Source: Methylotenera sp. (GTDB lineage Bacteria > Pseudomonadota > Gammaproteobacteria > Burkholderiales > Methylophilaceae). Taken from it: a stretch of DNA of 64,000 nt. Both the position numbers and the translations under genes were made by a program. Below are positions 1 through 64,000 of this stretch, one piece after another. The notes beneath the pieces were generated by a model. The model did no database searches, was not told the origin of the DNA, and was given only the letters and a program-made list of their open reading frames with translations. How positions within the stretch are numbered: position 1 is the first letter of the stretch; each line of letters begins with the position of its first letter. The stretch spans positions 1 to 64,000 of the forward strand of contig NZ_JAQSCU010000008.1 in assembly GCF_029945535.1 (NCBI RefSeq), read 5' to 3'.

Positions 1-50
1 GTGGGTCAATTTTAAATGCAATTGGTGGGTCAGTTATTAATGCAATTCAA
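1..50. mobile_element. IS21-family terminal repeats (element end)
   Basis: Two direct copies of a 23-bp unit lie at 1-23 and 25-47. Both begin GTGGGTCA and end AATGCAATT. Tandem 20-25 bp repeats containing GGGTCA...ATGCAATT are typical of the multiple terminal repeats bound by IS21-family transposases. Only this edge lies in the window, so the istA/istB genes would be to the left. I see no gene in 51-275. Confidence 0.55.
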
Positions 51-275
51 CATCTCTTACTTTAAGTTTAACTAAATCACAAACACGGAGCTTACAATCA
101 ATGGCAGTTAATCAATAAATCTTATTTTCTATCAATGCAGGATGTTCGTTAAATTTGTGAGGCAATGACAGGTAATGCAAAGACAAGTTTTCTAACTTCT
201 TAAACACATAACAATCTGAATATCTGGTAGCAGTTTCTGGAATTTAATTTCGTTAATTGAACCTAACTCTCTTTC

Positions 276-1337
276 CTATACTTCTAAGTACTTATCTCGA
301 ATTTTGAGAATTTCTGGTAAACATTTTTTAAAGTGCTCTACCACTTCCGGATCAAAATGAACTCCGGCATTTTCTTTAATATAATTCACCGACGCATCAA
401 TTGACCATGCCTTCTTATACGGGCGAGGTGAAGTCAGTGCATCAAAAACGTCAGCAACAGCAACGATGCGTCCAGATTGAGGTATTGATGCCCCTGCTAA
501 TCCATTAGGATATCCAGAACCGTCCCATTTTTCATGATGACTTAAAGCAATCTCGCTTGCCAAAATCAACAAATCTGAATTCCCATCCTTAAGTATTTCT
601 GCACCTATGTTGACGTGTGTTTTCATAATTTCCCACTCGTTTGGTTCAAATTTGCCAGGTTTAAGTAAAATCGCATCCGGTATTCCAATTTTGCCTATAT
701 CGTGCATCGGGCTTGCATGTAAGATTAACTCACAGTCTCCATCGCTCCATCCTAAGCTTTTAGCTAATAATGTCGACATTTTACTCATTCTAATAATATG
801 AAAACCAGTTTCATTGTCGCGATACTCCGCTGCACGACCAAGTCGGCGAACTACTTGGAGTCTCGTTTCGCTAAGTTCTTCAGTACGCTTTCTAACCATC
901 TCTTCTAGCACTAATTTCTGATTCACTAGCATCCTTCGACCTAATTGAACATCAAGCAGGTTACGCACCCGCATCAACAACTCAGTAAGATCAAATGGCT
1001 TTCTGACCAGATCTCGTGCTCCCATTGCTAGCGCCCTTAATAAGTATTCATGGTCACTTTGAGCAGTCAAAATTAAAATAGGTGGTAACAGCGGATCGTT
1101 GAGTGAGTTTAATTGCTCCATTACTTGATAGCCGTCTAAATGTGGCATATTAATATCAAGCAGAATTAAATCTGCTTTTTCTAAGATATATTCATCAAGC
1201 ACATTCCGAGAATCAATGATTGGTACAAGATTTTGATAACCTTGACTTTTTAGAACACTATCTAAAAGCTTTATATTAGTTGGCTCATCATCAACAATAA
1301 ATATTCTTGCATTCTTTGATATTTCTTCGCTCATCAC
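276..1337 (-). CDS. HD-GYP response regulator (RpfG-like c-di-GMP phosphodiesterase)
   Basis: 353 aa. An N-terminal receiver (about residues 10-130) has the acidic pair D16-D17 and phospho-acceptor D61 in the LLDINMP context. A short coiled linker leads to an HD-GYP domain (about 160-340) with the HD dyad in SPMHDIGKIG, HHEKWDGSGYP and the GYP triplet. The family hydrolyses c-di-GMP when the receiver is phosphorylated. Its start overlaps the end of the upstream receiver gene (1334-1711) by 4 nt (ATGA), so the two are probably translationally coupled. It is the last gene of the operon headed by the permease-kinase at 1695-4394, whose signal it probably converts into a c-di-GMP change. The substrate sensed is unknown. 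Confidence 0.93.
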   Translation of the reverse strand: MMSEEISKNARIFIVDDEPTNIKLLDSVLKSQGYQNLVPIIDSRNVLDEYILEKADLILLDINMPHLDGYQVMEQLNSLNDPLLPPILILTAQSDHEYLLRALAMGARDLVRKPFDLTELLMRVRNLLDVQLGRRMLVNQKLVLEEMVRKRTEELSETRLQVVRRLGRAAEYRDNETGFHIIRMSKMSTLLAKSLGWSDGDCELILHASPMHDIGKIGIPDAILLKPGKFEPNEWEIMKTHVNIGAEILKDGNSDLLILASEIALSHHEKWDGSGYPNGLAGASIPQSGRIVAVADVFDALTSPRPYKKAWSIDASVNYIKENAGVHFDPEVVEHFKKCLPEILKIRDKYLEV

Positions 1338-1711
1338 ATACTCGGATAATTAATTAATAGGAAACGATCTACAGTTTTAAGAAACTCGGTAACATCGATA
1401 GGTTTGGTAATATAGTCTGAAAATCCTGCAGATATTCCCTTACTTTGATCCTCTTTCATTGCATTAGCTGTCACTGCTACGACTGGAATATGCGCTGTTT
1501 CAGGCATAGCTTTAAGTGCGCGCAGAGCTGCGAAGCCATCCATGCCTTGCAAATTGATATCCATTAAAATCAATTTAGGTTTCTCATGTAATGCCATTTG
1601 AATGCCAATTTCTGCAGTGCTAGCATGCAGAAATTTAACGTTCTGACGTAAACGAAAAATCTGCTCGACAAGACGCATATTCGTAAGATTATCTTCAATA
1701 TAAAGTACCAT
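1334..1711 (-). CDS. Stand-alone CheY-like receiver
   Basis: 125 aa, a single receiver domain without an output domain. The acidic pair is E6-D7, the phospho-acceptor is D51 (LILMDINLQGMDGF) and the conserved Lys sits in the ITKPID motif. This sequence type resembles receivers found in hybrid kinases and DivK-like phosphorelay shuttles. It overlaps the kinase gene upstream by 17 nt and the HD-GYP gene downstream by 4 nt, so all three are co-transcribed. It may act as an intermediate or as a phosphate sink between the kinase and the HD-GYP regulator. Confidence 0.9.
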   Translation of the reverse strand: MVLYIEDNLTNMRLVEQIFRLRQNVKFLHASTAEIGIQMALHEKPKLILMDINLQGMDGFAALRALKAMPETAHIPVVAVTANAMKEDQSKGISAGFSDYITKPIDVTEFLKTVDRFLLINYPSM

Positions 1712-4394
1712 TTTCTCTCCTTTGTGAAGTTAGATTAAGTGGTATTTCATCACTTTCATTTAGAGAAAGATCTTCATTCAAATTAAGCGGCAAGTCTATC
1801 CAAAATGAACTGCCTACTCCTTCAGCACTTTCATAACCAACACTCCCATGCATTGCCTCAATTAGTTGCTTCGTAATCACCAACCCAATCCCTGTGCCTT
1901 CCACCGTGCCAGACCCGTGACCAAGTCGATCAAATGCCGTGAATAACTGTGATTGTTTATATTTTGGGATACCTATTCCTTTGTCTTTCACGAAGAGGCG
2001 CACTTTATCTGCTAGCAGTTGATAATAAATTTCCACAGTACCATCTACTTTGTTGTACTTAATGGCGTTAGATACTAGGTTTACAATTATCTGCTTTAAC
2101 CGATTTCGATTTGTAATAACAGTAGGATCAAAATCTGGCATGTTAGATGAATCTAAATTTACCTTATACTTATGAGCTAAAGGTTTCATCATAGACAAAC
2201 AATCTTCAATGACAGGCTTTAGAGCTATGCGCTCTAAAGTGACATCTATATTCCCAGACTCAATACGTGAAAGATCCATTACGTCGTTGACTAAAGATAG
2301 AAGATGCCTTCCTGCATTCTCAATCTCTAGCGCATGGTCCTTTGCTTGCTCAGATATATCAGGATTCATGCGAAAAAGTTGCGAAAACCCAAGAATGGCG
2401 TTAAGTGGAGTTCTAAGTTCATGACTCATACTAGATAAAAATTCGGATTTTGCTAAATTCGCACGACTCGCTTCTTCTCGTGCTAGATTTGCAGCGGTCA
2501 AAGCATCACTCAACTTCTTATTGGCTTCGATGATTGATTTGCGAGATTCAATTAATCCTATGCGAGCCCCTTCAAGCCCACCCGCAGCTTGTCCAATTTC
2601 ATCTTGAAGCTTGTTGAACTGTATTGCCATATCTCCAACTTCGTCATTTGAATAAACTTTTATTGGTGTAAACTCTAATCGTGCTTTAGCAGATTCAAGA
2701 TTACCCTCAGCCAGCGCATGCATTGCTTTAGTAAAATCAGTAAGTGTTCCTTTTAACAGTTGCTCTGCAGCATTAGAGACTTGGACTGCTGAATGAGCTA
2801 TCATGCCTGGCAAAATTAAACCCACAGCAATCGTTAGCAATGCGACTGCAACAAAAATATCTTCAAGCATGGCAATCATTGCTGGATCTTTAATAGAAAC
2901 TTGGTCTACTGCTATCAAGTAACCTGCCGCATCAAGAACGAGTACTAGCAACATTGCTCCTGTCAGTTTTAAGTGTAGCGTTCTTGCCACTCCAGGTAAT
3001 CCAGCTTTTTTTCGATCTGAATATTTCCTCCATGCATACAAGATCGATCCCGAATATGCAAAGCCGATTCCTATCAATACTGTTGGCAAACCAAACTGTT
3101 GAAATCCTAGAATAATCGTTAACAACCAAATTCCTGCAGCAATTAATCCAAGCATAATAGTGCCACGTGGTGCTCGATAAGGTCTTGGTAAGTTTGGTTC
3201 GTTATTTCGCAAGATCCAAACGGCTACGCTTGGCATAGCAATACCAATCAGATAAGTAAGGTTAGCTGCAGCTATGAGCCAAATTGGATCACCAATATAA
3301 AGAAATAAAATAGACATTGCTGCTGTTAAGAGTGTTGCTACCCATGGAGCATCAGAGCTAAGTCTTTTGCTAAAGGACTCTGGTAGCAAGCCGTCTTCTG
3401 ACAATTGTGCTAAAGTCCGTGCCGCACCAGCTAAAGGCGCTATAGTGCCATGCAGCATATTAAAAATCATAAACCAAATAGCAACTGCCTTAGCTCCGCC
3501 GCCTATAAGGGGAGCAAAAGTCGGACCAAGCTCAAGTGCCAACTCCTTAGCTAAAGGTTCTGGTCCAAGTGTCCCAAGCCATATAATTGGAAGCACAATA
3601 AAATACAATGATGCCAACGCAGCACTTGCAAACATGGCTCTCGGCACATTTCTATTTGGATCAATTGTTTCACCAACATGGCAAGCTGCCTGTTCAAATG
3701 CTGGAGCTGCAAATCCAATTAAATACAACCCAGCCATAACACTTGTCACATGTCCAAACCAGCCATCGAATGGCACTATTAGATGAAAGGTAAATGCTTG
3801 TTGCCAATCTACATTGCCACTAAAGACTGGTATAGTCGCTGACGCAAAAGCTAGTAAGGCGGAAAAAGAGGCTATTGGCATCGCCAAGCGCATGACCCAC
3901 TTTACGCCGCACAAATTTAAAAAAGTAAAAAATAAAACGATCAGGGTTGCCAAAACGGGCACGGAAATTTCTGGCAAATACCACTGATGAATTGCTGAAG
4001 ATGCAAGTAGTGCAGTCAGCCCACAAGTTGGTACCCAACCCCACCAATAACATACCCCCGTTAAATTAGCTAAAACTGGACTATACGGACGAAAAGCCTC
4101 TGCACAAGTAGCTGCGATACCTCCTACCTTGTTGGGATACATCAATACGAGTTCAGTCCAGCCAGGAGTAGCCATCCAACTTAAGATAAGACCAATACCA
4201 AGGAGAATTATAGCTGCGCTTCCTTGACCTGGAATATCGCCTTGCCCTATAAGTAATGCTCCGAGTAAAAACAAGCTTTGATTGATACCTCCCATTGCTA
4301 CAGACGTAGTACCAAACCAACCTACTGTTCGAGGGTGCAATAAGGAATTATTACTACCTGTCTGGTTGCTATAGTGTATGTTGCCTACGTCCAT
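1695..4394 (-). CDS. APC-family permease fused to sensor histidine kinase
   Basis: 899 aa. Residues about 15-455 form an amino acid-polyamine-organocation (APC) permease with about 12 hydrophobic segments, including the family-like FEQAACHVGETIDPNRNVPRA loop. Residues about 468-535 add two more membrane segments. A HAMP-like and coiled region (about 540-645) leads to HisKA with phospho-acceptor H658 (SMSHELRTPLNAILGF) and a HATPase domain with N, G1 (DKGIGIP) and G2 (GTGIGLVI) boxes. The protein is predicted to sense, and perhaps transport, an amine or amino acid and to signal to the two receivers downstream. The arrangement recalls CbrA, which joins an SLC5 transporter to a kinase, but the transporter family here is different. 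No frame break is visible across the joint. Confidence 0.93.
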   Translation of the reverse strand: MDVGNIHYSNQTGSNNSLLHPRTVGWFGTTSVAMGGINQSLFLLGALLIGQGDIPGQGSAAIILLGIGLILSWMATPGWTELVLMYPNKVGGIAATCAEAFRPYSPVLANLTGVCYWWGWVPTCGLTALLASSAIHQWYLPEISVPVLATLIVLFFTFLNLCGVKWVMRLAMPIASFSALLAFASATIPVFSGNVDWQQAFTFHLIVPFDGWFGHVTSVMAGLYLIGFAAPAFEQAACHVGETIDPNRNVPRAMFASAALASLYFIVLPIIWLGTLGPEPLAKELALELGPTFAPLIGGGAKAVAIWFMIFNMLHGTIAPLAGAARTLAQLSEDGLLPESFSKRLSSDAPWVATLLTAAMSILFLYIGDPIWLIAAANLTYLIGIAMPSVAVWILRNNEPNLPRPYRAPRGTIMLGLIAAGIWLLTIILGFQQFGLPTVLIGIGFAYSGSILYAWRKYSDRKKAGLPGVARTLHLKLTGAMLLVLVLDAAGYLIAVDQVSIKDPAMIAMLEDIFVAVALLTIAVGLILPGMIAHSAVQVSNAAEQLLKGTLTDFTKAMHALAEGNLESAKARLEFTPIKVYSNDEVGDMAIQFNKLQDEIGQAAGGLEGARIGLIESRKSIIEANKKLSDALTAANLAREEASRANLAKSEFLSSMSHELRTPLNAILGFSQLFRMNPDISEQAKDHALEIENAGRHLLSLVNDVMDLSRIESGNIDVTLERIALKPVIEDCLSMMKPLAHKYKVNLDSSNMPDFDPTVITNRNRLKQIIVNLVSNAIKYNKVDGTVEIYYQLLADKVRLFVKDKGIGIPKYKQSQLFTAFDRLGHGSGTVEGTGIGLVITKQLIEAMHGSVGYESAEGVGSSFWIDLPLNLNEDLSLNESDEIPLNLTSQRRENGTLY

Positions 4395-4817
4395 TGGAGC
4401 ATAATCCTTTGATTACATTATTTGCAATGTAGTCTTTTCTCTCACCTGTCAAAATTTTGATAAATTAAGACATGATTCAGGTATTGAGTACAAAGTAATA
4501 TAGTTTTAATTTAACTAATGGTTTCGCTTATGAGATAGCAAACATTTTAAGAAATTTTAATGGATAGTTGTAATTATTGATTCTGAGGAAAGAAGTGCTT
4601 TTGTAAGTTAATTAACATTAAGTACCCACTACCTTACTAATAAGGCTGGAAGTTTTGTGTCACCACCTCACGATGGGTTTGCCCTAAACAAATTTTTAAA
4701 CTAACTATTAGGATTATATTTCCTAGTAATAAATTATATAAGTAGGGTTAGTCCATTATTTATGACGGTTTTTGTCTTACAAAATAATTATCAGGTCTGG
4801 CAAGAAGCTTTTATTTT

Positions 4818-4853
4818 CAGTCTTGCCAGTTAAAATCTTAATTGGCAAGACTG
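4818..4853. repeat. Inverted repeat (11-bp perfect arms, imperfect inner extension)
   Basis: CAGTCTTGCCA at 4818-4828 pairs with TGGCAAGACTG at 4843-4853, and the inner TTAA/TTAA bases can extend the stem. No T-run follows on either strand, so a simple terminator is doubtful. Confidence 0.6.
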
Positions 4854-4933
4854 GAACATGAAGTCCATGTTTATTAGTTATGTTCGCTTAGAATAAACCA
4901 TCGACTTTTAAATATAAGGTAGCTGTTTGCATC

Positions 4934-4966
4934 GGTGCATGTCCAATCCATCGTTGGACATGCACC
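4934..4966. repeat. Inverted repeat (13-bp perfect arms)
   Basis: GGTGCATGTCCAA at 4934-4946 pairs perfectly with TTGGACATGCACC at 4954-4966 across a 7-nt loop. Only AAATTT follows, so it could be a weak terminator, a protein-binding palindrome or an element-related site. Confidence 0.6.
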
Positions 4967-5183
4967 AAATTTACTTGAATGGCTGGTATGGGCCCAAAGT
5001 CCCATTTATATCAGTCTGCTTTACGGCAATTCATTTTAATCAGGTGTCAATGACTGCTTTGTAACAATTCAATTAAATGGTTATGGGGCAAGTTTCGACC
5101 AAAATCTGAAATTCGAGTTTGGGTAGTTATGCCTATAGATAGGGAAGCTGAAAAACTTCTATTTAAAAAAAGATATTACCTCA

Positions 5184-7841
5184 TTATCTATTTGGTCGAA
5201 GTTCTAGACTTTCGAGCAGCTCTAGAATAGTTACAATTGACTCAACATGACCACCATCAAAATCGTCCCGATCAGCTTCTTCGTGAGTACCTTTATTAAG
5301 ATAGAGCCAGACAAGATTCTGCTGGGGTATACCCAATATCGTAGTAAAAGCCTCTATAACTGGATCTTTGCTTGGATGATTAAAAGCTGGTAGATCCATC
5401 AATTTTCTTCGAAGTGCTTCACAAAGATTTCTGAGAGCAGGTTCTGCACCAGCCCCAGCCAATGGTAAAGTAATCATGCCGTGATCGTAACTACCCAGCC
5501 ATCTCCATATTTTCTCAGAAAACATTTCAAGTGCCTTACGTGAAGCATCTAAAGCACCCCGATCATTAAGCTCCTCTCTGGCATCGCGTGCCTGCTGAAC
5601 ATAATTCCTGCTTCGTATATTTCCAGATACTCTTGGCCTATAGTCCCCAGAATGATTTCTGAATATATAGACTAGACTGTCTCGACGTGAGGCTTCATTA
5701 AGGTTTTGTTGAATATCCTTGATGAATTCATTGCTATGGCACGTCACAATAATTTGCATATCAATGAAATATTCACTTTCAAAAATTGTCTCTCGAATCC
5801 CACGACGATGGTCATGATCAATTGCGTTAATAGCATCATCGAATACGATCAACGGCGTATTTATACTTAGGCTCTTGGCAAGCAAGATTGCTAATCCTAG
5901 ACATCTGATGTGCCCCTCACTTAGAATCTTCAGTGCATCTACCCTGCGATCAGGATTTCCAAGGAAAGCAATTTCAATTTTTTGGTCTGCTGTAACTGGA
6001 AGATAAAGGGCTGCTAATTTATCCTGGTCAAGATCGTTCCGATTGAATGCATTATAGAGATCCATTGCCGATTGATTTAGTCCGGCAATTAATCGGCCAG
6101 GTAAAGAGCTACGGTAGCGCCTGAGCAATTGATTAAACTGATCATATGCTACTTTAATCGGGGCATCACGCTGTATAGAGTCAGCCTCAACCCCGACAGC
6201 CTGAATTAGCTCAGCATTCAACTGCTCGAAATCAGCGACACTTTGGTTAGCAGCCTGCAGTCTATCAAGATAGGCTTGTCTTTTTCCATCTTGTTGCTGT
6301 ACTGATAGCTGAAAAGTTAGAAGTTGGTTGCGTTCATTGATATTCCGTTGCCTATTTTCAAGCAGCGCTCGTGTTTCAATATCTCGAGACTCACAACGTC
6401 TTGCGATAATTTGAATATCTTCAAGGTTTGGAAGTACTGAACTTTCCAGATCGTATATGTCCACCCACCAACGATCTACGCTAGATTCTGGCAATCCATT
6501 AAGATAGGAACCTGCAGCACTATTTTGTTCCCCTATTGCAACTAAAAACTCCCGAAGCTTCAATAAAGTTGAATGTAAATGACGAGAAGTAAGATCCAAT
6601 CTCTCTAATAGTTCACCGTGTCGAATTTGCATTTCTGCTAATGCTCGTAAAGACTCTAGGCCTTGGGCTGCTTTTTGATAGGGGTCATGTAAAACATGAT
6701 TTTCCCCATTAAGTGGTGTATCACATGCGGGGCAATGATCGCCCTCAGTAGGCTGTAATGCGATGACTGCTTTATATAAGTCATGAAATGAAATCAAACT
6801 AGCATTTTGAGCTAATTCAGTTCTTAGAGCTTGTAATTCAGCATGTGCCTGATCTGCATTTGCATAGGCCTGTTGCAGGAACTCAACGGTCACATCAAAT
6901 ATTGCCGGGGGTAATACATCCAAGAGGTTGGTCAACTCTTGTAATCTGGCTGGAGTATCTGTTGTTCCAATTAGTGCCTTCAATTGTTGGTAAGTCATAC
7001 CATTGCTATATGAATTGGCAAGCTGAGACTCTTCATCATTTAAAGCCGATAAACTCTCCGCTTGATTGTCGACTAAAATTTGATCCTGAGTGAGCGCTCT
7101 GCGACGAGCCTCAAGGATTCTGCTCTGCACATTGTCCCGTATAAGTTGATCATCCATTGACTCATTGAAGTTGTTAACAAAGTCATTGAATTTATCCATC
7201 CCAAATAAGGTAGCTATTAATTCTGCTTTTTGGGCTGGAGTCCTAGCAGCTATTCGAGAAAATGCATCAATTCGATTTTTTTCAATAAAACAAAATCTGT
7301 AAATATCTAAATTAGAAATAACTGCGATTTCTTGATTTTGGTCATCAGATGCACTTAATGTAGGAGTTGAATATCTGCCTTCATGAGAGTTGGACAAATA
7401 TGATTCTTGGTCAATGCGTTTCGCTCCAGCCTCTTCTACAGAACCAAGCAAAGCATACTCTAGACCTTCACAAAAACTCGATTTCCCACTGCCATTTGGA
7501 CCATAAAATAAACTGATTCTTTTACTTATGTCGAAAGTCTCGGGAGATCGAAAACCTCTGAAGGGACCTATGGTAAATTGATTTAATCTTACCCAAGGCC
7601 AGAGTGAATTTTGCATCACTTGAGGAGCATCTGGCATTTCATCCGAGGCTGTTGCTAGATGCTCTCTACAAAGACTTGCAAGATAAACAGATCGTTGGCT
7701 TCGCTGTCTGGAGGTGGCAAGTACACTATCAAAGTTTAGCAAAATGAGATTTGCTAAACGTTTTACGTTTGGAGAAGCGTTATTTGCAGGCGTATGGAGC
7801 CAGTCAACAAAAGTCCTAAAATCATTTATTGCAGATGCCAT
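5184..7841 (-). CDS. Rad50/RloC-like AAA ATPase with zinc hook, possible defence protein
   Basis: 885 aa. The Walker A motif is GPNGSGKS at residues 114-121. A long Gln/Leu/Glu-rich helical middle carries a zinc-hook CPAC motif at C370-C373. The ABC signature-like stretch is LSEGHIRCLGLAILLAK, and Walker B is LIVFDDAINAIDHD with D668-D669. An N-terminal extension of about 80 residues and a C-terminal domain of about 130 residues (ending in LNKGTHEE, N849 and H853) flank the SMC-type core. Rad50-like ATPases with extra end domains are common in anti-phage systems such as RloC and Lamassu, but I cannot assign this one to a named system. It lies alone on a tRNA-targeting integrative element beside replication genes. 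It could also be a DNA-repair ATPase. Confidence 0.8.
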   Translation of the reverse strand: MASAINDFRTFVDWLHTPANNASPNVKRLANLILLNFDSVLATSRQRSQRSVYLASLCREHLATASDEMPDAPQVMQNSLWPWVRLNQFTIGPFRGFRSPETFDISKRISLFYGPNGSGKSSFCEGLEYALLGSVEEAGAKRIDQESYLSNSHEGRYSTPTLSASDDQNQEIAVISNLDIYRFCFIEKNRIDAFSRIAARTPAQKAELIATLFGMDKFNDFVNNFNESMDDQLIRDNVQSRILEARRRALTQDQILVDNQAESLSALNDEESQLANSYSNGMTYQQLKALIGTTDTPARLQELTNLLDVLPPAIFDVTVEFLQQAYANADQAHAELQALRTELAQNASLISFHDLYKAVIALQPTEGDHCPACDTPLNGENHVLHDPYQKAAQGLESLRALAEMQIRHGELLERLDLTSRHLHSTLLKLREFLVAIGEQNSAAGSYLNGLPESSVDRWWVDIYDLESSVLPNLEDIQIIARRCESRDIETRALLENRQRNINERNQLLTFQLSVQQQDGKRQAYLDRLQAANQSVADFEQLNAELIQAVGVEADSIQRDAPIKVAYDQFNQLLRRYRSSLPGRLIAGLNQSAMDLYNAFNRNDLDQDKLAALYLPVTADQKIEIAFLGNPDRRVDALKILSEGHIRCLGLAILLAKSLSINTPLIVFDDAINAIDHDHRRGIRETIFESEYFIDMQIIVTCHSNEFIKDIQQNLNEASRRDSLVYIFRNHSGDYRPRVSGNIRSRNYVQQARDAREELNDRGALDASRKALEMFSEKIWRWLGSYDHGMITLPLAGAGAEPALRNLCEALRRKLMDLPAFNHPSKDPVIEAFTTILGIPQQNLVWLYLNKGTHEEADRDDFDGGHVESIVTILELLESLELRPNR

Positions 7842-7978
7842 ACTTGCCCCTTATAGTTTACGTCTCTATTGTTAATTGCTTTTTTTAAAATCTATCAAAT
7901 TAACAATCAAACTTGAATGTTAGGTTTGGGCATTAATTGTCGATTGTGAGTGTCTGATATGTAAACCACGATTTATAT

Positions 7979-8176
7979 TTATCTAGTGAAAATTATAGCC
8001 TCATTTTCTAGTATTTTGATTAAGCCAGCTTTGTGCGTTTTGATCAAGCCCGCCAGTTCGTCATCAATCCAGCGCGCTTGATTTACCTCTAACATATCGC
8101 CATCTAAGTTAAGGGTAAAACCACAACCACGCATAGCATCTAATAATTCATTTGCTGTTTGAGTTGTGGTTATCAT
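7979..8176 (-). CDS. Small protein, possible TubC-N-like fold
   Basis: 65 aa. The pattern is two N-terminal helices (TANELLDAMRGCG), a short beta pair (FTLNLDGDMLEV) and a C-terminal helix ending in HKAGLIKILENEA. This resembles the small TubC-N-type domains often found next to primase-helicase genes on P4-like elements. Its start codon touches the end of the primase-helicase gene (both at 8176), which supports coupled translation. The function is unknown, and the family assignment is by general resemblance only. Confidence 0.6.
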   Translation of the reverse strand: MITTTQTANELLDAMRGCGFTLNLDGDMLEVNQARWIDDELAGLIKTHKAGLIKILENEAIIFTR

Positions 8177-10308
8177 TAAAACCTCATCGCCTCATTTTCA
8201 TTATGTGTGCTACTGATATCACCTAAAATTGGTGTTTTATCCGTAACACTGTCACAACTTAGCATTGGCGAGGGTTCTAGCGTTACTGTTTGAAAGCGTG
8301 TTACCGTAACATATTTTCTATCCGTAACACTACAAAGCTCGTCTTTATTGGTTTCTAGCGAATTGTTACTTTGTGATGGCAAATTTAGGGTGTCTGAGAG
8401 ATACCGTGCAAACGCATCATTGAACTGATCACACTCAAAGCCTTTAGCAGTTTCATAGGCATTAATGCGAATAGTCTTTGATGTAATGCCATAATCTTTA
8501 AGCTTGTTAGAAAGCTGCTTTGGACTTAACTGATTGCCACGGTTATATGTTGCCCATGATTTTTCAGTGTCTTCACATAAAGCATTGATTAGCTCTGTCG
8601 TGGTTAACTTAATTACTCGCTTTGCTTCAAACACTTCTTGAATATCTGCGAGTAACTCATTAGCACTACTGATAGGTGTTTGCGTTGCACCTGATAGCCT
8701 TAATGCTGCGTTTAATGCAGTATCAGGCCAATGATCACCCGCAACACTAGCAATCTGTAATAAAGGTTCAAAGTTATCTTGTTCACGGTCTCCTAGTGCA
8801 TCAGGTAATACAGGGCGCGCTTGTTGCACTTCACTTACATGGTCTTCAGCAAACCTAGCTAACTTACTGGCTAATGTTTCAAACAATCCAGCCTCAGCAT
8901 GGCGCAATCTTTCTACTTTTTCGCTAGCGGTTTTTCTGCGAAGTTCAAACACAATAGAACGACTGGTTACCGTTTCTGCGAGTTTAATTGCATTAATCCC
9001 TGCAATAGCTTTCATACCCCATACAGTAAAGCGTTTAGGCTCAAAATCATCGCCCTTAGCAACACTTCGCCATACATAGGCACTATCACGGGTATGACCT
9101 GCATTGATTAACCCACGTAACTCCTCATTTTCTTTAAGTACAGTTTCAACTTCATCAATAAATAAAGTAGGCTGGTAAGCTTCGATCATGCGAAATAATA
9201 CACTTGGGCTAATACCACTAGCCTGAGCGGTTCTAGGTGCAAGTCTCGCTAATACAGTAAGCAATTGAGTTTTACCGCAAGCTCTTTCAGGTGCATTGAT
9301 CAAAGCAATTGGGGCGCAATCAATGACATCAATAAACCAGCATGCACAAATCCATAACGAAGCGACTTGGGCTTGGTGTTTATCTAAAACGATAAATCGT
9401 TGAATCGTGCTAGTGATGTCATCAAGTAATTGCGCTGGATTTATTGGCTCATTCCAAGACTCAATATCTGAAAATGGGGAATCATCTCGATTCAAACTTT
9501 CACGCTCGGCTTTCACTATATTATCAAGCGTTTTTATTTGAATTTTTAATACTTTGGCTTGGTCTTTTCTAGCACGGTCATATTCAATCGTACTAAGCGT
9601 TGCCAGCCATGCAATCACCTCATCATCAGATTGAGGAAATACCTTTGCACCATTAGACTGAAAACAATCACTTATTATATTGATTTGAGCGCCTGATCTA
9701 AGCGGTAAAGTATCAATATCCATTTTCATAGCATTGCGCCCGTGTTTACCCTCAAACTGTTGCATCCAGTCAACACAATCACCTTTTACAGGAAGATTAA
9801 GCAGATCAATATCAACCTGCTTAACTGTTGCATTTACGCTTGTGAGTTTAACAAATGCATCACTTGCATATTGCAATCCAGCTTGATCATTGTCAGGCCA
9901 TATAATAATTTCACGCCCTGCAAGTATTTGCCAGCTTGCATCTTTAGCACTACTTGCACCGCCGCTGGTTGTAGCAATCAATCCAAGTTTAATAAGTGCA
10001 TCGGCGCATTTTTCACCTTCAACTAGATAAATCGCATTATTAGGATTATTGGCGATCGAGTGCAAGTTATATAGCGGCTTTCCATCGGAAAAAATAGGCT
10101 CTTTTAATTCAGTCCAATCGCCAACGATATTGCGAGAAAGTGGCCTAATCCACTTATCTCCATTAATATTAACCATGCGTAAACGCACATAAAGAATGTT
10201 GCCATCTACATCCGTATAATTATGCAAGGCTTCTGAAATATAACCATTCTTACGTTGATTTTCTGTAATTGCTTTTGCAGCCTGTTTGATTACGATGAGT
10301 TCATTCAT
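8176..10308 (-). CDS. Element primase-helicase (TOPRIM plus DUF3631-like ATPase)
   Basis: About 710 aa from the ATG at 10308, which overlaps the stop codon of the CHC2 gene by one base (TAATG). I prefer this start to an in-frame one 18 nt upstream. The N-terminal part has TOPRIM features (YLVEGEKCADAL, then IIWPDNDQAG). The centre has a P-loop-like INAPERACGKTQLL and Walker B-like TLFIDEVETVL, typical of DUF3631-type replicative helicases. With the separate zinc-finger protein upstream it would make up a split primase-helicase of the kind used by P4-like satellites and integrative elements for autonomous replication. The C-terminal 100 residues are less conserved-looking. Confidence 0.88.
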   Translation of the reverse strand: MNELIVIKQAAKAITENQRKNGYISEALHNYTDVDGNILYVRLRMVNINGDKWIRPLSRNIVGDWTELKEPIFSDGKPLYNLHSIANNPNNAIYLVEGEKCADALIKLGLIATTSGGASSAKDASWQILAGREIIIWPDNDQAGLQYASDAFVKLTSVNATVKQVDIDLLNLPVKGDCVDWMQQFEGKHGRNAMKMDIDTLPLRSGAQINIISDCFQSNGAKVFPQSDDEVIAWLATLSTIEYDRARKDQAKVLKIQIKTLDNIVKAERESLNRDDSPFSDIESWNEPINPAQLLDDITSTIQRFIVLDKHQAQVASLWICACWFIDVIDCAPIALINAPERACGKTQLLTVLARLAPRTAQASGISPSVLFRMIEAYQPTLFIDEVETVLKENEELRGLINAGHTRDSAYVWRSVAKGDDFEPKRFTVWGMKAIAGINAIKLAETVTSRSIVFELRRKTASEKVERLRHAEAGLFETLASKLARFAEDHVSEVQQARPVLPDALGDREQDNFEPLLQIASVAGDHWPDTALNAALRLSGATQTPISSANELLADIQEVFEAKRVIKLTTTELINALCEDTEKSWATYNRGNQLSPKQLSNKLKDYGITSKTIRINAYETAKGFECDQFNDAFARYLSDTLNLPSQSNNSLETNKDELCSVTDRKYVTVTRFQTVTLEPSPMLSCDSVTDKTPILGDISSTHNENEAMRF

Positions 10309-10607
10309 TATGCCATCCCAACCCAAGCACCTAATTGCTTGCAGGCTTCTACAAAGTGGAGTCCATGTTTATGCATGTGAAAAGCAAGAACATCACCACC
10401 ATGCGCACCACAAACCATACAGCGATATGCGCCTTTTTCTACATTGATTCGTAAGCTGGGTTTTGTGTCAGCATGAAAGCAACATATAGCATCACGCCAT
10501 GAGCCACTTCCCTTGAGTTTTATATTTTGTGATTCATAATATGTGATTGCTTCAGGCAAAGCTTTACGTGAAAAATTGCCCGCGTATTTGGGTTTCGCGT
10601 TGATCAT
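10308..10607 (-). CDS. CHC2-type zinc-finger primase subunit
   Basis: 99 aa. It carries a zinc-binding pattern CCFHADTKPS...YRCMVCGAHGGD, matching the CHC2 finger at the N-terminus of DnaG-type primases, followed by a helix (VEACKQLG). In full-length primases this finger precedes TOPRIM; here it is a separate gene overlapping the TOPRIM-helicase gene by one base. It probably provides template recognition for element-encoded primer synthesis. Confidence 0.85.
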   Translation of the reverse strand: MINAKPKYAGNFSRKALPEAITYYESQNIKLKGSGSWRDAICCFHADTKPSLRINVEKGAYRCMVCGAHGGDVLAFHMHKHGLHFVEACKQLGAWVGMA

Positions 10608-10619
10608 GTGATTAAACCC

Positions 10620-10811
10620 CTATGCTTCGTTAGTTGCAGATATACGGGAATCAATCCATGCCTGAATGTCGCTTTCCAGCCAACCAACCGAGCGTTCGCC
10701 AAGTGATATGCTTTTGGGAAATTTGCCAGCCGCCATAAGTGCATAGATAGTGCTACGACTTAAACCAACCGTACCTATAACGCTTTTTAGGCGTTTGAAA
10801 CTTTTACTCAT
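10620..10811 (-). CDS. AlpA-family excisionase/transcription regulator
   Basis: 63 aa. It has a compact MerR-like winged helix: VGLSRSTIYALMAAGKFPKSISLGERSVGWLESDIQAW falls in the order expected for AlpA proteins of P4-like elements. These act as excisionases or activators of integrase. It lies 12 nt upstream of the CHC2 gene in the same operon and is probably the first gene transcribed. Confidence 0.9.
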   Translation of the reverse strand: MSKSFKRLKSVIGTVGLSRSTIYALMAAGKFPKSISLGERSVGWLESDIQAWIDSRISATNEA

Positions 10812-11415
10812 GTTTATTACTCCTACTTGATTGAAAAGTCACCAAGTAAGGTGATAAATGTTTGTTTTAAGTATCCAAAACTGTGTCAGGAACTATCAAT
10901 AAAGTGATAATTTAGTCAACACAGCCTCAAACAATTGGTTTAATATTCACATATTCGGCAAAATAAATACATTAGCCAAACGAACCACCAAACAAATACC
11001 CCCTTGATAGAGTGTTTTAATCAAGATCAGGTAAACAGTGCAATCCCGTCTAGTCTGAAATATGACTTGGCACTAAGCCCTTTTACGACGGTAATCGTAT
11101 TAGGGCTTTTCCTTTTGCGGTGTACAAAAGAAACTATCTTAAAAAACCACAATATCTGCGGCAAAAAACTCAGTTAATACAGTCCATCTAGTAGCTTCCT
11201 AAGAAAGCTAAGAAATTATAGTAACTGCTTTTATCAGAAAGTAAACAATAAAACTTTTGGATTTATAAAATAACTAATAAAGTTAAACTGAAATAATTTT
11301 TTTGAAAATGTTTGTTTAGTAACCTAATAACGTGGAATTTAATTTGGTGAAGTATTAAACGTCAACACTTCCTACTATGCTTAGAGTTAATTTAACCAAT
11401 CAGCCCATTTTTGCA
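10812..11415. other. Element control region between regulator and integrase
   Basis: A 604-bp gene-free stretch lies between the AlpA-type gene and the end of the integrase gene. The left part must carry the promoter of the replication operon. A plus-strand hairpin with a T-rich tail sits at 11075-11114. The rest is AT-rich and I see no coding sequence in it. An origin or a small RNA would fit this place, but nothing shows it directly. Confidence 0.45.
11075..11118 (+). terminator. Possible rho-independent terminator
   Basis: AAGCCC at 11075-11080 pairs with GGGCTT at 11103-11108, with an inner ACGA/TCGT pair, followed by TTCCTTTT. No plus-strand gene lies upstream, so it might end a short untranslated transcript. 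Confidence 0.4.
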
Positions 11416-12861
11416 TCATGCAACCTTTAAACTCACAACATTATCAGCCTTAAGTATAGCCTCTAATCGATTACCAAGTTTTTGCCATGCTTCGCGTTTT
11501 TCGTCGGCATACTCATCAAGTAAATAAACACGGTCTACCTTTGAGCCTATAACATGGTTTTGGCAAAGGTTAATTACATCTCGAGGCACTTTTAGTTGCT
11601 GCATCAAAGTTGCACCAGTTCTACGTAAATCATGTGGTGTCCACTCTTCATCATCATTCAGAACTAGAGTGTTATTTTCAACGCGACCTGCTAGCTTTTT
11701 GCTGCGCTGCTTAAATTGAACCTGTCTATCACCTATCTGCTTACTCGCTGATTTAACGCAAACATGCCCATCTTTAAAAATTGCAGGAAATGCCCATGGG
11801 GTATCGCCTGTTAATACCTGCAACTGCTTAAATTGATCTAATGCGAAATCAGACAGGTAAACTAGTTGATCAGTTTTAGCCCCCTGCTCACCTTTAGTAT
11901 TGGCGGCGGGAATAAACCAAGTACATTCTTTAAAATCTACATGCTTCCATTCAGTCATCAATAACTCGCCAATACGGCAGATAGTGCTTAAACATAACCA
12001 CATGGCAATTTGCACTTCTTTTTTAAGTGGGCGCTCAGTTCCGTATTTACTAGGTGCACCTAAATAGGATTGCGTGGTGCTGTCAAAAATACACTTTAAC
12101 TTTTTGATTTCATCAATACTCAACATTCGCTTGCGTTCTTTTGTATAGCCTTTTGGCACTAGCTTCTTTATTTCAACTAATTCCGATGGATTGCCGTCAA
12201 TCAATAGTGCTCGCCAAGGTTTACGTTTCTCAGCCCACCGCAGCATTTGCCCAATGTCTTTTGATAACTCCACGGCCGTAGCAACCGTTCCACCTAGAAT
12301 AATCTTGCGGAACAAATCACGTAAATCATGCTCAGTTAAATCTCTAATGTAAACTTTACCTAGTGAAGGCAAAGCATGCTTATTAAAAGACTGCGCAATG
12401 TATTTGTTGCCGTCTGATCGGCTAACGCCATCTTTAAACCAAGCGTCATATAAATCTTGAAAGCTAAGGTTCTTAGCGCGTTCAATTTCAGTATCAATTA
12501 GTTTCTGCTTTTCTTTGGCAATAGTTGCATCAATTTCATTCTGTGCAATTATCTTGTCGGCTAACTTTTTAGCGCGAGGGTCAATACCCGCCTTAATTGA
12601 CACGCGTGCTTCATCTCTAATCTTACGAATTCTTGCCATGCTGTCATGTGGATATATGCCGCAGTAATGCCAGCAAACCTTACCGTTTAACTTAAACGCA
12701 AATCTAAATGGCACTGTGACTGAATTGCTACTAGTAACCCTAACCTCTCCAGTCAACCCACCGCCATCACTAATGCTGTCACCCTTCCACCCAGTAGTAA
12801 TCGATTTAAGCTCTAACGCAGTCCAATTATTGCCTTTTCCTGCTGATGGGTATCTGTTCAT
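11416..12861 (-). CDS. Tyrosine integrase (P4 type)
   Basis: 481 aa. An N-terminal arm-binding domain of the DUF4102 kind (about residues 1-100) precedes a core-binding domain and a catalytic domain. The catalytic set is visible: R296 in CRIGELLMTEW, H410-x-x-R413 in TPHDLRRTGA and Y451 in DEYADEKREAW. Such enzymes insert elements into the 3' end of tRNA genes. The partial tRNA-Arg(ACG) copy just upstream of its start (13079-13123) is very probably its attachment site. The length is somewhat above the usual 400-430 aa because of an acidic/lysine-rich insertion near residue 110. Confidence 0.95.
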   Translation of the reverse strand: MNRYPSAGKGNNWTALELKSITTGWKGDSISDGGGLTGEVRVTSSNSVTVPFRFAFKLNGKVCWHYCGIYPHDSMARIRKIRDEARVSIKAGIDPRAKKLADKIIAQNEIDATIAKEKQKLIDTEIERAKNLSFQDLYDAWFKDGVSRSDGNKYIAQSFNKHALPSLGKVYIRDLTEHDLRDLFRKIILGGTVATAVELSKDIGQMLRWAEKRKPWRALLIDGNPSELVEIKKLVPKGYTKERKRMLSIDEIKKLKCIFDSTTQSYLGAPSKYGTERPLKKEVQIAMWLCLSTICRIGELLMTEWKHVDFKECTWFIPAANTKGEQGAKTDQLVYLSDFALDQFKQLQVLTGDTPWAFPAIFKDGHVCVKSASKQIGDRQVQFKQRSKKLAGRVENNTLVLNDDEEWTPHDLRRTGATLMQQLKVPRDVINLCQNHVIGSKVDRVYLLDEYADEKREAWQKLGNRLEAILKADNVVSLKVA

Positions 12862-13078
12862 AAAAACCTCACATATTTACAAGATAAAATCCTATGGGTA
12901 AACTCATGGGTAAACCGTATATTGGCTTTTATTGTAACGTAATAATACATATAGGACACTAACTAATGTGCAATACAGTAATTATGCCAATGAATTTAAA
13001 AGATTATTTAAATAATTGAGGTGCTAGAAAGTCCAGCAAGATGTTTTAATGTTTTTAGTAAAAGAAAGTAATAACTAG

Positions 13079-13123
13079 CTACGAACCAAGGGGTAAGGAG
13101 TTCGAATCTCTTCGGGCGCACCA
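13079..13123 (+). repeat. Attachment site: 3' half of tRNA-Arg(ACG)
   Basis: The 45 bases run from the anticodon loop CTACGAA through the 3' side of the anticodon stem, a T-arm (AGGAG TTCGAAT CTCTT), the acceptor strand CGGGCGC and ACCA. The 5' half (acceptor 5' strand, D-arm) is absent upstream, so this is not a tRNA gene. Recombination between anticodon loop and 3' end is usual for P4-type integrases. The orientation puts the element to the left and original chromosome to the right. The intact tRNA gene should lie to the left, outside the window. Confidence 0.85.
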
Positions 13124-13131
13124 TATAAAAC

Positions 13132-13165
13132 AAGGGCTTACAGTTTAATCGCTGTGAGCCTTTTG
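13132..13165 (+). terminator. tRNA-Arg terminator left at the att site
   Basis: GGCTTACAG at 13135-13143 pairs with CTGTGAGCC at 13152-13160, with flanking AAG/CTT and a following TTTTG. It would be the original terminator of the tRNA-Arg transcript, now separated from its gene by the integrated element. Confidence 0.65.
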
Positions 13166-13318
13166 TCATTCAAGCCCTCCACGTCCTAAAAAGATTTAAT
13201 CAAACCAGAAAAATGCGGCGCTTTTATCGATAAAAATACTATCAGTATTACGGCTGCATTTTTAAATAATTAAAGTGAGTTCTTTGCTGACACGGACAAC
13301 CGTTTTTTATTACTAAAA

Positions 13319-13611
13319 TCAAAGTATGGACTTCACCCGCTTCAGTACATGCAAGCTCATTTCCTTACTGACACGCGGCAGCGTACTAATGAGGAAATGC
13401 GTGTATCCCATCCATGATTTTAAAGTGCCAAAGGGATGTTCATCGGTTTGGCGTCGGATACGCATCATTTCAGGCTGAAGCTCCAGACGTGTTTGCATGG
13501 CTTCAAGAACCTCTTCATGTTCACAGCGAGTGACTCGCCTTTCTTTACTAGGTGTGCATTGCGGTTTAATTGAATAGTTTTGGCATTTTGAACTCTAAAA
13601 GCGATGTAGAT
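13319..13611 (-). pseudogene. IS1182-family transposase, C-terminal remnant
   Basis: Reading the minus strand gives an open frame ending at 13319 with RCEHEEVLEAMQTRLEL, RRQTDEHPFGTLKSWMGYTH and LPRVSKEMSLHVL. These match the end of IS1182-type DDE transposases (EHPFGTIK.WMG and the LNLKR-like tail). The N-terminal and central catalytic parts are missing, and the terminal LAYNLKRV motif is shortened to LKRV. It is a dead fragment right after the attachment site. Confidence 0.8.
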
Positions 13612-13831
13612 TTAGACCATGCTCCGTCGTTGCCATGCGAAATGTGAGACGCTGCCCTGCGGGGCAAAGGTATTCATTGTGTGGACTTAATTAAAAAGAA
13701 AAAGTTAGTTGGCATTGGCTATTATTTGGTACTTCCAATGGCCAATAATAGTAGCTAGCGTTAAATTCGTAGTTACTCTAATTTGGAGCGTAGTGGGACG
13801 ATATAAAGTGTAGCCTTATATCTCAGGGCCT

Positions 13832-14290
13832 CTAATCTTGTGGAGTCCACTTTTCGCTTTTAATAACAATATGTTCTTGAGTCTGATAAAAGACACGTAA
13901 TGTCGTAAAAATTTCAGCCTGAATAAGCCAGAGACCATTTGTTTGTTTTTGCCATTTTGCAGCATATACGCCTGCAACTAAAGCGACCTTTTTTTGCTCT
14001 GCGGTGTATTTTCCTGTCCAAATACCGATCTCTTCAGCAACCTTCAATGAATTTCTGGTGTGTATTTTTTTAGTTTTCCTACGGTATAGCATTATAGGGT
14101 CCTGCGCAAAAGCCGCTTGCCAACGCTTGCGTTGCTCTTCAATGCCTTGAGATTTCACTCCTTTACCTGTCACCACATAGTAATCTGTGGTTAGAAATGA
14201 ACAGATAGCATTTACATCACGATCCAGTATCGCTTCATTGTGTAGCCTACGAGCAAATTTAATATCATTTGTTTGGCTAAAATTTTGCAT
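13832..14290 (-). CDS. SnoaL/NTF2-like protein
   Basis: 152 aa. An N-terminal helix (RLHNEAILDRDVNAICSFLTTDYYVVTGKG) is followed by beta-rich segments, as in SnoaL/DUF4440 cone-shaped folds that bind small hydrophobic ligands. It has no signal peptide or membrane segment. It lies 17 nt after the stop codon of the NarL-type regulator and is the last gene of that operon, so it may be an accessory of the signalling system or a co-regulated enzyme. The substrate is unknown. Confidence 0.7.
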   Translation of the reverse strand: MQNFSQTNDIKFARRLHNEAILDRDVNAICSFLTTDYYVVTGKGVKSQGIEEQRKRWQAAFAQDPIMLYRRKTKKIHTRNSLKVAEEIGIWTGKYTAEQKKVALVAGVYAAKWQKQTNGLWLIQAEIFTTLRVFYQTQEHIVIKSEKWTPQD

Positions 14291-14307
14291 TTTATTGCAC
14301 CCACATA

Positions 14308-14946
14308 CTACTTACGCCTATGCGCCCATACTGCGGCTTCGAGGCGACTTGTTAGCTTTAGCTTACTTAACAAGTGTTTTATATGCACTTTTACAGTAGT
14401 GTCACTAATACCTAATGACCGTGCAATTGTTTTATTATTGAGTCCATTTGAAAGGCATTCGAGTATCTCCCTCTCGCGATCTGTAAGTGATACATCCCCT
14501 TCCGCCTTATTGAGGGTTGGATGCAAAAGCGCATTTTTAAGTATTTCGGTCAGACTTTGATGCAAAACTGTAGCACCCGTCATAGCCTTTTTAAGATTAT
14601 CACAAAGGTCTTCTGGCTCCATATCTTTTAGCAGATACCCGTCAGCACCTGCGCGCAAAGCCTCTAGCAAGTCATCTTCCGCATCGGATACAGTTAAGAC
14701 AATACACTTCGACTCTAACTTTGCTTCTTTAATACGAGAGAGCGTTTCGATACCATTCATGCCCTTCATATTTAAATCAATCAGCGCTAAATCTGGCTTC
14801 AACTGCTCTGCTAATAACAAGCCCTCTGCACCAGAAGCAGCCTCACCAATGACAACGAACGCTGGATCTGCCGAGATCATTTGACTGACGCCGCGACGGA
14901 ACAAAGCGTGATCATCGATAATGATGACAGAGGTAGGTTTGGTCAT
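14308..14946 (-). CDS. NarL/FixJ-type LuxR response regulator
   Basis: 212 aa from the ATG at 14946, which has a GGAGAG ribosome site just upstream; an in-frame GTG 12 nt earlier is less likely. The receiver has D11-D12 and phospho-acceptor D57 (LALIDLNMKGMNG). The C-terminal LuxR helix-turn-helix reads LTDREREILECLSNGLNNKTIARSLGISDTTVKVHIKHLL. The cognate kinase is the NarX-like gene immediately upstream. Regulators of this family often bind TAC-rich inverted half sites, so it is a candidate to bind the TACTAC/GTAGTA motifs seen upstream of methylamine genes in this window. Confidence 0.93.
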   Translation of the reverse strand: MTKPTSVIIIDDHALFRRGVSQMISADPAFVVIGEAASGAEGLLLAEQLKPDLALIDLNMKGMNGIETLSRIKEAKLESKCIVLTVSDAEDDLLEALRAGADGYLLKDMEPEDLCDNLKKAMTGATVLHQSLTEILKNALLHPTLNKAEGDVSLTDREREILECLSNGLNNKTIARSLGISDTTVKVHIKHLLSKLKLTSRLEAAVWAHRRK

Positions 14947-15029
14947 ATTGCTCTCCACTTTTCTAAATTAATTTTTATTTAAGCCTTAATTGATAATAAT
15001 CTTCATTATTTATGATTATTTATTTATAG

Positions 15030-16859
15030 CTATTTTGGATGAAATAACAGTCTGACACGTGTTCCACCAAGTCGTCTGGGGAGAATGTCAATTTTCCCAC
15101 CTAAGCAATGTGCACGCTCAGTCATAATAGCCAAACCGTAGTGGTGCAGCTTAGTCTTGTCGAACGCTACGCCGTTACCATCATCATCAATTGTCACTAT
15201 TACGTCTCCAGATGACTGTAAAACGAGTGCAATGGTTACTTTCTCAGCGCCTGAATGGCGCACGATGTTTGACAAGGCTTCTCGTACCACATGCAATAAA
15301 TGAAACTCCTCATTGACGCTCAGCCGACATTCTTGCAAACGATTATCCAGTGTAATGTTTAAGCTAGATCTTTGTGAGAACTCTTCAATGGCCTCTTCAA
15401 GCACATGATCAAGTCCGCGAACATCCATCTGCACTCTAAATGTAGTAAGTAACTCTCGCAATTCTCGATAAGCGTTATCTAAACCTTCACGCATGTCATT
15501 GACGATACTGTCTGCGCCAGACTCAATCAATTGCATACCAAAGTTAGTCTGCAAACGTGCAATTTGAAACTTCATATACGACAATGATTGTGCAAGTGAA
15601 TCATGCAACTCTCTAGCAATAACTGCGCGCTCTTCTAGTAATGCCACACGACGACTTTCTTGCTCTTTGGCTTGAAAACCCATGGACAAAGCTAACATCT
15701 GAGCTGTCACTTCAAATAATTGTAATTCAGTGTCTTCAAAATAATGATTCGCTTCTGTCTCTAATAATAATATACCCAACCAACCATTGGGGCTTGGTAG
15801 TGGAATTGTGACGCATTGCACACATTCACCCTTAATTAACCTAGTTTCATGATTAACCAAAATTTGGTTATTATTTTCATCAAACATGCTCTCATCAAAA
15901 GTCAGTGGCCAGTAGCTAGAAAAGAGCGCTCGTTGCGCTGAGATTCTCGACCCTTTCTCGCTAAAAACCAATGCTGCATTACTCACGCCTAACGTACGCT
16001 CAAGTGAGTAAAGCGTCTTTTTGATTGTAAGCTCACTCAGCCCCGAGGTTCCAATCAACTTAGTCAGTTTTAATAAAAAATCTTGTGAAAGAATCATTTT
16101 CCGCATTTTTTCAGTGCTGGTTTTATTGATCCACTTAGTTTCTACCTGAATACCTTCAAGGCGAGCAGCCATTTCAGCTGATAACCTTTCTAGCAGCTCA
16201 AACTCATCATCAAATTGCTTATTACCTTCACTCAAAATTAAATCGTTTGGAACAGAGGCTATTATTTTGCCAAGTCGATTAACCAGAATATTCCACGACA
16301 TCAACATGATGCATGCCCCAATGCAAAATACGAGTACCAAGCAAACCAATTGAAGTAAGGAAACTAAAGACTGCTTAATAACGATATCTTTTTCCGCAGC
16401 CATAACAAAGTCATCGTATGCTTTAATAACGCCCTGCCCTTTATCTATCAATATTTCCTTTGCATCTCCATGCACTCTTGCATCTGCAAAATCTTTTCGC
16501 GCAGTCAGTAGTTTTTTATACGAAACATCTAATTTTGTATCTTTTTGATTTTTAGCCCATGAATATAAAACATCCTCAAATTCATTTTGGCTCTCATTCA
16601 ATCGATTAAAAATTTCTTCCTTGCGATTAAAGTTGCTTTCCAGCTGGCTTACCCCTAGCTTCCAAGCTGATTGATCCTGATAGGCACGGTGAATGACGGA
16701 AAGATGATCGGGAATATAATCAAACAAAAATAGTGAACCTGCTTGCATCAATAGAACCGTCAATACCATAGAAACAACTAATGCATGTAAATTTGCATAA
16801 AGCTTATGTTTCATAACAAATTTGCGTATTAATTTAAGAATATTCAAAATATTTTGCAT
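15030..16859 (-). CDS. NarX-like sensor histidine kinase
   Basis: 609 aa; an internal ATG at 16814 is an equally possible start. The order is membrane segment (about 25-48), a periplasmic all-helical sensor (about 50-160), a second membrane segment (about 165-190), HAMP, a GAF-like region (about 270-400), HisKA_3 with H419 (ARELHDSLAQSL) and HATPase (HYGLAIMTERAHCLGG). This is the NarX/NarQ layout, but no nitrate-binding P-box is obvious, so the ligand is open. It is divergent from the PAS protein at 16926 and co-directional with its response regulator 83 nt downstream. Confidence 0.9.
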   Translation of the reverse strand: MQNILNILKLIRKFVMKHKLYANLHALVVSMVLTVLLMQAGSLFLFDYIPDHLSVIHRAYQDQSAWKLGVSQLESNFNRKEEIFNRLNESQNEFEDVLYSWAKNQKDTKLDVSYKKLLTARKDFADARVHGDAKEILIDKGQGVIKAYDDFVMAAEKDIVIKQSLVSLLQLVCLVLVFCIGACIMLMSWNILVNRLGKIIASVPNDLILSEGNKQFDDEFELLERLSAEMAARLEGIQVETKWINKTSTEKMRKMILSQDFLLKLTKLIGTSGLSELTIKKTLYSLERTLGVSNAALVFSEKGSRISAQRALFSSYWPLTFDESMFDENNNQILVNHETRLIKGECVQCVTIPLPSPNGWLGILLLETEANHYFEDTELQLFEVTAQMLALSMGFQAKEQESRRVALLEERAVIARELHDSLAQSLSYMKFQIARLQTNFGMQLIESGADSIVNDMREGLDNAYRELRELLTTFRVQMDVRGLDHVLEEAIEEFSQRSSLNITLDNRLQECRLSVNEEFHLLHVVREALSNIVRHSGAEKVTIALVLQSSGDVIVTIDDDGNGVAFDKTKLHHYGLAIMTERAHCLGGKIDILPRRLGGTRVRLLFHPK

Positions 16860-16925
16860 ATTTACTCTGGTTCTTTTTATACTCTAATACTGTCATATTA
16901 CAGCTTCAAAATTGGGCATAACGTA

Positions 16926-18287
16926 ATGAGTATATTTATTTTTTCCACGCTGATCATTGCTATTATTTTCTTTGTGATACTTGGTTCATGGTACAACATT
17001 CAAGGGCCTTTTTTACTACATGTTGTCATGTTAATTTCAACAGCTGTTGCCATATTTTCTGCGGCACTTGTGATTGTTATTCAGCCTTTATTCACCTCAA
17101 AGAAATCACGTATCAATCAGAACTTAAATCAAGAAGCGGCATGGGGCAGAGAGGTTTCCAGTACACTCTCTTCACCAGCTGCCATGCTGGATGGGTATGT
17201 CGTTAAATTTATCAATACACCATTTCTCCAAATGCTAGGTATGGCCGATATGGCAGATCAGATTATCGGCATGCCCTTTACTAATTTGATACATCCCACA
17301 GATCACCAAAGTTTTGCGAATCTCAACGCAGAGGCTACAACTGGTAAAACTAAAAGTGACCCAACAAAAATTCGACTAATTTGCGCTGATGGTACTACGT
17401 TGCCTTCGAACGCCAGCCTCACACGTATGCGCGAAGATGGTCAAAACAGCCTTACACTTTTTCAATTCACACCAATTTCTGCAACTAGTCCACTCACTAA
17501 CGATTTTGAGTCTCAGTTTAATTACCACCTCATTATCGATAGGCTGGAGGAAATCGTTTTTCAACTGAGCGCTGAGGGGAGAATAATTTTCCTTAATCCG
17601 GCATGGGAAAGTTTACTTGAGCTCAAAGTTCAAGATTGCCTAAACAAATCACTTTTGGACTTTTTTCATCCCGAAGACAGACCTATGCTAGAAGCCAGAC
17701 TTAACTCCTTAACGCAGGGTAAAAGACCTAACTGCACTCTAGAAGCTCGGCTTCTTTCTGTTCACGGCTTCCCTAACTGGGTTGTTATGCGTGCTAAAAC
17801 CACCTCGGCATCTGCTGGTGAAAGAACTAGCGTCATCGGCACCATGACCAACATCCAAAACAATAAAGAGGCTGAGGCAAGCGTATTAGCGAGTCGTCGT
17901 GCATCTAATTCTTTATTAAGCCATATCCCTGCACTAGTCTATCGAGGTAGAAACGACCGTTTTTGGACATTTGAATATGTGAGTGACGGTTGTATCGACC
18001 TCACTGGTTATGATCCTCAAGACTTTATTAATAGTAATAACCTTAATTTCAATTTAATCATTCACCCGGATGACCGTGCTGATGTATGGGAATCAGTGAA
18101 TCAGCAACTTGGACTAAGTGAAAAATTCAAACTCATTTACCGCATTGTTACTCGTAAAGGTGAGACTAAACTCGTACAAGAATACGGACGAGGTATATTC
18201 TCTAGCACAGGTGAGCTGTTAGCTCTGGAAGGGTTTATTACCGAAATTCCAGAGCAACAATATCGAGTGAAATCGCTACTTCATTAA
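16926..18287 (+). CDS. Membrane protein with three PAS domains and no output domain
   Basis: 453 aa from the ATG at 16926. An upstream in-frame start at 16854 would overlap the divergent kinase gene. Two N-terminal membrane segments (about residues 2-25 and 30-60) are followed by PAS domains near 85-180, 200-310 and 335-450; the last has the PAS_3-like YVSDGCIDLTGYDPQDF and IIHPDDRADVWESV. No kinase, GGDEF, EAL or chemoreceptor domain follows. It may act through protein contact with the divergently encoded kinase. It lies next to the dimethylamine monooxygenase genes but convergent to them. Confidence 0.85.
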   Translation: MSIFIFSTLIIAIIFFVILGSWYNIQGPFLLHVVMLISTAVAIFSAALVIVIQPLFTSKKSRINQNLNQEAAWGREVSSTLSSPAAMLDGYVVKFINTPFLQMLGMADMADQIIGMPFTNLIHPTDHQSFANLNAEATTGKTKSDPTKIRLICADGTTLPSNASLTRMREDGQNSLTLFQFTPISATSPLTNDFESQFNYHLIIDRLEEIVFQLSAEGRIIFLNPAWESLLELKVQDCLNKSLLDFFHPEDRPMLEARLNSLTQGKRPNCTLEARLLSVHGFPNWVVMRAKTTSASAGERTSVIGTMTNIQNNKEAEASVLASRRASNSLLSHIPALVYRGRNDRFWTFEYVSDGCIDLTGYDPQDFINSNNLNFNLIIHPDDRADVWESVNQQLGLSEKFKLIYRIVTRKGETKLVQEYGRGIFSSTGELLALEGFITEIPEQQYRVKSLLH

Positions 18288-18307
18288 GAATGAAGTAGCA
18301 ATAAAAA

Positions 18308-19348
18308 TTACTCAGGTTGTGTTCCTACAGCCATAGCTGAACCATCATCAAACTGAGAAAGCCATTCAACCATCATTGGATGAAACTTTGTCATACCCTT
18401 ATATTCAATCAAATCTGGGTGCATAGTCTTTTGAACACGATGCAAACGCTTTGCCCATCTTGGATAGCTAGAAAGTTCTCTTAAACTCATCAAATAACAG
18501 CGAATACTGAAAACAATTCCATTGCTACGTGGCAATCTAAATAAAGACTGTAACTCCACACGAAGATGCACTTTGTCTGCAACATTCTCAGGATTTACCG
18601 TATTTCTGTCAGTACCCCATAATGGATAATTTTCAGGTGAAGTGTCCAAACGTGGATTCACTGTCATCGTCCAGTTAAGTCTACGTACTGGGCTACCCAA
18701 TTGTAGATTAAGCAAATATTTAAGCGCTCTATCCATCACACCTAGTTCAGTCGCCCGTGGCACTGGCGCATGCCACTCTCTCCATGACATTCCCACATCA
18801 AACGCTAAAGACCAATCGGCCTGACTGGTCACAAAACCAGCATCTGCATATAAGGTTTCATCACGTTGGTCGAGTAACACGAAGTCACCCTGCACTTGTT
18901 TGCTCATAAATTCAAATGGATCCATAGGCATCGTCGAAGCATCGCCAAATACGAAGCTTTGCTTAATGTTTAAGGGTTTGTTTTCCCATGTCCAATTTAA
19001 GCCCTCTTTTTTTAAAGAAAAATGTTCAGGGTAATCATTGGAAAGCGCTTCCATGGTCAGTTCAACAAAGTCCCATTGCGCATCCATCATGTGCGGTAAA
19101 GCTGCATATCTACCACGATCTAGATCTAGCGTTAGCTGCTTGTCTAAGCATTCCCCAACATAGTGCTCATCTACATCAAAAGCGAATTCAGAAACGCTAC
19201 CCGTCTTACCTTTAACGTGCGGCTCTATATTGACCGAGTACATATACTGATCTTCTGCAAACGGAAACGGAAAGCGTTTAATTGCATTAGGAGAGTTACT
19301 GTATTTATAGTCATTGCGAAATGTTTCTTGTTTAAATGCTAACGCCAT
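18308..19348 (-). CDS. dmmA: Dimethylamine monooxygenase, haem (PAS-fold) alpha subunit
   Basis: 346 aa from the ATG at 19348, which has an AAGGTG site 7 nt upstream; the alternative start 21 nt earlier is less good. It matches the DUF3445/HODM alpha family, in which a PAS fold holds haem and carries out O2-dependent N-demethylation. Visible family landmarks include NAIKRFPFPFAEDQYMYSVNI near the start and LNWTMTVNPRLDTSPENYPLW toward the C-terminus. It is the last gene of the dmmD-dmmC-dmmB-dmmA operon. With its partners it converts dimethylamine to methylamine, passing the formaldehyde unit to tetrahydrofolate. The assignment rests on both sequence and the four-subunit context. Confidence 0.9.
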   Translation of the reverse strand: MALAFKQETFRNDYKYSNSPNAIKRFPFPFAEDQYMYSVNIEPHVKGKTGSVSEFAFDVDEHYVGECLDKQLTLDLDRGRYAALPHMMDAQWDFVELTMEALSNDYPEHFSLKKEGLNWTWENKPLNIKQSFVFGDASTMPMDPFEFMSKQVQGDFVLLDQRDETLYADAGFVTSQADWSLAFDVGMSWREWHAPVPRATELGVMDRALKYLLNLQLGSPVRRLNWTMTVNPRLDTSPENYPLWGTDRNTVNPENVADKVHLRVELQSLFRLPRSNGIVFSIRCYLMSLRELSSYPRWAKRLHRVQKTMHPDLIEYKGMTKFHPMMVEWLSQFDDGSAMAVGTQPE

Positions 19349-19414
19349 TTTGTTCACCTTAATTTTCAATTTTCAATATCAACTGGTCTTAAAACATCAA
19401 ACTATTCTCGTGAT

Positions 19415-20368
19415 CTAAAGATCCAAAACCAATCGGTCACACCTAGCGCGAGAGACGCAAGGCATGATTTTTTTACCAGCAGCTTTTTCTGCATCGGTTA
19501 AAAAATGATCGTGGTGCAACAGCGCGCCATCTGATTCAAGTACATTGACCTCACAACGCCCACAAACGCCACCTCGACACAAGTAATCCGCCTCGACACC
19601 GGCAGCTTCTATAGCTTCCAGCATGCTCATTTCTGCAGGGACATGCACTTCAATGTTAGATTTCGCCAGTTGGATTTTGAATGGCTCACCGATACCTGGT
19701 GACAGGAACTGTTCGCTATGAATATGATTTTCAGGCCAGCCCAGATTTCTTGCAGTTTCAATGACTGCAACAACCATAGGATTTGGTCCGCAAACGTACA
19801 CATGTGTGCCTAATGGTTGCTTGCTTAACAAGGCAAGTAGATCAAGACGCTCACCTTTACTATCCGCATAACAATGAAGTTTGCTACTGCAAATAGCCTT
19901 TAATTGATCTGCAAATGCCCCATGTTCAGGTGATCTAAATGCATAATGCAGCTCAAAGTTTGCATTCAATCTATTCAAATCAATCAATTGCGACATAAAT
20001 GGCGTAATGCCAATTCCGCCTGCAATTAATATATGTTTATGGGCTTTTTTAGCCAGTGAAAAAAGATTTACTGGATAAGTGATTTGCAGTGAGGTACCAA
20101 CCTCAACGTTCTCGTGCATAAACACTGAGCCTCCTCTAGACTGCTCCTGCTTGCGAACTGAGATATGGTAAGCGCCAGTGTCTGCTGGCGAACCCATGAG
20201 CGAGTATGGGTTGCGGTGCACCCTTCCGCCGACATTCATAGATACAACTACATGGCTTCCACCTGAAAATGCAGGAAATGGTGATCCATCCCTTTTAACA
20301 AAAGTGAAATGCTTAACTAGTGGCGTTACTTGCTCGACGGCAGCAACTTTGATGTCAATCATACTCAT
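19415..20368 (-). CDS. dmmB: Dimethylamine monooxygenase reductase subunit (flavin, 2Fe-2S)
   Basis: 317 aa, phthalate-dioxygenase-reductase layout. Flavin-binding RNPYSLMG (about residue 56) is followed by the NAD(P)H-binding IAGGIGITPF and YVCGPNPMVV, then a C-terminal plant-type 2Fe-2S ferredoxin with CRGGVCGRCEVNV and a distal CVSRA cysteine. It feeds electrons from NAD(P)H to the haem subunit. Its start overlaps the end of dmmC by 4 nt (ATGA), indicating coupled translation. A 66-nt gap separates it from dmmA. Confidence 0.92.
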   Translation of the reverse strand: MSMIDIKVAAVEQVTPLVKHFTFVKRDGSPFPAFSGGSHVVVSMNVGGRVHRNPYSLMGSPADTGAYHISVRKQEQSRGGSVFMHENVEVGTSLQITYPVNLFSLAKKAHKHILIAGGIGITPFMSQLIDLNRLNANFELHYAFRSPEHGAFADQLKAICSSKLHCYADSKGERLDLLALLSKQPLGTHVYVCGPNPMVVAVIETARNLGWPENHIHSEQFLSPGIGEPFKIQLAKSNIEVHVPAEMSMLEAIEAAGVEADYLCRGGVCGRCEVNVLESDGALLHHDHFLTDAEKAAGKKIMPCVSRARCDRLVLDL

Positions 20369-20961
20369 GGATATATTTCCTCAATTTCTGGTAATTCACC
20401 TGGCGACTCAGCGTCGATCATCAAGCCCATGTAGGCGCCTAGCTTGCGTGAAAAGTGATCGCGAACGAAAAGCATGCGACCACAGCCGCTACATTCCCCT
20501 ATATTGGTTGTGACACCATGCGTTGTCGCTTTGCAATGTACGCAATAAATGGGTCTTGCCAATGTGCCAGTCAGCTCTTTCATCATGCCGGCATCTTCAA
20601 TGCCGAATTTATTCGCTACTTTCGCTACTGACCACATAAAGTCTTCAGAACCAGCAATATAAAGACGCATACCCATACACATACCCTGCAAGACAATCTC
20701 TAACTTAGCTAAAACCTCTTGTTCAGTCTCTAATATATGCAAGCCCTCGGGCACTACTTTGACAAGCGTTTTAGAATAATCTGCTTCAGCATAAGGCGTG
20801 TATAACACTGTGATTGCTTGCTTAGGATGCATCAACTGAAACAACTTCAACACGGCCATTCCGCCCTGACCTTGTGCTACTACTAAATGCGAAGTAGCTT
20901 TTTCATGCCACAGTAATGAAGTGTAGACGGGCTTACTTCTAATCCAATATCCACGTTCCAT
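20365..20961 (-). CDS. dmmC: Dimethylamine monooxygenase gamma subunit
   Basis: 198 aa. The first 130 residues form an alpha/beta domain (SHLVVAQGQGGMAVLKLFQLMHP). The C-terminal part has a zinc-ribbon-like arrangement, CVHCKATTHG...CSGCGRMLFVRDHFS, ending LGAYMGLMIDAESPGE. This matches the gamma subunit of the haem-dependent oxidative N-demethylase described from Pseudomonas. Its catalytic role is not clear even in the known complex. It lies 2 nt after dmmD and overlaps dmmB by 4 nt. Confidence 0.88.
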   Translation of the reverse strand: MERGYWIRSKPVYTSLLWHEKATSHLVVAQGQGGMAVLKLFQLMHPKQAITVLYTPYAEADYSKTLVKVVPEGLHILETEQEVLAKLEIVLQGMCMGMRLYIAGSEDFMWSVAKVANKFGIEDAGMMKELTGTLARPIYCVHCKATTHGVTTNIGECSGCGRMLFVRDHFSRKLGAYMGLMIDAESPGELPEIEEIYP

Positions 20962-20963
20962 GA

Positions 20964-22082
20964 CTAACCTTTCACTCTTTCAGGATAGGTGCGTAAGCGC
21001 ATAGGGTCATAAAATGGCGTTTGAGCCACTCTTGCCTTGCAGCTGGATTTTTTACCGACTATTTCTACCTCAGTACCAATTGCTGAGTATTCAGGTTTGA
21101 TATGTATCATCGCGATGGATTGCATTAAATATTGACTGTAACTGCCGCTAGTCACTACACCAACTTCAACACCATCTTTCATGATCTTTGCTCCAGATTC
21201 AACTGCGCTTGCACTTTGGCAAATAATTCCGCCTTGCTTAACGCGTTCTTGCCCTTTTGACTTTAATACCGCCTCTTTGCCTGTATATTCAACTGCTTTA
21301 TCAAGATCAATAGCCCAGCCTAAACCTGCTTCCCAAGGCGTTGTGTCACCTTCAGGCATTTCAAATGGGAAGAACTGCAGCGCAGCTTCTACACGCGTTA
21401 ACTCTAAGCAATTCCATGATGCTGGCATGATGCCAAATGGCTTTCCAAGCTCAAGAACTTTGTCCCAAATGGTCACAATGTCTTTTGCAGTACTATAAAT
21501 CTCGTAACCACGTTCAGCCGCATATCCGCCACGGCCAATAATCACGTCAATGCCAAATATCGTTGTTTTTACAAAACCAAAATAGGGCAATTCAGACAAT
21601 ATGATGCCTACATGTGGAGTAAGTATTTCAAGAGATTTTGGGCCTTGTAATGACAGCACATGCGTATCATTATCTTTTTGAACTGTAATATTTTTGCCAG
21701 CAGACAACTTACGTAGATTGTCTGGTGTTTTACCGCTTCCATGAGAGACTTTAAACTCATTAGCGCCTAGACGAATAATCATAATGTCATCGCATAAAAT
21801 ACCTGCTTCATTGACCTCAACAGCGATAATCCCAGTATTGACTTTAAGCTTGCTGATATCTTTGGCAACCATCGCATTTAATACCGCCTCGGCATCAGCG
21901 CCAGTGACATCCACAAGATTAAGTGCTGAAACATCAAATAAGCCTACACGACTTCGCACCGCAACCGTTTCTTCATTTGGGTCAGTGTGATAGCTCCAAG
22001 GAATAGCCATATCATTCCATGTGTCGCCATCTAAATTTGATCCAAGCGCCGCGTGTCTACCGTTGAGAATAGAATTTCGCAT
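20964..22082 (-). CDS. dmmD: Dimethylamine monooxygenase delta subunit (GcvT-like, folate binding)
   Basis: 372 aa, colinear with glycine-cleavage T-protein/DMGDH-type folate domains: RVGLFDVSALNLVDVTGADAEAVLNAMVAKDI near the N-terminus, GRGGYAAERGYEIY centrally, EAGLGWAIDLDK and VTSGSYS near the C-terminus. In the Pseudomonas oxidative N-demethylase the folate-binding delta subunit captures formaldehyde as methylene-tetrahydrofolate. It is the first gene of the dmm operon, and its upstream region carries the TACTAC-N7-GTAGTA motif at 22171-22189. A stand-alone GcvT is unlikely, because no glycine-cleavage genes are nearby. Confidence 0.88.
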   Translation of the reverse strand: MRNSILNGRHAALGSNLDGDTWNDMAIPWSYHTDPNEETVAVRSRVGLFDVSALNLVDVTGADAEAVLNAMVAKDISKLKVNTGIIAVEVNEAGILCDDIMIIRLGANEFKVSHGSGKTPDNLRKLSAGKNITVQKDNDTHVLSLQGPKSLEILTPHVGIILSELPYFGFVKTTIFGIDVIIGRGGYAAERGYEIYSTAKDIVTIWDKVLELGKPFGIMPASWNCLELTRVEAALQFFPFEMPEGDTTPWEAGLGWAIDLDKAVEYTGKEAVLKSKGQERVKQGGIICQSASAVESGAKIMKDGVEVGVVTSGSYSQYLMQSIAMIHIKPEYSAIGTEVEIVGKKSSCKARVAQTPFYDPMRLRTYPERVKG

Positions 22083-22170
22083 TATTTTCCTTACTTAATA
22101 AGATGTAATTGTTAAGAGATTGATTACACATTATCGGAATAGAAATTCAGAGAAAATTCTCTTGAAGGTG

Positions 22171-22189
22171 TACTACTAAGGAGGTAGTA
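22171..22189. promoter_or_regulatory. TACTAC-N7-GTAGTA operator-like site upstream of dmmD
   Basis: The sequence TACTACTAAGGAGGTAGTA lies about 90 bp before dmmD. Related inverted half sites occur near trimethylamine dehydrogenase, the globin operon, hutG-like/mgd and the cupin gene. The symmetry suggests a dimeric regulator, perhaps the NarL-type protein at 14308-14946. Confidence 0.5.
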
Positions 22190-22223
22190 AATACATTAGG
22201 ATGGATTTAGACGAAATTAAGGA

Positions 22224-22261
22224 AAATGGCGTACAGACTTGATCTTAGCAGCACGCCATTT
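22224..22261 (-). terminator. Hairpin after etfA
   Basis: AAATGGCGT at 22224-22232 pairs with ACGCCATTT at 22253-22261. On the minus strand it follows etfA and is trailed by TTCCTT, so it may end the tmd-etf operon before dmmD. Confidence 0.5.
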
Positions 22262-22292
22262 AAGGAGTTTAATACTTGTAATTCATTTGTTA

Positions 22293-23258
22293 CTAAGCTG
22301 CCAATTGACTGTTGAGCTCTTCTTCAAAATCAAAAATATCTGCAACGATACCGTACTTAGCAATAGTGAAAATTGAAGCACTCGGGTCAGTATTCACAGC
22401 GACAATAGTCGGTACATGTTTCATACCCGCCATATGCTGAATCGAACCAGAAATACCTAAAGCCACATAAAGTTTACATGAGCCAACCACCTTACCTGAC
22501 TGTCCGACTTGCCTTGATTTTGGTAACCAGCCTGCATCGGCGATAGGACGTGAGCAACATAAAGTAGCACCAGCTGTTTCCGCTAACTCTCTAAATTGCT
22601 CAACGTTGGTTTCTTCGCCAATTCCACGACCGATAGACATAATAAAATCAACGGTTGTAATATCAATATCATTCCCACCACCCTGCTCTACAAAGTCTTT
22701 ATTTTGGCTGCGTGACTGAACAGTTGGTAAGTCAAAGCTGCTCACAGCTGGGCTGCTTGAACCTTCTAAAGGTTTAAACACGCTGGCACGAATGGTCATT
22801 ACCACAATACTCTTACCTGGAAAATCCACTTCAACGTTCACTTTTTGATTATATCCGCCACGTGTTGCAACTAAATCACTGCCTTGATATTCGACGATGA
22901 ACACGTCTGTAGCGAATCCATAACCGGCTTTACTAGCTAATGTAGCAGCATAACCAAGTGAGTCGACTGAGTGTGGCAACAAGACGACGCTAGGCTGTTT
23001 AGCCTCAATCAGCGCTGATACAGCGGCTTCATAAACATCAGGATCGAATTCTGAAACTGGGGCTGGAATTTTCAATATTTCATCTACACCACTCACAGAT
23101 AGCGCTGCTGTAAATGTCTCAGCCTGACTACCGACAACCGCAACCAAGACTTTGTCATCTGCTGATTTTTTCAAACCTTGTGCCGCAGAGATGAGCTCAA
23201 AGGTGACAGGGCGCAACTCATTACGACGGTGCTCTGCAATTACCAAAATTGTACTCAT
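22293..23258 (-). CDS. etfA: Electron transfer flavoprotein alpha subunit
   Basis: 321 aa, full length. The N-terminal ETF domain is followed by the FAD-binding half with GRGIGEETNVEQF, SRPIADAGWLPKSRQVGQSGK and LGISGSIQHMAGM. With EtfB it accepts single electrons from trimethylamine dehydrogenase, whose natural partner in W3A1 is ETF. It starts 2 nt after the end of etfB and closes the tmd operon. Confidence 0.95.
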   Translation of the reverse strand: MSTILVIAEHRRNELRPVTFELISAAQGLKKSADDKVLVAVVGSQAETFTAALSVSGVDEILKIPAPVSEFDPDVYEAAVSALIEAKQPSVVLLPHSVDSLGYAATLASKAGYGFATDVFIVEYQGSDLVATRGGYNQKVNVEVDFPGKSIVVMTIRASVFKPLEGSSSPAVSSFDLPTVQSRSQNKDFVEQGGGNDIDITTVDFIMSIGRGIGEETNVEQFRELAETAGATLCCSRPIADAGWLPKSRQVGQSGKVVGSCKLYVALGISGSIQHMAGMKHVPTIVAVNTDPSASIFTIAKYGIVADIFDFEEELNSQLAA

Positions 23259-23260
23259 GC

Positions 23261-24055
23261 TTAAACTCCTTTAAATTCGTTCATAATTTGAATCAACTTA
23301 GCCGCTTGCTCAGCTATCGTACCTTCAATCATCTCTGCACGGCCTTTAGCTGGAATATACATGCGACGAACGTGTGACATTGAGTTACCTACCCCGACAT
23401 CTGAACCTGATAAGCCTATATCAGCTAGAGTAACTTCTTCGATAGGTTTGGCAGCCGCTTGTTTGATACCACGCAATGAGGCATATCTAGGCTTGTTAAT
23501 ACCTAGTTGTATGGTTAATACTGCTGGGCAATTAATCTCTACTTCCTGCAACAAGCCACCTTCTAATTCGCGACGAACCACAGCACTTTTGTTACCCGGT
23601 TGATATTGCAAATCAGCCACCACTGCTGCATGTGGCCAATTGAGATAAGCTGCTGTTGAAATGCCTGTTGAGGCATAAGCTTGGTCAGATGACTGCACGC
23701 CAGCAAATATCATGTCCGGCGCTTCTTTCTTAGCTATAGCAGCAAGAATACGTCCAATGGCAATCGCATCAGAACCTTCAATACTGTCATCCCAAACTCT
23801 GATGGCACGGTCAGCGCCTTTAGCTAAACATTTACGCAGGCTCTCATCAACGCGATCTGGTCCTACGGAAACTACCACCACTTCGACTTCTGTCGTGCCA
23901 GCTTCTTTGATTTTCATGGCTTCTTCAAGTGAAAAGTCATCCCACTCGTTTAAGTCATACAAAAGAAAATCCTCATCGACATCTTTTTCATCCGCGCGGA
24001 TTTCAAAGTCTTCATCTAATGCCGCTACCTGTTTTACCGCAACTAAAATTTTCAT
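23261..24055 (-). CDS. etfB: Electron transfer flavoprotein beta subunit
   Basis: 264 aa. It has MKILVAVKQVAALDE at the N-terminus, the nucleotide-domain stretch FAGVQSSDQAYASTGI and a C-terminal arm (PAKGRAEMIEGTIAEQAAKLI) that wraps around EtfA. It lies downstream of the repeat protein at 24081 with a 25-nt gap that carries a GGAGA-type ribosome site. It serves as electron carrier for trimethylamine dehydrogenase. Confidence 0.95.
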   Translation of the reverse strand: MKILVAVKQVAALDEDFEIRADEKDVDEDFLLYDLNEWDDFSLEEAMKIKEAGTTEVEVVVVSVGPDRVDESLRKCLAKGADRAIRVWDDSIEGSDAIAIGRILAAIAKKEAPDMIFAGVQSSDQAYASTGISTAAYLNWPHAAVVADLQYQPGNKSAVVRRELEGGLLQEVEINCPAVLTIQLGINKPRYASLRGIKQAAAKPIEEVTLADIGLSGSDVGVGNSMSHVRRMYIPAKGRAEMIEGTIAEQAAKLIQIMNEFKGV

Positions 24056-24080
24056 ACTTATCTTCTCCTTGAAACTTTTA

Positions 24081-25484
24081 TCAACTACCGCTTTTTATAA
24101 AACTATTCGCAAAATATCTAAATGCCGCAAATCTGACCTGAAAATCTGGATCGAAACACAAATGCCATTTATCTTTATCTTTCAACTTAGTGTTAGCAAC
24201 TAGCATTAACCGATGTAAATAATAGGCATCCTCTAATAATGGCAACAAAGTCAACCGCGTAGCACTCTGGTTTAAAATCACGCCACGCCTTACATCCGCT
24301 TCTTTTGAAACCGTTAACTTTTTCAACAGTTTCTGTGGCGTATTGGGGTTATTCGCCACACCACTCAACACATCTACCGCTGTATCTTCCACAAGATCAA
24401 CTAACAACTGCTTGGGAGTTCTGCGCTGATAAGCCACTGCAGAACGTACCCAATAATCCTCATCTTTAGCTAATACTCGTAACAACTTGACTGAGCATTT
24501 AGCGTTTCTTGCCACGCCTCTTCGCACATCTGCTTGCAGGTCTTGAGACAACTTAGCCAATACCCTGTATGGAACAATCGAATTACGTGCTAACTTCTGC
24601 CTGACCCATACATCCGGGTCATTCATTAAGCTGTTAATACTATGTGCTGTTAAATCACTTCTTGATGCAACAACACGTCTGACCACATCACTATCATCAG
24701 TTGCTAAGGACTTAATCACATCCTTCGGAGCGGTCAAATTTGAAGCTACCGCACATCGCACCGATTTATCCTGATGTAAGCTCAAGCGACTGATCACATC
24801 ATTACTTAAGCGCCTATCTGCCGCTAATTGCCGTTGAATTAAGACACTTTCTTCTTGCACTGCTTGATCTATCAGTCGCTGCGAACAATTGGCATGCCCA
24901 ATCACCGCAGCTTTTACATACACATCACCTTTGTCATACAACTGCTCGAGCAACTGAGGAGAGGTAGATGGATGCTCACTTATATTTTTTTGCAATGCCT
25001 CTAGTATCGAATTCGACTCAAAGCGACTTAGCAACATACTTAGCACTTCACTGTTTGACGCCAAGTTTTTACTCACGGCTAACAAACTTGCTTCATCATT
25101 CTCAAACTGTGCAATATTTCTCAAAACAGCAAGTGATGCATGCCGATGTTGTGCAACTAAAACAGTCAAACTTAAACTATTTTTACTACTTAGACTCTCT
25201 GTAACATAAAGCCTAGATATCGCTTGAGCCGGCGTATTCTGGTTCTTGTCTAATCGAACAACTATCGCCTCGTCTGAAGCGCCACAAAGCGCTTCTAACA
25301 CTGATGCTGGTGTGTGCTCCCATCTAGCTAGCGCCAAGGCATCTCGTCGCTTACTAAACATGAGCTCTTCCAACTTACGCCTAGCTTTGCCTGCTGCAAT
25401 CACATGAACGGCAGCAGCACTATATGGGTCTCCAGCTTTCAATGCTAAATCCACTAATGCTGCCGCACATTCAGGAAGCTTCAT
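24081..25484 (-). CDS. LRV/HEAT-like repeat protein of unknown role
   Basis: 467 aa built of about 15 repeats of roughly 24 residues, for example SNDVISRLSLHQDKSVRCAV and TAHSINSLMNDPDVWVR, with recurrent DVRRGVARN cores. This matches leucine-rich-repeat-variant or HEAT-type solenoids. The N-terminal Cys cluster of the Azotobacter LRV protein is not present; only scattered Cys occur (C6, C67). It starts one base after the stop codon of the Fe-S oxidoreductase and sits between that gene and etfB, so it is probably an assembly or scaffold factor for the ETF electron chain. The role is inferred from position only. Confidence 0.82.
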   Translation of the reverse strand: MKLPECAAALVDLALKAGDPYSAAAVHVIAAGKARRKLEELMFSKRRDALALARWEHTPASVLEALCGASDEAIVVRLDKNQNTPAQAISRLYVTESLSSKNSLSLTVLVAQHRHASLAVLRNIAQFENDEASLLAVSKNLASNSEVLSMLLSRFESNSILEALQKNISEHPSTSPQLLEQLYDKGDVYVKAAVIGHANCSQRLIDQAVQEESVLIQRQLAADRRLSNDVISRLSLHQDKSVRCAVASNLTAPKDVIKSLATDDSDVVRRVVASRSDLTAHSINSLMNDPDVWVRQKLARNSIVPYRVLAKLSQDLQADVRRGVARNAKCSVKLLRVLAKDEDYWVRSAVAYQRRTPKQLLVDLVEDTAVDVLSGVANNPNTPQKLLKKLTVSKEADVRRGVILNQSATRLTLLPLLEDAYYLHRLMLVANTKLKDKDKWHLCFDPDFQVRFAAFRYFANSFIKSGS

Positions 25485-25485
25485 A

Positions 25486-27612
25486 TCAAGCTGTCACAGC
25501 GCTATCTTCCCAAACTTCGTACTCAATACACTCGTCAATTAGCTCAATCAGTTCACGCACCACAAATTGCCCTTCAAAGCCTGATGTTTTAAGCGCATCT
25601 TCAAACATCGTGAGATCTTTCGGGCATGACACCACAAACACCTGCAAACCTTCGATTTGTCCAGCTTCTTTCATACGGTTAGCTGAAGGTTTTTCAATAC
25701 CGACTGGATCAGGAATCCAGATGCGACCACCACCAGCACCGCAGCAGAATGAGTTGTCACGGTTACGTCCCATTTCAACTAATTCACAACCCAATAATTT
25801 AATCACTTCACGTGGCGCATCAAAGCCTTTGTTATAGCGGCCTAAGTGGCATGGGTCATGAAAAGTGACGCGGTAATCAAGCTTTTTCTTGAGCTTGACT
25901 TGACCAGTTTCAATGAGGCGCTTCACCAAAGTTGTATAGTGTTCAATTTCAAACTTCCCACCAAAATCTGGATACTCGTTGCGTATCGTATTGAACGAGT
26001 GTGGATCCGTTGTCACGATAGAGGCAAAGTCACAAGCTTGCAGCGTTCCGATATTGGATGAAGCTAGCAGTTCGTATAAACCTTCCTCACCAACACGTCG
26101 TACATCGTTACCGGCATTAAGTTCAGATTCAAACAGCAAGCCAAAATTAACCCCTGCGTGATGCATTAATTTGGCGAACGACTGCGTGACCTTTTGGTTG
26201 CGAGGGTCAAATGACGCGTAGTCTCCAACAAACCACAACACGTCGACTGGTTCTGCACGTGCGTCTTTAATTTCAAATGGAAGCTCTTTCGTCCAATTCG
26301 CTCTCTTACGTTTAGATTCACCAAATGAGTTGCCGGTTTTATGGATGGTTTGCAGTGTTTTTTCTAACAAAGGCTCCATCTCACCTGCTTCAACAAGATT
26401 GCGTCGCATCTGCACGATAATAGGCACATGTTCCACAGCTACTGGGCAAATCTCCACACAAGCCAAGCAAGTACGGCAAGACCAGAGTGTTTCCATAAAC
26501 ACTTGCCCGACATCTTTACCGTGAATATCCAGCTCTGCTTCTTTAGGCAACTCTTTAGCACTCAATGCATGATTGGCAAACTCACGTAAAGAGAGAATCA
26601 CATCTCTTGGCGACAATGGCGCGCCAACTGCGTTGGCTGGACAGGCTTCTTGGCATCTGCCACATTTAGTGCATGCATCAAGATGCAATAAGTTTTTCCA
26701 AGTCAGGTCAGTAATCGTCTTATAACCTGCCGTTTTCTGGTCATCTGGTACTTTTGGCAATCTTCTACCCGCTAACGGGTCTTTGAACATCAAAGAGGCT
26801 GCAGCTGTAAAAATATGTTTGATTTTTGTGTACGGAATACAGGCAATAAATGTCAGTGAAAGTAAACCATGAAACCACCATAAATATGGGCGGAATGCGC
26901 CAGCGCTTTCAGATGTCATGCCTAATGCCTGCATGATGTGCGCAAGCAAAGCGCCCACTGGCGACCACATACGATAATCCCAAACCGCTGGACGATCATT
27001 GAGCCAAACTAAACGTGTGGCTTCTAAAATAAAGCCCGTGATGCCTATTAAGATGAATGACCATAGAAATGCCCAGTCTTCGCGGCGATATTGGCTGCGA
27101 TCAAAGTCGGGATCACCTTCTTGTCTATCCACTCTTTTGTAATCAAGCTTAGGTAAGTGGAGCCATTTACGTCTATACATCATATAGATAAGGCCAACAA
27201 TTAAACCTAGACCAGCCAAATCCAGCACTAGTGAGAATAATAAGTAAAAGTTACCGTACCAAAACTTAATGCCAAACAACGGCTCCAGAATGTCATATTC
27301 CAGAGTAATGGTAGCTGTACCTATAAACAACAACACGAAGCCTAAGAATATCAAACCATGCGCGCGCCCTGCGCTTTTGTCACGTCGCACCAAGGTACGA
27401 TGCGTCGCCATCGTTTTAACCATCTCAACAAAACGTTTAAACAGCTCAGTCCATGAACCATCTGGTTTGCCGCGGCGATATTTACGAATCTGAACATAGA
27501 CACCGTAAATGAAAACTGCAATCGCCAAGTAACCTATGGCATAGAATAAATGTATCGCCTGTGGCTGAAAGTTCTCAAACAGCACTCGGGTGATTTCTTT
27601 AGAATTATCCAT
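25486..27612 (-). CDS. Membrane Fe-S oxidoreductase (NarI-HdrD-like), probable ETF:quinone reductase
   Basis: 708 aa. The first about 270 residues hold six hydrophobic segments of the NarI-like cytochrome b type. Two 4Fe-4S motifs follow: CTKCGRCQEACPA and CRTCLACVEICPV. The C-terminal half has two CCG-type domains; the second is HDPCHLGRYNKG...SFCCGAGGGR. This is the DgcB/EtfD-like architecture found next to ETF and amine or glycine-betaine dehydrogenases. No classical ETF-QO is in the window, so this protein probably re-oxidises ETF and reduces quinone. It lies between tmd and the repeat protein. Confidence 0.88.
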   Translation of the reverse strand: MDNSKEITRVLFENFQPQAIHLFYAIGYLAIAVFIYGVYVQIRKYRRGKPDGSWTELFKRFVEMVKTMATHRTLVRRDKSAGRAHGLIFLGFVLLFIGTATITLEYDILEPLFGIKFWYGNFYLLFSLVLDLAGLGLIVGLIYMMYRRKWLHLPKLDYKRVDRQEGDPDFDRSQYRREDWAFLWSFILIGITGFILEATRLVWLNDRPAVWDYRMWSPVGALLAHIMQALGMTSESAGAFRPYLWWFHGLLSLTFIACIPYTKIKHIFTAAASLMFKDPLAGRRLPKVPDDQKTAGYKTITDLTWKNLLHLDACTKCGRCQEACPANAVGAPLSPRDVILSLREFANHALSAKELPKEAELDIHGKDVGQVFMETLWSCRTCLACVEICPVAVEHVPIIVQMRRNLVEAGEMEPLLEKTLQTIHKTGNSFGESKRKRANWTKELPFEIKDARAEPVDVLWFVGDYASFDPRNQKVTQSFAKLMHHAGVNFGLLFESELNAGNDVRRVGEEGLYELLASSNIGTLQACDFASIVTTDPHSFNTIRNEYPDFGGKFEIEHYTTLVKRLIETGQVKLKKKLDYRVTFHDPCHLGRYNKGFDAPREVIKLLGCELVEMGRNRDNSFCCGAGGGRIWIPDPVGIEKPSANRMKEAGQIEGLQVFVVSCPKDLTMFEDALKTSGFEGQFVVRELIELIDECIEYEVWEDSAVTA

Positions 27613-27697
27613 TTAGCTCCGCCTATTGATGGGTATTAAGAGTTGTTATTTTTTGAATTTATATTTTGTAGATGACTATATTTAAAAGGGCTTCATC

Positions 27698-27727
27698 AAG
27701 CTCGTCGTAAGGCTTTACGACGAGCTT
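27698..27727. terminator. 13-bp perfect hairpin after tmd
   Basis: AAGCTCGTCGTAA at 27698-27710 pairs with TTACGACGAGCTT at 27715-27727 around a 4-nt loop. It lies between tmd and the Fe-S oxidoreductase gene. Without a T-run on the minus strand it may partly stop or stabilise the transcript, which would let tmd be expressed above the electron-transfer genes. Confidence 0.55.
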
Positions 27728-27739
27728 AATTAATCCAAT

Positions 27740-29968
<2,229 letters not shown>

Positions 29969-30010
29969 CTATTCTCAATCTGATGCGCTATGTAAACAAT
30001 TACCCTCATG

Positions 30011-30030
30011 GCTTACTACTTAGGTGTTAC
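30011..30030. promoter_or_regulatory. TACTACTTAGGTGTTAC motif upstream of tmd
   Basis: A degenerate version of the TACTAC/GTAGTA motif lies about 80 bp before tmd. Only the left half is intact. Confidence 0.35.
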
Positions 30031-30053
30031 TCAAAAAATCCTGCAATTGCAAT

Positions 30054-30088
30054 AAAAAAAGCGAGCGGACAATATGCCCGCTCGCTTT
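30054..30088 (-). terminator. Rho-independent terminator of the permease gene
   Basis: AAAGCGAGCGG at 30058-30068 pairs with CCGCTCGCTTT at 30078-30088. On the minus strand a run of seven T follows. It ends the permease transcript (30127-31824) and separates it from tmd. Confidence 0.85.
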
Positions 30089-30126
30089 CTAGATAACCTA
30101 AGAAATTAACTAAAACTTAGTGCTAA

Positions 30127-31824
30127 TTAAAGGCTATGTAAGTACCAAACCAACCCAATACCTGCAGCTAATGCAATGTATGGCAGTACACCAGCTCTAT
30201 TTGCTACACCATCTTCATGTTCATCTAAATGCATATCCTCCAACATCTGTTTAGGGAATACGCCTTTATCTTGAATATAGTGACGGTAAACGAATACAGG
30301 AAGAATCAAGGCAGCAAATAACAAGCCGACCTTCAATGTACCAGCACCCCATACATCGGCACCTAAACCCATGATGCTCAGGTTAACAAAGCCAAGAATG
30401 CCACCTAATACCAAGAGTATTGTTGGCGCTTTATATGGCCTATCCCATTTTGGTCTGTCAATGCGATGGATCCAGCCAGAGTTAAGGTTAAGGAAGTTGA
30501 AAATGATATAGCCTACGTTTGATGCTGCAAGAATAAACACATAATCTGACATCATCAAAAGCAGTAGATTGAAGCACAGGTCTGTCCACATCGCTCTTGT
30601 AGGTGCGCCATGATCATTGACATGAGACAAGTACTTAGGCAACCATCCATCAACAGAGGCTTGGTATAAGGTGCGTGAAGAACCCGCCATGGAAGTCATG
30701 ATAGACAGCATTAAAGCTAACACCATCATAATTACCATGACATTCGCAACAAATGCACCACCGCCTACAATGTCAGAAAATGCTGCTGCCACGCCCATAC
30801 CACTATAGATTGAAGCTTCTAACATACCATCATAGACTGCTGGAGTAATCACAACACCAGCTGCATCAACGATAGCAGGTGTTACCATATGACCCAAACC
30901 TAAATGACTTTGGAAAGCGATTGGCACTAACGTAAATACAGCCACGCAAAGCAGACCTGAATAGAAAATAGCCTTAAAGGTATCTGTTTTTGGATTTTTA
31001 AATTCACGTGTATAGCAAACTGCGGTTTCAAAACCATAAGTAGACCAAGCCGCAATAAAGAGCCCGCCAGCCATTAGTTTCCAACCTTCTATGCCCCATA
31101 CACCATCAGTCACATTGCCTGCTGCGTCATGCGCAAGTGGTGCTAATGGTAAGAAGTTAGCTTGAGAGATGTCTCCTGTCAGCAATGGTACTAAACCAAT
31201 TAACATCAATGGAATCAATGCAATCACGCCAAGGATCATGGTTGTTTTAGCTGAACGTAATATACCGCCATGCTGCACAGCAAATACAGACAGCAGAACA
31301 GCTGCACCTACAATAAACGTTGCGTTTATTCTCAGTGCTAATCCGTCTTTCACCATGCCTAAGTCTAGCAGGGTAATCTGCCAAGTGTTAATCACAGCAT
31401 CTGGCGCGAATAAGGCACTCAACATATAGCCTGCTGCAAGCCCAGAACCAATGGCTAGCACCGGCGACCAAGCAAACCAATTACACCAAACAGAGACTGG
31501 TGCAATAAACTTACTGTACTTTACCCATGCAACCGCACCATAGATTGAAGCTCCACCAGACTTATGTGGAAACAAACCTGCAATTTCCGCATAAGTAAAC
31601 GCTTGAATAAAACCAAAAGCGATGGAAATCGCCCAAATCATCCATGCTGGCTTGCCTACTGTTGCAGCAATCGCACCAATTGAAAACAGAACAAGTGCCG
31701 GAACGCCACTCGCCACCCAGAATGCGCCTTGCCAGCCGATCTTTCTATGTAACGTTGCGTTTTGTGCTGCAACGTTTTCCGAAAGATCAGCTGATATCGC
31801 ATCAACCGCAGAATTTACACTCAA
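30127..31824 (-). CDS. APC-family permease, probable methylated-amine transporter
   Basis: 565 aa from a TTG at 31824, preceded by AGGGGAC at a good distance; an earlier in-frame TTG at 31857 lacks such a site. About 12-13 hydrophobic segments are visible, with the APC-like YAEIAGLFPHKSGGASIYG early in the protein and FETAVCYTREFKNPKTDTFKA centrally. A hydrophilic tail near residue 520 (EDMHLDEHEDG) precedes a last membrane segment. It lies upstream of tmd in the same direction but with its own terminator. The substrate is inferred from context: trimethylamine or another methylated amine. Confidence 0.85.
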   Translation of the reverse strand: MSVNSAVDAISADLSENVAAQNATLHRKIGWQGAFWVASGVPALVLFSIGAIAATVGKPAWMIWAISIAFGFIQAFTYAEIAGLFPHKSGGASIYGAVAWVKYSKFIAPVSVWCNWFAWSPVLAIGSGLAAGYMLSALFAPDAVINTWQITLLDLGMVKDGLALRINATFIVGAAVLLSVFAVQHGGILRSAKTTMILGVIALIPLMLIGLVPLLTGDISQANFLPLAPLAHDAAGNVTDGVWGIEGWKLMAGGLFIAAWSTYGFETAVCYTREFKNPKTDTFKAIFYSGLLCVAVFTLVPIAFQSHLGLGHMVTPAIVDAAGVVITPAVYDGMLEASIYSGMGVAAAFSDIVGGGAFVANVMVIMMVLALMLSIMTSMAGSSRTLYQASVDGWLPKYLSHVNDHGAPTRAMWTDLCFNLLLLMMSDYVFILAASNVGYIIFNFLNLNSGWIHRIDRPKWDRPYKAPTILLVLGGILGFVNLSIMGLGADVWGAGTLKVGLLFAALILPVFVYRHYIQDKGVFPKQMLEDMHLDEHEDGVANRAGVLPYIALAAGIGLVWYLHSL

Positions 31825-31857
31825 TTTAAGTCCCCTTTTATAAAATTCCCAATACAA

Positions 31858-32235
31858 CCCTAAATACCGCTAAAGCTAAATGCGCTTTGTAGAGTTGCCC
31901 ACCTGGGTGAAGCAATAAAATCAGCCCGTGTCACCTATTAAATAAAACACTTGTCAATAAAACATCTATAAATAAAATATCTACGGAGTCTAAAAAAACT
32001 TTCCGCATTGGTTTACATTTGATGACAATCATAAGTTGAGTACAATTCTCATAACGGATTACTCTTAAAGTAGTAGTTTGCCAAACACTAGCCCCTATTC
32101 ATTGTGCGCTATATTTTTCCCAGCCAAATACTTCTTAAGTATTACACCTTCAAGATAGTGTTTATTCGCAATTCCTCTGTTTACTATTACGTCGTGCATA
32201 TAAGCTAAATAACAGCCTCAAGAAAGCGACGAAAG
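31858..32235. promoter_or_regulatory. Divergent promoter region of permease and globin operon
   Basis: A 378-bp gene-free region between two divergent transcription units. It contains TTAAAGTAGTAGTT at 32065-32078, matching the right half of the site at 50116-50131, and a second symmetric element, ATACTTCTTAAGTATTA, at 32129-32145. Both could be operators of a shared regulator. Confidence 0.45.
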
Positions 32236-32655
32236 ATGAATATTCAGCCTGTAATCAGTGATACTGCAAATAGCTCTTTATATGATCTAGTTGGGGGAGA
32301 GACTGGCGTTTTAAACTTAGTAAAGGTTTTTTATGACATTGTTGAAACTGAAAATTTTGCTCATAAGTTGCTTTTATTGCATCTACGCGGCAACGGCTTA
32401 GCGCACTCACGTCTAGAACAATTCAACTTTCTTTCAGGGTTCTTAGGTGGTCCTAAGCTATATGTTGAGAAACATGGCCACTCCAATGTGAGAACCATGC
32501 ACGAGCATGTAGAGATTAATGCTGAATCAAAAGATATTTGGCTAGCGTGTATGGACAAGGCAATCAATCAAATCGGACTTGAAGCGTCAACAAAAAACAA
32601 GCTAATGCGAAATTTCACAGCTGCGGCAGAGCGCCTTGTGAACAGGTCTGATTAG
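32236..32655 (+). CDS. Truncated haemoglobin, group II type
   Basis: 139 aa. The pattern SLYDLVGGETGVLNLVKVFYDIVET begins the globin fold, FLSGFLGGPKLYVEKHGH is the E-helix/loop region, and MHEHVEINAESKDIWLACM carries the F-helix His and the group II Trp of helix G. Such globins bind O2 or NO and assist oxidative metabolism. It is the first gene of an operon with a DMT transporter and two small proteins, transcribed away from the amine permease. Confidence 0.88.
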   Translation: MNIQPVISDTANSSLYDLVGGETGVLNLVKVFYDIVETENFAHKLLLLHLRGNGLAHSRLEQFNFLSGFLGGPKLYVEKHGHSNVRTMHEHVEINAESKDIWLACMDKAINQIGLEASTKNKLMRNFTAAAERLVNRSD

Positions 32656-32684
32656 CGATCCAATCTATCTGAAAGAGTTTTATT

Positions 32685-33752
32685 GTGAACAATGCCGCTC
32701 TGAAACAAGCTTTACATAAACATTATGCTAGAAATCAACGCTGGGGCTTTATGTGGGCACTCTGGACAGCCATTCTTTGGGGTGCTTGGTATGTGCCTGG
32801 CACGGCACTTTGGTCTGAACATCCATACGTCGATATTTCAGCGAATCAACAATCGTTAAGATTAGCGGCAACCGCTGTGATGACGTGGATACATGCCATT
32901 ACCGTATTTTTCTTTTTACTACTTTGGAACTTGGTACTAGGTAAGGTTAAAGATTACGGCCGAACGATGGTACGTTTTAGCAAAATTTCTAAATGGTATG
33001 CCCTCGCCTCACTTTGTGGCGGTCCTTTAGCCATTTTTGGCTCTTACATGGCAATGGGCTTTGTTGGACCTGTCTTTGCTGCAATCTCATCTTTATTTTA
33101 TCCAGTCATAGGCGCAATTATCGCTAGGCTTTGGTACAAAGAAAAAATCTCTAAACGCGCTGCGATTGGCATGTGCATCATTATTTTTGGTGGCATGGTG
33201 ATTTATGGCCCTAGCCTGTTTGGTGAAATGGATGCAAGCAATCCCAACGCATGGTTAGGCTATGTAGGTGGCATTATGTCAGCGATTGGCTGGGGCACAG
33301 AGGGTGCGGTCGCAGGACGTGCAATGGATGTGTCTGACCCCGATGTTGGTATCCATTGTCGCTTCTCGTTTGAAATATTATTTTGGGGATTACTCATATT
33401 ACCTTTCCTCGCCACATTTACTGACTTACCCATCAAAGCATTGATTGTTGATACGTTTACGCATAGCAAAGCCATGTTATGGATAGTACTTGCGGCAGCT
33501 TGCCATGCTTATTGTTATACGGCTTTTTATAAGAGTTTTAGTTTAATTGGTGTAGGTCGAGGTGAAGCGATCGGCAATCTGTATGCGGTTTTTGCACTTA
33601 TTTTCATTGCAGCTTTTACGCTGCAACTACCGCAATGGTATTTCATCGTAGGTTTGTTTTTAACGGTATTAGGTAGCTTTGTGATGTTCAGCGAATCTGC
33701 TGAATCCGTTGCAGAGTTACGTGACAATAGCGATGCCAAAGTGTATTCCTAA
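32685..33752 (+). CDS. DMT-superfamily transporter (EamA type)
   Basis: 355 aa from a GTG start. About ten membrane segments in two repeats are visible: the first contains FGSYMAMGFVGPVFAAISSLFYPVIGAIIARLWYKEKISK and the second YTAFYKSFSLIGVGRGEAIGNLYAVFALIFI, with the usual EamA glycine and proline positions. The substrate is unknown. Location between a globin and a small winged-helix-like protein in a methylamine region suggests an amine or a C1-related metabolite. Confidence 0.82.
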   Translation: MNNAALKQALHKHYARNQRWGFMWALWTAILWGAWYVPGTALWSEHPYVDISANQQSLRLAATAVMTWIHAITVFFFLLLWNLVLGKVKDYGRTMVRFSKISKWYALASLCGGPLAIFGSYMAMGFVGPVFAAISSLFYPVIGAIIARLWYKEKISKRAAIGMCIIIFGGMVIYGPSLFGEMDASNPNAWLGYVGGIMSAIGWGTEGAVAGRAMDVSDPDVGIHCRFSFEILFWGLLILPFLATFTDLPIKALIVDTFTHSKAMLWIVLAAACHAYCYTAFYKSFSLIGVGRGEAIGNLYAVFALIFIAAFTLQLPQWYFIVGLFLTVLGSFVMFSESAESVAELRDNSDAKVYS

Positions 33753-33773
33753 GTATATTCGTCAGGCACATCC

Positions 33774-34058
33774 ATGAAGCTTCATCACAAAGGATTTCTA
33801 TTAGTCACCATCTCTAAATCTGGTGGGATTTGGGATCAACAACTCATTGAGAAAGTATTTACTGAGTATGATGAATCTGGTGACTTCAGGGAAAAAACCA
33901 TACGCATTGCTTTAGATGAATTAGCGGCGGCGGGATTGATAAAGCGTATTGAAAATAAACTTGAAACAATTAATGGTAAAGCCAAGCTGTTGTTTAAATA
34001 CCAGGTTTCAGATTTTGGAATAACCAGAATGGTAGATACTGGACTACTTCTACCTTAA
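33774..34058 (+). CDS. Small winged-helix-like protein
   Basis: 94 aa. The helix content and the phrase TIRIALDELAAAGLIKRIENKLE, followed by a beta hairpin ending in YQVSDFGITRMVDTG, resemble a winged-helix DNA-binding domain. There is no recognisable family name. It starts 21 nt after the DMT transporter gene and is probably co-transcribed. It may regulate the operon. Confidence 0.65.
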   Translation: MKLHHKGFLLVTISKSGGIWDQQLIEKVFTEYDESGDFREKTIRIALDELAAAGLIKRIENKLETINGKAKLLFKYQVSDFGITRMVDTGLLLP

Positions 34059-34072
34059 CAAAAGGAATAACG

Positions 34073-34189
34073 ATGAGTGAGTTTTGGGGTTATGCGGGGG
34101 CTGATATTTTAGCGATAGTAGTGATTGGCGCAGTAAGTTTTATCTGCTTGATTTGTGCCAGAGTATTTGTTTCCAACTACGGAAAATAG
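34073..34189 (+). CDS. 38-residue membrane peptide
   Basis: ATG at 34073 with AAAGGA 9 nt upstream; stop at 34187-34189. The product has one hydrophobic helix (ILAIVVIGAVSFICLICARV) and a short charged tail (VSNYGK). It starts 14 nt after the winged-helix gene. Small single-span peptides of this kind often associate with a transporter, here perhaps the DMT protein. Confidence 0.55.
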   Translation: MSEFWGYAGADILAIVVIGAVSFICLICARVFVSNYGK

Positions 34190-34249
34190 CGGCACTCTAG
34201 GTACCATTACTAAGTGCCACTTTCTAAGCACCGCGACTCAAGATACAAC

Positions 34250-35422
34250 TTAAACCTCGTAACTTATAAACTCAGTCACTTCCAAGCCGAATCCAGCCAT
34301 GCTTGGGATCTTACGAGGCTCAGCCATCAGGCGCATTTTTACCACTCCCAAATCTCGTAGTATCTGCGCACCAATCCCATAATCTTTAAGCGTATATTGA
34401 TTGCTAACTGGTTGACCTGCTGATTTGATTGCATGAACCATATCCTCACTTTCTTCTTGTCGTCTAAGCATAACAATGACGCCAGATTCTGCTTTGCTAA
34501 TGTGTTCCATCGCATGCGGCAAACTCCAGCTGTGGCTCTTACTACTTGCATCTAACAAATCAATTAAAGTTAAAGGCTCATGCACTCTGACAAGCACACT
34601 TTGACTAGCGCTTACCTTACCTTTTACAAGCGCCAAATGTGTTTCGTTGGCGGTGGCATCATTAAACGCTATTAGTTTAAACTCACCATAAGCTGTTTCG
34701 ATGTTACGTTCAGCTACTCTAGTCACCAAACGCTCAGTCTGGCTTCTATAACTAATTAAGTCGGCAATCGTACCCACTTTCAAATCATGCTTTGCTGCAA
34801 ACTCAAGTAAGTCTGGCAGCCTTGCCATTTCGCCGTTATCTTTCAATATTTCGCAGATCACAGCGGCAGGCTCAAGATCAGCAAGTTTAGCAATGTCACA
34901 GCCTGCTTCTGTATGCCCTGCTCGTACCAGCACGCCACCTTTTTGTGCAATTAAAGGAAATACATGGCCAGGGCTGACAATATCGACTGGTCGAGCATTT
35001 ACATCGACTGCGGTTTGGATAGTATGTGCCCTATCTGCCGCTGAAATGCCGGTAGTAACACCTTCAGCAGCTTCAATGGAAACAGTGAAGTTGGTACCCA
35101 TCTTGGTACCATTTTTAGTTACCATAGGCTCAAGATTAAGCTGCTTGCCACGCTCTTCAGTCAACGTTAAGCAAATTAAGCCGCGTCCGTGTTTAGCCAT
35201 AAAGTTGATATCAGATGGTGTCACAAACTGTGCCGCCATGACTAAGTCGCCTTCATTCTCTCGATCTTCATCATCCAAAAGCACCACCATACGGCCTTGG
35301 CGCATTTCTTCAATAATTTCAATCATTGGGCTAATAGTTACGCTAGGCTTATCCAACAGCTCAAACGAAGGTATCGTGAGTGCGTGCTCTAAATATTTTA
35401 GGTTAACAATGTTGTTCATCAC
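34250..35422 (-). CDS. ribB: 3,4-dihydroxy-2-butanone-4-phosphate synthase with degenerate GTP cyclohydrolase II domain
   Basis: 390 aa. The N-terminal DHBP synthase domain is intact: DDEDRENEGDLVMAA for metal and substrate binding and RAGHTEAGCDIAKLA. The C-terminal domain aligns in position with GTP cyclohydrolase II but lacks the zinc-binding HSECLTGD...RCDCG motif, so it should be inactive (the RibBX form known in proteobacteria). It supplies the four-carbon unit of riboflavin. It lies 6 nt after folE2, and both point toward higher flavin and folate demand in this locus. Confidence 0.9.
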   Translation of the reverse strand: MMNNIVNLKYLEHALTIPSFELLDKPSVTISPMIEIIEEMRQGRMVVLLDDEDRENEGDLVMAAQFVTPSDINFMAKHGRGLICLTLTEERGKQLNLEPMVTKNGTKMGTNFTVSIEAAEGVTTGISAADRAHTIQTAVDVNARPVDIVSPGHVFPLIAQKGGVLVRAGHTEAGCDIAKLADLEPAAVICEILKDNGEMARLPDLLEFAAKHDLKVGTIADLISYRSQTERLVTRVAERNIETAYGEFKLIAFNDATANETHLALVKGKVSASQSVLVRVHEPLTLIDLLDASSKSHSWSLPHAMEHISKAESGVIVMLRRQEESEDMVHAIKSAGQPVSNQYTLKDYGIGAQILRDLGVVKMRLMAEPRKIPSMAGFGLEVTEFISYEV

Positions 35423-35428
35423 TTACTC

Positions 35429-36304
35429 TCAATAACCACTTTCGCTAGAAACACATGGGCTTACAGCGTTAGCTTCATATCGTTTAACAGGTTTATCTTC
35501 AATATTTACTGTGGGTTCACTTGAGATACATGCATATGCTGAATGGTTGTGTATAGACTCAAAATTCTCACATTCAATTACATAGCTTTTAACGCGAGGA
35601 TCATTTTTAAATACTGTCGCAATGTCTCTCACCATATCTTCTACAAATTTAGGATTATCGTAAGCCCGTTCAGTCACATATTTTTCATCGGGTCGTTTAA
35701 GCAGGCCGTAAAGTTCAGAAGATGCTTGCGCTTCGACCATCTTGATCATATCTTCAAGCCACATAAACTCGTGTAGGGCGATAGTAATAGTGACGTGGGA
35801 GCGCTGGTTGTGTGCGCCGTAAGCTGAAATTTTCTTAGAACAAGGGCAAAGACTGGTGACTGGAATTAACACCTTCACTTTTACATCATGTTTGCCATTT
35901 TTGATCTCGCCAATTAAAGTAACTTCATAATCAAGTAAACTTTTCACACCAGAAACCGGCGCAGATTTATTGATGAAATACGGGAAAGTCATTTCGATAT
36001 GACCAGATTTCGCTTCCAGCCTTATCGCCATTTCTTGCAAGATACTCTTGAAACTCTCTACCGATATTTCACGCTCATTTTCATTGAGTATCTCGACAAA
36101 ACGAGACATATGCGTGCCTTTAAAATGCTTAGGCAAGTGCACGTACATATTAAACATTGCAACAGTGTGCTGAGCACTGCCAGCCTTATCTTTTACAATA
36201 ACTGGATGTCGTATTCCACGAATACCTACTTTATCAATCGCCAGCTGGCGAGTGTCTGCTAAGTTTTGTACATCTTGTAATGAAAAATCTATAGGCAAAT
36301 TCAT
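35429..36304 (-). CDS. folE2: GTP cyclohydrolase IB (FolE2)
   Basis: 291 aa. The family signature [23 protein letters not shown] and the metal-contact stretch [21 protein letters not shown] are present, as is the T-fold core [13 protein letters not shown]. The N-terminus is standard for FolE2. It makes dihydroneopterin triphosphate for folate or methanopterin. It is first in a two-gene operon with ribB. The link to C1 metabolism is that methyl groups released here are carried by tetrahydrofolate or methanopterin. Confidence 0.93.
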
Positions 36305-36387
36305 ATGTATCTACTTTCTAAAATTACTTTATTCATACCAATCACTTGAATAATGTACTGAGATGCAATTTAAAAACACTTAAAAAG

Positions 36388-36431
36388 AAGGAGGCAAGTG
36401 CAAACCCAATATGTAAACTGCTTGCCTCCTT
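36388..36431 (-). terminator. Terminator of the permease/small-protein operon
   Basis: AAGGAGGCAAG at 36388-36398 pairs with CTTGCCTCCTT at 36421-36431. On the minus strand it is followed by CTTTTTAAG. It lies after the last gene (36576) of the cluster 36576-39922. Confidence 0.6.
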
Positions 36432-36575
36432 TAAGGTTGCTACTCAACGTAAGGTTAGGAGATGACTTATCGTCAAACTTACGTAATACATTCTCATTCT
36501 TGGCTGCTTTCTTAACAATTCTCTTTAAGTACTACTACGTTTGGGTAGGTATGCCAAACAAACATAAATGTCTAA

Positions 36576-36866
36576 TTAATGCTCGCTTGAAAATATTTCC
36601 ATGCGATATTTCGCCCAATAATAGGCATCTAAGATAGAAATCGCATAGATGAAAATTCCACCTGATAACTTACCAACCATTGAAATATGTGGTTGCGCTA
36701 AGTTGAAGGTAATAAGCCCGAGAATAATCATAAAACACGCCATAAAGAAGCCTCTCTTAGGTGCATTATTGATTACCTGCCCCATACCTGGCAGGAAAAT
36801 AGCGACAAGTAATACCAGTTTTGCGTCTAAAGGTTTTTGTAAAGGTTGGTTATCATTAGTTGTCAT
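36576..36866 (-). CDS. Small membrane protein of the permease cluster
   Basis: 96 aa. A hydrophilic N-terminus is followed by three hydrophobic segments (about residues 16-34, 40-55 and 65-82), with LVAIFLPGMGQVINNAPKRGFF and YAISILDAYYWAKY. It has an AAAGGT ribosome site. I do not recognise the family. It lies 11 nt after the 226-aa protein gene and is the last of six genes transcribed together. Confidence 0.7.
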   Translation of the reverse strand: MTTNDNQPLQKPLDAKLVLLVAIFLPGMGQVINNAPKRGFFMACFMIILGLITFNLAQPHISMVGKLSGGIFIYAISILDAYYWAKYRMEIFSSEH

Positions 36867-36877
36867 AGATTACCTTT

Positions 36878-37558
36878 TTATGCCGCTTGAATTAATGCAT
36901 CGGCTTCTGAATTCTCAATATTTAGACGTATAGCGATAGCCTGTTTTAATAAGGCCTCAACTACAGAGCTGGAAATAGGTGTATTTTCGTAAATAGCATT
37001 TCGCATGATGAGGTACTCGCCCCGCTCAGCCTGCTTCACCATATAGGTCAATCTAGTGAAATTAGGCATGATCAATAACTCCTTCATATTCGCATCGACA
37101 AACAGTTGTGGAATGAAAGTATTAATTAAAGCCAAATCAGCTGCTTGATGTTGATATTTAAGAATGGCATGTTGTGGCCAATTTGCTGGAATAGCTAAAT
37201 TCCCATTCCACTGCCATGAAGGGCTATAGAACTCGTTATTAGAAGGCCTAACGATGAAGTCTAAAGTGCCAGTACTATGCACATTAGCTTCCACCTTAAC
37301 TAACAGCCAGAGCGGAGGCACTTTTCGCCAGCCCAGTGTATCTTCTACAATACTCAGCGACACCTTATAACCGTCGTAATCACCTTCAAGTACTGGTAAA
37401 TTTGCTTTGTCTAAACGTTGCTGCGCATTTGTCACTAATGGTGAACACTCGTCAAAGATCCGACCTCTAGCATCGGTCTTGTAATGTACAGCATGACTGT
37501 ATTTGCGATACAGCATCACAGTCATCACAATGAGTAATAGTAAAACGACTATATTCAT
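36878..37558 (-). CDS. Membrane-anchored protein of unknown function
   Basis: 226 aa from the ATG at 37558, with an AAGG site upstream; longer in-frame versions would run into the permease gene. Residues 1-20 form a hydrophobic anchor (MNIVVLLLLIVMTVMLY). The rest is a soluble domain, probably periplasmic, with WRKVPPLWLLVKVEANVHST and WQWNGNLAIPANWPQHAI. I recognise no family. It sits between the permease and the 96-aa membrane protein and may be an accessory of uptake. Confidence 0.7.
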   Translation of the reverse strand: MNIVVLLLLIVMTVMLYRKYSHAVHYKTDARGRIFDECSPLVTNAQQRLDKANLPVLEGDYDGYKVSLSIVEDTLGWRKVPPLWLLVKVEANVHSTGTLDFIVRPSNNEFYSPSWQWNGNLAIPANWPQHAILKYQHQAADLALINTFIPQLFVDANMKELLIMPNFTRLTYMVKQAERGEYLIMRNAIYENTPISSSVVEALLKQAIAIRLNIENSEADALIQAA

Positions 37559-37620
37559 ATTAAGCCTTATGTGGCAGCGGGGTTTAAGCCGCTGCCAATG
37601 GTTTACATCACTTGATAAGG

Positions 37621-39015
37621 CTAATAACCTTTTGGACGAGGCCAAGGCATCGTGAACTGGTCTGCGCGTTTTACAAACTTATAACGACGCAACACAAACC
37701 AGATGGATGCCAAGATATAGAACGCCATGATAGATAGCAGTGAAGCACCATAACCCAAGAATGTTGCAAAATAAGTTGCACAACACAAGGTTAACAAGGT
37801 AATCGCCGGTATCGGATGGAACGGATGAATATAACCACGGTGTATCGAACCCAATGGCCACATTTTTCTGAATTTAATCATGTTAAATGTCATAAACGTA
37901 TAGCCAAGCAAGCCTGATAAGATAGAGAACGTAATCACTTGATCCAACAACCCTGTAAACGCAAACGAAATCGCGATTGGCACTAAAAATAGTACTGAGC
38001 GATAAGGCGTGCGATATTTAGGATGGATGGCGCCAAAGAACACTGGCATATAACGGTCACGACCTAACGAGAACCAAGCGCGTGACGCATCATTTATACA
38101 ACCGTTTGCTGAAGCAATTGCTGCAAAAGCTGTCGCCACAAATAACATCAATTGCAGTTGACTGCTACCTAACAAGGTTGCCGCATCGTACATAGGTGTC
38201 ACTGCTTGTCCTAAGTATTGCCAAGGCATCAAACCTGTTGCCACAAACCATGTAATTGTGGCAGCGACTAACAATGTCATCATGCCGCCCATCGTACCAA
38301 GCGGGATAGAACGGCCTGCAGAACGAACCTCTTCTGCTGCCTGACATGTGCCTTCAATACCCAAGTAATACCACATACCGAATTGAAGCGCAGCAACCAC
38401 CCCTATCCAGCCATAAGGCAAATCTGTGAGTAATGCCTGATGCTGCAGCACGACACCTTGATGAAGAGGATCAACAGCCAGAAACAGCACGATTAAAGAA
38501 GTAAAGGCAAGAAAAGTAATGACCAAATTAAGCGTCAATGTTGCAAATACGCCACGATAGTTAAGCCATGCCAAAAAGGCCACAGTCAACACCACGAACG
38601 GCTTGGTATCAAGGTTGGCATAACCCATCACCTCTGCACCTGATTTCATCAGATCCCCCACCACCAGCGCGTCAGCAGCACATAACATAGTGTATGCCAT
38701 CACCAGGTACAATCCGACGTTAAACGCCATCAGTGGGCCAATAATGTGCTTAGCCTGCGTATACTGCCCACCTGCTGCAGCCACTGTTGAAGTCACTTCA
38801 GAATCGATCATCGCTACACAGGTGTATAACAACCCGATCACCCAACAAGCAATCAGCGAAGCGTAAGCGCCGCCCTTACCTACTGTAAAGTTCCAGCCCA
38901 TAAACTCACCCACCAACACAATACCAACACCCAAAGCCCATATGTGAAATGGGTTGAGTACTTTAAGCATAGCGATAGGCTTACTATTGCTAGTCGTAAT
39001 TTTCTCTTTAGCCAT
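37621..39015 (-). CDS. APC permease (ethanolamine-permease-like), probable methylamine uptake
   Basis: 464 aa with about 12 membrane segments. Landmarks include LNPFHIWALGVGIVLVGEFMGWNFTVGKGG, which resembles the start of ethanolamine permeases, and YLGIEGTCQAAEEVRSAGRSIPLG. Its ATG overlaps the stop codon of the 60-aa gene by one base (TAATG), so translation is coupled. Placed directly downstream of the N-methylglutamate operon, it probably imports methylamine or a related small amine. The substrate is inferred. Confidence 0.85.
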   Translation of the reverse strand: MAKEKITTSNSKPIAMLKVLNPFHIWALGVGIVLVGEFMGWNFTVGKGGAYASLIACWVIGLLYTCVAMIDSEVTSTVAAAGGQYTQAKHIIGPLMAFNVGLYLVMAYTMLCAADALVVGDLMKSGAEVMGYANLDTKPFVVLTVAFLAWLNYRGVFATLTLNLVITFLAFTSLIVLFLAVDPLHQGVVLQHQALLTDLPYGWIGVVAALQFGMWYYLGIEGTCQAAEEVRSAGRSIPLGTMGGMMTLLVAATITWFVATGLMPWQYLGQAVTPMYDAATLLGSSQLQLMLFVATAFAAIASANGCINDASRAWFSLGRDRYMPVFFGAIHPKYRTPYRSVLFLVPIAISFAFTGLLDQVITFSILSGLLGYTFMTFNMIKFRKMWPLGSIHRGYIHPFHPIPAITLLTLCCATYFATFLGYGASLLSIMAFYILASIWFVLRRYKFVKRADQFTMPWPRPKGY

Positions 39016-39197
39016 TATGTGCGCTCCTCTTCCATATGAACGCCATGAACGACATCGTCTTCACCGCCTTCACGTGAGCTCATCAAATATTCTTCGTCGT
39101 ATTGCGAAGAAATCATAAATGCATCTACTACCATCCAAACCAACATGACCGCTGATATGCTCCATGCTGCATACACCAGAATATCCCAAAATTTCAT
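39015..39197 (-). CDS. 60-residue single-span protein coupled to permease
   Basis: One N-terminal membrane helix (ILVYAAWSISAVMLVWMVVDAFM) and an acidic, His-containing tail (EEYLMSSREGGEDDVVHGV). A GGGAGA site lies 6 nt before its ATG. It overlaps the permease start by one base. It may be a regulatory or assembly subunit of the permease. No family is recognised. Confidence 0.75.
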   Translation of the reverse strand: MKFWDILVYAAWSISAVMLVWMVVDAFMISSQYDEEYLMSSREGGEDDVVHGVHMEEERT

Positions 39198-39223
39198 GAT
39201 ATTTCTCCCTTTAAAGTGAGCAA

Positions 39224-39616
39224 CTATTTATTATCGAATTTTTCTCTAATGACTTCGCGGTATTGTTTATCTGACACCTTCAACATAAAAATGAAGTAAC
39301 CAGCAACCACAAGTATGGTAATAATCAACATCATTGGATCGATGCTGTAATCGAACCTGCTGTTAATTAACGTTGCAGCTTTTTCAGGGTCATAACCAAG
39401 TTTTACCCATTGCTGTTGCTGTATCTCATTCTGGCCTAAAGATTCCCAGCTGACTTTTACAACGGCTGCTGCATTTGCTGCGGCAGCTTCAGCTTTCGCT
39501 TCTGCCTTGAATAGCAATGGCACCATTAAACTGGCGTAAACCAAGACTAAAACTAAAATTGTGTCAAAGATTTGACCGAACATGCCCTGTTTTGGAGGGG
39601 TATAATTTTTACTCAT
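39224..39616 (-). CDS. Membrane protein with Ala/Glu-rich periplasmic segment
   Basis: 130 aa. Two membrane helices (about residues 15-36 and 95-113) flank a segment of about 58 residues that includes AKAEAAAANAAAV and GQNEIQQQQWVKLGYDPEKAA. The C-terminus is charged (DKQYREVIREKFDNK). A GGAG site precedes the ATG. It lies 9 nt after the first gene of the cluster. I do not recognise it. Confidence 0.75.
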   Translation of the reverse strand: MSKNYTPPKQGMFGQIFDTILVLVLVYASLMVPLLFKAEAKAEAAAANAAAVVKVSWESLGQNEIQQQQWVKLGYDPEKAATLINSRFDYSIDPMMLIITILVVAGYFIFMLKVSDKQYREVIREKFDNK

Positions 39617-39625
39617 ACGGTTCTC

Positions 39626-39922
39626 CTAATGGTTGATTTTAGCGGCACGGTTGGCGTCTAGATGTTTGATATCTAAACCATAGATGAAGTCTTTATCTTC
39701 TTTGAAGTGCTTGGTCATGGCAAAAACTGACGCTGTATTGAAAAGCATCAACATAAAGCTAGCCACGTAAAGTACGGTGCGAATGTTGTCGTCTTTCACT
39801 ATGCCTAATATCGCAATTAGCACAAAAATTACAGCTGCCCATAACAATGCAACATCGAACCAAGCCATCAGGCAGTCTCGTGTATACATGTCATTCATTC
39901 TTTTTTTATTATCATCTCTCAT
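39626..39922 (-). CDS. Small two-span membrane protein heading permease cluster
   Basis: 98 aa. A charged N-terminus (MRDDNKKRMNDMYTRD) precedes two membrane helices (LLWAAVIFVLIAILGIV and VLYVASFMLMLFNTASVF), then a charged tail (KHFKEDKDF). A GGAGAG site lies before the ATG. It is the first of six co-directional genes ending at 36576, downstream of the mgsC terminator. The family is unknown. Confidence 0.75.
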   Translation of the reverse strand: MRDDNKKRMNDMYTRDCLMAWFDVALLWAAVIFVLIAILGIVKDDNIRTVLYVASFMLMLFNTASVFAMTKHFKEDKDFIYGLDIKHLDANRAAKINH

Positions 39923-40075
39923 AACACTCTCCTCATAATTTTTTATATATTGGAATACTTGTGAAATAGAACGTGTGACATAAAACCTGTTGAAAGAACG
40001 ATTACTGTAGTCACCAAAATGGTAGGTTAATTAAGTATCGACATGGGTTTTGTAATAAAGCTATTCCTCTAGGCG

Positions 40076-40103
40076 AAAAAAATGCGGCTATGGTTAAGCC
40101 GCA
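40076..40103 (-). terminator. Rho-independent terminator of the N-methylglutamate operon
   Basis: TGCGGCT at 40083-40089 pairs with AGCCGCA at 40097-40103. On the minus strand it is followed by seven or more T (A-run at 40076-40082). It lies about 160 bp after mgsC. Confidence 0.85.
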
Positions 40104-40115
40104 CAAATAAAAAGT

Positions 40116-40218
40116 GAGAGTATGCGCATTTAATATGAACGTTTTTTCTACCTTAATTTGGTAGTTGGAGGATAAGCCCGCCTTAAAGTAGAAAAAACTA
40201 TTCATTACGCATACCCTC
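40116..40218. repeat. Long imperfect inverted repeat (MITE-like)
   Basis: GAGAGTATGCG at 40116-40126 mirrors CGCATACCCTC at 40208-40218, and GTTTTTTCTAC at 40141-40151 mirrors GTAGAAAAAAC at 40188-40198. The roughly 100-bp unit could fold into one long hairpin. It lies between mgsC and its terminator. Confidence 0.5.
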
Positions 40219-40260
40219 ATAAAGCCCAATAAAATTGGGAGGGAAACTTTTAGAAAAGAA

Positions 40261-41622
40261 TCAGAATTTAGAAACTCCTGGAATCCAGCTAGTACCAGCT
40301 AAAGGCACTTGTGCCATTGCTGAAGCTTCGATTGTTAATGCCACCAAGTCTTCTGGCTCTAGATTATGCAAATGTGATTTGCCGCAAGCACGTGCAACTA
40401 CTTGTGCTTCCATTGTCATCACTGCAATATAGTTAGCCAAACGATGACCCGCTTTGATTGGGTCAACACGTTTCATTAGTTCAGGATCTTGCGTAGTAAT
40501 ACCTGCAGGATCTTTACCTTCGTGCCAGTCATCATAAGCACCAGCAGTTGTACCTAACTTTTGGTACTCTTCTTCAAGATGCGGATCATTATCGCCAAGT
40601 GCGATCAAAGCCGCTGTACCAATCGCCACTGCATCAGCACCCAAAGCAATTGCTTTAGCGACATCAGCACCGTTACGAATGCCACCAGAAACAATCAATT
40701 GCACACTATCTTTACCATTGCGATAAACACCTAAATCTTGCAATGCTTTCACTGCTGGACGAATTGCAGCCAAGATTGGTATACCAACATGCTCAATAAA
40801 TACTTCTTGAGTCGCCGCAGTACCACCTTGCATACCATCCAACACAATGACATCTGCACCGGCTTTAACAGCAAGCGCCACATCGAAGTAAGGACGTGTT
40901 GCCCCTATTTTTACGTAGATTGGTTTTTCCCAGTCTGTAATTTCACGCAGTTCAGCAATTTTAATTTCCAAGTCATCTGGACCAGTCCAGTCAGGATGAC
41001 GACATGAGGAACGTTGGTCGATACCTTCTGGCAAGCAACGCATTTTTGCAACACGTGCTGTAATTTTTTGACCTAGCAACATACCGCCGCCACCTGGTTT
41101 AGCGCCTTGACCAATCACCAACTCAATCGCGTCTGCTTTGCGTAAATCGTCTGGGTTCATACCGTAACGTGAAGGCAGGTATTGATAAACGAGTGTTGTA
41201 GAGTGGCCACGTTCTTCTTGTGTCATGCCACCATCACCAGTCGTTGTACTTGTGCCAGCAGCTGTTGCACCACGACCTAATGATTCTTTAGCTGGGCCTG
41301 ATAATGAACCGAAACTCATACCAGCAATTGTCACTGGTGTTTTTAAATGAATTGGTTTCTTAGCAAAACGTGTACCCAAAACTACATCAGTACCACATTT
41401 TTCACGGTAGCCTTCTAACGGATAGCGGCTGACTGATGCACCTAGGAATAGCAAGTCATCAAAGTGCGGCAATTTGCGTTTTGAACCTGCGCCACGAATA
41501 TCGTAGATACCTGTTGCGGCAGCACGTCTGATTTCCGAGTTAGTATATTCATCAAACGTTGCAGAATAACGCGGTGTCGTTTGAGGGATTTTATGTACTT
41601 CTTTTGATTTATCGTCACTCAT
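40261..41622 (-). CDS. mgsC: N-methylglutamate synthase subunit C (GltB-like FMN domain)
   Basis: 453 aa from the ATG at 41622, which has a GGAG site and lies one base after the mgsB stop; longer in-frame starts would overlap mgsB. It matches the FMN-binding glutamate-synthase core: PVTIAGMSFGSLSGPAKESLGRGA, GQGAKPGGGGMLLGQKI, YVKIGATRPYFDVALAVKAGADVIVLDGMQGGT and SGGIRNGADVAKAIALGADAVAIG. It forms N-methylglutamate with MgsA and MgsB by moving methylamine from gamma-glutamylmethylamide onto a glutamate backbone. It is the last gene before the terminator. Confidence 0.93.
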   Translation of the reverse strand: MSDDKSKEVHKIPQTTPRYSATFDEYTNSEIRRAAATGIYDIRGAGSKRKLPHFDDLLFLGASVSRYPLEGYREKCGTDVVLGTRFAKKPIHLKTPVTIAGMSFGSLSGPAKESLGRGATAAGTSTTTGDGGMTQEERGHSTTLVYQYLPSRYGMNPDDLRKADAIELVIGQGAKPGGGGMLLGQKITARVAKMRCLPEGIDQRSSCRHPDWTGPDDLEIKIAELREITDWEKPIYVKIGATRPYFDVALAVKAGADVIVLDGMQGGTAATQEVFIEHVGIPILAAIRPAVKALQDLGVYRNGKDSVQLIVSGGIRNGADVAKAIALGADAVAIGTAALIALGDNDPHLEEEYQKLGTTAGAYDDWHEGKDPAGITTQDPELMKRVDPIKAGHRLANYIAVMTMEAQVVARACGKSHLHNLEPEDLVALTIEASAMAQVPLAGTSWIPGVSKF

Positions 41623-41623
41623 T

Positions 41624-42316
41624 TTAGTATGCTCCTGCATTATCAACATGGAAGTGGTACAAGGTACGGGCAGAGCCATATTGCTTAAAGCTATCTGGGC
41701 TGACATCTGCATGACCTGATTTTTTCAACAAATCAGCTAGAATTTGTTTATCTTCCGCATTCATTGTTTTTTCTTCGCAGTCCGCGCCCAGGCTTTTCAC
41801 CTTACCGCGCACAAACAACTTAGCTTCATAAATTGAGTCGCCAAGACCTTCACCTGCATCACCCAAGATGACAAAGTTACCTGCTTGCGCCATGAAAGCT
41901 GAGAAGCTACCCACTGAACCACCAACTACAATGTCAACGCCTTTCATCGCAATACCTGTACGTAAGCCAGCATCACCATCAATGATCAGCAAGCCACCGT
42001 TGGCAGTTGCGCCAGCCGCATTTGAAGCGAAACCTTTCACATGCACAACACCTGACATCATGTTTTCAGCCACACCACTACCTGCGCTGCCTTCAATGGT
42101 CACTTTAGCGATTTGATTCATACCAGCTGCGTAATAGCCAGCATGGCCTTTAATCGTCACGTCCACTTCGGCTTTCAAACCTACTGCTACGTTATGCGCG
42201 CCATTTGGATTCTCAATGACAACCTTTTTTCCATTCAGACTACTCGCATCACCATGAAGGAATTGATTCACTTCACGTAATGGTTTGGTGTCTAAGTCAA
42301 ATTTTAGAGTTTCCAT
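41624..42316 (-). CDS. mgsB: N-methylglutamate synthase subunit B (GXGXG domain)
   Basis: 230 aa of GltB C-terminal type beta-helix, with repeated glycine turns (GLKAEVDVTIKGHAGYYAAG, GSAGSGVAENMMSGVVHVKG). It overlaps the end of mgsA by 13 nt and ends one base before mgsC. The subunit gives structure to the synthase complex and corresponds to the third domain of glutamate synthase. Confidence 0.92.
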   Translation of the reverse strand: METLKFDLDTKPLREVNQFLHGDASSLNGKKVVIENPNGAHNVAVGLKAEVDVTIKGHAGYYAAGMNQIAKVTIEGSAGSGVAENMMSGVVHVKGFASNAAGATANGGLLIIDGDAGLRTGIAMKGVDIVVGGSVGSFSAFMAQAGNFVILGDAGEGLGDSIYEAKLFVRGKVKSLGADCEEKTMNAEDKQILADLLKKSGHADVSPDSFKQYGSARTLYHFHVDNAGAY

Positions 42317-43200
42317 ACATACATCTCCTTAGGTGAAGGTTCGAACACCTTCGCGTTTTTAATATCTGGCAAATGGGCTAATGAGCGGAACTCAGAAGCA
42401 ATTGCAACATAGTCATCATGTTCAGCAATAATCGCTGGTTTGCAGCCATATGGATCGCGCACTAAAGCAAGCTCAGTACTTGTACCCATTAACAATGTGT
42501 AAAAACCATCCAGCTCTTCAAAACCATGATTCAATGCAGTTTTAAGATCATCACCTTCACGCATACGCCATTGCAAAAAGCGGCAAGCAGCTTCAGTATC
42601 GTTATCTGTTTCAAACTCGATACCTTCTTTTTGCAATTTACGGCGTAGACTATTCGCGTTTGATAAAGAACCGTTATGTACTAAGCACCAGTCTTCACCA
42701 GCGGTAAATGGGTGTGCATGTGCAGGCGTCACAGCAGATTCAGTTGCCATACGCGTATGACCAACCAAGTGCGTGCCTTTGAAGTTTTTAAAGTCATAAC
42801 GGTCAGCCACTTGTTGTGGTGTGCCTACGTCTTTATAGATGTCCATTAACTGACCAACAGACAACAAATGTAATTGTGGGTAATGTTCTTTCAACCACAT
42901 TTTTACTGTTGCTGGCTCAAGCGTTGTCGTTAACACAGCATGATTTTCTTTTGGTTCAATCTTAGCCTTGATGCTTAAGTGTTTCTCAAAATCATGGCCT
43001 AATTTAGTCCAGTTGAAATCTGTAGCACCAGAATACAGGCTGAATTTTCTCGCATCAGCGGCTACTGGCGCCGTAAACATCGCCATACCAGCTGAGTCAG
43101 GCCCACGCTCAGTCATGCCGATTAGCATAGGCATCATGAGCTCACCAATTGAGTCACGCAATTTGGGATTTCTTACTAATAATCCGACAATTCCACACAT
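42304..43200 (-). CDS. mgsA: N-methylglutamate synthase subunit A (class II amidotransferase)
   Basis: 298 aa. The N-terminal nucleophile is C2 (MCGIVGLL). Amidotransferase landmarks GHTRMATESAVTPAHAHPF and CLVHNGSLSN are in place. In the pathway it releases methylamine from gamma-glutamylmethylamide and channels it to MgsC. It lies 61 nt downstream of gmaS in the same direction and overlaps mgsB. Confidence 0.94.
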   Translation of the reverse strand: MCGIVGLLVRNPKLRDSIGELMMPMLIGMTERGPDSAGMAMFTAPVAADARKFSLYSGATDFNWTKLGHDFEKHLSIKAKIEPKENHAVLTTTLEPATVKMWLKEHYPQLHLLSVGQLMDIYKDVGTPQQVADRYDFKNFKGTHLVGHTRMATESAVTPAHAHPFTAGEDWCLVHNGSLSNANSLRRKLQKEGIEFETDNDTEAACRFLQWRMREGDDLKTALNHGFEELDGFYTLLMGTSTELALVRDPYGCKPAIIAEHDDYVAIASEFRSLAHLPDIKNAKVFEPSPKEMYVWKL

Positions 43201-43261
43201 ACTTTTCTCCTTACAAATATAGTTAAATTTTTGCTCTTACAATAAAACCAGTCACTAAAAT

Positions 43262-44596
43262 CTAGAAAAACTCTACGTAGCGATTGATTTCCCAATCTGA
43301 AACATGGCGCTGATACTCCATCGATTCCGCACGCTTAATTTTGATAAATTCTTCAGATAGCGAATCACCCAATGCATCACGAATGACTTTGTCCCCCTCA
43401 AATTCGTCTATAGCTTCACTCAAACTTTGTGGCAATATTCCGATGCCCTGCTCGCGCATTTGTGCAGGAGACAAGTCATATAAATTATTGGCATGACCAG
43501 CACCTGGATGCAGTTCACGTTTAACACCATCAAGACCCGCAGCAATCACTGCAGCCGTCGCTAGATATGGGTTGCAGCTACCATCTGGTAAGCGCAGCTC
43601 TAAACGACCATATGGAATACGTACCATCGTTGAACGGTTGTTATTGCCATAAGAAATATACGCTGGCGCCCATGTAGAGCCGGTGAGAGACTGGCTCACC
43701 ACTAGACGTTTATATGAGTTAACCGTTGGGCAAGCTAAGGCCGTGATTGCAGGCGCGTGCGCAAGAATACCGCCCATAAAGTGATATGCTAATTTTGATA
43801 AACCATGGCCAGTTGTATCGCTATCGTCATGGAACAAGCTTTTCTTGCCGTCGCCAATCGACATATGCATATGCATACCATTGCCTGGGCGATTGCCAAA
43901 AGGTTTCGGCATGAACGAGCAAATCATGCCTAACTCATTGGCAATATGGCTGGCCGCCATTTTGAACATCAAGTAATCATCTGCACTTTTTAAACAGTCT
44001 GCGTAGGTATAGTTGATTTCAAATTGACCATTTGCATCTTCATGGTCGATTTGGTAAATATCTAAGCCAGCTGCAATTAACGTTTCTGTTAATCGCTCCA
44101 AAAACGCTGATTGTTTTGACATGCTCTTATAGTCATAACAAGGTTTTTGCAATGTATCAGTTGAGTCATACGGGTGAATACCGCCTTTTTCATCTTTACG
44201 CAGCAAAGAGAATTCTGGTTCTAGTCCTGTGTAAAGAATCCAGCCATTTTTGGCAAGACGGTCAGTTTGCGCTTTGAGGACTACACGTGAGTCATGTCCA
44301 TAAGGCTTTTCATTAACGTGGCCATCACAAACAATGCGCGCGTAGCCTGGTTGCCAAGGTACTAATGTGAGGGTTGATAAATCACCGACCGCCATATAAT
44401 CTGGACCATTAGGTGCAATGCCCATACCCCAAATTGCTCCACCAGCAAAGCCAGCGCCACCTTTAAGAATACTACCGAGATGTTCGGCTGGCACTGACTT
44501 AACCTTAGCAACACCATGTATATCCACAAACTGAGCTAATATGTACTTAACATCATTATCTTTTAGAAACTTTTTTGCTTCATCAAACGTTTTCAT
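43262..44596 (-). CDS. gmaS: Gamma-glutamylmethylamide synthetase
   Basis: 444 aa of glutamine-synthetase fold. It shows [19 protein letters not shown], the metal/glutamate motif [29 protein letters not shown] and the ATP-binding [24 protein letters not shown]. The ATP-dependent reaction joins methylamine to glutamate. It could be taken for GlnA, but the flanking mgs and mgd genes settle the role. It is separated from mgdD by 146 bp and from mgsA by 61 bp. Confidence 0.94.
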
Positions 44597-44742
44597 TCAT
44601 TTCTCCCTGAAAATCCGATGTTTCTACATTAATAAAATGTATCCGCATCAACCTTAAATTAAGTCATCTCCAACGATTTCTCAGCACTAGCTTTATTTTT
44701 TATCGCAAGCTCTTGTTCTGACACTAAACTCCAGTTTTGATA

Positions 44743-45423
44743 CTAAGAGTTCTGATACTGAGCAAGCCCTACTGCACCGCCACCTAGTTCTGTCGCAATT
44801 TCTATTAACACTTCCCACATATAAGGTCCGTAAGTACCATCACACCAAACACGGTAGACTGGTTCTCCGTTTAAGGTTTGGCGTATAACGGTGGCCGAAA
44901 TCCCTGCTACTTGAGTCATGATGAGGTCTTTTGTAGCAAGTGATTTCTCACGTAAATCGAGTGAGCAAAGTTCAGAAAACAAGTTAAGTGCTTCGCTACC
45001 ACTGACAATAAATGCAGCATCTGCACGTGGCACTTTGTAAACACTTGCTACACGCGTTGCATCACTGGCTAATCGAGTACAGGCTGAACCGCCCAGCTGG
45101 TCTTCAATCAAGAATTCGCTTGAACCCAGGCGTAAAACCAATGTTTTTTGTTCACATATCGTCCATGAGTTCGGTGTAGTTGGAATCGCTATTCCGCGCT
45201 CAAGCAACCATTGCGTTGCGTTAGGCCCTTTCACGCCATAGCGCGATAAACAACTTACATCAGCAACACCTAGCACTTTTTTTCTGGCATCTTCAATCGC
45301 GGTACTTGCAAACTCCACTGCTGTATCCATGCCGTTAATCACTTCCCATTTAGCAGAGTCTCTTGGTTGAGCATGCGCTACAGGTGATGTTTGGATGATA
45401 CTTTTGACGTCAAACTGTTGCAT
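44743..45423 (-). CDS. mgdD: N-methylglutamate dehydrogenase subunit D (SoxG-like)
   Basis: 226 aa. It resembles the gamma subunit of heterotetrameric sarcosine oxidase: ADVSCLSRYGVKGPNATQWLLERGI near the N-terminus and a folate-type DAAFIVSGSEALNLFSELC in the middle. It lies one base after mgdC. In the complex it flanks the folate-binding region. It is the last of the four mgd genes. Confidence 0.9.
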   Translation of the reverse strand: MQQFDVKSIIQTSPVAHAQPRDSAKWEVINGMDTAVEFASTAIEDARKKVLGVADVSCLSRYGVKGPNATQWLLERGIAIPTTPNSWTICEQKTLVLRLGSSEFLIEDQLGGSACTRLASDATRVASVYKVPRADAAFIVSGSEALNLFSELCSLDLREKSLATKDLIMTQVAGISATVIRQTLNGEPVYRVWCDGTYGPYMWEVLIEIATELGGGAVGLAQYQNS

Positions 45424-45424
45424 A

Positions 45425-48319
45425 TCATGCTCCCTTTAAAGTCTTAATAAATGGGGTTCTAATCACGGTCGCGGCGACTAATGCGCCACTATCCACACGA
45501 ATTTGGAATACTGAACCTGCTTCTTTTTTAGAAGGTGTCACATAGGCAAAACCTATGCAACGATCAAGGTATTTGCTGTAACTGATACTCGTCACACGAC
45601 CTAAAATATCGCGTCCATCTACAACCAAGTTGCAATCCATAGGCATTTCACCTGTGTAGTTTTCAGCCAATACAAAAGGCACTAATTGTTTTCTTAATGG
45701 ACGTTTAGCTAAAATTGTTAAGCTTCGTTGCCCAATAAAGTAAGGCTTGCTCATTTTTATTGCCCACTCAGCACCAATTTCAAATGGATTAGTTAAGCCG
45801 TCAGTATCAACCCCTGGCATCGCATGACCCATTTCAAGACGTAACAAGCGTTGTGTATCACTACCAAATGGACGTAACGCGTGCTTCTTACCAGCGGCTA
45901 TCAAGGCATTCCAAAGATATGGTATTTGCCCCATCGGTGCGTGTAATTCATATCCGTTATCTGCTACGAATGCCACTCTAATCATGCGTGTTTCTACAGC
46001 AGCTACTTGGCTTTCACGCACACTACTCATCGGGAATGACTCGTAGGACAGGTCTAAGTCGGTCAGTGTTGAGAGAATCTCACGCGCAGCTGGGCCGGCA
46101 ATATTGATAGCACCAAAAGCCCCAGTCACATTCACTAAACCAAGATTAAGTTGCCACATCTGTTGCGAACGTTGCATTTCGCGGTAAACAGCGGCTGCAT
46201 TGGATGTGCCGATAGAAAGATAGAACAAATCATCTGCAAGGCGGCTTGCAATACCGTCGTCAACCACTACGCCTGACTCATCAAGCAACATCACATAACG
46301 GCATGAGCCTACTTTTTGGTCTGTATAAACACCAGTGAAAAAACGCTCTAAGAACAAAGCTGCATCTGGACCATGAATTTCAATCTTGCCGAATGAGCTA
46401 CCATCAATGATGCCAGCGGTTTTACGCACTGCAAGTGCTTCAGTTTGAATTGCATCTTCTTTAGACTGACCAGCTGCGGGGTAATAAGCCGCACGTTTCC
46501 ATGCGCCAATATCTGTAAACACTGCGCCATTTGCCTGATGCCAATCATGCAAGGAAGTCAAACGGTGTGAATGGAAACCACGTCCGCCTAAGTGTCCGAT
46601 TGGTGTTGGATGAAAAAATGGTCTTGAAGTCGTTGTGCCAATTTTCTCCACTGGCAAGTCACGAATCTTAGCTAAGATTCGAATCGCATTCATATTGGAA
46701 TGCTTACCTTGGCTAGGACCCATACCCACTGTAGTAAAGCGCTTCATTAGCTCGATATTGTCAAAGCCCTCTTTAGCCGCGTTCACAAAATCTTTGATTT
46801 GAATATCTTCGTCAAAGTCTACAAAGTTTTTACCTTTAGGATGTGGCACCATAGGGTAAGGATGGCTAGGAGAAATGCCTACATGCTTCTCAGCCTCATT
46901 TTGTGGGGCTTGCAGACCTAAATGACGGATTGCATCATTCGCTGCACGAACACCATCACGCACGCGCTGCTCAAGCTCAAAGACACCATTCACTTTACCA
47001 GCGGCAAACATACCATTTGGTAAGCGACTTGGGACAAATTGCTCTACGTCATAATCAAACTGCATGCCTGTACCAGCTTGATACAGTAAAGCACCTGCTG
47101 GTGCCCAGCCTGCGCTCATCGCAACACCATCACACTCAAGTGTAAATTTGTTATCAGTTAAGGCAATATTTTGCTTTTCGTCATACGCGCAAATCACTGC
47201 ACCGCGAACACCAGATTTGTCTGAAGATGCAATCGCTTCATAAACACAATGACCGATATAAACTTTAACACCACGCTTTGCAAGTACAGCACTATATGCA
47301 GCACTGCCTGTTTGGCGCATATCGACCAAAGCTGCAATTTTGGTACCAGCTTGCAACAAATCTAAGGCAACACGATAGCCGTAATCATTGGCTGTTACGA
47401 CGATGCCATTATTAAACGGTTTCACTGCGTAACGGTAGATTAAACGCTGCACAGCAGAGCCTAACATCACACCTGGTAAATCGTTGTATCTGAATACTGG
47501 TGGTTGTTCAAAAGCACCACTGGCAACAATCACAGCCTTAGCACGGACTTTATTGATGCCAGAATCGCTTACTACAGGAATAAGATGATCTGGGTAGTAA
47601 CCAGCGGCATAAGCACCTGCCATTACCTTAATATTTGGCATATTGGCAGCCTTAGCCAATAAAATATCAAGCTGTGAAACCACGCTTGAGTCACCAGCAC
47701 GGTTATAGCCTAAGCTGCCGCCAAGCTGACGGTTCTCATCCACAATCGTCACTTCAAGGCCAGCTTCTGCTGCAGCACAAGCTGCTGTTAAACCTGTTGG
47801 ACCTGCACCGATCACCAGCACATCACAATGGGAGTGTGTTTTACGTTTTAAGATGCGAGGGTAATCAAAATTGACGATACCCAAACCAGCAGCCTTACGA
47901 ATGACGCTTTCCCAAAATGGAAATAATCGACGTGGCGTATGGAAAGCTTTATAGTAAAAACCAACCGGCAATAATGGTGAAATAGAATCAATGTAGCTAT
48001 TCTTATCTTTTTTAACGCCTCCACTGGTATTCACTGCGGTCAAGACCATGCCCTCTTTCACTTCAACCACATCGGCACGAATGTTAGTATCTATGCCGTC
48101 AGTCACAAGAACGTTCACATCATGGTTTGCTAAGCTCAATACCCCACGTGCACGGTGATATTTAAAGCTACGACCTAATACTTTTTGACCAGCAGCCCAC
48201 AATGCGCTGCTAATGGTATCGCCTTCAAATGCTGAAAACGCTTCACCTTCAAAAGTGAAGTTGATTTTTTTTGTTCGGTTAACCCATTCCCCGGCTTGCT
48301 TGGGTGTACGAAAAATCAT
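45425..48319 (-). CDS. mgdC: N-methylglutamate dehydrogenase subunit C (SoxA-like)
   Basis: 964 aa. The N-terminal 90 residues form a ferredoxin-like domain (INFTFEGEAFSAFEGDTISSAL). A dinucleotide fold follows (VLVIGAGPTGLTAACAAAEAGLEVTIVDE), then a second redox domain. The last about 370 residues form a GcvT-like folate domain (IIDGSSFGKIEIHGPDAALFLERFFTG). The layout equals the sarcosine oxidase alpha subunit. The complex oxidises N-methylglutamate and releases glutamate plus a C1 unit. It overlaps mgdB by 4 nt and precedes mgdD by one. Confidence 0.94.
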   Translation of the reverse strand: MIFRTPKQAGEWVNRTKKINFTFEGEAFSAFEGDTISSALWAAGQKVLGRSFKYHRARGVLSLANHDVNVLVTDGIDTNIRADVVEVKEGMVLTAVNTSGGVKKDKNSYIDSISPLLPVGFYYKAFHTPRRLFPFWESVIRKAAGLGIVNFDYPRILKRKTHSHCDVLVIGAGPTGLTAACAAAEAGLEVTIVDENRQLGGSLGYNRAGDSSVVSQLDILLAKAANMPNIKVMAGAYAAGYYPDHLIPVVSDSGINKVRAKAVIVASGAFEQPPVFRYNDLPGVMLGSAVQRLIYRYAVKPFNNGIVVTANDYGYRVALDLLQAGTKIAALVDMRQTGSAAYSAVLAKRGVKVYIGHCVYEAIASSDKSGVRGAVICAYDEKQNIALTDNKFTLECDGVAMSAGWAPAGALLYQAGTGMQFDYDVEQFVPSRLPNGMFAAGKVNGVFELEQRVRDGVRAANDAIRHLGLQAPQNEAEKHVGISPSHPYPMVPHPKGKNFVDFDEDIQIKDFVNAAKEGFDNIELMKRFTTVGMGPSQGKHSNMNAIRILAKIRDLPVEKIGTTTSRPFFHPTPIGHLGGRGFHSHRLTSLHDWHQANGAVFTDIGAWKRAAYYPAAGQSKEDAIQTEALAVRKTAGIIDGSSFGKIEIHGPDAALFLERFFTGVYTDQKVGSCRYVMLLDESGVVVDDGIASRLADDLFYLSIGTSNAAAVYREMQRSQQMWQLNLGLVNVTGAFGAINIAGPAAREILSTLTDLDLSYESFPMSSVRESQVAAVETRMIRVAFVADNGYELHAPMGQIPYLWNALIAAGKKHALRPFGSDTQRLLRLEMGHAMPGVDTDGLTNPFEIGAEWAIKMSKPYFIGQRSLTILAKRPLRKQLVPFVLAENYTGEMPMDCNLVVDGRDILGRVTSISYSKYLDRCIGFAYVTPSKKEAGSVFQIRVDSGALVAATVIRTPFIKTLKGA

Positions 48320-48594
48320 TTGCCTTCCTCCTGAGTTGTATTGTTTTGGCCAAGAAGATAGGTACGTGTGACTTTATCTGTCAGCGTATTGCGCTCTGCA
48401 ATAAACCATGTGCCGCTTGGTGAGTGATACCACCATTCTTTTTTGTCGCCAGGCGCACCGCTGCGGTTATGCACATAAGCAGCCCACTCAGCATCAGTAC
48501 AAGTATCCTGATCTGGCGCTTGTCTATATTCGCCACCGAAGACAAACTCGCTTAGCGGTCTTGTTCCATTCATGGGACAGGTGAGTAATTTCAT
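48316..48594 (-). CDS. mgdB: N-methylglutamate dehydrogenase subunit B (SoxD-like)
   Basis: 92 aa, matching sarcosine oxidase delta. It has a Cys-Pro start (LLTCPMNGTRPLSEFVFGGEYRQ), C32, and WWYHSPSGTWFIAERNT, which is near-universal in this subunit. C7 and C32 are visible; I do not see the full four-ligand zinc set of other SoxD proteins. The gene overlaps mgdC by 4 nt (ATGA). Confidence 0.9.
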   Translation of the reverse strand: MKLLTCPMNGTRPLSEFVFGGEYRQAPDQDTCTDAEWAAYVHNRSGAPGDKKEWWYHSPSGTWFIAERNTLTDKVTRTYLLGQNNTTQEEGK

Positions 48595-48634
48595 TTCATA
48601 TTCCTCTGATTATTTAACTCGCGTGAATAAGCCG

Positions 48635-49876
48635 CTAATGGCCCACTGACGCCGCACCCTTTTCCCCAGTCAGTTCGTAATCTTCAAAACGTGACAAGCG
48701 GAATGAGTGAATTAAATCTGGTGCACTATCATTTGCAATGGTTTGTGCCATGGTTTTGCCGCTAATAGGTGTAGCTTTGAAGCCCCAAGTACCCCAACCT
48801 GCATCTAGATAAAAACCTTCGATAGGTGTTTTACCCATAATCGGTGCGAAATCTGGCGTCATATCAGCCATACCTGCCCATTGGCGCACAACTTTTACAT
48901 TGGATAAGAAAGGGAACATATCCAACATATGAGAAGTAAGTCCCTCTACGAAATCTAATGTAGAACGCGTTGAATGCACTTCATAAGGGTCAAGCGATGA
49001 CCCCATCACTAACTCTCCGCGAGAAGATTGACTCACATACACATGTAAGCTGCCTGAAACCAAAATAGTGTCTAACCAAGGTTTCATAGGCTCAGTCACG
49101 CAGGCTTGTAATGGATGAATAACAATCGGTGTTTCAAGGTCTACCATCTCTGTGATACGTGGCGTAAAGCCAGCCACTGCTGATAGCACTTGTTTAGTTT
49201 CTATGTAACCTTTATTGGTTTTAACACCGCAGACCTTGCCATTCTTAACATCAATACCAAGCACTTCAGTATTTTGGTAAATTTCGGCACCTAAACGGTC
49301 TGCACCGCGTGCATAACCCCAAGCTACGCCATCATGACGAGCCACTGAACCAGGCGCATGAAACAAAGCACCTAAGATTGGCGCTTGACCACTACAGCTT
49401 AAATCTAACTGAGGACAAGCTTTAGCGATTTCATCAGGACCAACTACACGACTCTCAACGCCTACATGTTTATTTACTTCAGCACGCCACCTCATAGTAC
49501 GCATCGCTGATTCAGTATGTGCAAGGGTGAAGTGACCACGTGTTGAATAGAAAAGATTTAAATCTAGCTCTTCAGAAAGACCTTCGTAGATCTTGACGCT
49601 GGCATCATAGAAATTAACGCCTTCTGGTGTGAGGTAGTTTGAACGAACGATGGTCGTGTTGCGTCCTGTATTACCGCCGCCTATGTAACCTTTTTCAAGC
49701 ACACACACATTAGTAATACCATGGTCTTTAGCCAAGTAATAAGCTGCTGCTAAACCATGTCCACCGCCGCCGATAATCACTACGTCGTATGATTTCTTTG
49801 GGGTCTCGTGCGACTTAAAAAAGCGTGGTGCTGGATGCTCTTTTGACAGTGCGAATTTAAGTAATCTTAAGGGCAT
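48635..49876 (-). CDS. mgdA: N-methylglutamate dehydrogenase subunit A (SoxB-like flavoprotein)
   Basis: 413 aa. A DAO-type FAD fold at the N-terminus (VVIIGGGGHGLAAAYYLA) is followed by CVLEKGYIGGGNTGRNTTIVRSNYL, the SoxB region for the covalent flavin, and a C-terminal DAGWGTWGFKATPISGKTMA. It oxidises the N-methyl amino acid and passes electrons within the complex. It is the first mgd gene, and its promoter region (49877-50161) is shared with the divergent hutG-like gene. Confidence 0.93.
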   Translation of the reverse strand: MPLRLLKFALSKEHPAPRFFKSHETPKKSYDVVIIGGGGHGLAAAYYLAKDHGITNVCVLEKGYIGGGNTGRNTTIVRSNYLTPEGVNFYDASVKIYEGLSEELDLNLFYSTRGHFTLAHTESAMRTMRWRAEVNKHVGVESRVVGPDEIAKACPQLDLSCSGQAPILGALFHAPGSVARHDGVAWGYARGADRLGAEIYQNTEVLGIDVKNGKVCGVKTNKGYIETKQVLSAVAGFTPRITEMVDLETPIVIHPLQACVTEPMKPWLDTILVSGSLHVYVSQSSRGELVMGSSLDPYEVHSTRSTLDFVEGLTSHMLDMFPFLSNVKVVRQWAGMADMTPDFAPIMGKTPIEGFYLDAGWGTWGFKATPISGKTMAQTIANDSAPDLIHSFRLSRFEDYELTGEKGAASVGH

Positions 49877-50161
49877 TTCTTAACTCCATGAAACCTAATT
49901 ATTAATCTTTAAAGTAATTAACGACTGCTTTGCCATTCATTAAGCTTCATAAACTTTTTTAATCTGTATGAAACTTTGTTGACGTATTAAGCCATATCAC
50001 AATATCGTATGTCAATACATAAATGAAACTTTTTTAATTACAATGAAACTTATGATAAAGTCATAGTATGTTTACTATATATATGAATAAGTTAGGTAAA
50101 TTAGGAATTTGGTAGTACTACTAAAGTAGTAGTTAGAGAATATGTAAAGGAAAAGGTAGCA
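49877..50161. promoter_or_regulatory. Divergent control region mgdA / hutG-like with repeated TGAAACTT sites
   Basis: Four copies of a (A)TGAAACTTT-type element occur: CATAAACTTTTTTAAT at 49948-49963, TATGAAACTTTGTT at 49967-49980, ATGAAACTTTTTTAATTA at 50023-50040 and ATGAAACTTATGAT at 50043-50056. A fifth, GTGAAACTTTTATGAA, lies upstream of the XRE-cupin regulator (51633-51648). A TACTAC/GTAGTA site is at 50116-50131. Confidence 0.55.
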
Positions 50162-50971
50162 ATGGATAAAACTTATCATTTTCACAGCGGAAACTCGCCC
50201 TTGCTGATCTCTATGCCACATGCTGGCACTGGCATACCTAAAGATATTAAACGCAGGCTAACGCCTGATGCGGCACTATTACCAGACGTTGATTATCATT
50301 TGCCTATCCTGTATGACATGGCTAAAGAGTTAGATATTTCTGTTATATCAGCTGAATACGCACGCTATGTGATAGACCTAAATCGATCACCTGAGAATAC
50401 TTCACTCTACCCAGGGCAGGATGTGACGGGTTTATGCCCAATTGATACCTTTGCCAAAAGCGCAATATATCTGGATGAAGAACAACCAGATGAAAAGGAG
50501 ATAGAAAGTCGTATTGAACAATTTTGGCAGCCTTATCACCAAAAACTAACCACTGAGCTTCAAAGAATACAAGCTATTCATGGTGTGGCGGTATTGTGGG
50601 ATGCGCATTCTATTGCATCGCAGGTGCCAAGATTCTTTAGTGGGAAATTACCTGATTTGAATTTTGGTACTGCAGATTCAAGCTCATGCGACACTTCATT
50701 GCAAGATGCCCTAGCAGCAACCATGCGTGAATCGATTCATGCTAAAGCTTATAGCCATGTATTCAATGGACGCTTTAAAGGTGGTTACATCACAAGGCAT
50801 TATGGAGTGCGTAGTATGAATATACATGCAGTACAGCTGGAAATGAGCCAATGCATTTATATGGAGGAAAATCCTCCATATAAATATGATGCCGAACTGG
50901 CGTTGAAAGTTAAGCCCTTGCTAGCCGATCTACTCAAGACTTGCCTCAACTGGGCTGAGGCTCAAAAGTAG
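50162..50971 (+). CDS. N-formylglutamate amidohydrolase (HutG-like)
   Basis: 269 aa, full length for the family. It has LLISMPHAGTGIP at the N-terminus, DVDYHLPILYD, YVIDLNRSPENTSLYPGQ, LWDAHSIASQVPRFF and GGYITRHYGVRSMNIHAVQLEM. The D, H and R positions match the predicted metal site. It cleaves N-formylglutamate to formate and glutamate. In most bacteria it works in histidine breakdown, but no other hut gene is nearby. Divergence from mgdA and the shared control region suggest a role in the N-methylglutamate pathway, for instance recycling formylated glutamate. A strong AAGGAAAAGG site precedes the start. Confidence 0.9.
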   Translation: MDKTYHFHSGNSPLLISMPHAGTGIPKDIKRRLTPDAALLPDVDYHLPILYDMAKELDISVISAEYARYVIDLNRSPENTSLYPGQDVTGLCPIDTFAKSAIYLDEEQPDEKEIESRIEQFWQPYHQKLTTELQRIQAIHGVAVLWDAHSIASQVPRFFSGKLPDLNFGTADSSSCDTSLQDALAATMRESIHAKAYSHVFNGRFKGGYITRHYGVRSMNIHAVQLEMSQCIYMEENPPYKYDAELALKVKPLLADLLKTCLNWAEAQK

Positions 50972-50972
50972 C

Positions 50973-51521
50973 TTAAAGCTTACCGTCTAAACCCATTTGG
51001 TAATATTTGTGAGTAATTTTGTCTTGATTCTCAAGCAACCAATCAATATCAGGTTTATTGTTCATGGCTTTGTGAATAGCCATTGCAGTAGCCTTGCGGT
51101 GAATATCAAACAAAATCTTATGGTCTAATTTATCGTCTTTTGTCACCATTGGATTCAACCAAACTGAAACAATAATACCCAAATCATTAGCGCGCTCTTT
51201 AGGGATATCACCTGCGCGAACTGCATCAAGCACACCATTCGCGATTGCAGCCTGCACGGTACCCATTAAAATATTGGTATATTTAGTTTCTTTAACAGTC
51301 ACTTTACTTACCATTAATGTCACTGGTCTTACTTGAATATCTGTATTCAATAAAGCAAAAACACGCGTGTGCCCTGCAACCTGATCACCTGTCAAAGTTG
51401 CAATTGCCGTTCCTACTGGCCCGTCTAACTCACCAATGATCACTTCTGGCTCAGCCGCTGTACCTGGAGGCCCGCCTGCTACCAAAGCCTCACCCGTTCT
51501 CATTACAATACGTTCACTCAC
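50973..51521 (-). CDS. Formaldehyde-activating enzyme homologue lacking catalytic His
   Basis: 182 aa with the Fae core GEALV...EVIIGELDGPVGTAIAT, RPVTLMVSKVTV and ANDLGIIVSVWLNP. In genuine Fae the first helix carries a His (AHIDLIIG) that catalyses formaldehyde condensation with tetrahydromethanopterin; here the aligned residue is E24 (AEPEVIIG). There is also a short PPG insertion before it, and the C-terminus is longer. It belongs with the Fae paralogues of uncertain function. It could bind formaldehyde or a pterin without full activity. It is convergent with the hutG-like gene and divergent from the XRE-cupin regulator. Confidence 0.85.
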   Translation of the reverse strand: MSERIVMRTGEALVAGGPPGTAAEPEVIIGELDGPVGTAIATLTGDQVAGHTRVFALLNTDIQVRPVTLMVSKVTVKETKYTNILMGTVQAAIANGVLDAVRAGDIPKERANDLGIIVSVWLNPMVTKDDKLDHKILFDIHRKATAMAIHKAMNNKPDIDWLLENQDKITHKYYQMGLDGKL

Positions 51522-51752
51522 AATACTCTCCTAATAATTAAGTAATTTTTTAGTAAGCATAAAATGCATACATTAAAGAAACATCAATAAAACATATCAT
51601 TTTTTAATTTTACATTAACTATTATTACCTGAGTGAAACTTTTATGAATGTTTGTTATAATTTCTGCAACTTTAGTGAATAAAAAGAATTTATTTACAAG
51701 TTAGGTGAAGTCTCTTGTAATATTAGGATTGTTAATAGCTTCGGACAATTAT

Positions 51753-52391
51753 ATGGCTGCAAAAAAAGAAACTGAAGATGTAAAAGTAGATGAGCGCAAT
51801 AAATCGCTCGGTCGACATTTAGGCACAACCATACGCCAACTGAGGCTAGAACATAATCTCACCATAGCAGACGTATCTGAACGTGCTGGCATTAGTCGTG
51901 GGATGCTGAGTAAGATTGAAAATAGCCTAGCAGCTACTAGCTTAGAAACCTTAGAGCAGCTTGCCAATGCCTTAGGTGTAACTTTATCTAAACTCTTTCA
52001 AAACTATAATCTACCGCGTGGTGCCGCCCAGCTTGTTAAAAAAGGTGAAGGCATGGAAGTGGTTAGAAGAGGCACGCGAGTTGGTCACACCTACCAATTG
52101 CTGGCCTATGACCAAGGCCCTCACAAGACTTTCGAACCCTTCTTAATTTCACTTGAAGATTCATGTGAAGAGTTCCCAGCCTTTGAGCACCCTGGCACTG
52201 AGTTTATTCATATGCTTGAAGGCACACTCGAATATAGAGTTGGTAAAGACACGTTTGTATTAAACAAAGGTGATTCTCTTACCTTTCAGGGAGAAATTCC
52301 GCATCGCCCTGAAAACTTGATTGAAACCCCGATTAAATTTCTAGCCATTATTCATTACGATGCACCTGATAAAGAAAATTTTGAAGAGTAG
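51753..52391 (+). CDS. XRE-cupin transcription regulator
   Basis: 212 aa from the ATG at 51753 (MAAKKETED); an earlier in-frame start at 51705 would add a hydrophobic stretch that is unlikely. HTH_3 domain: LGTTIRQLRLEHNLTIADVSERAGISRGMLSKIEN. The C-terminal cupin contains EHPGTEFIHMLEGTLEYRVGKD and the GDSLTFQGEIPHRPENL His-rich motif. Such proteins (PuuR/SutR-like) bind a small ligand and control amine catabolism. The TGAAACTT repeats before it and in the mgdA/hutG region are candidate operators. Confidence 0.9.
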   Translation: MAAKKETEDVKVDERNKSLGRHLGTTIRQLRLEHNLTIADVSERAGISRGMLSKIENSLAATSLETLEQLANALGVTLSKLFQNYNLPRGAAQLVKKGEGMEVVRRGTRVGHTYQLLAYDQGPHKTFEPFLISLEDSCEEFPAFEHPGTEFIHMLEGTLEYRVGKDTFVLNKGDSLTFQGEIPHRPENLIETPIKFLAIIHYDAPDKENFEE

Positions 52392-52405
52392 GCAAAATTC
52401 AACTC

Positions 52406-52861
52406 ATGGAAAATATTAACTATCAAGTAGCAAATGAATCTGACATTGATGACTTAGTTAGCTTGTTATCAGACTTATTTACCATTGAAAAAGACTTTAG
52501 CCCAGATTTATCTAAACAAAAAAAAGGGCTAGAGTTAATCATTAAAAATCGCAACACTGCGACTGTACAAGTAGCTAAGAATACCGCCGGCAAAGTGATT
52601 GGCATGGTCACTGCTCAACTAGTGATTTCTACTGCACAAGGTGCAGCCTCGGCTTGGATTGAGGACATGGTGGTCCATTCATCCTATCGCAGCCATGGAA
52701 TAGGCAAACAACTGCTTCAGCGAACTTTAGATTGGGCAAAAGAAAATGGCGCAACACGCGCGCAACTTTTGGTAGATATTGAGAATAAAGAAGCTCTAGG
52801 TTATTACGAGCACTTAAAGTGGGAAACTACACAATTACAGGCGCGTAGAGTATTTATATAA
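52406..52861 (+). CDS. GNAT-family acetyltransferase
   Basis: 151 aa. The acetyl-CoA motif A reads AWIEDMVVHSSYRSHGIGKQLLQRTLDWAKENGATRAQLLVD, followed by NKEALGYYEHLKWE. The acceptor is unknown. It starts 14 nt after the XRE-cupin gene, so the two are probably an operon. An amine substrate would fit the setting. Confidence 0.88.
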   Translation: MENINYQVANESDIDDLVSLLSDLFTIEKDFSPDLSKQKKGLELIIKNRNTATVQVAKNTAGKVIGMVTAQLVISTAQGAASAWIEDMVVHSSYRSHGIGKQLLQRTLDWAKENGATRAQLLVDIENKEALGYYEHLKWETTQLQARRVFI

Positions 52862-52888
52862 ACTGATTAAATTATATATGCCAGTGAT

Positions 52889-52919
52889 ATTACCTCTGCA
52901 AATGAATTACAGAGGTAAT
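52889..52919. terminator. Bidirectional hairpin between GNAT and cupin genes
   Basis: ATTACCTCTG at 52889-52898 pairs with CAGAGGTAAT at 52910-52919. It lies between convergent genes, so it may serve both. Confidence 0.65.
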
Positions 52920-52929
52920 AATCAACTAC

Positions 52930-53283
52930 TTACAGTGGTACGCGTTGGCCGCAGAAAAAGCCAATTGCATGGTCTGGCGTTTCAAACTTAATATTACTTC
53001 CAGATGGGAAGTAAAGTACATCACCAACGGTTGCAGTCACTTTTTGGCCTGTATCGTCAGAAATAATAAATGTACCTTCTACAACAATTTTCATCTCTTC
53101 ATAATCATAGCTATAGTTCAGAGGATTACCTTTCTCTAAACGAAAGAAACCTGCACAAATTCTTTTATCCGCATCCGCAGATATAAATGTGTCGCCAAGC
53201 CAAGCAGGAACGCCAGCCACATTCATTGATGGCTGAGAGTCTTTGATCGCTTGTTTTTTAAACTTAAATGGTTTACTGCTCAT
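52930..53283 (-). CDS. Small cupin protein (EutQ-like)
   Basis: 117 aa, a single cupin barrel: NYSYDYEEMKIVVEGTFIISDDTGQKVTATVGDVLYFPSGSNIKFETPD. This resembles the EutQ/DUF861 group. The classical metal His set is reduced, with E and Y in place of some His, so catalysis is uncertain. A TACTATTTAAGTAG element at 53361-53374 lies about 80 bp upstream, matching the motif at other amine genes. Confidence 0.82.
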   Translation of the reverse strand: MSSKPFKFKKQAIKDSQPSMNVAGVPAWLGDTFISADADKRICAGFFRLEKGNPLNYSYDYEEMKIVVEGTFIISDDTGQKVTATVGDVLYFPSGSNIKFETPDHAIGFFCGQRVPL

Positions 53284-53460
53284 TTTGCTTCTCCTGATGG
53301 TTGTTTAAGTGTCGACTATTTAATCGCGACTTCCCCAAACTAACAATCACCACTTAGACGTACTATTTAAGTAGCATATCTATTCATTTGAATTCACCCA
53401 TTTATATCATCTACATCACTAATTTGTGTCTTTTATCCGACTTAGGCTGACATCGTAATA

Positions 53461-53930
53461 CTACCCCAGCATACGCAGTTTTAACATTTCATAAGGAGTT
53501 TTTCCTGCATGTGCTGAAGGGGGCCTCAGGTAGTTGTAACAATCTTCCCATTGCCCAAGTTTCTTTCTTAAGTCCACGTCGCCGTCGTAATCCAACATTT
53601 GATAAAACTCGCGCTGGTCGGTGGGGTGAGACCTCTCAACCTTGCTGTTCTGCTTTGGCATGGCAGGTTTAATATAAACATGCATCATGCCTAGATCTGA
53701 AACATGCCAATGAAACTTGATTTGGAACTCATGACCGTTGTCGGTACGTATGGTTTTAATTCTAAATGGGAATTTATCAACCACTTAGTTAATAAAGTAG
53801 ATGGAACTTCACTGATTGTGTTGCTCGTAGACTTTTAAAGCCCTGACACGCGTGCAATCGTCAACAACATCTACCCAGTGCCCACTTTCATCATCTCGGG
53901 CGCACCAAATATAGTAGGTAATATCAAAGG
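53461..53930 (-). pseudogene. IS481-like transposase relic (frameshifted)
   Basis: The minus strand reads VVDDCTRVRALKVYEQHNQ near 53830-53890, then a stop and frame change, then PFRIKTIRTDNGHEFQ, HWHVSDLGMMHVYIKP and SKVERSHPTDQREFYQ, ending WEDCYNYLRPPSAHAGKTPYEML. The D and E positions of the DDE site are visible (TDNG, VERS), but the gene is split and its N-terminus is missing. It marks the left side of an accessory stretch. Confidence 0.8.
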
Positions 53931-54172
53931 GTTAAGCTTAACGGCTTAGCTCTTTTTTATTGCCTAAGCCTTTTATTCGACTAATATTCCACAATTTTAA
54001 AAAGTAAGCTTTTAAAAGACTGCTAATGCCTTACTTCCTAAGGGACTGTTTAAGCAGAGGTGCCAATACGATATGCTCTGGCGCTGCCGAGGTTAGCATT
54101 GCCATAAGCATGTCGTCGATCTTGGCTACTTTAGGCCGCTTACTTATGCTTAAATTAAGATAAGTTAAGCAT
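53931..54172. other. Degraded interval after the transposase relic
   Basis: This contains a short hairpin (GGGTTAAGC/GCTTAACGG region near 53935) and a minus-strand open stretch of about 45 codons (KRPKVAKIDDMLMAM...) that I cannot assign. No intact gene is seen. Confidence 0.4.
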
Positions 54173-54706
54173 TTATATAAAGACGAGAAAGCCGTCTGCA
54201 AAATAGACTAGTCCGACCAATCCTGCTGCAACTCCTCCATACCAAATGGTTTTTTTCTTTAAAAGCCCAGCGATAGAGGAAAGTAAAATAGCAATCTGTA
54301 AATAAATCACGGCTATTCCAAACGCTTTAGAGTGAACTTGCGCTTCATCTCTTACCGCTTCTAGCGCTTTGGCTTTCTCTTGGGACTGGGTTTTTTCTTT
54401 TTCGTACTTTTCAATCTTCTTTTTGTAATCTGCTATTTTATCCGTATAAATAGTAGACAGCTTTGCTGCATCTGGCTTAAGACCCATTAAATCTAGCTCC
54501 AACTTTTCTGACTGTAATTGACAGATATAAGATTTAATGCCTTTTGACTGATAGTAAGCCCATTCATCAGATGCCTGTGCCTGAGTAATCACGGACTTGG
54601 TGGAGAACCCGCCACCTTTGAAGGTGGAGAGCGTTGCACATACTGCAAATATGATGGTGGTTAATGCTAAGTAATTCAGCCAAGCATCTTTCTTTTCTTC
54701 TAACAT
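54173..54706 (-). CDS. Membrane protein with coiled-coil, unknown
   Basis: 177 aa. Helix 1 (about residues 8-26) is followed by a long charged coiled-coil (about 60-115, with YKKKIEKYEKEKTQSQEKAKALEAVR) and two C-terminal helices (about 125-145 and 150-172). It resembles the DUF4337-type layout. No operon partner is apparent. It lies between the transposase relic and the metal transporter. Confidence 0.7.
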   Translation of the reverse strand: MLEEKKDAWLNYLALTTIIFAVCATLSTFKGGGFSTKSVITQAQASDEWAYYQSKGIKSYICQLQSEKLELDLMGLKPDAAKLSTIYTDKIADYKKKIEKYEKEKTQSQEKAKALEAVRDEAQVHSKAFGIAVIYLQIAILLSSIAGLLKKKTIWYGGVAAGLVGLVYFADGFLVFI

Positions 54707-54719
54707 TTAAGTAGTCCTG

Positions 54720-54752
54720 ACTATGATGGTGTAGAAATTACACCATCATAGT
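54720..54752. terminator. 14-bp perfect hairpin after the CDF gene
   Basis: ACTATGATGGTGTA at 54720-54733 pairs with TACACCATCATAGT at 54739-54752 around a 5-nt loop. The T-run (TTTT) is on the plus side. Confidence 0.65.
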
Positions 54753-54772
54753 TTTACCAACTAATGCTTACA

Positions 54773-55390
54773 TTAGCCTGACAACTCACTACGAGCATGC
54801 ATGATGACACTCCAAGCGGAATGCAAGGCGAGGCTTGCCATGATTATTGCTACTAACAAATCTGGCCAAGCAGCACCTGTGCCAAACACACCTATTGCCG
54901 CAAGAATAACGGCGACATTACCAAGTGCATCATTTCGAGTACAAAGCCAAACACTGCGCATATTACTGTCACCGTCTCTATAGGCATAAAGCAAAGCGGC
55001 TACACCAAGGTTGGCGGCTAGCGCGACCACACCAATGATTCCCATTGTTTCTGCGCTGGGGATTACACCCGAGACAAAATGCCATACTGCGCTACCTAAT
55101 ACCCAAACCCCAAAAGCAGCCATTGATAAAGCTTTAATTAATGAAGCTTTAGCTCGCACTGTAAGCGCCATTCCAAGTACCCATAGGCTAATACCATAAT
55201 TTGCTGCATCACCAAGAAAGTCTAAGGAGTCAGCTAACAAAGAGACTGAGTTAGCTTTTACCCCTGACACAATTTCAACCACAAACATGGTGATATTGAC
55301 TATCAAAGCAATCCATAATATTTTGCGATAACGTCCATCAAGACTTTTGCCTTGTTCTGGTTCAGGAGGTTGACAACAATGTGCGCTCAT
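54773..55390 (-). CDS. CDF-type cation efflux protein
   Basis: 205 aa from the ATG at 55390; an in-frame TTG upstream would lie within the 5' leader. An N-terminal HCCQPPEP motif could bind metal. Six membrane segments follow, and the C-terminal cytoplasmic domain of typical CDF proteins is absent. The metal site differs from zinc transporters: segment II has D-x-x-x-D (LDFLGDAANY) and segment V has RNDALGN. It is divergent from a MerR-type regulator through a typical 19-bp-spacer promoter. Confidence 0.88.
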   Translation of the reverse strand: MSAHCCQPPEPEQGKSLDGRYRKILWIALIVNITMFVVEIVSGVKANSVSLLADSLDFLGDAANYGISLWVLGMALTVRAKASLIKALSMAAFGVWVLGSAVWHFVSGVIPSAETMGIIGVVALAANLGVAALLYAYRDGDSNMRSVWLCTRNDALGNVAVILAAIGVFGTGAAWPDLLVAIIMASLALHSAWSVIMHARSELSG

Positions 55391-55417
55391 AAATACCCTT
55401 TCCAATTTAGAACGAGT

Positions 55418-55448
55418 ATCATAAAGTCTGTAGCTACTACAGGGTCAA
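55418..55448 (-). promoter_or_regulatory. MerR-type promoter with 19-bp spacer
   Basis: On the minus strand, TTGACC (55443-55448) and TATGAT (55418-55423) are separated by 19 bp. The arms CTGTAG (55428-55433) and CTACAG (55437-55442) sit inside the spacer. This is the usual MerR/ZntR operator geometry and should drive the CDF gene. Confidence 0.85.
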
Positions 55449-55451
55449 GCC

Positions 55452-55862
55452 ATGTTAGAAAAATATACGATTGGGGCTTTAAGCAAAGAGTCTGGGGTTA
55501 ATCTTGAAACCATACGCTATTACGAAAAGATTAACTTACTCAATAAACCGTCACGGTCAGTGAATGGCTACCGTCACTATGATGAGTCAGCTATCAAGCG
55601 GCTGCGATTCGTTCGACGAGGCAGAGAGCTGGGATTTGGGATTGCAGAAATCAAAACGCTGCTAGAACTTGCAGATCATCCAGAGCACCCATGCAAAGAG
55701 GCCGACCAACTTGCACAGGCTCATCTGACAGAAGTGGAGACCAAAATTAAAGACTTACAGGCCATGCAGGAAGTACTAACAAAAATAGTCGCTTGCCAGA
55801 GCCATACTGCAGAACATTGCAGGTTGATTGAAACGCTAGATCAGCGGTCTTGTTGCAATTAA
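55452..55862 (+). CDS. MerR-family metal-responsive regulator (ZntR/CadR/PbrR type)
   Basis: 136 aa. The winged helix reads YTIGALSKESGVNLETIRYYEKINLL. Metal-binding cysteines are C81 (HPCKEAD), C115 (IVACQSHTAEHC) and C123, as in the divalent-metal group, plus a C-terminal CC. It probably activates the divergent CDF gene through the 19-bp-spacer promoter at 55418-55448. The metal could be Zn, Cd or Pb. Confidence 0.92.
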   Translation: MLEKYTIGALSKESGVNLETIRYYEKINLLNKPSRSVNGYRHYDESAIKRLRFVRRGRELGFGIAEIKTLLELADHPEHPCKEADQLAQAHLTEVETKIKDLQAMQEVLTKIVACQSHTAEHCRLIETLDQRSCCN

Positions 55863-55881
55863 AGATTATTTACTGTGAAAT

Positions 55882-56598
55882 CTATTTATTTGCCATAGAA
55901 CGTATTTCGTTCATCGCTTGAGTTGTTCGTTCTGCCAGTTTGCGCACTTCACTAGCCACAACAGCAAAACCTTTACCCGCGTCACCTGCACGAGCAGCTT
56001 CAATCGCAGCATTAATAGCTAGAATATTAATTTGCATGGCGATTTGATTAATAGTATCAGCCACATTCAATATTTGTCGCATGTTCTCTTCATTGCGAAC
56101 AACATTAAGCTGGTGTAGCTCTTTGGCTGCTCTCTCATCACTAATATCTCGAATTGCTCCAGCAGATCGAAGCGCTAAACCTGACTCATTGCGAGCCGTG
56201 ATGGCGCGCTCACGAAACCAGACATATCCACGACCTGCAGTCTTTAGCCTATACTCAACGCTATAGGGAGTATGTCCACTGCCATCATTCAAATGCGCAC
56301 TAAAGGCATCCAATGCCTGTTGTTTATCATCAGCATGTATCGCATTTAGCCAGCTATCCCAGCCGTTAGGAAAGTCGCTTACCCTTTCATGCCCTAATAG
56401 CTTTCTAAACTGCTTAGACCATTCGATTCTGCTATCTTTGTGGTCAGGATCACCATTCACCATATGCAGAACCCAAATGCCTTCTGTAATAGCTGAGCCT
56501 GCAAGCTCCAAATCTTCAAGTTTCTTCTTAATAGCTATTAATTCAGCATATATCTTGTCTTGCTTTGCTTCGTTACTACCAATCTCTTTTTGTAACAT
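55882..56598 (-). CDS. Short PAS-chemoreceptor-like protein
   Basis: 238 aa. A helical N-terminus and a PAS_3-type domain (about 40-155; [12 protein letters not shown]...[19 protein letters not shown]) are followed by the second half of a methyl-accepting signalling domain: [43 protein letters not shown]. It has no transmembrane segment, and the signalling hairpin is too short for a normal receptor. It could be a cytoplasmic receptor of the short type, or the product of a truncated larger gene. It is convergent with the MerR gene. Confidence 0.82.
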
Positions 56599-56687
56599 TC
56601 AATGCTCACAATCTTTAAAGTATAGAAGAGATTGTCCTACAGAACGCCTCCATTACTTATACTTCTTAATGAGTATTAAACTAGAAA

Positions 56688-57242
56688 TCACTTGGCTTTA
56701 GCTAAAAAGTGAAATTTGATTTGAATCTCATTGGCTACCGTACCAAAGTCTGACCAAGATCCCTCACCAATAGCGTAATCAGCGCGCTTTAGCACAAATA
56801 CACCATCCACCAAACCTTGGGGGTTAAATGTAAAGGGCGCGCTAACCGTCTGTGTGCGCCCTTTAATCGTCATCTTGCCAGTCACTTCATATCGATTTAC
56901 CCCTAATGATTTGAAGCTCGATGATTCAAATTTGGCATGTGGGAACGCTTTAGTATTGAACCACTCTTTTCCAGCGACTTCATCATTAGCATCGTCGGAT
57001 CCTGCATCAATACTAGTAAGGTCTATATCTAAAACTGCTTTAGCGGCAGCAAGTTTGGTTGGATCAAAGTTGAGTTGCACAGCAAACTTCTTAAAGTTAC
57101 CATCAATCGGCACACCCATCTGTTTATACACAAAAGCAAGGCTACTCTTGTCTGCTTGAATGCTGTTGTATTCGGCCGCATTAGCAAAAGAAGTCATTGC
57201 CAAACCGCTTATTAAGATAGCCATTATTTGTTTTTTCATCAT
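56688..57242 (-). CDS. YceI-family periplasmic protein
   Basis: 184 aa from the ATG at 57242. A signal peptide (about residues 1-22, ending SFANA) precedes the YceI lipocalin-like fold: SSLAFVYKQMGVPIDGNFKKF, KFESSSFKSLGVNRYEVTGKMTIKGRTQTVSAPF. The family binds polyisoprenoids. It follows the cytochrome b561 gene directly, a frequent pairing. Confidence 0.9.
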   Translation of the reverse strand: MMKKQIMAILISGLAMTSFANAAEYNSIQADKSSLAFVYKQMGVPIDGNFKKFAVQLNFDPTKLAAAKAVLDIDLTSIDAGSDDANDEVAGKEWFNTKAFPHAKFESSSFKSLGVNRYEVTGKMTIKGRTQTVSAPFTFNPQGLVDGVFVLKRADYAIGEGSWSDFGTVANEIQIKFHFLAKAK

Positions 57243-57257
57243 ATTTTCTTTCATCAA

Positions 57258-57827
57258 TTAATGTTTGCGTTTAGGTAACATACGCGTCAGTACGTCATCT
57301 TTATCAAAAAAGTGATGCTTAAATGCTGCGCCGGCATGCCCAACTACTATTGCAATCATCACAAAATTCAAAGTTTCATGCACTTCTCTTAACACGTTAC
57401 CAAGCTCTTTATTTTTAGTCAGTAAATCAGGGATTGGAATAATGCCAAAATAGACAGTTTGAAACCCTTTTGCCGAACTCATCAGCCAACCAGTAAGAGG
57501 GATGGCAATCATCAGCAAGTAAAGCAACCCATGCCCAATATGTGCCGCCACTTCAGCGGATTTAGACATGTTAATGGGTAGCGGAGGTGGACTATGCGTA
57601 AACCTCCACACTAGCCTAATCATGACAAGTAGAAATGCCGTCACCCCTGCCCATTTATGCCAAGAATAGATTTGCAGCTTCCAAGGAGATAAAGGCAGCT
57701 CATGCATATACAGGCCAACTGCAAATAGCGAAATAATCAGCAGTGCCATCAACCAATGTAAGCCTATAGCTACGGAGGTATAGCGATTACTAAAGTTCAA
57801 CTTTTGTAGGGGTTTCATCGTTTGCAT
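57258..57827 (-). CDS. Cytochrome b561
   Basis: 189 aa, four membrane helices. Haem-ligand His candidates lie in IGLHWLMALL, YSWHKWAGVTAF, VAAHIGHGLLYLLMIAIPLTGW and VREVHETLNF. It transfers electrons in the membrane, possibly between quinone and the periplasm. It is first in a two-gene operon with the YceI gene. Confidence 0.9.
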   Translation of the reverse strand: MQTMKPLQKLNFSNRYTSVAIGLHWLMALLIISLFAVGLYMHELPLSPWKLQIYSWHKWAGVTAFLLVMIRLVWRFTHSPPPLPINMSKSAEVAAHIGHGLLYLLMIAIPLTGWLMSSAKGFQTVYFGIIPIPDLLTKNKELGNVLREVHETLNFVMIAIVVGHAGAAFKHHFFDKDDVLTRMLPKRKH

Positions 57828-58079
57828 TCTAATACATTAGGGTAATTAGTATTTAACCACTACAAAATTGGATGTAAAAGTATAAATATTAGCGCTAACT
57901 GATCTAATATTTAGATACTTTATTTGCTGATATAGCTAAAGCATAATAATTTTACTAACTAACTCACAACCATGTTCAAAATTATTGATTAGATTTGGCA
58001 TGACTGTTAATGTGCTTAGTAACAGTATTTATAACCACTCCCGTGTTACATGAACGGGATTTACCATAGCGAGAAGAAA
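57828..58079. other. AT-rich interval upstream of the AIPR gene
   Basis: The sequence is markedly AT-rich. It carries divergent promoters for cytochrome b561 and the AIPR gene. I see no gene in it. Confidence 0.4.
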
Positions 58080-59807
58080 ATGAGCACAAACAACAACAAA
58101 ATTATTTTAGAAGGCTGCATTTCTCAATATCAGCATGAAAATCAATTGGAATCAGTTGCAAGTGAAATTTTTGAACTCTTCACTATTTCTCAGATTACTA
58201 AACATATGAATATCACATATGAAAACATCTACAACTCAATAGTTGATGGTGGTAATGATGGAGGAATAGATTCAATTTTAATAATTGTTAATGATGAAGT
58301 AGTTGAGTCGATAGATGAGCTGGAAGAGTTAAATTTATCCAACTCAAGTAAAACAAGGTTTTATATTACTCAATGCAAGAAAGAAAACTCTTTTAAAGAG
58401 TTAACTATAGATAAATTAATATCATCATGTTCAATGATTTTTGATCTTGAGAAAGATGAAACTTATTTAGAAGCTAGATTTAACTCTGATCTCTTAGAAA
58501 AAATACTAATCTTACGTGCTGCTTGGCTTAAGACTTCAATTAAGGGGGGAGACTTATTAATAGAGCTTAACTATTGTTGCATAGCTCCCAAAATAGAAAT
58601 AAGTAGTTCATTTACATCTAAGAGAACTCAGTTAGAAAAATTGATAAGTGACAAATGCTCAACTCCTGAAGTGAAATTCATTTGCTACAGCAGTGAAGAG
58701 CTCTTAAAGTTTTATCAAGCTAGAAAACCTTCTAGATTTTCCCTTACATTTAAAGACAACCCTCTGTCAACATCGTTTGGTGAAGCAGGTATTGGTTATG
58801 TAGGTACAGTTAAATTAGGTGATTATAAAAAATTCTTAACAGATGATGATGGCTCGATAAAGGATTATATGTTTGAAAGTAATATTCGTCACTTCCAAGG
58901 TTCGGCAGTTGATGTAAATAAAAAAATTGCAAAAACAATTACAGAAAATAGCCAAAATGATTTTTGGTGGCTTAATAACGGCATTACAATCATTGCAGAA
59001 AACGCAAATCAAGCAAGTAAACTTTTATCTATAGATAATGTTCAGATTGTTAACGGACTACAATCATCCTATACAATATTCAATGCGCATGACGGATCAA
59101 TGGATGATGAAAGATCTGTTCTCGTTAAGGTAATAATAAATAAAGATAAAGAAACAATCGACAAGATTATTGAATCAACAAATAGTCAAAATGCAGTGTC
59201 ATCTACTGCTTTAAGAGCCACTGAAAATACACAAAGAAAAATTGAGATATTTTTTCTGAATGAGGGATATTTTTATGACAGACGTAAAAATTACTACAAA
59301 AATCAAGGTAAACCTGCATCAAAAATATTTAGCATTCAGTTTACCGCTCAAGCCATAGAAACCATAGGTTTTGATGGTCCTCACACAGCCAGATCAAAAC
59401 CAACCTCGCTAATAAAAGACGATAAAGCATACAACAGGATTTTTGACTCTAGCAAGCAATTCAAATCATATTTAAATTGTTGCTTGATACTTAAAAAAAC
59501 AAATGAACATTGGAGCTTGATTGAAGAGGCTCACTTGAAAAAAGCTACTACAAACTTAAAACTACATCTAGCAAGAATAGCCACTTCTATTGTACTCAAT
59601 AAAACAGAGTACGACTTTGAAGACATAGCGATTATCGACCTAAACAATTACACTAAAGAAAACTTCAAAAAGTCTTTGGACTTACTAATTTCTAGCATTA
59701 ATTCATATGTAACTGCCAACCCAAATGTCAACTTAATAAACATGGCAAAAAGTAAACCATTTACAGAACATTTAAAAGCTAACTTTGAGGTTTACATCAG
59801 CTTATGA
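58080..59807 (+). CDS. AIPR-family protein, probable anti-phage (abortive infection)
   Basis: 575 aa from the ATG at 58080. The N-terminal part has nuclease-like landmarks: DGGNDGGIDSILI and, later, YITQCKKE, as in restriction-endonuclease-fold domains. The C-terminal half shows the AIPR signature FWWLNNGITIIAE, VQIVNGLQSSYTIF and ESTNSQNAVSSTALRA. AIPR proteins are found in abortive-infection and restriction-modification-linked systems. Codon use is more AT-rich than in neighbours, suggesting acquisition. It stands alone, with no methylase beside it. Confidence 0.88.
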   Translation: MSTNNNKIILEGCISQYQHENQLESVASEIFELFTISQITKHMNITYENIYNSIVDGGNDGGIDSILIIVNDEVVESIDELEELNLSNSSKTRFYITQCKKENSFKELTIDKLISSCSMIFDLEKDETYLEARFNSDLLEKILILRAAWLKTSIKGGDLLIELNYCCIAPKIEISSSFTSKRTQLEKLISDKCSTPEVKFICYSSEELLKFYQARKPSRFSLTFKDNPLSTSFGEAGIGYVGTVKLGDYKKFLTDDDGSIKDYMFESNIRHFQGSAVDVNKKIAKTITENSQNDFWWLNNGITIIAENANQASKLLSIDNVQIVNGLQSSYTIFNAHDGSMDDERSVLVKVIINKDKETIDKIIESTNSQNAVSSTALRATENTQRKIEIFFLNEGYFYDRRKNYYKNQGKPASKIFSIQFTAQAIETIGFDGPHTARSKPTSLIKDDKAYNRIFDSSKQFKSYLNCCLILKKTNEHWSLIEEAHLKKATTNLKLHLARIATSIVLNKTEYDFEDIAIIDLNNYTKENFKKSLDLLISSINSYVTANPNVNLINMAKSKPFTEHLKANFEVYISL

Positions 59808-59902
59808 ACTGATTACATTCTGTAACCTACAATATTAAAAATGTAATAGTCTAGTCTGATTTTTATATGAATGGGTGAGCAAATTAGGATACTAAAACAA
59901 TC

Positions 59903-59948
59903 TCTTCCCAGTGATCAAACTCTTCATCTAGTGCGCACCAAATAAAAT
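59903..59948. repeat. Right copy of an imperfect direct repeat (with 53868-53913)
   Basis: The two segments share CCCAGTG, TTCATC and GCGCACCAAATA in the same order and spacing. The core GCGCACCA resembles a tRNA 3' end. The stretch between the copies is about 6 kb. Confidence 0.45.
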
Positions 59949-59980
59949 AAGGGCTTAGATAAATCTAAGCCCTTATTTTT
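59949..59980 (+). terminator. Strong rho-independent terminator
   Basis: AAGGGCTTAGAT at 59949-59960 pairs with ATCTAAGCCCTT at 59963-59974, followed by ATTTTT. It lies about 140 bp after the AIPR gene and could also serve the convergent antiporter gene. Confidence 0.85.
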
Positions 59981-60023
59981 ACTCTCATAGCAATTTAATT
60001 TCTAAAGTTAGTTTTAGCTAAAC

Positions 60024-61811
60024 TCAGTCAGAACCGCTTTTCAATTTACTTTCAGCCTTAGGTTGCTCTAATTCAAAAAGCGTTTTGAGGTCTTGGCGAC
60101 CTTTTTCAGCTAAGCTAAAAATCGCACTTCTGTCGTGCCTAATACTTCTTGTCGCTTCTAGTTGCTCTAAATCATGAATCTCAAAATGCTTGATGATTTT
60201 AGCGGCTGAGGCTGGTGACTCACCAATGGCTAGTAACGCGTGTCTTGCAGCTTCTAATGAGGAGTAAAAGGTTTCACGTATTGGATGCAACTCTAAATCG
60301 CGCAGGTCGAAGGCGTCGGTTCTGCTTCTGGCTCTAACAACAATTGCAACATGTGGCCAACGCTCTTTAACAAGTTTAGCCACGCTCAGTGTGGCCTCTG
60401 GGTCATTAACTGCAATAATAAAAAGTTTTGCTTTAGCGATGCCAGCTTCTTCTAAGATATCTAGTCTTGATGCATCGCCGTAATAACAGCGCCAACCAAA
60501 TTCACGCATTAAATCAACTTGATTGGGGTCGTTATCAATCAAGGTGGCGGTAATGCCTTTTGCGAGTAGCACTCTGCCAACAATTTGCCCAAAGCGACCA
60601 AACCCAGCAATGATGACTGCGTTATTTTCTTCGATGACGTCTTTGGGACGCTCTCCACAGTCTAAGACTAAAAATCGGTCGTATAGCAACAACAAAATTG
60701 GCGTGATGAGCATTGATACAGCCACCACGGCATTGAGAATATTGTACGTTTCACGTGGAATAGTCTCTTGCGTTAAAGCTGCGCCAAATATTACAAAGGC
60801 AAACTCACCAATTTGAGAAAGGGTTACGCCAAATAATAATGCATCACGAATAGAGTATTTAAATGAAAGTCCGAGGCCAATTAAAATAGACATTTTTGTG
60901 ATGACTATTAACAAGGCTAATCCAAAAATCAATAGCGGCGAATTTGCTAATAGCGATAAATCGACCGACATACCTACCGCAATAAAAAACAGCCCTAAGA
61001 GCAAGCCTTTAACAGGTTCAATATCTAGTCTAAGCTCGTATCTATATTCCGAGTCCGCCAGTAGCACACCAGCGAGAAATGTACCTAGCGCCATAGATAA
61101 GCCAACTGACTGCATAGCCAATGAAACGCCAATGACTAATAGTAATGAGAATGCGACGAAAATCTCGCGAATGCCCGTTTTTGCGACGATGCGCATAATG
61201 GGGCGTAACAAAGTGCGACTAGCAAAGACAATCGCCAAGATGACAGCTATGGCTTTAGCCACCGCCCATATATCAAAGCCAGACTTAGCATTGTTAGGTG
61301 CAATCAGTGCCAGCAACATAAATATTGGAATGACGGACAAATCCTGAAAGAGCAGAGTTGCAAATGAGGCTTGACCGCCAGGCGTGCTTAGTTGTTTTTT
61401 CTCGGTTAACGAGGTCAAGCCAATCGCCGTTGAAGACATCGCAACGCCCATTCCAATCACAATAGCGATTGACCATGTAAAACCCATCATATGAGCAGCA
61501 AAAGTCACCAGCGCAATTGTGCTAACAACTTGCAGACCACCTAACCCAAACAAAATCTTACGTAACTCCCAAACCTTTTGAGACTCCAACTCCAAGCCTA
61601 CGAGAAAAAGCATAAGCACTACACCAAACTCTGAAAAGTGAAGTACTTGCTCAGGGTCTGGAATAAGTTTTAAAGCGTATGGGCCGATTAATATGCCGGC
61701 AAGCAAGTAGCCGAGGACTGAGCCTAACCCTAGACGCTTAAACAAAGGTACCAGAATAATCGCCGAGGAAAGATATATCGTGGCTTGAACAAGAAAGTTA
61801 GGTGAGTTCAT
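60024..61811 (-). CDS. Kef-type cation:proton antiporter (CPA2)
   Basis: 595 aa. About 12 membrane helices with the CPA2 phrases LRKILFGLGGLQVV, GMGVAMSSTAIGL and FIAVGMSVDLSLL make up residues 1-385. A TrkA-N nucleotide-binding domain follows (VIIAGFGRFGQIVGRVLLAKG, about 400-520). The KefC glutathione-site details are not clear. It should exchange K+ or Na+ for H+. It is transcribed alone. Confidence 0.92.
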   Translation of the reverse strand: MNSPNFLVQATIYLSSAIILVPLFKRLGLGSVLGYLLAGILIGPYALKLIPDPEQVLHFSEFGVVLMLFLVGLELESQKVWELRKILFGLGGLQVVSTIALVTFAAHMMGFTWSIAIVIGMGVAMSSTAIGLTSLTEKKQLSTPGGQASFATLLFQDLSVIPIFMLLALIAPNNAKSGFDIWAVAKAIAVILAIVFASRTLLRPIMRIVAKTGIREIFVAFSLLLVIGVSLAMQSVGLSMALGTFLAGVLLADSEYRYELRLDIEPVKGLLLGLFFIAVGMSVDLSLLANSPLLIFGLALLIVITKMSILIGLGLSFKYSIRDALLFGVTLSQIGEFAFVIFGAALTQETIPRETYNILNAVVAVSMLITPILLLLYDRFLVLDCGERPKDVIEENNAVIIAGFGRFGQIVGRVLLAKGITATLIDNDPNQVDLMREFGWRCYYGDASRLDILEEAGIAKAKLFIIAVNDPEATLSVAKLVKERWPHVAIVVRARSRTDAFDLRDLELHPIRETFYSSLEAARHALLAIGESPASAAKIIKHFEIHDLEQLEATRSIRHDRSAIFSLAEKGRQDLKTLFELEQPKAESKLKSGSD

Positions 61812-62033
61812 TAATGCTTTTTTAAATTTAACGAAGTATTGGCATTATGCAATATTTTTCTCTAATTTTTACATGCAAACTTTCTACTCAGACGATTACG
61901 ATTGCGGGGCTTAAAGAAGAAAATAATAAACATTTCACTTAATTAACACTGTGCAGAAAATTTGCAAGCTGGTGAATAGCCAATCTCATGATATCGAGTA
62001 TGATTCAACCTTATAAATGAATAGTAGTGATCT

Positions 62034-62963
62034 ATGAGCTATATCGCAGAACTAATTCAGCAGTTTGGGTTAATCATCGTATTTGTTAATGTTTTCTTGG
62101 AGCAATTAGGGGTACCCATCCCTGCTTACCCTACATTAGTGATTGCGGGAGCTTTAATCAGCCCTGAACAGTTTTCTTTACCAGTGCTTTTATTGACTGC
62201 CGTAGTGGGGGCAGTCATCGCGGATACATTCTGGTATTTTGCTGGGCGAAAATATGGAAACAGGGTATTAAGCAAGCTTTGTAAAATATCTCTTTCACCA
62301 GATGCATGCGTGGCTCAATCTCAGTCACTGTTTCTGAAATTCGGCTCGCCAGCTTTATTAATATGTAAATTTATTCCTGGATTCGCCTCCATCTCTAGCG
62401 CCTTGGCAGGCTCTACAGGTACTAAATTAATCGTTTTCCTTATTATGGATGCCCTAGGTGCAGCGTTGTGGGCTGGCTCTGCATTATGGTTAGGCTCGTT
62501 ATTCAGCAATGCTATTGATGAACTGATGAATGTGTTAATTGAGATGGGTAAATGGGGCATGTTGCTGGTTTTATTCGCACTATTTGCTTTCATCGCATCT
62601 AAATGGTGGGAGAGGCAAAGATTTCTGAAAGACTTGCGAATGGCGCGCATTAGTGTGGAAGAACTCAATACGCTATTAACAAATGGTGAAACGCCCATTA
62701 TTTTAGATACAAGAGCACCTCATCTTGTTAAGGATGGCTGGATTCCTGGCGCGCAATTCATCACGATGGAAACCTTAGATCGGTTAACACTTAAAACGGA
62801 TGATAATGAAGCCGTCATACTTTACTGCTCTTGCCCAAATGAGGTAACGGCAGCAAAAATTGCTAAAGCACTGATGACTCGAGGCCATTACAATGTAAGG
62901 CCACTAGCTGGTGGAATTGATGCTTGGCGTGCTGCTGGGCATAGCATAGAGAATCTCAAGTAA
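62034..62963 (+). CDS. DedA-family membrane protein fused to rhodanese domain
   Basis: 309 aa. DedA part (about 1-200): VFLEQLGVPIPAYPTLVIAGAL, the FAGRKYGNRVLSKLC loop and FIPGFASISSALAGSTGTKLIVFLIMDALGAALWAG. The C-terminal rhodanese domain (about 210-309) has the active-site loop YCSCPNE with Cys and the AGGIDAWRAAGH ending. DedA proteins flip lipids or affect membrane homeostasis; the rhodanese part may transfer sulfur or sense redox. The fusion occurs in other proteobacteria. Confidence 0.9.
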   Translation: MSYIAELIQQFGLIIVFVNVFLEQLGVPIPAYPTLVIAGALISPEQFSLPVLLLTAVVGAVIADTFWYFAGRKYGNRVLSKLCKISLSPDACVAQSQSLFLKFGSPALLICKFIPGFASISSALAGSTGTKLIVFLIMDALGAALWAGSALWLGSLFSNAIDELMNVLIEMGKWGMLLVLFALFAFIASKWWERQRFLKDLRMARISVEELNTLLTNGETPIILDTRAPHLVKDGWIPGAQFITMETLDRLTLKTDDNEAVILYCSCPNEVTAAKIAKALMTRGHYNVRPLAGGIDAWRAAGHSIENLK

Positions 62964-62987
62964 GATTCACCATCATGAGCTTTTGGC

Positions 62988-63025
62988 TTTTTTAAAACCC
63001 AGCTCGGGCTAGGTTTTAAAAAAGT
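62988..63025. terminator. Bidirectional terminator
   Basis: CTTTTTTAAAACC at 62988-63000 pairs with GGTTTTAAAAAAG at 63013-63025. It lies between the convergent DedA-rhodanese gene and the small secreted-protein gene. Confidence 0.85.
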
Positions 63026-63039
63026 GATTGAAATGTAAA

Positions 63040-63393
63040 TTAATGTTTTTTCGTAGCTTCCGAGCTATCGGTAGGGGCATCAGTAATCGTTGTGCCTGGT
63101 TTAAAAGAGGTTTTAACGTATTTATCTCCTTGCTTAACAATACGTGTAGTCCAGCCAGTCTTCCAGCTAATCACAACTGCACCATCCACTTCTTTCCAAG
63201 TACCATGCTTCATCGAGTCGCCATGCGTTCCTGAAGCGCTACCATCTGGACTAAGAGTCGCCTCAAAACCACCTCCATGCGTGTCATATAACATCCATGA
63301 CCCTTCATACTCTCCAGCAAATACGTGACTAGAAGCGCCTAAGAACAGCATAAGTGAAAGCAATGCCGCGAATCTATTAAAAGCTATAACCAT
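63040..63393 (-). CDS. Small secreted protein
   Basis: 117 aa. A signal peptide (about 1-26, ending HVFA) precedes a beta-rich region: YEGSWMLYDTHGGGFEATLSPDGSASGTHGD and HGTWKEVDGAVVISWKTGWTTRIV, a pattern seen in small lipocalin-like DUF domains. The function is unknown. Confidence 0.72.
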   Translation of the reverse strand: MVIAFNRFAALLSLMLFLGASSHVFAGEYEGSWMLYDTHGGGFEATLSPDGSASGTHGDSMKHGTWKEVDGAVVISWKTGWTTRIVKQGDKYVKTSFKPGTTITDAPTDSSEATKKH

Positions 63394-63606
63394 TGTTTAT
63401 CCCTCCGTTTAAGTTTTTTTTACGTTGTTTTAAGTTAATAACATCTATTTTTTACATGCAAAACTCAGACAACCAATATCGACTTATGTTCCAAACTAAT
63501 GAACACATCAAGGTTACTAAGGCTCACATAGATGTATGGCTAATGTCTTTACGGTTAAATGAATGTTGTACTACTTGTAATTAGCGTTTATTAAAGCGAT
63601 AATTAA

Positions 63607-63626
63607 TCGAACGAACGTTCGTTCGA
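63607..63626. promoter_or_regulatory. 20-bp perfect palindrome, probable LexA-like operator
   Basis: TCGAACGAACGTTCGTTCGA is a perfect palindrome containing GAAC-N4-GTTC. It lies 38 bp before the LexA/UmuD-like start, so autoregulation is likely. Confidence 0.75.
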
Positions 63627-63664
63627 TAACGTGAATTATTTTAGCGTAAAGAAGGTTTCTACCC

Positions 63665-64000
63665 ATGAGTGATTTTAATGAAGTACAAGAATCGGATATC
63701 CAGAAATTAGGTCAGTTGCGCGATTACTTTGCAAGTTATCGGTCATTACCAAGCTATCGATATATGCAAGATCAGTTGAATATGAAATCTAAAGATACGA
63801 TTAGCAGATTTGTATCGAGGCTCAAACTAATGGGTTTCTTAGACATGGCGCCTGATAATAAATTAATTCCTGGTAAACGATTCTTCGAGCGAGCATTATC
63901 TAACACGACAGTACAGGCGGGGTCTTTTACCGCTGCGTACAGTGAAGGTGGCGATTACATTACGATTGATGAACACCTCGTTAAAAAGCCTTCAATCACT
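63665..64000 (+). CDS. LexA/UmuD-like repressor, N-terminal part (cut by window end)
   Basis: The first 112 residues are visible. A LexA-like winged helix covers about 13-65 (LGQLRDYFASYRSLPSYRY, DTISRFVSRLKLMGFLD). The autocleavage-type Ala-Gly pair is A85-G86 in TTVQAGSFTAAYSEGGDY, which resembles the UmuD/LexA cleavage region. The Ser and Lys catalytic residues would lie beyond the window. It probably controls an SOS or mutagenesis operon to the right. The ATG at 63665 follows GAAGG at a suitable distance. Confidence 0.85.
   Translation, partial: MSDFNEVQESDIQKLGQLRDYFASYRSLPSYRYMQDQLNMKSKDTISRFVSRLKLMGFLDMAPDNKLIPGKRFFERALSNTTVQAGSFTAAYSEGGDYITIDEHLVKKPSIT

What the first reader, a model, noticed from the sequence alone, without database searches (positions are those of the whole stretch)
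36576..39922. Permease with five unassigned small proteins: possible new multi-subunit transporter
Six tightly packed genes include an ethanolamine-permease-like protein whose start overlaps the stop of a 60-aa single-span gene. Three more are clearly small membrane proteins and one is a 226-aa anchored protein. APC permeases normally work alone, so a fixed set of partners would be novel. Position after the NMG operon points to methylamine.
Basis: partly seen in the sequence, partly recalled or inferred. Interest (0 to 1): 0.7.

Follow-up and report, generated by a model that had tools for sequence, protein, structure and literature searches.

The report
Six-gene putative methylamine transporter module
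Many bacteria that live on methylamine carry an unbroken set of six genes, one amine carrier and five unnamed membrane proteins, and they look like the parts of a single uptake machine that I did not find described.

Summary
The six genes are at the stated coordinates and order. They form a fixed module: A98-B130-C60-PERMEASE-E226-F96. All six occur, on one strand and in order, in 73 of 80 fetched loci from alpha-, beta- and gammaproteobacteria; the other 7 are cut by contig ends. Separate searches with B130 and with the permease hit the same 14 of 398 Pseudomonadota genomes and the same 22 of 72,556 plasmids. All 14 genomes encode GmaS, first enzyme of the N-methylglutamate (NMG) pathway, found in 48 of 398. 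The module lies before, after or away from the NMG genes, so it travels as a unit. It is optional: 27 of 43 GmaS-positive Methylophilaceae lack it. A universal stress protein (USP) gene with an ATP-binding motif sits between permease and E226 in 31 of 78 loci and is fused in frame to the permease in both Methyloceanibacter loci. Best reading: a heteromeric methylamine importer with an APC carrier core and five dedicated small partners. Complex formation and substrate are inferred; no structure prediction finished. Three module genomes, all MAGs, show no GmaS (51).

The parts
39626..39922 (-). A98: 98-aa membrane hairpin, two spans; conserved C-terminal motif IYGLDIxHLDxNR
   Evidence: (D16 W28 N62 I80 Y81 D84 D89 invariant in 40 sequences); no family above cut-off, scattered weak Pfam hits among orthologs
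39224..39616 (-). B130: 130-aa protein with two spans and a ~50-residue loop; signatures YxPPxQxGxGQxFDS and TWESLxQN...QWxKLGY
   Evidence: (20 invariant columns in 41 sequences); used as independent probe
39015..39197 (-). C60: 60-aa single-span protein; invariant W4 W12 W21 D25 L38 S40 E43 G44, acidic tail
   Evidence: (40 sequences); stop overlaps permease start by 1 nt
37621..39015 (-). Permease: 464-aa APC-type carrier, proposed core of the transporter
   Evidence: PF13520 E 2.8e-25; nearest solved relatives xCT, GkApcT, CATs, LATs by sequence; E37 in the motif GEFMGWN invariant in 36 orthologs
36878..37558 (-). E226: one N-terminal span plus ~200-residue domain, probably cytoplasmic; invariant D73 R78 P81 W84 R104 S112 K159 R169 Y182 R186
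   Evidence: 45 sequences; 4.5 K/R against 1.1 D/E in the 15 residues after the span; no Pfam family above cut-off, only PDB sequence hit a designed protein at E 0.25
36576..36866 (-). F96: 96-aa membrane protein, LPGMGQVxN motif; weak DUF5683 resemblance
   Evidence: DUF5683 at E up to 0.1 in 33 of 40 members, best E 4.9e-05; window copy below the gathering score
40082..40104 (-). Terminator-like hairpin between mgsC and A98
   Evidence: pattern match; 4 found in the region, 3.5 expected by chance
40261..41712 (-). mgsC-like (N-methylglutamate synthase, glutamate-synthase-like subunit); ORF limits, start not settled; gene name recalled
   Evidence: PF01645 E 6.9e-88
41624..42316 (-). mgsB-like (GXGXG subunit); gene name recalled
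   Evidence: PF01493 E 1e-10
42304..43200 (-). mgsA-like (class II amidotransferase subunit); gene name recalled
   Evidence: PF13522 E 1.3e-19
43262..44596 (-). gmaS: gamma-glutamylmethylamide synthetase (type III glutamate-ammonia ligase)
   Evidence: TIGR03105 616 bits, cut-off 470
44743..49876 (-). mgdD-, mgdC- and mgdA-like genes of N-methylglutamate dehydrogenase (sarcosine-oxidase-like); gene names recalled; mgdB not examined
   Evidence: Pfam GCV_T, SO_alpha_A3, DAO

Best explanation
The six genes encode one heteromeric uptake system for methylamine (as methylammonium) that feeds the cytoplasmic N-methylglutamate pathway. The APC-type permease is the carrier. A98, B130, C60 and F96 are small membrane partners that pack against it and stabilise or gate it, as single helices do with other carriers. 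E226, and where present the ATP-motif universal stress protein, form a cytoplasmic regulatory part. That part could shut uptake when the pathway or energy supply cannot keep up, since imported methylammonium can leak out again as uncharged methylamine and waste energy. Shown: the fixed six-gene unit, its co-occurrence with GmaS, its mobility relative to the NMG genes, and the permease-USP fusion. Inferred: physical complex, methylamine as substrate, and the regulatory role of E226 and USP.
For: Linkage: 73 of 73 uncut loci have all six in order; 12 of 13 phylum loci show all five partners, the 13th (L179) ends at a contig end, and one of the 12 (L176) is the L106 contig again. All-or-none for permease and B130, the one partner used as an independent probe: the same 14 of 398 genomes, the same 22 of 72,556 plasmids; in 11 Methylophilaceae without the permease ortholog B130 gave only a chance-level E 0.037 hit inside a 931-aa frame. 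The 12 paralogous permeases examined (of 20 paralog hits at 28-31% identity) have none of the five partners. Substrate: GmaS in 14 of 14 module genomes, 48 of 398 overall (47, 49; hypergeometric 2e-14, by genus 7 of 7 within 34 of 213, 1.5e-6; relatedness not corrected); 16 of 18 module Methylophilaceae have a close gmaS, 43 of 150 overall. Possible replacement: Amt in 12 of 40 module-free NMG loci against 1 of 66 module loci that show gmaS (100, 113); counting only Amt close to the gmaS-mgsABC block, 7 of 40 against 1 of 66. USP between permease and E226 in 31 of 78 loci, 31 of 31 with G-2X-G-9X-G(S/T); permease and USP in one frame in L119 and L124. In Methyloversatilis, NMG genes and 'co-clustered conserved proteins' rise 6-10-fold on methylamine, and the abstract lists amino-acid permeases among functions that respond (PMC5023235; abstract passage, section 3.1 read); M. 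universalis EHg5 carries the module after mgsC (L091).
Against: No physical interaction, uptake or mutant data exist here. 27 of 43 GmaS-positive Methylophilaceae have no permease ortholog, so the pathway does not need it (11, 29). Three of 17 module genomes checked have no GmaS over cut-off (L066, L072, L111; all MAGs), and two of 18 module Methylophilaceae (G111, G116, completeness 86 and 84%) show only a ~47% GmaS relative. In 19 of 80 loci no NMG synthesis gene lies in the fetched stretch, some of them short contigs; on Aminobacter plasmid pUSP1 none is annotated within 9 kb. A stricter GmaS probe (window GmaS, E 1e-150) found GmaS in only 2 of the 14 phylum module genomes. The Amt comparison is biased: 5 of the 12 Amt genes lie 6-8 kb upstream of gmaS, beyond the reach of the module stretches. 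A98, C60, E226 and F96 were not probed genome-wide on their own. The Methyloversatilis paper does not name the induced neighbours.
Confidence: 0.6

Rival explanations
1. The permease imports methylamine alone. The five small proteins form a separate membrane unit that is only co-regulated and co-inherited, for example an anchor that holds GmaS or other NMG enzymes at the membrane, or a sensor.
For: Gene linkage cannot tell one complex from two. E226 has a large, probably cytoplasmic domain with ten invariant mostly polar residues, which would also suit docking or sensing. In 31 of 78 loci a USP gene separates the permease from E226 and F96.
Against: The module is also found far from NMG genes, and in 3 MAGs without detected GmaS. 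B130 was not found without the permease in the sets searched. The permease sits inside the order in every one of the 73 complete loci.
Confidence: 0.2
2. It is a transporter complex, but for something other than methylamine: another small amine, or export of a pathway product such as ammonium, glutamate or gamma-glutamylmethylamide.
For: APC carriers change substrate easily (recalled); the closest named family is ethanolamine permease. Two MAGs (L066, L072) carry the module with no GmaS over cut-off and no NMG gene in the fetched stretch.
Against: 14 of 14 module genomes of the phylum sample have GmaS. The permease keeps the acidic motif of the amine-permease paralogs, GEFMGWN against GEYFGWS. 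Amt, whose family is known to carry methylammonium (recalled), lies in 12 of 40 module-free NMG loci, 7 of them close to gmaS-mgsABC.
Confidence: 0.18
3. Ordinary operon neighbours with no functional bond; the linkage is hitch-hiking or recent common descent.
For: Some sampled genomes are close relatives, and permease and partner distances correlate (r 0.80-0.82), as simple co-inheritance would also give.
Against: Order kept across alpha-, beta- and gammaproteobacteria at partner identities down to 21-35%, while flanking genes (folE2, ribBA, NMG genes) change side or vanish.
Confidence: 0.02

Closest known systems
APC-type amine permeases, NCBIfam TIGR00908 (ethanolamine permease)
   Same: Same fold family; shares an acidic motif with the ~30% identical paralogs in Methylophilaceae
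   Different: Scores 173 bits against a cut-off of 382; the 12 paralog loci examined have none of the five partners
GkApcT-MgtS (bacterial APC carrier with a bound single-helix protein)
   Same: APC carrier with a single-span small protein packed against TM5 (PMC5803215, passages); GkApcT is among the nearest solved relatives by sequence
   Different: There the partner came from E. coli, the expression host, and is one protein; here five partners are encoded with the carrier
Mammalian heteromeric amino acid transporters (LAT light chain with 4F2hc/rBAT)
   Same: APC carrier with a single-span partner carrying a large soluble domain; LAT and xCT chains are among the nearest solved relatives
   Different: E226 has no family match above cut-off and its charge pattern puts its domain in the cytoplasm, whereas the heavy-chain domain is outside (recalled)
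Transporters with dedicated small partners, such as MetP-MetS of Corynebacterium (recalled) or AcrB-AcrZ (PMC10710835, passages)
   Same: Small single-span proteins that tune a transporter
   Different: Other transporter families; one small partner, not five
Amino acid permease-USP fusions in archaea, and TeaD with TeaABC (PMC3673472, passages)
   Same: USP next to or fused with a permease; TeaD regulates the ectoine transporter TeaABC by the title of a paper cited there
   Different: Here the USP is an optional seventh member (31 of 78 loci) of a larger set; absent from the window
Amt in gmaS-mgsABC-amt operons (Pseudomonas sp. C5pp; PMC8292978, passages)
   Same: Encoded beside the same NMG genes and called a methylamine transporter there
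   Different: Unrelated family (PF00909); may take the module's place in some genomes

Membership tests
APC superfamily / PF13520 amino acid permease | Pfam gathering score | tested here: met
   89.6 bits, cut-off 27; residues 29-420
Ethanolamine permease (TIGR00908 equivalog) | Curated equivalog cut-off | tested here: not met
   173.4 bits, cut-off 381.75
Amt/Mep/Rh ammonium transporters (PF00909) | Pfam match of the permease | tested here: not met
   No PF00909 match to the permease at E up to 1
Heteromeric amino acid transporters (LAT-4F2hc type) | Partner with one span and glucosidase-like extracellular domain (recalled) | tested here: not met
   E226 matches no Pfam family above cut-off; charges suggest the domain is cytoplasmic (inference)
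Heteromeric amino acid transporters (LAT-4F2hc type) | Physical complex of carrier and partner | not testable with these tools
   Only single-chain prediction is offered; the E226 job was unfinished and the permease job was never accepted
N-methylglutamate pathway companion | Occurs in genomes with GmaS | tested here: met
   14 of 14 in the phylum sample. Of 18 loci asked (16 of the 19 without an NMG synthesis gene in the stretch, plus L112 and L124) 17 were held and 14 have it; the 3 without are MAGs
N-methylglutamate pathway companion | Required wherever the pathway occurs | tested here: not met
   27 of 43 GmaS-positive Methylophilaceae and 34 of 48 GmaS-positive phylum genomes lack it
ATP-binding universal stress protein (optional seventh gene) | PF00582 and motif G-2X-G-9X-G(S/T) | tested here: met
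   PF00582 in the three proteins scanned, of 31; motif in 31 of 31
Methylamine transporter | Transports methylamine | not testable with these tools
   Needs an uptake assay

The most novel reading that the evidence does not exclude
The first known bacterial APC carrier that works only as an obligate complex of six or seven dedicated subunits, whose E226/USP part gates uptake by cell energy and hands methylamine straight to membrane-docked GmaS, so that the volatile amine never builds up in the cytoplasm.
Probability: 0.2. Interest if true: 0.88.

Novelty: new variant of a known kind. Interest (0 to 1): 0.7.

Why it matters
Methylamine is a widespread carbon and nitrogen source and the NMG pathway that uses it is cytoplasmic (recalled). 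In the papers seen here its uptake route is an Amt in one operon (PMC8292978, passages), unnamed permeases that respond to methylamine (PMC5023235, abstract passage), or 'still unclear' in pelagic Methylophilaceae (PMC6794327, passages). This module gives a concrete candidate present in alpha-, beta- and gammaproteobacteria, defines five protein families that have no Pfam or NCBIfam name above cut-off, and offers a bacterial model for carriers that need dedicated partners. It is directly testable by single-gene deletions.

Tried and rejected
No fold evidence is used.

MADH test: periplasmic methylamine dehydrogenase should make the importer unnecessary, so I looked for PF06433 in 65 chosen genomes. 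It is too rare to decide: 1 of 18 module genomes, 3 of 27 GmaS-positive module-free, 2 of 17 with neither, 0 of 3 MAGs.

Co-transcription with the NMG operon: a terminator-like hairpin lies between them, a pattern match no commoner than in shuffles; left open. Rfam found nothing at gathering threshold in 34000-45000. PDB sequence search of E226 gave one hit to a designed protein at E 0.25, B130 none at E up to 5. Pfam scans of A98 orthologs gave scattered weak hits, rejected as chance.

Permease conservation over 43 loci (mean 79%) exceeded that of GmaS (64%) and MgsC (75%), but the lowest GmaS pair is 34% alike, so some of the GmaS picked may be paralogs; I give this little weight.

Hitch-hiking, and 'small genes vary freely', rejected.

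Papers: six searches on methylamine or NMG transport in the open-licence library returned no paper whose listing, or passages where I opened it, describes the six genes as a system; four more were for precedents. Latypova 2010 was not looked up and Gruffaz 2014 is not held, so neither was read.
Full report
What is there. The window carries, on the - strand, an NMG operon (mgd-like genes, gmaS, mgsA, mgsB, mgsC; mgs and mgd names recalled) followed by six tightly spaced genes: A98, B130, C60, permease, E226, F96. The finding's coordinates and lengths are right, including the one-base overlap between the 60-aa gene's stop and the permease start, which has a GAGGAG ahead of it. The permease is an APC-family carrier; its nearest named family is ethanolamine permease, below the equivalog cut-off. 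None of the other five reaches a Pfam or NCBIfam cut-off. Scanning 45 orthologs of E226, 40 of F96 and 40 of A98 against Pfam gave only weak matches, the steadiest being F96 to DUF5683 (33 of 40, best E 4.9e-05). Database relatives of E226 (381 above threshold, only 8000 candidates scored) and B130 (1397) have no Pfam domain in the 120 rows shown of each; where a row has a name it is mostly hypothetical, with a few stray names for B130 such as NhaC, FliL or tryptophanyl-tRNA synthetase.

Is the set fixed? A search of the species-representative genomes with the permease gave 344 encoded relatives, of which the best 80 were kept. Profiles of all six proteins, built by iteration from the window's genes, were run over every open frame of 30 residues or more. 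73 of 80 loci hold all six, on one strand and in the same order; the 7 others are cut by contig ends where the missing genes should be. Gaps are short, except between permease and E226, where up to 1581 nt occur. The hosts include Methylotenera and relatives, Methylophaga, Paraburkholderia, Methyloversatilis, Methyloligella, Methyloceanibacter, Roseovarius and Aurantimonas. Mean pairwise identity over the 73 is 80% for the permease and 34-54% for the partners, so the linkage is old.

Because those loci were fetched with the permease, I also probed with one partner, B130, alone. In 398 Pseudomonadota genomes the two probes hit the same 14, side by side; the weakest B130 hit has E 3e-37 and no other genome has one at 0.01. 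In 72,556 plasmids both hit the same 22 records. In 11 Methylophilaceae without the module B130 gave one chance-level match at E 0.037. Of 13 phylum loci fetched at greater length, 12 show all five partners and L179 ends at a contig end; L176 is the L106 contig again. The related but distinct permeases of Methylophilaceae (28-31% identical) have none of the partners in the 12 loci examined, of 20 such hits, with ~1.5 kb flanks. For permease and B130 the module is all-or-none in what was sampled; A98, C60, E226 and F96 were not probed genome-wide on their own.

What does it go with? In the same 398 genomes the GmaS family model (TIGR03105, over cut-off) rings in 48, including all 14 with the module (2e-14 by hypergeometric, 1.5e-6 counting genera, relatedness not corrected). 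In 12 of the 14 GmaS lies within about 10 kb of the module, in one about 15 kb away, and in one on another contig. A stricter probe, the window's own GmaS at E 1e-150, had found only 2 of the 14. Among 80 loci the nearest NMG synthesis gene is upstream on the same strand in 45, downstream on the same strand in 14, downstream on the other strand in 2, and not in the stretch in 19, some of them short contigs. For 16 of those 19, plus L112 and L124, the whole genome was asked for GmaS: 17 of the 18 were held and 14 have it; L066, L072 and L111, all MAGs, do not. The unit moves independently of the pathway genes yet mostly keeps their company.

It is not universal. In 150 Methylophilaceae, 18 have the permease at 82% identity or more and 43 have a GmaS at 71% or more; 16 have both, and 27 have GmaS without the module. 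Of those 27, 20 NMG loci were fetched, and 20 more from the 34 GmaS-positive, module-free genomes of the phylum sample; none of the 40 contains any of the five small genes. In 12 of the 40 an ammonium transporter of the Amt type lies in the fetched stretch, against 1 of 93 module loci, or 1 of the 66 that also show gmaS (Fisher 2.4e-5). This comparison is not even: module stretches are centred on the permease and reach less far upstream of gmaS, and in 5 of the 12 (all Methylophilaceae) Amt lies 6-8 kb upstream of gmaS. Counting the other 7 only, it is 7 of 40 against 1 of 66 (Fisher 0.004), on related genomes. In L191, L194 and L195 the Amt gene follows mgsC directly on the same strand, the place the module takes in the window; PF00909 was confirmed for L191. 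A published operon gmaS-mgsABC-amt is described the same way (PMC8292978, passages). This suggests, without proving, replacement of one uptake route by another.

A seventh member. In 31 of 78 loci that show both genes, a USP gene sits between the permease and E226; of the 78, each locus with a gap above 300 bp there has it. All 31 carry the motif G-2X-G-9X-G(S/T), the spacing given for typical ATP-binding USPs in a table of PMC3673472 (passages). In both Methyloceanibacter loci the permease frame runs without a stop into the USP domain. Amino acid permease-USP fusions are known in archaea (same paper). The window itself has no USP.

How it probably works. The permease is the carrier. It keeps an acidic residue, E37, in the motif GEFMGWN, like the amine-permease paralogs (GEYFGWS); in amino acid carriers the first-span site holds glycines that bind the substrate's carboxylate (recalled), which would fit a substrate that is an amine with no carboxylate. 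A98 and B130 have more basic residues at their ends than in the loop between spans, which weakly fits both ends in the cytoplasm; E226's domain follows a strongly basic stretch and so is probably cytoplasmic. The USP fusion places a probable nucleotide-binding domain at the end of the carrier. Together this suggests a carrier with membrane partners that stabilise or gate it and a cytoplasmic control part. A reason for control exists: methylammonium brought in can escape as neutral methylamine (general chemistry). Steps shown: gene set, distribution, fusion. Steps inferred: complex, substrate, control.

Known or new? Single-helix partners of APC carriers (GkApcT-MgtS; PMC5803215, passages), small proteins that tune transporters (PMC10710835, passages) and permease-USP fusions are known. 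A fixed set of five encoded partners for one bacterial APC carrier was not found in six searches on methylamine or NMG transport of an open-licence library, which misses most subscription papers. The nearest published trace is in Methyloversatilis universalis FAM5: 'co-clustered conserved proteins' of the NMG cluster rise 6-10-fold on methylamine, and the abstract lists amino-acid permeases among the functions that respond (PMC5023235; section 3.1 read, abstract passage); they are not named there. The annotated records of Paracoccus aminophilus pAMI6 and Aminobacter pUSP1 call the set hypothetical, hypothetical, hypothetical, amino acid permease, hypothetical, hypothetical; GmaS lies beside it on pAMI6, and no NMG gene is annotated within 9 kb on pUSP1.

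Limits. The 80 loci are the best of 344, so the least similar permeases of that scan were not examined; the phylum and plasmid probes partly cover this. Open-frame starts were chosen by rule. MADH data could not separate the substrate hypotheses. No structure was obtained. Physical association is the main missing evidence.

Noticed in passing
outside the window, G000:C8:72046-73365: A second type III glutamate-ammonia ligase over the TIGR03105 cut-off (655 bits) in the window's own genome, higher scoring than the NMG-linked gmaS (616 bits).
   Followed up: no
L066:12132-13076: In this MAG the F96 frame continues into a SAM-methyltransferase-like sequence (315 aa in all); could be a fusion or an assembly fault. 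Name by eye, not by a family search.
   Followed up: no
L121 and 13 other module loci: A family led by a response-regulator-like protein of 207 aa (name by eye) occurs in 14 loci, mostly on the opposite strand, median about 1.8 kb upstream of the permease; candidate regulator of the module.
   Followed up: no
L131-L147 and L191-L209: An XRE-type regulator-like protein of ~207 aa (name by eye) occurs in 28 of 40 module-free NMG loci, median about 5.6 kb upstream of gmaS.
   Followed up: no
L060 (record titled Candidatus Methylopumilus universalis MAG): Carries NMG genes and the module, although a paper says pelagic Methylophilaceae lack NMG and MADH (PMC6794327, passages); the label may be wrong.
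   Followed up: no
L052, L064, L065, L117 and others: folE2 and ribBA lie downstream of the module in 22 and 23 of the 93 loci clustered, at varying distance, a looser linkage.
   Followed up: partly
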